From an uncultured Chlorobiota bacterium (lineage in GTDB: Bacteria; Bacteroidota; Kapaibacteriia; OLB7), in the NCBI GenBank assembly GCA_946481475.1, contig CAMLOB010000008.1, positions 1-22,428 on the forward strand: a DNA stretch of 22,428 nt, given 5' to 3'. Positions 1 through 22,428 of this stretch are shown piece by piece. Each line of letters starts with the position of its first letter. Position 1 is the stretch's first letter. A model generated the notes under the pieces. It made no database searches. It was given only the letters and a program-made list of their open reading frames with translations, and had not been told where the DNA came from. Made by a program: the position numbers and the translations under genes.

Positions 1-1583
1 TCCACTCCGGTTGATCCGAGCTCCAGCTCCATCCCATGCTCCGCCAGGGCATGCTGCAGCAACCGGACAGCGGAAGAATCCTTCTCTGTTTCAGAAGATG
101 TGGAGACCAGACGGACCGACTCCAACTGTGCATACGTACCGTTAAGTTCTTCAATCAGCGAAGAGAGCTTGTCCGAAACGGTTCCATTTCCGTCAACCGG
201 AAGCGTCATCAGCCATTCCTGCGTACCGTTGAGCGTGTCGATCCGGTACAACACCGACCGGTACGTCCGTTCCATCACCAGAGGCATTTCGGCCCGCACG
301 GTCCGGATCCTTCCGGTTGAATCCTCGAGAATCAACTCAGCAGAGAGAGGCTTTGATTCCGGTTCCGCACCCGCACCGATCGCCTGCCAGTCCTGCCGTA
401 CCGTTCCATCGGTCCCATCGCTTGCAGAGCGGACGATCACCGAATCGCCATACTTCAGCATCACTTCCCACCGGAGCAATCCGGCATCGGCCTGGTAGGC
501 CGGATCGACCTGCACCAACGGGGGAACGACAAACCGATCCACACGCCGGATCACATCCGGTCCGCTGCGCAGATCGATCCTCTTCACCTCCTCCACCAGC
601 AGTGTTGCCCGGTCGATGCGCCTCCCTTCAGCATCGAGCGCATAGAGATCAATCTCTCCGCTCAACCGACTCCGTTGCGGCGGCAGGGTGATCTGCACCG
701 AGGAGGAATCGGAAGGAAGCTCCGGTCTGACAGCGACCGGCGGCGGAGGGACATCGGGCATCGGTTCCGTTTCCCGGTCCTCCCGATGTTCATCGAAGGA
801 CTTCAAACGGAGACCTCCCCCCGCCCCCAGACTCCACCCTCGCGGCATTTCATCCGGGAAGGGTGAGAGGAGCGTGTAGAGGAAATCGAGGCCGATGGAG
901 AGATCCATCTTCCGGCTCAGCCGGAAACCCTGCCGGAGCGAAGCGCGAAGATCCAGATGAAACGGAGCGGAAGAGAGCGTGTGGGCGAACGCCACCGAAC
1001 GACTCCGCTCTCCGTCCGCAAACGTGAAGTCTTCGTTATCGATCAGTTCCTCCCGCTGTTCGGCGGTATGACCGAAGACGAATCCCGATGAAAAGCCGAA
1101 TCCGACAGCCGTCCATTCGAGAAAGGCGTAGTCAAGCATCAGCTCCGGACCGATACGCCCCCACCTGTCGGTTCGTCTGAAACGACGGTCGAGTGCCACC
1201 TCCGTCCCTGCAGCGGCATCAAATGTCCAGAGGGGGAAACCGGGATCGCCCACCGACTCGATGGAATACCCGGTCCAGCCGATCCCTCCGTACAGTCCGA
1301 TCCGGGAGAAGAGAAACCGGGAGGAAAGAAGTCCCACCTCTCCCCTTGTCCCGATTCCGGTCCCTTCACCGAAGAGACCGCAACCCGGCGAACCGCCATA
1401 GAAGGGAATGGCCGAACCTGTCTCTGCATGGGAAACTCCGACGTCGATCACAACTGCGATTCCGGAATGATCCTGCGCGGCCACCATTGCCGGAACCGTC
1501 CTCTCCATTCCACCGATCAGAAGAATGAGAAGACCGAGAAAGACCCCGGGTCTTTCTGCGATATCCGGCAGGCATCGGGACAT
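1..1583 (-). CDS. Outer-membrane barrel / OmpA-like envelope protein, C-terminus cut off by window edge
   Basis: The frame reads from an ATG at 1583 off the left edge, giving 527 codons without a stop. The N-terminus has a signal peptide (hydrophobic residues about 13-24, likely cleavage after VAAQ near residue 37). Residues about 40-265 show alternating polar/aromatic strands rich in Gly (for example VGFGFSSGFVFG), as in an 8- to 10-strand outer-membrane barrel. A proline-rich linker (DVPPPPVAVRP, about 277-287) follows, then a soluble region from about 298. The segment near 510-523 (AVRLLQHALAEHGMELEL) resembles the part of OmpA-family domains where a helix precedes a strand, but the peptidoglycan-binding core is not present in the window. 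The start lies 8 bp after the stop of the upstream T9SS cargo gene, so the two are very probably co-transcribed. The barrel plus linker layout is visible; the OmpA assignment is inference. Confidence 0.7.
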   Translation of the reverse strand, partial: MSRCLPDIAERPGVFLGLLILLIGGMERTVPAMVAAQDHSGIAVVIDVGVSHAETGSAIPFYGGSPGCGLFGEGTGIGTRGEVGLLSSRFLFSRIGLYGGIGWTGYSIESVGDPGFPLWTFDAAAGTEVALDRRFRRTDRWGRIGPELMLDYAFLEWTAVGFGFSSGFVFGHTAEQREELIDNEDFTFADGERSRSVAFAHTLSSAPFHLDLRASLRQGFRLSRKMDLSIGLDFLYTLLSPFPDEMPRGWSLGAGGGLRLKSFDEHREDRETEPMPDVPPPPVAVRPELPSDSSSVQITLPPQRSRLSGEIDLYALDAEGRRIDRATLLVEEVKRIDLRSGPDVIRRVDRFVVPPLVQVDPAYQADAGLLRWEVMLKYGDSVIVRSASDGTDGTVRQDWQAIGAGAEPESKPLSAELILEDSTGRIRTVRAEMPLVMERTYRSVLYRIDTLNGTQEWLMTLPVDGNGTVSDKLSSLIEELNGTYAQLESVRLVSTSSETEKDSSAVRLLQHALAEHGMELELGSTGV

Positions 1584-1591
1584 ACCGTATC

Positions 1592-3337
1592 TCACTTGAC
1601 GACAATCACCTCCACATCCCGCCCTCCCCCCGCCTGCAATTCCAGCAGATAGGTGCCGGGATGAAGGCCGGAGAGAGAAAGTCGATATGACTCTTCGTTT
1701 GTATCGACCGGAAGGGAATATCGCCGAACCTCCTCGGCAGACGTTGTGTACAGCGTCAGCATCGGAAGGCTTTGCGGAGGTGTGCTGCAGGAGACGACCA
1801 GTTCTTCCGCAGCCGGATTCGGAAACACCTTCAGGGAAACCGGCTTTCCGATCACTCCCACACTTCGCCCGACATCACATCCCTCAAGCCGGACAAGACC
1901 GTGACCGGCAATCGGAAGAGGCAACGATCCGAAGTCGGTCCATTCCGCCTCCTCGATCCGGACCGGATTAACCGGATCGCCGGTGGAAAGTCCGCGGAAT
2001 GTGAGTGTGAAGAGTTTGCCGTCGGGAGCGGAGTTCCCCCCATGATCCCCCTCGACCACAAGCCGTCCGTCCGCCTCATACGCCATGGTCGCCGGACTTC
2101 CCGAAAGTTCGCGGGGAAAGAGGGCGAGCGGGGGGATGGAAAAAACGAACCGATAGCGACCGATCTGCGGAGTCAGATCGCCGACCCGGTCGACCGACAA
2201 CGTCAACCGCACAAACTCTCCGGCCATGCCTGAAACCGTGTCCAGACGGACAGCCGGGACGACTCCGTTCCCTCTGAGCAAGGTCTCTGCGGAAATCACC
2301 TGATCGTCTTCAAGAACCACCTTTCCCTGCACGCTCCCCGTTTCGGTTGGTCGGAACGACAGGGAAAGAGAGACCATCCCGTCCGGCAGCACCGATCGGG
2401 GATCAGCGGGAGTAATCTCTTCTATCGTATACGCATTCATCCCTTCGTCGAGAACTGAACGAAGGATAAGGAGCGGAGCGATGTCGTCCGTGTTCCGCAC
2501 AGTCAGCACCGTATCTTTCCGCGTACCGACCGGCACATCGCCGAAATCAATGATCGCCGGGAGACCGAAGCGGGATTTCAATCCTGTTCCCCGCAGGATC
2601 ACCGGATCTATCGGGATCTCTCCATCATCGATAATGGTCAGGACATCGGTTGCCTCCTTCCTCTCCGTCGGGCAGAAATCGATCCGCACCCTCCGTTCTT
2701 CGTCCGGAAGGAGCGAAAAAGGGAGGAGTGCCGCATCCGGAGAAGAGAAGACCTTTCCGTCGGCAAACCGGAATTCCGAAACGGTCAGCGGAAACGTTCC
2801 CCGATTGATCACCTTCAGTTGAAGCGAAGAGCAGGTGTCGACACGGGTGGTGGGAAAGATCAGTTCATTTCCATCGACTTCCCCTTGCGGAATACCGGCA
2901 CAGCCGCCAAGTCCTATCCGGAAGTTTTCCGTTTCGCTCCCTCCGACCACACCTCCGCTCACCACCAGACTGTCGGAAAAACAACCGGTCTCTTCCGGAC
3001 AGAAGCGAAGGGTAACGAAGTGGGAGTTGCCGGGATCGATGCGGGGAACCACCGTTGCGGTTCGGGAGGAAAGGGAGAAGATCCGAACGGTGGAGCTGAG
3101 CGTGATCCCGTCGATACGAACCGGCTGGTCTCCATCATTGAAAATCGGGAAGGTGACCGAATCGCATTTGTCGACGCGGACCGTTCCGGCAAAGATGGTA
3201 TCGGGAATCACCAGGCCTTCCGTCTGCGCACTCCCTCTCGCAGGAACGAGCATCGTCAGCACCAGCAGCCAGCCTGACAGGAAGTACTTGTACCTGCAGA
3301 GCGAATCCGGCAGAGCCGGGAAGAATATTCTTCGCAT
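1592..3337 (-). CDS. T9SS-sorted surface protein with three choice-of-anchor-D (Hydin-like) repeats and a cohesin-like domain
   Basis: This 581-aa exported protein has a signal peptide (residues 1-38, hydrophobic 19-31, cleavage near GSAQ). Three Ig-like repeats of the ASPM/SPD-2/Hydin type follow at about 43-147, 156-252 and 260-357, each ending in the family pattern of a Phe-Cys/Arg-Pro strand and an 'LRGNG'-like turn. Residues about 366-482 resemble a cohesin/dockerin-type beta-sandwich (extracellular scaffold fold), a weaker call. The C-terminus, from about 503, starts with VFPNPAAEELVV and ends in GTYLLELQ...VEVIVVK, which is the classical type A T9SS sorting domain, so the protein is probably exported and anchored or released at the surface. 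An upstream in-frame ATG at 3394 would add 19 residues before the signal peptide. I chose 3337 because it gives a normal n-region (MRRIFF) and is preceded by GGAG, although the spacing is short. It is first in an operon with the barrel protein. Confidence 0.85.
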   Translation of the reverse strand: MRRIFFPALPDSLCRYKYFLSGWLLVLTMLVPARGSAQTEGLVIPDTIFAGTVRVDKCDSVTFPIFNDGDQPVRIDGITLSSTVRIFSLSSRTATVVPRIDPGNSHFVTLRFCPEETGCFSDSLVVSGGVVGGSETENFRIGLGGCAGIPQGEVDGNELIFPTTRVDTCSSLQLKVINRGTFPLTVSEFRFADGKVFSSPDAALLPFSLLPDEERRVRIDFCPTERKEATDVLTIIDDGEIPIDPVILRGTGLKSRFGLPAIIDFGDVPVGTRKDTVLTVRNTDDIAPLLILRSVLDEGMNAYTIEEITPADPRSVLPDGMVSLSLSFRPTETGSVQGKVVLEDDQVISAETLLRGNGVVPAVRLDTVSGMAGEFVRLTLSVDRVGDLTPQIGRYRFVFSIPPLALFPRELSGSPATMAYEADGRLVVEGDHGGNSAPDGKLFTLTFRGLSTGDPVNPVRIEEAEWTDFGSLPLPIAGHGLVRLEGCDVGRSVGVIGKPVSLKVFPNPAAEELVVSCSTPPQSLPMLTLYTTSAEEVRRYSLPVDTNEESYRLSLSGLHPGTYLLELQAGGGRDVEVIVVK

Positions 3338-3483
3338 AACTCCATGACTATCGTGAACCCTCACTATATAAATAATAGCACAAGTGGCCTGCATTCATCA
3401 CGGTTCCGAAAAAAAATCTTTGCGTGCGTGATGTTTCGCCGGTTGATGTGCTATGGAGGATAGAGGAAGGAGAGAAGAAACTC
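3338..3483. promoter_or_regulatory. Divergent intergenic region between T9SS cargo and sigma factor genes
   Basis: These 146 bp separate two divergent transcription units and must hold both promoters. The segment 3362-3380 is strikingly AT-rich (TATATAAATAATAG) in an otherwise GC-rich context, and an A8 run lies at 3411-3418. I could not fit a convincing Bacteroidota TTTG/TAnnTTTG promoter on either strand, so exact start sites are not called. Confidence 0.3.
3464..3472 (+). promoter_or_regulatory. Ribosome binding site that fixes the sigma-factor start
   Basis: AGGAAGGAG lies 11 nt before ATG 3484. A longer in-frame start (GTG at 3424) would include this purine tract as coding sequence and has no Shine-Dalgarno sequence of its own, so 3484 is preferred. 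Confidence 0.6.
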
Positions 3484-4092
3484 ATGACTGACGTGGACAC
3501 TGGAAAGAGAATCGCAAAGCGACCGGCATCGGTTGACGACCATGAGTTGTTTGCGCGGTTCATGGAGGGGGATAACATCGCCTTCATGGAATTCTTCGAC
3601 CGGCACACCTCCCGACTCGGGAAGTACTGTCGCAAGATGGTGGGAGACCAGGGAGAGGCCGAGGACATCCTGCAGGATATGTGGGAGAAGATCATCCGCA
3701 GGAGAGAAGAACGGAAGCCGGTTCCTCCGAATCCGGTCGGCATTCTCTACTGGACGGCCCGCAACCTCTGCCTGAACAGGATACGCGACCGGAAGAACCA
3801 CACCCCGCTCGACGAACTCCCGGAAAAACTCCATCCGGCCGTCCGCCAGGAGTCTCCATCCGATATGGAAGGACTTGTCGTCGCAGCACTGGAACGCCTC
3901 CCCCTTCCGCAACGCGAGCCGCTGATCCTGAACGCCTACAGCGGCTACAGTTTCGAGGAGATCGCCGGAATGATGGATGAATCGGTCGGGACGATCAGGA
4001 CGCGGGCATGGCGGGGACGCAGACAACTGAAGCGACTGATCACCGCATTGATCGAGCTTGATGAGAATAATGAAGGACAGGACATCGACTGA
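3484..4092 (+). CDS. ECF-type sigma-70 family RNA polymerase sigma factor
   Basis: A 202-aa protein with the two-domain ECF layout. Region 2 spans about 22-105 (FARFMEGDNIAFMEFFDRH, then AEDILQDMWEKI, the core-binding helix with its typical Asp-Ile-x-Gln-Asp). A short linker follows, then region 4 at about 132-187 (LERLPLPQREPLIL, then the helix-turn-helix YSFEEIAGMMDESVGTIRTRAWRGRRQL). No region 1.1 or 3 is present, as usual for ECF factors. It directs RNA polymerase to a specific regulon. The next gene, 24 bp downstream, encodes a single-pass protein that looks like a cognate anti-sigma factor. The gene is divergent from an envelope-protein operon, so control of surface proteins is a reasonable inference. 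Confidence 0.93.
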   Translation: MTDVDTGKRIAKRPASVDDHELFARFMEGDNIAFMEFFDRHTSRLGKYCRKMVGDQGEAEDILQDMWEKIIRRREERKPVPPNPVGILYWTARNLCLNRIRDRKNHTPLDELPEKLHPAVRQESPSDMEGLVVAALERLPLPQREPLILNAYSGYSFEEIAGMMDESVGTIRTRAWRGRRQLKRLITALIELDENNEGQDID

Positions 4093-4116
4093 CGACCAAC
4101 ACAGACGGAATACATC

Positions 4117-4887
4117 ATGACACGGCAGCAACGGGAACAATTGATCGAACGCTACCTGAGCGGCGGGATGAACGGAGCGGCAGAAGAGGAATTCTTCCTC
4201 GAAGTCGCCGTCAACCGCGAACTCCGTCAGGAACTGCGGGCCTATCGGCTTGTGGAACAGGCACTGGCGAATGAAAGCGGTGCGATCACCTCAACCCATA
4301 CCGCACTGCGGGCACACGTGCAGCAACTTGCGATGCTCTCCGGAAGCGAGGCGACTGTCGGATCGGAAGCGGCGCAGAGCGGATCGGCATCCGGGAGTTC
4401 GGCCGGGGGAGGAGGGGTATCCGGAGGCGGGGGGACGTTCTTCAGCGGCGGATTGCTTTCGATCAAGTCCATGCTCGCCCTGGTCATTGCCGTTACCGGT
4501 GTGTTTGTCGTCGGTCTCCTTTTCCTTGACTCGCGCAAGGAAGCAGCCGTGCCGCGACAGGAACCGACTGAATCGTTCTCTCCTTCATCCTCTGAGGAAG
4601 CGGGGCAACATCCGCTCTTACCGGAACTGCAAGAAGAGAGAGGAATCACCGGTGGCCACCGGGAGATTGCTCTGCCTGAACCTGCAACCAGTGTGGCTAC
4701 CGGAAAGGAACAAGCGATCCGGCACAACTCCGGCGGGAACGCGACAACAAGTTCCGGATCAACCCCGGCACCCGTCACAGAAGCGAAGCGAACACCTCCC
4801 GAACTGGGCCGGGAAACTCACTATCAACACGGACAATCAGACTCACTGAAATTTAACGTCAACATCAATCCAATCAGAAAAAAATAG
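4117..4887 (+). CDS. Single-pass membrane protein, probable anti-sigma factor
   Basis: This 256-aa protein has three parts. Residues 1-60 are helical and charged (ERYLSGGMNGAAEEEFFLEV...LRQELRAYRLVEQAL), closely recalling the short N-terminal sigma-binding segment of Bacteroidota anti-sigma factors ('YL.G.L...E...FE......P.LR.EL'). A Gly/Ser-rich linker (about 84-112) leads to one strong transmembrane helix (about 113-137, LLSIKSMLALVIAVTGVFVV). The rest (about 138-256) is low-complexity, Ser/Pro/Glu-rich and predicted periplasmic. There is no HxxxCxxC zinc motif, so this is not a ZAS-type factor. Position just after an ECF sigma gene is the main support. No catalytic domain is visible. Confidence 0.65.
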   Translation: MTRQQREQLIERYLSGGMNGAAEEEFFLEVAVNRELRQELRAYRLVEQALANESGAITSTHTALRAHVQQLAMLSGSEATVGSEAAQSGSASGSSAGGGGVSGGGGTFFSGGLLSIKSMLALVIAVTGVFVVGLLFLDSRKEAAVPRQEPTESFSPSSSEEAGQHPLLPELQEERGITGGHREIALPEPATSVATGKEQAIRHNSGGNATTSSGSTPAPVTEAKRTPPELGRETHYQHGQSDSLKFNVNINPIRKK

Positions 4888-4948
4888 CGTAGGCCGACTT
4901 GTTCCAACCAGGGCCCGGAAGGAGGAAGCGATTCACGTAACACAAACC

Positions 4949-4961
4949 GGATATCATATCC
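4949..4961. promoter_or_regulatory. Perfect palindrome upstream of the T9SS cargo gene
   Basis: GGATAT-C-ATATCC is a 6+1+6 perfect inverted repeat, 22 bp before ATG 4984 in the 96-bp gap after the anti-sigma-like gene, followed by TTTT. The 1-nt centre makes an RNA hairpin unlikely, so if real it is more like a protein-binding site. A chance occurrence is possible. Confidence 0.25.
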
Positions 4962-4983
4962 TTTTAACCCGAGAGAAATCACT

Positions 4984-7098
4984 ATGAAGACAACGCGACA
5001 TATACTGCCCGGCACACTGCTGCTGGGTCTGCTGGGGACGATCACATTAACCGTAACGGCCCTGGCCCAGACGATCGGCTTTACAACACAGCCCTACGAC
5101 CCCGCAACGGCCACCGCAGCCTCCGGCGTTGCGGGAACAGCCTACAGCTACGACGCCGACGCCGAGGCAAGCCTCTCCGGCGGCATCAAATACTCTCTGC
5201 GCTACGGACCGAACGGCATGACCGTCAATCAGGGGACCGGACTGGTCTCCTGGACCCCTTCGCAGGCCGGGACATACCTTGCGGAGATCAAAGCCGAGCT
5301 TGCAAACAATCCGTCGGTCTCGGTCAATCAGTCGTGGGCGATTCTGGTGACCGAGTGCGATGGGGATGCCGTCATCGAAGGGACGGTAGTCGATCAGAAC
5401 GGAGATCCGGTGACAAGAGGCACGGTAACGGCACAGGTCGTCGGGACCACGCGATCCCCCTTGACCAAGGTAACCGCCGACGTTATCAACGGAGAGTACA
5501 GCATGACGGTCGACCGGGCGACCTACGTGCTGCGATTTGACGGGGATCAAATCACGACCAAATGGTATGATAACGCCTGGACATTTGCCGAATCGACTCC
5601 CGTCACCACAGTATGCAACGAAACCAGATCGGCAGACTTTCAGGTATATGACTACTCCAATCCCTCCTCCGGTCCAAAGGACATCACAATCTTCGGACGG
5701 GTTGTTGATTCGAGGACATCGTTGCCGGTAAAACACTGGCCGGCGGGACTATCCAGGGTTGAGGGGCATGCGATTCCACTCCGGGTTTGGGAATCGACCG
5801 ATGAACAGTGGCGCCTGCACTTTGCTCCGGCACCGGGGCAGGTGGATTTCACCGCTACAGTGGAAGGTCCGTATGCAGGAGAAAACTCCAGCAGTCTTTA
5901 CGAAGTTAAAGAACGGTTATCCGAATCCAGTGTCGTGTTTATAGATGCCGGGCACGTGTACGGGAACGACGGCTGGGAAGATGTGTACTCAAGGCAGTTC
6001 TACGACTTTGCCCCGAATTTTTTCGAAGCCTCTCCCATCAGGATCGAGAGCGATACTGTGCTGAGAGACATCAACTTCTTTGTCCACATGCCGATATATT
6101 CCGAACCGGCAAACAGCAGAAACGATACGTCATTCTCCCGCATTCTCTACTACACTCATTCGAATGTCAAACGGGATCCTCTGAATATCATCAACTCCGG
6201 TTTGAAAGGACGGGTGATGGGATCATTCTATGCGTTGCCTGATCCGGCAAGCGCCAGGACCCGAGTCGACATCACACGCTCGGTAGCGGCATTTCGCCGT
6301 GATTCAACAGAGTGGCTGCCGGTTACGGTAGGGGCAGGACGTTATCTCGGTTTCTTTATTCCCGAAGACACCAATTTTGTGCCGGGCTTTTATGTCAAGG
6401 GTGACAGCGCATCCCTGACCCCGTACGGCGCAACGGTACTCGATACCGACTCGGCAATCGGCACGATCCACATCATCTTCCGGCGTCGCGCGCACAGCTC
6501 CGGCACATCGGATATCCGCGGCAACATAGAGGGCATAACGAATGGAACCCGGGAGAAAGGTCATGCTCCGCAAGCGATTCGCCCTCTGACCGGCGCTTTC
6601 ATCTACGCTCTCGATTCAACCGGCCAGGTCGTTTCCTACACCTTCAGCAACGATGACGGAAGTTATGCTCTGAAGAACCTCGGTAAAGGAACCTATACGG
6701 TACACTCAAACAAGATGGGATATGACCTTTCCACTCCTCAGACTCTGGCACTCTCGGGTTCGGGAGAAATCGTCGAAGCGAGCTTCTCTCTGACAAACAA
6801 CACTCCGTCGAGTGTGCCTGAAGAAGGGACGGCATCCCGGGTCCGCCAGGTTGCCGCCACTGTTCATCCGAATCCGGCAAAGGACGAAATGTTTATCGAC
6901 TTTGAAGGTTTCGCAGGAACGGCACGTCTGCAAGTCATTTCCACGAAGGGAGAAGAGGTGATGGGGGAAAAGGTGGAAGTGGTGAACGGGGGGAACAGAA
7001 TCAGACTCGACGTCGGATCGCTGAGAAGCGGATCGTATGTGCTGACGATTACCGGCAATGAATTCCAGAGTACATCCCGTTTCACCATTACCAGATAG
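4984..7098 (+). CDS. T9SS-sorted secreted multidomain protein (Ig-like plus carboxypeptidase-regulatory-like domains)
   Basis: This 704-aa protein starts with a clear signal peptide (MKTTRH..., hydrophobic 11-27, cleavage after ALAQ at 29). Residues about 37-122 form a putative-Ig/cadherin-like module (GTAYSYDADA..., GMTVNQGTGLVSWTPSQAG, the He_PIG pattern). About 128-220 is a carboxypeptidase-regulatory-like domain (IEGTVVDQNGDPVTRGTV). A central part with no recognised family follows (about 230-505). A second CarboxypepD_reg/SdrD-B-like module lies at about 512-612 (DIRGNIEG..., NDDGSYALKNLGKGTYTVHSNKMGY). The C-terminal type A T9SS sorting domain starts near 625 (VHPNPAKDEMFIDF) and ends SGSYVLTITGNEFQSTSRFTITR. 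No enzyme motif is seen, so a structural or adhesive role is likely. It may be transcribed with the sigma/anti-sigma pair; a strong terminator follows. Confidence 0.88.
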   Translation: MKTTRHILPGTLLLGLLGTITLTVTALAQTIGFTTQPYDPATATAASGVAGTAYSYDADAEASLSGGIKYSLRYGPNGMTVNQGTGLVSWTPSQAGTYLAEIKAELANNPSVSVNQSWAILVTECDGDAVIEGTVVDQNGDPVTRGTVTAQVVGTTRSPLTKVTADVINGEYSMTVDRATYVLRFDGDQITTKWYDNAWTFAESTPVTTVCNETRSADFQVYDYSNPSSGPKDITIFGRVVDSRTSLPVKHWPAGLSRVEGHAIPLRVWESTDEQWRLHFAPAPGQVDFTATVEGPYAGENSSSLYEVKERLSESSVVFIDAGHVYGNDGWEDVYSRQFYDFAPNFFEASPIRIESDTVLRDINFFVHMPIYSEPANSRNDTSFSRILYYTHSNVKRDPLNIINSGLKGRVMGSFYALPDPASARTRVDITRSVAAFRRDSTEWLPVTVGAGRYLGFFIPEDTNFVPGFYVKGDSASLTPYGATVLDTDSAIGTIHIIFRRRAHSSGTSDIRGNIEGITNGTREKGHAPQAIRPLTGAFIYALDSTGQVVSYTFSNDDGSYALKNLGKGTYTVHSNKMGYDLSTPQTLALSGSGEIVEASFSLTNNTPSSVPEEGTASRVRQVAATVHPNPAKDEMFIDFEGFAGTARLQVISTKGEEVMGEKVEVVNGGNRIRLDVGSLRSGSYVLTITGNEFQSTSRFTITR

Positions 7099-7126
7099 CA
7101 CCCCTCGCCTCTGTCGCCCAGACAGA

Positions 7127-7170
7127 ACAAGCCCGGAGATACCATCCATCTCCGGGCTTGTCGTTTTCTT
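7127..7170 (+). terminator. Intrinsic terminator after the 704-aa T9SS protein
   Basis: A perfect 14-bp inverted repeat (7127-7140 with 7148-7161, core CAAGCCCGGAGAT) encloses a 7-nt loop and is followed by CGTTTTCTT. It lies 29 bp after the stop at 7098. The T-rich tract is only on the plus strand, so it mainly ends plus-strand transcription, although the hairpin could also stall the convergent cassette from the right. Confidence 0.9.
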
Positions 7171-7203
7171 CAGCGATTGTCGCTGTCGCCGGGGGTAAAC
7201 ACC

Positions 7204-7223
7204 GGGCGCAAGGTTTTGCGCCC
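7204..7223. repeat. Short palindromic intergenic repeat (GGGCGCAA / TTGCGCCC)
   Basis: A perfect 8-bp inverted repeat (7204-7211 with 7216-7223) has a GGTT loop, flanked by CACC and CTACGG. It sits in the 174-bp gap between convergent genes. Its form matches the small 'GCGCAAGG..TTGCGCCCCTACG' palindromes that I recall as dispersed in intergenic DNA of several environmental bacteria. Only one copy is visible here, so the dispersed nature is inference. Confidence 0.55.
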
Positions 7224-7241
7224 CTACGGTTGCCTATGCAC

Positions 7242-7276
7242 CATTCGACATTCGTCAATCGCAAATCGACATTCAT
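7242..7276. repeat. Five degenerate 7-bp tandem repeats (CATTCGA type)
   Basis: Successive heptamers read CATTCGA, CATTCGT, CAATCGC, AAATCGA, CATTCAT. The array touches the stop codon (7273-7275) of the peptidase-like gene on the minus strand. The pattern resembles short tandemly repeated heptanucleotides known from some bacterial intergenic regions. Confidence 0.6.
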
Positions 7277-8883
7277 TCCCCCGCCTTCCCCTTCCGTTCG
7301 GCCCACTCCCCGGCACTGATCCCCATTCCCTCGGCAGGAATCAAGTCGACAGGTTCGGCAAGAAAGTTCCGATCGTTGTTGAGCGACAACTGCTCGTAGG
7401 TCAGTCGGGACGGATCGGAGGAAAGTCCCTGAACAGTCGCCCCTCCGTAGAGATCAACCGAAAGCCGGATCCCCTCTTCGCCTCCCGCCGGTATCTCCAC
7501 ACCTTCCAGTCGCCAGACCCGGTTTGTGGTGCCGGGCTGGATCGGGACGAGAAGTTCAATATCGACGGTGATCGGTTGCGAAGCGTTTTCCACGATGATC
7601 GTCGGCTCGGCTCCGCCGAGTCCGCTGTAGCGGAGCCGGGCCGAGACGTCCGGCTCGGCACACCACACGCGGACGTAGCCCCGGTTGTCTCCGGCAACGA
7701 TCTCCGCCTTCCCCTCGCCGGTGTGGAAGTCGACCGAGGCGGAATTCATCCGCCCCTTGTGGAAGTAGAGTTCGAACGGCCAGAGAACACCGTTCGGCGG
7801 GGCGGCCATCGGATAGAAGGGGACCATGGCCCGCATCCCGGTTGCCGAATCCCAATCGACTTTGTAGATGGAGGAATCGGCGAAGAGCCGTTTCTCTTCG
7901 GCATCGTGTACCTGCAGGATGCGTCCGCGCAACGCCCCTTCCCGGTTCATGATGAAGACCTTCGTCAGAAGCTGCGTCACCCCCAGTCCGAGCGAACTCG
8001 GCGTGCGGCTGGTCGGTCCGGCAATCGAGATCGGAAAGATCGTCAGGTTGCCGCTGCCGGGGGCCGGATTGCAGGTGACCGAGTCGACCTGATCGCACGG
8101 CCACGGAACGGCATCCCCGGCCATCAGGAAACTCCAGTGATGTCCGTCGACGTAGACATTGTTCGAGTCGGAAGTATACCATCCCCGATGGTTCGCACTC
8201 GTATCGGCCCAGATCCGGTTCGGATCGACGACCTTGATCCAGTACTTCCCTCCTCCTCTGTTCTCCACCGCATATCCGATGATCGCATGCCCTCCGCCGG
8301 TCGGCAGCACTCCTTTCGTCACGCTGACGATCACCGGTCCTTCGCGCGCAATGTCCTGCGTCGCCCGGTTGACCGCATAGGCGGCGTCAAAGGAATGACC
8401 GCCGTTGACCTGTTCGATCACGTGCTGGATAAAGGCCAGCGATATCTGATGTCCGTGCATGATATTGATCGCCCGGAGCAATCCCGGAGTCGTCGGCGCA
8501 CCGTTCATGTCGGTCTCGGTATACTGGATCGTCGGGGCGCAGAACCCCTTGTAGCCGCCGTAGTTGTTGATCATCAGACTCAGGATGCTCAACCCGAAAC
8601 AGTTCCCGGCTCCCCCTCCCGTCCCGGAAGGATCGGCCAGCGTCGTCTCGAAGGCAAGGTCGTAGAAGAGCTTGTCGAACGGCGCGGTGAACCAGCTTGT
8701 GTTCGAGTCGACCGGGATACCGTAGAAGGAAGTCCGGTAGATGTCCCACCCGAAACTGGGCGTTCCGAAATTCACAAAGCCCCAGCCGTACTTCTCGGCC
8801 GGATGTTCCTCCTGCCCCTTCGCCCCGACCGTCCAGAGGAACAGGCCGGAGAGAATCAACATGCCGTATCGTATCCGTTTCAT
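7273..8883 (-). CDS. Exported papain-like-fold cysteine peptidase-like protein
   Basis: A 536-aa protein with a signal peptide (MKRIRYGMLILSGLFLWTVGAKGQ, cleavage near 23). Residues about 85-225 carry the order expected of a papain-like catalytic core. Cys95 sits at a helix start (GAGNCFGLSILSLMINNYGG), His199 in a Gly-rich strand (TGGGHAIIGYAV), and Asp220/Asn222 in the next strand (YWIKVVDPNRIW), as in C1/C39-type peptidases and related transglutaminase-like folds. The C-terminal half (about 255-536) is beta-rich with no recognised family and no T9SS sorting sequence. It is last in a four-gene run after the Fn3 gene, 90 bp upstream. The start is supported by AGAGAG just before the ATG. The triad is a visible motif; activity is inferred. 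It could be a maturation protease for the large partner, a secreted effector, or a non-catalytic fold. Confidence 0.62.
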   Translation of the reverse strand: MKRIRYGMLILSGLFLWTVGAKGQEEHPAEKYGWGFVNFGTPSFGWDIYRTSFYGIPVDSNTSWFTAPFDKLFYDLAFETTLADPSGTGGGAGNCFGLSILSLMINNYGGYKGFCAPTIQYTETDMNGAPTTPGLLRAINIMHGHQISLAFIQHVIEQVNGGHSFDAAYAVNRATQDIAREGPVIVSVTKGVLPTGGGHAIIGYAVENRGGGKYWIKVVDPNRIWADTSANHRGWYTSDSNNVYVDGHHWSFLMAGDAVPWPCDQVDSVTCNPAPGSGNLTIFPISIAGPTSRTPSSLGLGVTQLLTKVFIMNREGALRGRILQVHDAEEKRLFADSSIYKVDWDSATGMRAMVPFYPMAAPPNGVLWPFELYFHKGRMNSASVDFHTGEGKAEIVAGDNRGYVRVWCAEPDVSARLRYSGLGGAEPTIIVENASQPITVDIELLVPIQPGTTNRVWRLEGVEIPAGGEEGIRLSVDLYGGATVQGLSSDPSRLTYEQLSLNNDRNFLAEPVDLIPAEGMGISAGEWAERKGKAGE

Positions 8884-8918
8884 GATCTCTCTTCAGTAGT
8901 AATTGATGTTCAACTTCC

Positions 8919-8959
8919 CGTTCACAACACGTGCCTTCACAAGGCTCACCTTCACAAGG
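8919..8959. repeat. Three-copy 15-bp tandem repeat between Fn3 and peptidase-like genes
   Basis: CCTTCACAAGG occurs at 8934-8944 and 8949-8959, with a degenerate third copy (CGTTCACAACA) at 8919-8929, all spaced exactly 15 bp. The period is a multiple of three and the minus-strand frame stays open between the Fn3 stop (8974-8976) and a second stop at 8893-8895, reading with LVKVS/LVKAR periodicity. Confidence 0.6.
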
Positions 8960-8973
8960 TTTGCGTTCGCAGC

Positions 8974-11529
8974 TCAGGGATGAACCCCGTGCTTCGGCGG
9001 AGAGAGCTGCGTCAGCGATCCGTCCTTCCTGAGCATCGTCACCCGGTACCAGTAGGTGGTGTTCCGCGCAACGGTGTTGTCGACGTAGGAGTTCCCCTCA
9101 ACGACGGTGCCGACCTGATAGTAATCCCCGCCGGCGCTCTTGCAACGGAAGAGGGCGAAGCCGACTGCCGAGTCGGAATCGAACGTCGGCGTCCACTCGA
9201 TCCGCAGAGCACACGGTCCGTCCTCCGGAACCACGGAGGTGATCTCCGGTCCCGGATCGCGGTTCGACTTGAAGGTAAACGTGCTGATGCCGACCGCACT
9301 GTCCGGCGGCGTCTCGTTCCCCTGCTGATCGACCCCCACCACCTTGTACCACCAGATGTCGCGCGGCTCCACACTGTCGACAATCCGTCCGGCACTCATC
9401 CAGTCGCGACTGACCAGAGGAATGGAATCGCACCCGACGACCGGCGGCGGCTTGTAGGGCTCGGTCAGGACGACACCGGTCCCCGGAGGGGGAACAACGG
9501 TCCGTCCCCCCACCCAGTCATACGGCCCGTTCTCATCCGTGCCCCGGTAGACGTGATAGGCGGCGATGTCCTGAACCGGCGGACCGATCCACTCGACGAT
9601 CACCGTGCTGTCGCGGGCAAGAAGTCCGCTGATGATCGCCGGACCGGGAGGATTCTTGTCCCGAAGCCGCTGGCAGACGATGATCTCTTTTGCCGGATCG
9701 GGAATCGGCATCACTCCACTCTCGTTCTGCGACTTGTCGACCGCCTTCACCAGATAGGCGTAGCAGATCGGCGATCCGGCCGGGACGGTCTCGTCATTGA
9801 ACCAGGCCTTGCCGTCCGCTTCTTTCCGTTCCTTCGCCTCCTGATGTGTGATCGTCCCGATCAACTCGAACGGACCGCCGCAATCGGGAAGGTTTTTCGG
9901 CACGTTCATCTTCGGGTCGTAGTGCGTCGTCGGATAGGTCGGCGTTCCGTCACGGTCGCCGAAGATCGCCACATACTGTTTGTAGAGATCAAGAGTGGCC
10001 TTGTCATATTCCCGCTCAAGACAGGGGAACCAGTCGCCGTAGTTGCAGTAGGCACGGTAGATGCGATACTCATCGATGTCGCAATCGGTGTTCAGATCCC
10101 ACCGCACCTGAATAAAATCATCGAAGCCTTCCGCCTCGGTCCCCTTCACATTGTCCGGACGGGTTGTGTCCTTCAACGCGTCGCCGACGGCAATCGAACG
10201 GTACGAGATGTTGTTGGAAGAGTCGACGGTCTCCACCCGGTAGTACCACGTCTTGTCGCCGCACGGACTCCGCAGTCCGGGCGAGGTGTCGAAGATCGTG
10301 ATCGTCGTGCTGGTATCTCCCGGCTGATTCACGATTCCCCCCACCGCCACGGCCCCGACGTTCGGATCTTCCGGGATCTCATACCGGTAGACCCGATACC
10401 CTCTGACCGCCTCGACGTGCCCCTCTTCGTCCAGCTCCACCCGGTTCCATCTGATCTGGAATCCGTTCATCGACTCGATCGCCGTCACGTTCAATCCCTG
10501 TGGTGTGCCGGGACGGGCACTGTCCTCGGGCGTTGCCGATACCGATCCGGACCACGATCCGGCATTGCCGAGCGGATCCTTGTGTCGCACCTGATAGTAG
10601 TATGTCGTCCCGTCGCGCGGACCGGCGACGTTCAGATCGGCTCCGGGAGGATTCGGGACCGGATGGGTCGTGGCTCCACCGGCTGAATCATATCGCTCGT
10701 AGTCGGTAAAACCGTGGCGCGCCGGGATGAGCGTGTCGAGATCGATTGTCGAGGAGATGTTCGCACTCACGTCGACATCACTCACCTTCGTCCAGGGTCC
10801 GGCCGGAGCCGTGGCGCGGCGGACATCGAACGACTGGAACTTGTTCGATGCCGGCATGTCCCACAGCACCTGCACTTTGGAATCTCCGGCAACCCCCTGC
10901 GCTCCGGAGGGAGTCGGGATCGCCCCCGGAGAACCGGCCTTGATCGAGGCTTCACTTTCGGGAAGCAGCTTCAATTCGGTTCCGCCCGAGTTCACCCGCA
11001 TTACCCGATAGGCATAGGTCTTGCCGCTGGAGACCGTATTGTCGGTCCAGCTCTGCCCCATCACCCGGGCCACGTCCGGTTCGTATCCGGCAAAGACCTG
11101 CACACGCCGCCACTTCATCGAACCGACCGGCAGGGACGTGATCCCGCAGACGTTCGCCAGAGGAGTAACCGGCGGAACGCCTCCGGTGCTGTCGGCCAGT
11201 CCGTAGGAGAGCATCGTCCAGAGATCGGAGCCGGAGGGAATGATCGTCTTGAACTGCGTGCAGTTGGTAATCGGTCCGATCGGCGTCCCGTTCAGCGGAG
11301 CCGCCGGCCAGGAGGCTTCGCTCGCCTCCTTGCGGTAGATGTTGTAGCGGACACCCGGCGTCACCGTGGCGGCCGACCACATCAGCAGGACTCTCGTCCC
11401 CCCGCTCGCTGTGGTAAAGAGTTCCAGCGTCTGTCCTTTCAGCGGAAGCATCCCCGCCATGATCGTCATGATGAGGAGAACCCCTCCGGAAATCCCGTAT
11501 CGCATGATGTTCCCTGTGATGCTGTTCAT
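8974..11529 (-). CDS. Exported protein made of tandem fibronectin type III-like domains
   Basis: An 851-aa protein with a signal peptide (hydrophobic about 14-29, cleavage near PLKGQ) and then almost only Fn3-like modules: about 33-190 (two divergent halves), 200-335, 340-452, 457-610, 625-752 and 757-848. Recurring signatures are the Trp strand (VQVLWDMP, QIRWNRVE, VRWDLNTD, VIVEWIGP, RIEWTPTF) and the YxVYR/YRIYR strand. The module at 457-610 has a Cys-rich insert (CNYGDWFPCLE...). No enzyme domain, lipobox or T9SS sorting domain is visible; the protein ends LSPPKHGVHP. The start has a strong Shine-Dalgarno overlapping the stop of the upstream giant gene, so the two are translationally coupled. 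Likely role: an extended surface or periplasmic scaffold that binds the TANFOR-like partner or a glycan. That role is inferred from the fold and the context. Confidence 0.85.
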   Translation of the reverse strand: MNSITGNIMRYGISGGVLLIMTIMAGMLPLKGQTLELFTTASGGTRVLLMWSAATVTPGVRYNIYRKEASEASWPAAPLNGTPIGPITNCTQFKTIIPSGSDLWTMLSYGLADSTGGVPPVTPLANVCGITSLPVGSMKWRRVQVFAGYEPDVARVMGQSWTDNTVSSGKTYAYRVMRVNSGGTELKLLPESEASIKAGSPGAIPTPSGAQGVAGDSKVQVLWDMPASNKFQSFDVRRATAPAGPWTKVSDVDVSANISSTIDLDTLIPARHGFTDYERYDSAGGATTHPVPNPPGADLNVAGPRDGTTYYYQVRHKDPLGNAGSWSGSVSATPEDSARPGTPQGLNVTAIESMNGFQIRWNRVELDEEGHVEAVRGYRVYRYEIPEDPNVGAVAVGGIVNQPGDTSTTITIFDTSPGLRSPCGDKTWYYRVETVDSSNNISYRSIAVGDALKDTTRPDNVKGTEAEGFDDFIQVRWDLNTDCDIDEYRIYRAYCNYGDWFPCLEREYDKATLDLYKQYVAIFGDRDGTPTYPTTHYDPKMNVPKNLPDCGGPFELIGTITHQEAKERKEADGKAWFNDETVPAGSPICYAYLVKAVDKSQNESGVMPIPDPAKEIIVCQRLRDKNPPGPAIISGLLARDSTVIVEWIGPPVQDIAAYHVYRGTDENGPYDWVGGRTVVPPPGTGVVLTEPYKPPPVVGCDSIPLVSRDWMSAGRIVDSVEPRDIWWYKVVGVDQQGNETPPDSAVGISTFTFKSNRDPGPEITSVVPEDGPCALRIEWTPTFDSDSAVGFALFRCKSAGGDYYQVGTVVEGNSYVDNTVARNTTYWYRVTMLRKDGSLTQLSPPKHGVHP

Positions 11530-11536
11530 TGCTCTT

Positions 11537-11545
11537 CTCCTCCTC
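11537..11545 (-). promoter_or_regulatory. Shine-Dalgarno of the Fn3 gene overlapping the upstream stop codon
   Basis: On the minus strand GAGGAGGAG precedes ATG 11529 by 7 nt and overlaps the TGA (11546-11544) of the giant protein gene. This fixes the Fn3 start and implies coupled translation. It is among the strongest Shine-Dalgarno sequences in the window. Confidence 0.75.
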
Positions 11546-14500
11546 AGTACAGATAGAATCCGTCATCCTTGTTGAATCCGGCGTGGACCGAGACCGATCC
11601 GCAGAAGACCCAGAGGACACAGGCTTCAAGCCCGAGAGAGCCTTCGAATGCCGGAGGGATCGCCGCAATCATCTGCAGGTTCCCCCACGCCGCCGCACTG
11701 ACGAGTCCGCCGAGGATCTTCCCCCAGACGTAGATGCCGAAATTGCCGATCACCCCTCCGGACGGCACGTCACTGATCGAGGGGGCAAAGGCGCCGACGC
11801 CGACATACATCTGATAGCCGCCGGAGACGATAAAGAGATCGACACCCTGACTGATCCCGAGATAGGCGTAGAAGCCGGTCAGCCGGTCGGGGAGTCCCCC
11901 CTTGTTCAATCCGAACCGACCGTTGATGCCGTCCATCACCCACGCCTTGTTCTTCGGAGCGTTGATCCCGAGATAGACGCCGGTCTCCAGCGTCGTCCCG
12001 CCGCCGACGGTGATGCCGAGTCCGCCGACCATGCCGTACATCGAAACGCCGACCCGTCCCTGGATCGACTGATAGTCCAGTCCGGCATGCCAACTGAACT
12101 CGCCGAATCCGGAGATGCCGGCATTCGCCCCGGCGACGATCGGAACGCCGACCACCGCACCGAGCGAGACGGTCCCCTTGAAATATCCCTCGGCATATCC
12201 CTCCCCCCAATCGACCGTGAAGTGGGTCAGACCGAAGACGTCGACGTCGCTTCCGCCGACGTTGATGAACATCTGACCGTTCGCATAGAATGTCAGCCGG
12301 TCGGGTCGGTAGCTGAAGACAAGGCTGACCGCGTCGCCGCTCCGGGCTTGTAGAATAGTGGAGGTTGCCGAGTGGGAGAGCTGACCGCCGAGCGCAATCT
12401 GCTTCAGCGATCCGTCCTCGATACAACCGCATCCCCATATCTCTGCAATCCGTCCCATGCTTCCGATCGGCCCGACGTCAAATCCGTGCTGCGACGTCTC
12501 GATCACGCGGAAGCAGGAACTGGTGGAACTCATCCTGAGGAAGGCGTTCATGTCGCCGTCGTCGATGCTGAGAAGCGCCACATCTCCCGGTCCGACAAAT
12601 CCGTCCTGACTGACCGTATCGTAGAGCATGTCGAATGCCAGATCGGCCAGCCCCGACGCCCAGGAACGCTCCCAGTGAAGGTCGCTCGTCCCGGCCCCCA
12701 TGTGCGGGCTTCCAAGGACGCGAACGAAGCGCCCGAAGTAGGGCGTGTCCGGCATCGCCGAACGATAGTCGGAGATCGACATCATCTTTGCGCCGAAGAA
12801 GGGGATCGAGAGGGAACCGTAGGTCTGAAGGTAGCCCGAGTCTGCCGGGTTCGCCGGATCGAACGGCGAGAGGGCGACGAACTCGGTCGTATAACCGAAA
12901 TCGTCGAACCGTTGACCGACGTTGTTGTAGTCGAAGAAGAGTCTTCCGAAATTCCCGGAGGCCTCCATCTCACCCCAGACGAGCCAGAAAGGTTCGTCGA
13001 AGTGAACACGTTCGGCCATGCCTGCGGCGGTCAGGTAGATCACCCCCTGCTTCACCGCCATGATGCCGGCCGATTTGCTCGTGTCTTTCGGCGTCATCTC
13101 CAGTCCCCAGTAATCGAGCGTGTCGTCTCCGGCAAAGTGGACGTTCCCTCCGGCATTGTTCGCCGTCGAGGTGAACATCATCTGCTCGAAAAGAACCGGC
13201 ATACCGATCGGTCCGCCGAGCAGAGCCGCGCCGGAGAGAGCGCTGTTCCAGACCGCACTCTCCACAAACTGCAGGCGCATCCCTCCGATCTTATCCGGGT
13301 TGTAGGTCGTATGCGTCGGATTTATCGGCAGACTTCCACCCCCGACGACGCCGAAAACGATTCTGAACGGAGTACTGTCGGCCTGATAGTAACCGGCCCA
13401 GGTCGGTCCGACTTCAAGTTCTCCCGGTTTGTCCTTGTTCGGACGGAGAATCAGCTCGGTGTGGACCCCCTGCGCTCCGACGTTCATCCAGACCCCGGCA
13501 ATGATATCCCGCTCGAACTTGATGGCTCCGTTCGGATCGGGAATATCTTTTGTGAAGATGGTGAAATCCCGGTCGCGAAGATTGGGAAAGGTCACGCCTC
13601 CCATCCCCTGTGCCTCAAGATTCGTTTCCGGCATTCCGAGGAACGGCGTCTTGTAGGCCGTGTCGAGCACCGGGAAGAATGCCTTGTTCTCCCAGAACGA
13701 CGCCAGATAGAAGGCCCCGCTGTCCTGACTCACCGAGAGCGAGTAGAAGTGAGTGTTCGCCGGGTGCTTCGCCTTCTCTCCCCAGACCAGACCGTCATCC
13801 ACCTCCACCCGTCCGAAGAGGTCCATATCCTTCTGCACGAAGAGGCGTTCAAACCTGGTGACGACCACACCTCCGCCGGTACTTCTGGTCACCCCTTTCT
13901 CCGGCAGCCATATCTCTCCGTTCTTGAACTCTCCGGAATCGATTGCGCTTGCGGCAAGCTCAAGTTTTCCGTTCGGCAGGTAGATACGATAGCCGTAGGG
14001 ATCCAGAGCGGTGAACGTCAGCAACTCGGTCAGCGTCAGCACTCCGGCAAATCCGTCGCCGGCAATCGTCCCGTTCGTAAACGCATACTCTCCCTTTACG
14101 TAGCCCCGGTTCGATATCACATCGCCGACCGCCGCTGGAGTTTCTCCGTCACGCAACACCACCCCCTTCCAGATATTTCCCTGTGCCGGGACGACGCCTC
14201 CGGCCGATTTCGTCGAGGAGAAATCGATGACGTAGCCGGTCCCGAAGATCTCCAGACCGGTCTCGCCGATCGCCCAACGACCGAAGGCCGAGTCGTTGGA
14301 CTCGATATAGAACTCGCAGTAGGGGGTAATCTTCGTCTCCGGCACCGGAAGCGTCGCGTAGGTGCAGGTATCGGAGCTGATGATCGACGGAGGGAGAAGC
14401 AGATTCCCCTCGACCCGGGCTTCCCCCGGCTCGATCGTCAGCGAATCGATATCGAGCGAGAAGCCGTTCTTCAGATCGAGTCGGGCCGGAGGGGTCGGGA

Positions 14501-16514
14501 TCGGGGCCGGACTCGGGTAGACGGCAATCCCCTCGGTCAGCGTCACTTTCGGCTGCACCGGTCCGTCCCAGGCCACATCCCGGAAGGCGACGCGAATGCC
14601 GTCCGGAGACTTCTTGCCGAAGAGATCGAGGACGAGATTCCGGTCGATCACCAGTTCGTTCCGCAGTCGGGCTTCGGAGATGACCTCGGTCCTGCCGCCG
14701 CTGATCGTGATGGTTTCATCCTTGTCGATCGTCGCCGATCTGTCCGGCATCAGCAACGTCATGTAGTCGCCGACGCGTGCCGAGCCTTCGATGGTCCGGG
14801 CCTCCATCAACGAGAACTCCTTTGCCGAATCGGCAACGAAATCGACGACGCCGAAATCGTAGGGCTTCAGCTTCAGATCGCCCGGTCCCCAGGGGATCGG
14901 CGTGAAGATCGTCGGTCCGGCATCGCAGTTGAACTTGATCCGGCCGATACCGCTCGGCTTGCTCGCATCTTCCGATTTCGAGGAAGCATCCCACTCCTCC
15001 ACAACAATCTCGAACCCGGCCGCCACCAGCGTATCGGGTCGGTTCGGTATGCCGAGTTTGTCGGGCAGTTTCCCGAACGGACTGACCGCCTGGTCGAAGT
15101 TGCAGACGGTTCCGTCGGCTCTGATCTCCTCTCCGTTAAAGTCGAGCGTCACTCTCCACCGGTAGGTCTTCCCCCGCTCGGGCGTGAAGGTCAGTCGCGA
15201 TCCTTTCCGGTTGATGAAATTCAGATCGAGAAGGGAGAGATTGCCGGTCTTCGTATGCCGCAAATCGCCCGGACCGTGTCCGGAGAACGTCCCTTCAAAG
15301 GCCGTTCGCTTCTTCCGTTCATCAAACCGGACAGCACCGAGCTTCGATTCCTCTTCCCATATCTCGATCTTCCCTCCGGTGATCGCCTCCGGGTTGATCG
15401 CCGGCTGCACTTCTACCTGGAACCAGGGGGCGGAACTCCCTGCGACACCCTTTGCAAGCTTCGGAGAAAGCGTGATGCAGGCCGGAACGATAATGTCTTC
15501 GAGAGAACGGAGATCTCTGACCCGAATCCCTTCCTGACCATAGATCAACGGGGTTCTCCCCTTCCCGGTATCCAGTCTGATCCCGTCGGTCCCGATACCG
15601 ATGCCGATACCGTCTCCACCTCCGATCAGCGGAACGACTTCACCGAAGACGAACGAACAGACTTCGCTGTATCCGTCGTTCCGGAACGTGACGCCGTTGG
15701 TCGGGTCGATCGCCCGCACACGCCAGGCATACTGCTGTCCGATGCGCAGCGGAGGTTCGGCCGGACCGTAGGAGAGGATCGGAGCGTTCAGTTGACGCGA
15801 GAAAAAGATGGGAGAAGTCTTCGCCAGCAACGCATCGTTCGGATCGATTCCCTTCGGCACCTCGGCCATCTCGAACAGATACTGCATGTTCCCCGGTCCA
15901 CCGGCCGGCACACTCCACTGAAACGTGAGGAGCTGCGGCTTCAACTCCCTGACGGTGGTTCCGCAGGCCGGCAGGAGAGGACGGGGAGATTCGGCAAAGC
16001 GGATCACGAAGGTGGCGCAGCCGCTCGGCTCCTGCGGTGAAAGGGGGACAAGCGTCGTGAACTCCAGCGCACGGACGCAGATCCGGTAGGAACCTTCCGG
16101 CAGCCGCTTCGTCCGGGCCACCGTGTTCTTTTCCGTTCCGATAAACTCCACGGCATCGGCCGAGAACAACTGCAGGTCACGAAGATTCAGGTTCACCGTC
16201 GCATTCGGTCCGACGGTGATCCGGTTGCGCGGGAAATTATCCTTGGTGACGATGCGGACACCTCCGTTCAGGTTCTCGGCAAATCCGCTGAGCCGCACCT
16301 GATGGGTCTCGGCCGATCTGTTGGTCAACCGGATCAGCACCTTGTCCGGATTCGATTCCCAGATCGTCAGGTCCGGCGAGTAGGGAGGAAGCGCCGTCAC
16401 GGTCACGGTGATCGGCTCTCCCTGTGCAAGGAGCAGACCGCTCATCAGCGGAAACAGAAGGAGTCCGGACCAGACCATCCTTCTCCACTTTCCTCTATGC
16501 AGATCGTGTATCAT
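11544..16514 (-). CDS. Giant exported TANFOR-like surface protein
   Basis: A 1656-aa protein with a signal peptide (hydrophobic about 14-29, cleavage near LLAQ). Residues about 33-175 (ITVTVTALPPYSPDLTIWES..., LPEGSYRICVRALEF) match my memory of the TANFOR-domain region of Bacteroidota surface proteins. An Fn3-like module with an AWRVRAID strand follows (about 180-290), then a Gly-Ile repeat (GIGIGIGTDGIRL, 302-313). The core (about 330-1400) is long and beta-rich with no family I can name. The last ~255 residues are Gly/aromatic-rich alternating strands (VGVSMYGMVGGLGITVGGG) ending in FYLY, which look like outer-membrane barrel strands with a terminal aromatic. No PNPA-type T9SS domain is present. 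It follows the barrel gene by 72 bp and is coupled to the Fn3 gene. ATG 16478 is an alternative start (GGAG 4 nt upstream), but 16514 supplies the basic n-region. The domain name rests on recall, not a search. Confidence 0.75.
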   Translation of the reverse strand: MIHDLHRGKWRRMVWSGLLLFPLMSGLLLAQGEPITVTVTALPPYSPDLTIWESNPDKVLIRLTNRSAETHQVRLSGFAENLNGGVRIVTKDNFPRNRITVGPNATVNLNLRDLQLFSADAVEFIGTEKNTVARTKRLPEGSYRICVRALEFTTLVPLSPQEPSGCATFVIRFAESPRPLLPACGTTVRELKPQLLTFQWSVPAGGPGNMQYLFEMAEVPKGIDPNDALLAKTSPIFFSRQLNAPILSYGPAEPPLRIGQQYAWRVRAIDPTNGVTFRNDGYSEVCSFVFGEVVPLIGGGDGIGIGIGTDGIRLDTGKGRTPLIYGQEGIRVRDLRSLEDIIVPACITLSPKLAKGVAGSSAPWFQVEVQPAINPEAITGGKIEIWEEESKLGAVRFDERKKRTAFEGTFSGHGPGDLRHTKTGNLSLLDLNFINRKGSRLTFTPERGKTYRWRVTLDFNGEEIRADGTVCNFDQAVSPFGKLPDKLGIPNRPDTLVAAGFEIVVEEWDASSKSEDASKPSGIGRIKFNCDAGPTIFTPIPWGPGDLKLKPYDFGVVDFVADSAKEFSLMEARTIEGSARVGDYMTLLMPDRSATIDKDETITISGGRTEVISEARLRNELVIDRNLVLDLFGKKSPDGIRVAFRDVAWDGPVQPKVTLTEGIAVYPSPAPIPTPPARLDLKNGFSLDIDSLTIEPGEARVEGNLLLPPSIISSDTCTYATLPVPETKITPYCEFYIESNDSAFGRWAIGETGLEIFGTGYVIDFSSTKSAGGVVPAQGNIWKGVVLRDGETPAAVGDVISNRGYVKGEYAFTNGTIAGDGFAGVLTLTELLTFTALDPYGYRIYLPNGKLELAASAIDSGEFKNGEIWLPEKGVTRSTGGGVVVTRFERLFVQKDMDLFGRVEVDDGLVWGEKAKHPANTHFYSLSVSQDSGAFYLASFWENKAFFPVLDTAYKTPFLGMPETNLEAQGMGGVTFPNLRDRDFTIFTKDIPDPNGAIKFERDIIAGVWMNVGAQGVHTELILRPNKDKPGELEVGPTWAGYYQADSTPFRIVFGVVGGGSLPINPTHTTYNPDKIGGMRLQFVESAVWNSALSGAALLGGPIGMPVLFEQMMFTSTANNAGGNVHFAGDDTLDYWGLEMTPKDTSKSAGIMAVKQGVIYLTAAGMAERVHFDEPFWLVWGEMEASGNFGRLFFDYNNVGQRFDDFGYTTEFVALSPFDPANPADSGYLQTYGSLSIPFFGAKMMSISDYRSAMPDTPYFGRFVRVLGSPHMGAGTSDLHWERSWASGLADLAFDMLYDTVSQDGFVGPGDVALLSIDDGDMNAFLRMSSTSSCFRVIETSQHGFDVGPIGSMGRIAEIWGCGCIEDGSLKQIALGGQLSHSATSTILQARSGDAVSLVFSYRPDRLTFYANGQMFINVGGSDVDVFGLTHFTVDWGEGYAEGYFKGTVSLGAVVGVPIVAGANAGISGFGEFSWHAGLDYQSIQGRVGVSMYGMVGGLGITVGGGTTLETGVYLGINAPKNKAWVMDGINGRFGLNKGGLPDRLTGFYAYLGISQGVDLFIVSGGYQMYVGVGAFAPSISDVPSGGVIGNFGIYVWGKILGGLVSAAAWGNLQMIAAIPPAFEGSLGLEACVLWVFCGSVSVHAGFNKDDGFYLY

Positions 16515-16586
16515 GGTTCATGCCTGTTGGCTGTTGTTTCTGTTCAATCGGCATGGCGTTTGAATTTATCTTCGGTCGGTTCGACG

Positions 16587-18329
16587 TTACGGCCGTTCCG
16601 CTTTCTCTCCCACCCTCAGCGAAAAGCTCCGGCTGTATGCCAGCACACCGGTCAACTCGTTGAAATCGGAATTCAGGGAGAGGTCTCCGCTACTCTGGGT
16701 GGCATAGAGTGTGAAAGTAATCAGGTCGGCATCGCTCAACCGGTAGGAAGCGTTCAGGTTCTCGTTCAGCACATCGGCCCCGGTCTCGACCCCGTTGAAC
16801 TCCTGCATCGTCCGGGTATAACCGACCGAGGCGCCGATCGAAAGAGCGCTCCCGAACAATCCGGCCGATCCGTTGATCGCCCCCCCCACCGATCTGGTCA
16901 CCACCTCTCCGGTGGTCGTCTCGGAATAGAGAAGCGAAGCCCCGGTCGACAGAGGGTTCTCGACAAAGGCAAGGTTGTAGATCAGGTTGCCGGTCAGCGA
17001 ACGGCTGTCGGCAAGCTCTCCGGTGAAGGCGTTCTTGTCGGTGTAGTCCTGGATGTTTCCGACGACCGTGATGAAGTGATTGGTCCTCTCTCCGGCAAAG
17101 AGGAATCGGGGAGCAAGGGAGGCGGACTGTGAGACGTTCCGGACGGCGATCGTGTCGTTGACCGGCTGGCGCCCGGCCGCCTGGGCGGTGGAGTAGTTCA
17201 GATAGCTCGCATCGATTCCGAACACCTGATTCGGATCCCATCCGACCAGAGCCGAACCGATCACCCGGTTGGTCTGCGCAAGTTTCGTTTCCAGCAGGTT
17301 ATCCCGTTCCAGACCGATCGACCCGCCGACCCGCAGTCGCTGTTCGAACAGGGTGAAGGAGGGTTCGAAGGTGAAGCGTTCCACATCGGTTGTGAAGTAG
17401 TAGGCTCCGAGCGATTCGTATTCCGGTTCGATCCGCTCGTAGCCGAGACGGGCGGAGAAGTTGTCGCTCGTGTAACGCAGCCCCATCTTCGCGGCCACCG
17501 TCAGCGTCGTCGAGTTGCGGATCGTCTGGATCTCGTTGGCAACCTCCGGGATATCGGTGGTGTCGGAAGGAGCCGATCGAATGTCCCGCGTCAGAATGCT
17601 GGCCGCCCCTTCGCTCTCAAAGCGCAGCCGGTTCGGCAGAATATCGAACTCGACGGTGAGGCCGGCCACGGTGTTCTCCTGCGGGCGGACGTCGGCCGTC
17701 GTCGGCGGAACGCTCAGCGACGTCGAATCGTCCCGGGCATGGAACCAGCTCAGGCCGATCTCCGAACCTCCCCCTTCATAGGCGATCTTCGCACCGTATC
17801 CCCAGCGTTCATAGGCCGGGAGGACGAACTCCTCGGTCGTATCCTCTTCCACCGCACGCTGGAACCGACCGTACATTCCCATCAGGCGAAACGGTCCCGG
17901 CGTCAACTCAAGTCCTCCCCCGAGAAACGTCGTCCCGCCGAGCGTATAGTCCGAGAAATTGAGTGCACGGTAGCCGAGGTGGAGTCTTGCCCACTTGTAG
18001 CCGGGGGAGAGGCCGATTCGGTTGAAGGGCTGGCGGAAATCCCGCTCCTGTTCGCTGAGGATAAAATCGATCGGGATGTCGATCTCGTAGACCGAGGCAT
18101 CGAGGGCGCCGTTGACAAGCCAGGAGAAGGGTTCGCGCCGCTGGTCGATGCCGTCGGCCGAATAGCCGATCAGGGAAGCACCGACCGAACCGTACAGCGT
18201 CAATGGCGGCACGCTTCCGATACTGTCCAGATCCTGGGAAACAAGAGAGTCGAGCGGCAGACAGAACAGGACGGCCGCAAGAACAACGAAGGCTGTTTTC
18301 CCACACACGATCATGAGGTTTATCCCCAT
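16587..18329 (-). CDS. Outer-membrane beta-barrel protein, first gene of the surface cassette
   Basis: A 580-aa protein with a signal peptide (hydrophobic about 12-29, cleavage near LVSQ). From about residue 43 to the C-terminus it is built of alternating amphipathic strands separated by short acidic turns (TLYGSVGASLIGYSAD, ARLHLGYRALNFSDY, GSEIGLSWFHARDDS, FSARLGYERIEPEYES, RVGGSIGLERDN, ALSIGASVGYTRTM), which is the hallmark of a large outer-membrane barrel. There is no plug or TonB box, so it is not a classical TonB receptor. The terminal strand (YSRSFSLRVGEKAERP) lacks a final aromatic. A weak Bacteroidota-type promoter lies upstream, and the giant, Fn3 and peptidase-like genes follow on the same strand. 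ATG 18314 is an alternative start. It could be a pore, anchor or export channel for the downstream proteins; this is inferred. Confidence 0.8.
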   Translation of the reverse strand: MGINLMIVCGKTAFVVLAAVLFCLPLDSLVSQDLDSIGSVPPLTLYGSVGASLIGYSADGIDQRREPFSWLVNGALDASVYEIDIPIDFILSEQERDFRQPFNRIGLSPGYKWARLHLGYRALNFSDYTLGGTTFLGGGLELTPGPFRLMGMYGRFQRAVEEDTTEEFVLPAYERWGYGAKIAYEGGGSEIGLSWFHARDDSTSLSVPPTTADVRPQENTVAGLTVEFDILPNRLRFESEGAASILTRDIRSAPSDTTDIPEVANEIQTIRNSTTLTVAAKMGLRYTSDNFSARLGYERIEPEYESLGAYYFTTDVERFTFEPSFTLFEQRLRVGGSIGLERDNLLETKLAQTNRVIGSALVGWDPNQVFGIDASYLNYSTAQAAGRQPVNDTIAVRNVSQSASLAPRFLFAGERTNHFITVVGNIQDYTDKNAFTGELADSRSLTGNLIYNLAFVENPLSTGASLLYSETTTGEVVTRSVGGAINGSAGLFGSALSIGASVGYTRTMQEFNGVETGADVLNENLNASYRLSDADLITFTLYATQSSGDLSLNSDFNELTGVLAYSRSFSLRVGEKAERP

Positions 18330-18371
18330 TGTGACTTAGACAAGGTCTCGTGGTGGGCGTGGAGTCGGTTA

Positions 18372-18402
18372 CGAAAGTACGGAAGGGGAAACGGAAATCC
18401 AA
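18372..18402 (-). promoter_or_regulatory. Possible Bacteroidota-type promoter for the four-gene cassette
   Basis: On the minus strand TTGG (18402-18399), 19 bp, then TACTTTCG (18379-18372) approximates the Bacteroidota TTTG / TAnnTTTG promoter, about 43 bp before ATG 18329. Two positions deviate. The upstream DUF2254 gene ends at 18418 with no terminator hairpin, so read-through is also possible. Confidence 0.33.
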
Positions 18403-18417
18403 CAGGTAAGGAAAATT

Positions 18418-19779
18418 TCATTCCGGCTTCGGAAATCTTTTCTCGATCCCACGCCGACATTCGGCCAGCCTGTTCCGCCCCAATTCGGTCGGCAGGCGAT
18501 CCCTGCAGGCCTCCAGCAGTTTATCCCCTTCGGCACGCAGCAGTTCCTGAGTTTCGGATGAGGAAGTCGCCTCTGCAAGATCGGCCAGCAACTCCATCAT
18601 TTTCATCGCCGTCTGCTCGGAGGATGCGACGGTCGTGCGAAGTCGGTCGAACGTATGGTGAAGAAGACGGCGAAGCGTCATGGCCGGAGCGATCACCCGA
18701 AGCCGTCCCTCCCTGTCGTACCGGAACTTCCCGGGAAATTCCACGGATGTGGCAGCTACCAGACCGGCACCGATCCATTCCAGACAGGTGAGGGCGGTAA
18801 AGGGATCGTTGATTCCGGGCGAAAGGGCAATCGTGGCAATCTCCACCAACTCGTCCACAAGAAAGACCATATCCTGCGTCGGCGTTCGTTGCGGTCCGAG
18901 CACGAAACAATCCCGAAGCCTGTTCATCAGTTCCGTCGTCATGCTTGTGGAACAATGGATGTGAAGGGGGACGGAGTGGTCGTGCACAAACTCTCCGGGA
19001 CGGTAGTTGATGCGAAGACAAAGATTGCCGGAGCAGGCAATCTCCATCATCTGTTCTTCATTGATCCGCACAATATAACCGCAGTGTTCAAGGGAGAGCG
19101 GAGCATACCTTCCCTCGGCAAACTTCACCATCTCCTCAGTCTCCCCCTGTTCTTCTCCTCTGCCCGGTCCAAAGCGTTCCGGAGCGATGGTCCTGACCTT
19201 CTCCCGCAATTCCCCGCCGATCCGGGCAATGACATTGGAGATATGCAGACTCTCGGAGACGTGATGAATGAAGTAGATAAGCACTCCGATGCTTGAGAGG
19301 GCCAGCAGAATGCCGACCAGCAGTGAGAAGTGGGGAACAAAAGGGGCGACACCCCCCTCGACCGGATCCGTTGCAGGTGTCCCGTCACCCGTGCGGACCG
19401 TCCGGAGAATCAACAGACAATAGATGAACGTGGAGATGAAGACGCCGAGTGTCATCTGGTTACCCCGGTCGCGCATGAAGTTGGTAAGGATACGGGGTCC
19501 GTATCGTCCGGCGACATTCATCACCGAAACGATGGTGATCGAGAAGGTCACACCGGCCACGGTCACCATGGAACCGGCAATCGTGGAGAGAACCGCCCGC
19601 GCCCCTTCCGGCTTGTTGGCGAACAGCCAGGGAAGATCTTCTATCCACTTTGTACCGAACGCCGAATCGGCAGCAATCGTCAGGATCGACAGAAGAATTG
19701 CGCCGAATGCCGTCAGCGTCGGCACAAACCAGTAACTTGAACGAAGATGTTCCAGCCAGGAGAAGAACAGTGATCGCAT
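18418..19779 (-). CDS. DUF2254 family integral membrane protein
   Basis: A 453-aa protein that begins MRSLFFSWLEHLRSSYWFVP, the usual start of DUF2254 proteins. Four transmembrane helices lie at about 17-38, 63-88, 109-127 and 151-172. Between helices 2 and 3 is the family signature FSITIVSVMNVAGRYGPRILTNFMRDRGNQ (in shortened form FS..IVS....RYGPR.L.NFMRDR). The C-terminal ~270 residues form the conserved soluble domain, including the SPGINDPFTA segment. The function of the family is unknown. The frame is open further upstream to 20175, but that would run into the divergent dehydrogenase gene and adds a non-conserved, Arg/Pro-rich stretch, so I chose ATG 19779. A GTG at 19893 with AAGGAAAG upstream is an alternative. 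It is divergent from the dehydrogenase gene and not clearly linked to the cassette downstream. Confidence 0.88.
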   Translation of the reverse strand: MRSLFFSWLEHLRSSYWFVPTLTAFGAILLSILTIAADSAFGTKWIEDLPWLFANKPEGARAVLSTIAGSMVTVAGVTFSITIVSVMNVAGRYGPRILTNFMRDRGNQMTLGVFISTFIYCLLILRTVRTGDGTPATDPVEGGVAPFVPHFSLLVGILLALSSIGVLIYFIHHVSESLHISNVIARIGGELREKVRTIAPERFGPGRGEEQGETEEMVKFAEGRYAPLSLEHCGYIVRINEEQMMEIACSGNLCLRINYRPGEFVHDHSVPLHIHCSTSMTTELMNRLRDCFVLGPQRTPTQDMVFLVDELVEIATIALSPGINDPFTALTCLEWIGAGLVAATSVEFPGKFRYDREGRLRVIAPAMTLRRLLHHTFDRLRTTVASSEQTAMKMMELLADLAEATSSSETQELLRAEGDKLLEACRDRLPTELGRNRLAECRRGIEKRFPKPE

Positions 19780-19913
19780 AGCTGCTATAACATACCCCCT
19801 GAAGATAGGTTCCCCGGCAGCTCTCTCCTCCCCTTCTTCCGGATTTCTCCCCCGTACAAAATTCTCCGTAGATTGCGCCTTCCGATAGATCACATCTCTT
19901 TCCTTGATCGCAC

Positions 19914-21302
19914 ATGCACACAATCCGATCCACGTTCCTGACGGTATGGTTGCTGTCGCTCGGGCTGTTCTGTCCGGCATGCGGCGACGACCCCCGCACT
20001 CTTCCCGATCCTTCGGACTCGGCAAACGAGACTCCATCGGGGACTCAGCATCAGAAGGAAGAGAAGGAGGAAAAAACGGAAGCCGAGGACGCAACGCTCC
20101 CCTCTCCCGAATCGACCGCCCCGTTAAAACTGACCCCCCGCACCATCCGGCTTGTCGAGCAACCGTATCTGGCAAAGGCGACCGAGTTCACGTTGAATGT
20201 GCCGGAAGGCTTCGAGATCGCCGTGGCGTCCGAAGGGATGCGGCGCGTTCGGTTCATGGCGATGAGTCCCGACCACCGGTTGTTCCTGACCGACATGTAC
20301 GATCTGTCGGACAACAGAAAGGGGAAGATTTACGTGCTCGACGGCTTCGACATCGCCACACGACGATTCAAATCGCGAACCGCATATCTCGACCGTCTGC
20401 GCAATCCGAACAATGTGGCCTTCCACACCGATGCAAAGGGAGAAACCTGGCTCTACACCGCCGTCACCGATGCACTTCTGCGTTATCGCTACAACGACGG
20501 CGATCTCCACCCCGAAGAGGAACCGGACACGCTGACCACATTTCCGGATTACGGCAAGAGCTATCGCGAAGGGGGATGGCATCTTACCCGCACGGTCATC
20601 GTCGGCGGGAACGGCAAGCTGTATGTCTCGGTCGGAAGCAGTTGCAACGTTTGTGAAGAGAAGGAAGAGGTCCGCGCATCGATTCTTGAGATGAACCCGG
20701 ACGGAAGCGATCTGAAGATCTACGCGCGAGGTCTGCGCAACGCCGTGGGTCTGCGGTGGGTGGCAGGATCGCTCTGGGCAACGAACATGGGGGCCGATCA
20801 CCTCGGTCTGGACAAACCGGAAGACAACGTTTATCGGATCATTCCGGGGGGGAATTACGGCTGGCCCTACACCTACGAATATCGCGGGAAGATCTATGCC
20901 GATCCGGTCTACGAATCCGAACAGAAGGCCGTACTCCCCGAAAATGTCGACACCTCCTGGGTCGGTCTGCCGGCCCACTCCGCCCCTCTCGGCTTCGACT
21001 GGTTTGGCGATGCAAGGGACAAGCGATTGAAGAACACATTCCTCGTTGCTCTGCACGGATCGGGAAACGTCGCGATGAAACGAGGTTACAGCATCGTTCG
21101 CCTTGGCGGCGGCCGGTTGCTTGGAGATTTCATCAACGGCTTCCTCAAGGAGGGGATGCGCTACGGCAGACCGTGCGATATTTTTCGCGTCGGGGAGAAC
21201 ACCTTCTTCTTCACCGACGATCACGCCGGACTGCTCTACTTTGTCTATCGTGGAGAGGACGGTCGGGAGAGAATCCGGGACGTGTCGTTCCGAGGGGAAT
21301 AA
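19914..21302 (+). CDS. Exported PQQ-type sugar/sorbosone dehydrogenase-like beta-propeller
   Basis: A 462-aa protein with an N-terminal export signal (residues 1-23, LTVWLLSLGLFCPAC). Cys23 could be lipidated, but Pro at -2 makes the lipobox imperfect. A low-complexity Glu/Lys/Ser linker (about 30-70) leads to a six-bladed propeller at about 85-450. Signatures of the soluble glucose/L-sorbosone dehydrogenase family are visible. They include 'VPEGFEIAVAS', 'NPNNVAFH', the His223 region with SVGSSCNVCEE (240-249), 'GLRNAVGLRW' (273-282), 'NYGWPYTYEYRGKIY' (314-328), 'SAPLGFDWF' and 'LHGSGN' (380-384). It probably oxidises a sugar or sugar lactone-forming substrate in the periplasm using PQQ; the substrate is unknown. 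No PQQ biosynthesis gene is in the window. The ATG has no Shine-Dalgarno. It is divergent from DUF2254, and mobA follows after 77 bp. Confidence 0.87.
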   Translation: MHTIRSTFLTVWLLSLGLFCPACGDDPRTLPDPSDSANETPSGTQHQKEEKEEKTEAEDATLPSPESTAPLKLTPRTIRLVEQPYLAKATEFTLNVPEGFEIAVASEGMRRVRFMAMSPDHRLFLTDMYDLSDNRKGKIYVLDGFDIATRRFKSRTAYLDRLRNPNNVAFHTDAKGETWLYTAVTDALLRYRYNDGDLHPEEEPDTLTTFPDYGKSYREGGWHLTRTVIVGGNGKLYVSVGSSCNVCEEKEEVRASILEMNPDGSDLKIYARGLRNAVGLRWVAGSLWATNMGADHLGLDKPEDNVYRIIPGGNYGWPYTYEYRGKIYADPVYESEQKAVLPENVDTSWVGLPAHSAPLGFDWFGDARDKRLKNTFLVALHGSGNVAMKRGYSIVRLGGGRLLGDFINGFLKEGMRYGRPCDIFRVGENTFFFTDDHAGLLYFVYRGEDGRERIRDVSFRGE

Positions 21303-21379
21303 TTTCTTTGCAGACAGCATGTTCGGCCCCCTCCCGCCAAAGCATGGAACTCAGAACAATGTTTTCATAGAAGCTTTCC

Positions 21380-21946
21380 ATGTTAACCATAGCAATTCTG
21401 GCCGGTGGAGCCTCCCGACGAATGGGACGGGACAAGGCTGCGATACGGGTTGGAGAAGAAAGTCTTCTTGAACGAACCGCGCGGATTGCCCGGTCGGTCT
21501 CCTCCGACGTTCTTGTTGTGGGAAAGGAATTTCCCAAGGACTGGCCTTACCCTGACGTTCCCTGCATTCCGGACAGCTATCCGGGTCTCGGTCCTCTTGG
21601 CGGGTTGGCAACGGCAATACATTCCGCCCATTCCGACATTCTTCTTCTTCCATGCGATCTCCCGTTGTTAAGCACGGAAGCTCTGGTCTGGCTCATCGAT
21701 GTATACGAGGCGCAGAACGGAGCAAACGGGCTGATTTGCCGGAACCGTGGGAGATTCGAACCTCTGTTCTCCTGTTATTCCTTCAATCTCCTCCCTCTGG
21801 TCGAGCACCATATCAGTGAGGGGAAGTACGCTTTGCGTGATCTGATTGAAGCAATGGAAGTCACGTTTGCGGATCTTCCCGAAGATTACACATCCGCTCT
21901 GACAAACGTCAACTCGCCGGAAGACTGGAAAAGAGTCGGAAGATAA
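21380..21946 (+). CDS. mobA: Molybdenum cofactor guanylyltransferase MobA
   Basis: A 188-aa cytoplasmic enzyme that transfers GMP from GTP to molybdopterin-Mo, producing the guanine dinucleotide cofactor (MGD) for DMSO-reductase-family enzymes. The nucleotide-binding loop LAGGASRRMGRDKA is at residues 7-20, with GPLGGL at 71-76. The metal-binding Asp is in LLPCDLPLLS (about 88-97), and the C-terminal signature NVNSPEDW is at about 177-184. Length fits the family (185-210 aa). No other moa/moe gene lies nearby, so it appears as a single gene behind the dehydrogenase. A terminator follows directly. The related MocA (cytidylyl) is less likely given the compact size and the LAGGxSRRMGxDK form. 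Confidence 0.93.
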   Translation: MLTIAILAGGASRRMGRDKAAIRVGEESLLERTARIARSVSSDVLVVGKEFPKDWPYPDVPCIPDSYPGLGPLGGLATAIHSAHSDILLLPCDLPLLSTEALVWLIDVYEAQNGANGLICRNRGRFEPLFSCYSFNLLPLVEHHISEGKYALRDLIEAMEVTFADLPEDYTSALTNVNSPEDWKRVGR

Positions 21947-21986
21947 AACGAAGCGGCCCCGGAGTATCAACTCCGAGGCCGTTTTA
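21945..21986. terminator. Bidirectional intrinsic terminator between mobA and the convergent surface-protein gene
   Basis: The stem pairs CGGAGT (21960-21965) with ACTCCG (21970-21975) around an ATCA loop. After one C/A mismatch it continues GGCC (21955-21958) with GGCC (21977-21980), then, past a 5-nt bulge, AAAAC (21945-21949) with GTTTT (21981-21985). An A-tract on the left and a T-tract on the right serve both directions. It starts within the mobA stop codon and ends 20 bp from the convergent stop. Confidence 0.8.
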
Positions 21987-22005
21987 TGTGCAACACTGAT
22001 CTTCT

Positions 22006-22428
22006 CTATCGAGAAACAGCATCTCGCACGGGACGAGAATCATTAAAGTTCAACAAGGGATCAGTGGTCAAAATAAAGGTCCACGTAGCGGAATTGTTAA
22101 CGGCCACCGGATCCTGCAGCCCTGAAACTGTCGCAGTTACGGTATAACGTCCCGGATCACTTGAGACAGAGGAGACAAAATCCGGGAAAGCCTGCAGGAT
22201 CTGTGTGCCATTCCCTTCAACAGTCGGCAGTATTATCGTCTGGTTATAGACTTCATTTCCCTGGGGATCACGGATAATCACTGTAGCCGGCACGTTGGTT
22301 GCATTTGAAGTTCCATTGTTGATAAATGAAGCTGCCACTTCAAAGGTCCCTCCCGCCACATATTCTTGCGCAATAAACGGACGGACGCCGATATCGACTG
22401 CCTCAAGTTCAACCTCACTACTCACAGT
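22006..22428 (-). CDS. C-terminal end of a CARDB-like surface protein, start beyond window edge
   Basis: The frame is open from the right edge to a TAG at 22008-22006, 140 codons; an apparent start near 22425 is only an internal GTG. The visible part is one beta-sandwich of the CARDB/Ig type. It has an IGVRPF segment, then FEVAASFINNGTSNATNVPATVIIRDPQG, then LPTVEGNGTQILQAF, then GRYTVTATV and VNNSATWTF, with the typical spacing of 'new strand, N-G, A-x-N, ...VNN'. The last 20 residues (LLNFNDSRPVRDAVSR) look unstructured, and there is no PNPA-type T9SS domain, unlike other surface proteins here. Base composition is visibly lower in GC (about 47% by eye) than the neighbours. It may be a full C-terminus or a truncated relic; I cannot tell without the upstream part. 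Confidence 0.65.
   Translation of the reverse strand, partial: TVSSEVELEAVDIGVRPFIAQEYVAGGTFEVAASFINNGTSNATNVPATVIIRDPQGNEVYNQTIILPTVEGNGTQILQAFPDFVSSVSSDPGRYTVTATVSGLQDPVAVNNSATWTFILTTDPLLNFNDSRPVRDAVSR

Follow-up and report, generated by a model that had tools for sequence, protein, structure and literature searches.

Two gene units joined within one giant predicted exported protein of an uncultured Chlorobiota bacterium

Four genes for predicted exported proteins, D, C, B, and A, fall into two units that meet within the giant protein C. They lie in a contig of an uncultured Chlorobiota bacterium (CAMLOB010000008.1, assembly GCA_946481475.1), of which 22,428 nucleotides, here called the window, were analyzed. 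The core of C together with B and A forms one conserved gene unit, and a second, separable unit consists of D and the TANFOR-like N-terminus of C; the window carries both, joined within C. A sequence-only reading had described one four-gene cassette, which instead splits in this manner. The features are as follows.

16587..18329, minus strand: D, a 580-residue predicted exported protein of putative outer-membrane barrel type, from a family accompanying TANFOR-like genes
11544..16514, minus strand: C, a giant predicted exported protein of 1656 residues
15642..16412, minus strand: C residues 35–291, TANFOR-like and Fn3-like N-terminal region, common to TANFOR polymorphic toxins
11547..15059, minus strand: C residues 486–1656, the conserved core, also found in relatives without the TANFOR region
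11547..12464, minus strand: C residues 1351–1656, predicted barrel-like C-terminal section, placed by transfer from the modeled L006 homolog (residues 863–1160)
11537..11545, minus strand: GAGGAGGAG, a Shine-Dalgarno-like stretch into which the stop codon of C merges, ahead of the ATG of B
8974..11529, minus strand: B, an 851-residue predicted exported Fn3-type chain
7273..8883, minus strand: A, a 536-residue predicted exported papain-like protein with an enzyme domain and a beta-rich C-terminal part
8599..8601, minus strand: codon of A Cys95, proposed nucleophile, Cys in all 79 sequences that have a residue at this position; helix 95–108 begins there in the model
8287..8289, minus strand: codon of A His199, proposed catalytic, His in 80 of 80 sequences; start of strand 198–210 in the model
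8224..8226, minus strand: codon of A Asp220, proposed catalytic, Asp in 80 of 80 sequences; after strand 213–219 in the model
7127..7161, plus strand: hairpin of 14 pairs with a T-rich tail, a probable terminator in the gap where A and gene 4984–7098 converge

The four open frames run head to tail on the minus strand with gaps of 72 nt (D–C), 14 nt (C–B), and 90 nt (B–A), which bears out the close spacing first described. The feature as first noted ended at 18402, past the ATG of D at 18329. Partial translational coupling, also proposed, depends on the C–B junction with GAGGAGGAG, since none of the frames overlap. The hairpin after A has the longest stem listed in the terminator scan of the window, which returned 11 sites against 13.2 in shuffles. 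Promoter-like and terminator-like sites in the window do not rise above the shuffled-sequence level, and no Rfam family or tRNA gene was found in it.

The core unit is defined by its gene order. At all 20 related loci B comes after C, and A comes after B in all 15 whose contig continues. All 16 core genomes searched have A, and none of 24 genomes lacking the core do. The order spans differently named lineages, the names being those of MAG records in which misbinning is possible; the label Omnitrophota (G007) may be outdated, and its phylum comprised only 14 genomes. The earlier claim that the genes belong together thus stands for C, B, and A and fails for D as a member of a widely conserved unit. 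All four genes as a conserved set were considered and rejected, as D adjoins the core in only 1 of 20 loci (L001), a count limited by L003, L005, L017, and L019, where the sequence ahead of C is short or missing. Loci L010 and L018 have their entire neighborhood in common.

Within C, residues 35–151 match the TANFOR model TIGR02542 with 32.2 bits (E 8.8e-8), significant but under the curated cut-off of 67, and the region is therefore labeled TANFOR-like. The C-terminus of C is conserved rather than variable among 26 and 49 aligned relatives. At E ≤ 0.001 a Foldseek search with the core returned 13 rows, comprising LptD, apolipoprotein B, a Tc-complex chain, an S-layer protein, an usher, and a porin; their TM-scores are all ≤ 0.17, so only a barrel-like end is taken from them. 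Together with the L006 homolog model, these rows support the barrel-like C-terminus that had been predicted. B of the window reaches no Pfam cut-off, fn3 included; among seven B relatives at core loci, that of L001 exceeds the fn3 cut-off (33.5 bits against 25), and those of L007 and L014 exceed the Ig_RIMBP2 cut-off. The single, weak PHROGs match, of B to a tail-fibre, is put down to Fn3-type domains.

The sequence-only view of A as a possible cysteine protease is strengthened by the conservation of its Cys, His, and Asp in papain order, a proposed catalytic triad. Papain-like enzymes such as AvrPphB/C58, AvrRpt2/C70, and Tse1 share this order, with Cys at the start of a helix, His at the start of a strand, and Asp after the next strand. 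A differs from them in having no significant sequence or fold match, in its beta-rich C-terminal part, and in its fixed companions B and C. Foldseek against the PDB gave no rows for A at E ≤ 0.001, and its rows to papain-like enzymes are weak. Profiles of A, C, D, and TANFOR, searched against PDB sequences, found no credible relative.

The second unit rests on the association of D with TANFOR-like regions. D matches no Pfam or NCBIfam family; the consensus of its family ends in Y...F, and 18 of 18 members have a hydrophobic leader. Of 77 D-family genes, 66 have a TANFOR-like region within 15 kb, where about 1.6 would be expected assuming an even spread and 4-Mb genomes, although this is not a blind sample because the D and A5 (TANFOR) profiles were built from genes at TANFOR loci. 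The 77 are rows with E below 1e-50, minus one second gene piece (G255), weaker rows being dropped. A gene of the D family, putatively a barrel, likewise occurs within 15 kb of 73 of 96 TANFOR-like genes. These 96 rows reach down to about 1e-20 and were classified manually; six repeated fragments of a single G001 gene were omitted, together with rows G019:C228, G255:C1:1247280, and G011:C1, and this cannot lower the D count. A less-selected test used 20 genomes without a match in an earlier search, in which at most two candidates were scored per genome, and yielded three strong D matches and strong TANFOR matches in the identical three. As a genome marker, TIGR02542 was too insensitive (11 of 79 genomes), and the A5 profile was used instead. 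D is mostly upstream of the TANFOR-like gene, also accompanies TANFOR-like genes with a different body, and in a few cases domain and barrel are fused, as in the single protein of L047.

A core common to TANFOR giants in general was rejected, the profile comparison probability being ≤ 14.0 for all groups but one. For that group (L042, L043, L047, L048, L052, and L059) the probability is 79.7, against 4.8 for a reversed control and ≤ 0.3 for five shuffles, and remote kinship with the C core is likely for these six loci only, as judged from profiles. At loci L042–L060, 10 of 19 have an Fn3-type gene matching the B profile, five of them in the order D, giant, Fn3 (L042, L043, L044, L048, and L056); these matches may reflect merely a shared domain type.

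All four proteins had been described as exported without T9SS signals. By a simple hydrophobicity rule each begins with a hydrophobic leader, consistent with export, and no T9SS sorting domain of type A or B is found in any of them at E ≤ 0.1 (Pfam, NCBIfam). The neighboring genes were said to carry such domains; this is confirmed for 4984–7098 on the plus strand (Pfam 48.2 bits, cut-off 27), while 1592–3394 on the minus strand is borderline, under the cut-offs (Pfam 26.0 against 27, NCBIfam 22.9 against 23). That T9SS cargo adjoins the genes would suit a reading in which all four proteins depend on T9SS, C, which has no C-terminal sorting domain, leaving via SprA and D acting as the shuttle or anchor of C. 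The authors of PMC7073777, in the text available, suggest T9SS export for TANFOR proteins, as yet unproven, and the TANFOR–D unit is seen only in genomes with a SprA match, eight SprA-negative genomes having no TANFOR-like and no strong D match. This co-occurrence says little, however, because 59 of the 64 surveyed genomes have SprA. The absence of sorting domains from A to D also speaks against full dependence, as do 4 of the 20 genomes holding core loci, in which neither SprA nor a sorting domain is detected and the C core, B, and A are nevertheless present. Dependence of all four is therefore judged unlikely. In those four genomes the core unit does not seem to need T9SS, so the separate route once suggested gains support for the C core, B, and A; it gains none for the second unit, which may use T9SS.

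TANFOR proteins of Bacteroidetes were proposed in 2020 as a polymorphic toxin class, the toxin being encoded by the following gene in several of them, and Table 1 of that study reports Fn3 genes and T9SS cargo enriched near TANFOR genes (PMC7073777, as available). C resembles them in its leader and N-terminal region, and the window in its nearby Fn3 gene and T9SS cargo. It could thus be a toxin locus in which C delivers and the gene two places downstream, A, encodes the toxin; effector proteins make up the two best VIA rows of A. We consider this improbable. The N-terminal region is all that polymorphic toxins have in common with C, which falls under the TIGR02542 cut-off and has a conserved barrel-like end rather than a variable toxin end or downstream toxin and immunity genes; Pfam, NCBIfam, and PADLOC assign none of C, B, and A to a toxin family, PADLOC giving no match at all. 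The papain-like gene is constant across the 16 core genomes searched, its triad is invariant, and it accompanies cores without any TANFOR region too. No flanking family is repeated at more than three core loci, and a common immunity gene is therefore not seen. Even less probable is that the genes merely share a transcript, with different jobs for A, B, C, and D: the separability of D would fit, but the order kept in all 20 and all 15 loci across differently named lineages, and the absence of A from genomes without the core, argue against it.

The NCBIfam library contains a PorP/SprF model, which none of the 16 D proteins searched matches at E ≤ 1. The PorP/SprF barrels that serve type B CTD cargo are comparable in arrangement, an outer-membrane barrel gene, putative in the case of D, adjoining that of a giant surface partner (available text of PMC9143113 and PMC12618676). 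D differs in that the domain paired with it is N-terminal rather than C-terminal and its gene mostly upstream rather than downstream.

A surface complex accommodates both units, and we give it about even chances. A to D would reach the periplasm by signal peptides, and the barrel-like part of C would insert into the outer membrane, carrying a long all-beta body as scaffold. B would bind C as an Fn3-type arm, and A would be a papain-like cysteine enzyme acting on or from this scaffold, whether by maturing C or B or by cleaving or linking other surface proteins. D would serve the TANFOR end as a receiving or anchoring partner in the outer membrane, in the way that PorP/SprF barrels serve type B cargo of T9SS. 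The core proteins would reach their site without T9SS, at least in genomes without it. Assembly of the proteins into a single complex is an inference. A broader generalization is more tentative and somewhat doubtful: TANFOR-like domains may be N-terminal outer-membrane addresses with a dedicated D barrel, a counterpart of CTD–PorP/SprF, and the C core, B, and A, given other N-termini in other lineages, a T9SS-independent surface complex that spans several phyla and has a cysteine enzyme of its own.

In the literature searched, PMC7073777 is the only paper found to treat the TANFOR domain at length, and the words barrel, porin, papain, and cysteine are absent from its main text as available. 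Neither the pairing of TANFOR with the D barrel nor the C core, B, and A where no T9SS is found was met in that literature. The putative barrel of the D family is a concrete candidate partner for the export question that the available text of PMC7073777 raises. The core unit indicates that such giant, putative surface proteins occur also where no T9SS is found, and the two dependencies can therefore be tested apart.

The run of four minus-strand genes described in the sequence-only reading is found in the window (58.6% GC) at 18329-7273, in the order D, C, B, A, with a neighbor at either end:

18329-16587, minus strand, D, a 580-aa barrel-type protein
16514-11544, minus strand, C, a 1656-aa giant
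11529-8974, minus strand, B, an 851-aa Fn3-type chain
8883-7273, minus strand, A, a 536-aa papain-like protein
18418-20175, minus strand, open frame of a DUF2254 membrane-protein gene, 88 nt upstream of D
4984-7098, plus strand, a T9SS cargo gene convergent with A

Because the DUF2254 gene lies on the same strand just before D, the transcript may start there, as the first gene of the operon. Its family match begins only at residue 145, so the true start is probably internal to the frame. A 14-pair hairpin separates A from the cargo gene, which is the last of three consecutive plus-strand frames; the preceding two (3424-4092 and 4117-4887) resemble, by reading alone, a sigma factor and its anti-sigma factor. 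Plus-strand open frames antisense to A/B (7177-10686, 1169 aa) and to C (12372-16040, 1222 aa) are most likely a side effect of the GC-rich codon usage.

The conserved unit consists of the C core (residues 486-1656), B, and A, the last carrying a Cys-His-Asp triad. An Ignavibacteria MAG supplies the best-named relative of C (85% identity), and others carry the names Kapabacteria, Bacteroidota, and Ignavibacteriota. Scanning the C alignment against the genome collection gave 20 loci (L001-L020), with record titles including Chlorobiota, Kapaibacterium, Bacteroidota, Ignavibacteriae, Omnitrophota, KSB1, UBP1, Armatimonadetes, and a Desulfobacteraceae MAG. The expectation of a conserved gene order holds for this unit: B is the same-strand downstream neighbor of C in 20/20 loci, counting L019 (C represented by its final 113 residues alone) and L015 and L017 (C in two frames), and A comes next after B in every one of the 15 loci with contigs extending past B (those of L003, L005, L013, L015, and L020 end inside B), the A of L012 and L017 being detected by six-frame search. 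It does not extend to D, which adjoins the core in just one of the 20 (L001), some of these loci having little sequence upstream of C. The C-B-A order recurs in an additional genome, G227 (locus L041). A is present in 16/16 core genomes searched and in 0/24 genomes lacking the core, 15 of them with TANFOR-like genes; G004 has an additional 90-aa fragment. The unit is widespread but rare: of 296 genomes sampled from the phylum of G001, the C profile finds 46, three by the core and 43 by the N-terminal region only. C starts with a region reading as helical, not TANFOR, in L010, L018, and L012, so the N-terminus of the core protein has been swapped between lineages.

D and the TANFOR-like N-terminus of C form a second unit. 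Relatives of D lie immediately upstream of other TANFOR-like genes, and D is found in 16 of 19 extended core-less TANFOR-like loci (L042-L060; not L050, L053, or L059), with one D gene ~15 kb from the TANFOR region in G029, the genome of L050. Across 79 genomes, 59 picked for core or TANFOR and 20 not, 66/77 D genes have a TANFOR-like region no more than 15 kb away, versus ~1.6 expected; 65 of the 66 share its strand and 40 are directly upstream within 2 kb. Conversely, a D gene lies no more than 15 kb from 73 of the 96 TANFOR-like rows and is missing from that range in the other 23. Locus L047 encodes both as a single 903-aa protein (TANFOR region 23-274, barrel 338-900), and adjacent TANFOR and D matches in frames of equal length in G159, G286, and G255 are read as more fusions.

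D adjoins the core in the window and L001, and seven contig sizes common to C and D relatives (180273, 91255, 27022, 25617, 19170, 13165, and 7225) suggest the four-gene arrangement in close relatives. Among the loci compared, no D is adjacent to core proteins without a detectable TANFOR region. TANFOR-bearing core proteins without an adjoining D occur in L002, L004, and L041; a D gene lies elsewhere in G004 and G227, and none was found in G002.

Several TANFOR-like proteins differ in form. Short ones of about 930-1015 aa (L045, L051, L058, and L060) have D downstream, not upstream, and an end resembling RCC1 repeats by reading. The genome of L001 has 15 TANFOR-profile rows, several being pieces of one gene, and a second TANFOR-like giant of 3660 aa (L059, G001:C107), with no D or B beside it within the stretch covered. 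L050 (G029:C46) has a TANFOR-like frame of about 3,900-4,050 aa, in which the genome search shows a single internal TAG.

The T9SS marker SprA (TIGR04189) matches in 16/20 locus genomes, over the cut-off in 13, and at least 150 Por_Secre_tail sorting domains match in each of G001, G010, and G012. Searches found neither SprA nor Por_Secre_tail in G007, G008, G014, and G020, so T9SS seems dispensable for the C core, B, and A there. The doubt left is that these MAGs may be incomplete or mixed. For G007, the one of the four checked, the contig looks native, since relatives of one of its genes, at 61-62% identity, occur in three further genomes of the phylum, including G008; A occurs in 2/14 genomes of that phylum. 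TANFOR and D are both absent from eight SprA-negative genomes searched, a weak test given SprA in 59/64 genomes examined.

TANFOR proteins have been proposed as polymorphic toxins (PMC7073777). The C of the window shares only their common N-terminal region, falls short of the curated score threshold, and is conserved at its end; it is therefore not filed as one. Judged by gene pairing, D may act like the PorP/SprF barrels of T9SS (PMC9143113 and PMC12618676); no PorP/SprF model turned up for 16 D proteins at E<=1 in NCBIfam. The SprA translocon is described in PMC10994853, whose main text lacks the word TANFOR.

In the proposed mechanism, C would insert as a barrel and serve as the outer-membrane scaffold of the core unit, to which B would bind as an Fn3-type arm. 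A would be a cysteine enzyme that matures the scaffold or acts from it. D would bind the TANFOR end of C as its receiver or anchor. The N-terminus of barrel proteins is usually periplasmic; if that of D is too, the TANFOR domain of the fusion would sit in the periplasm or in the mouth of the barrel.
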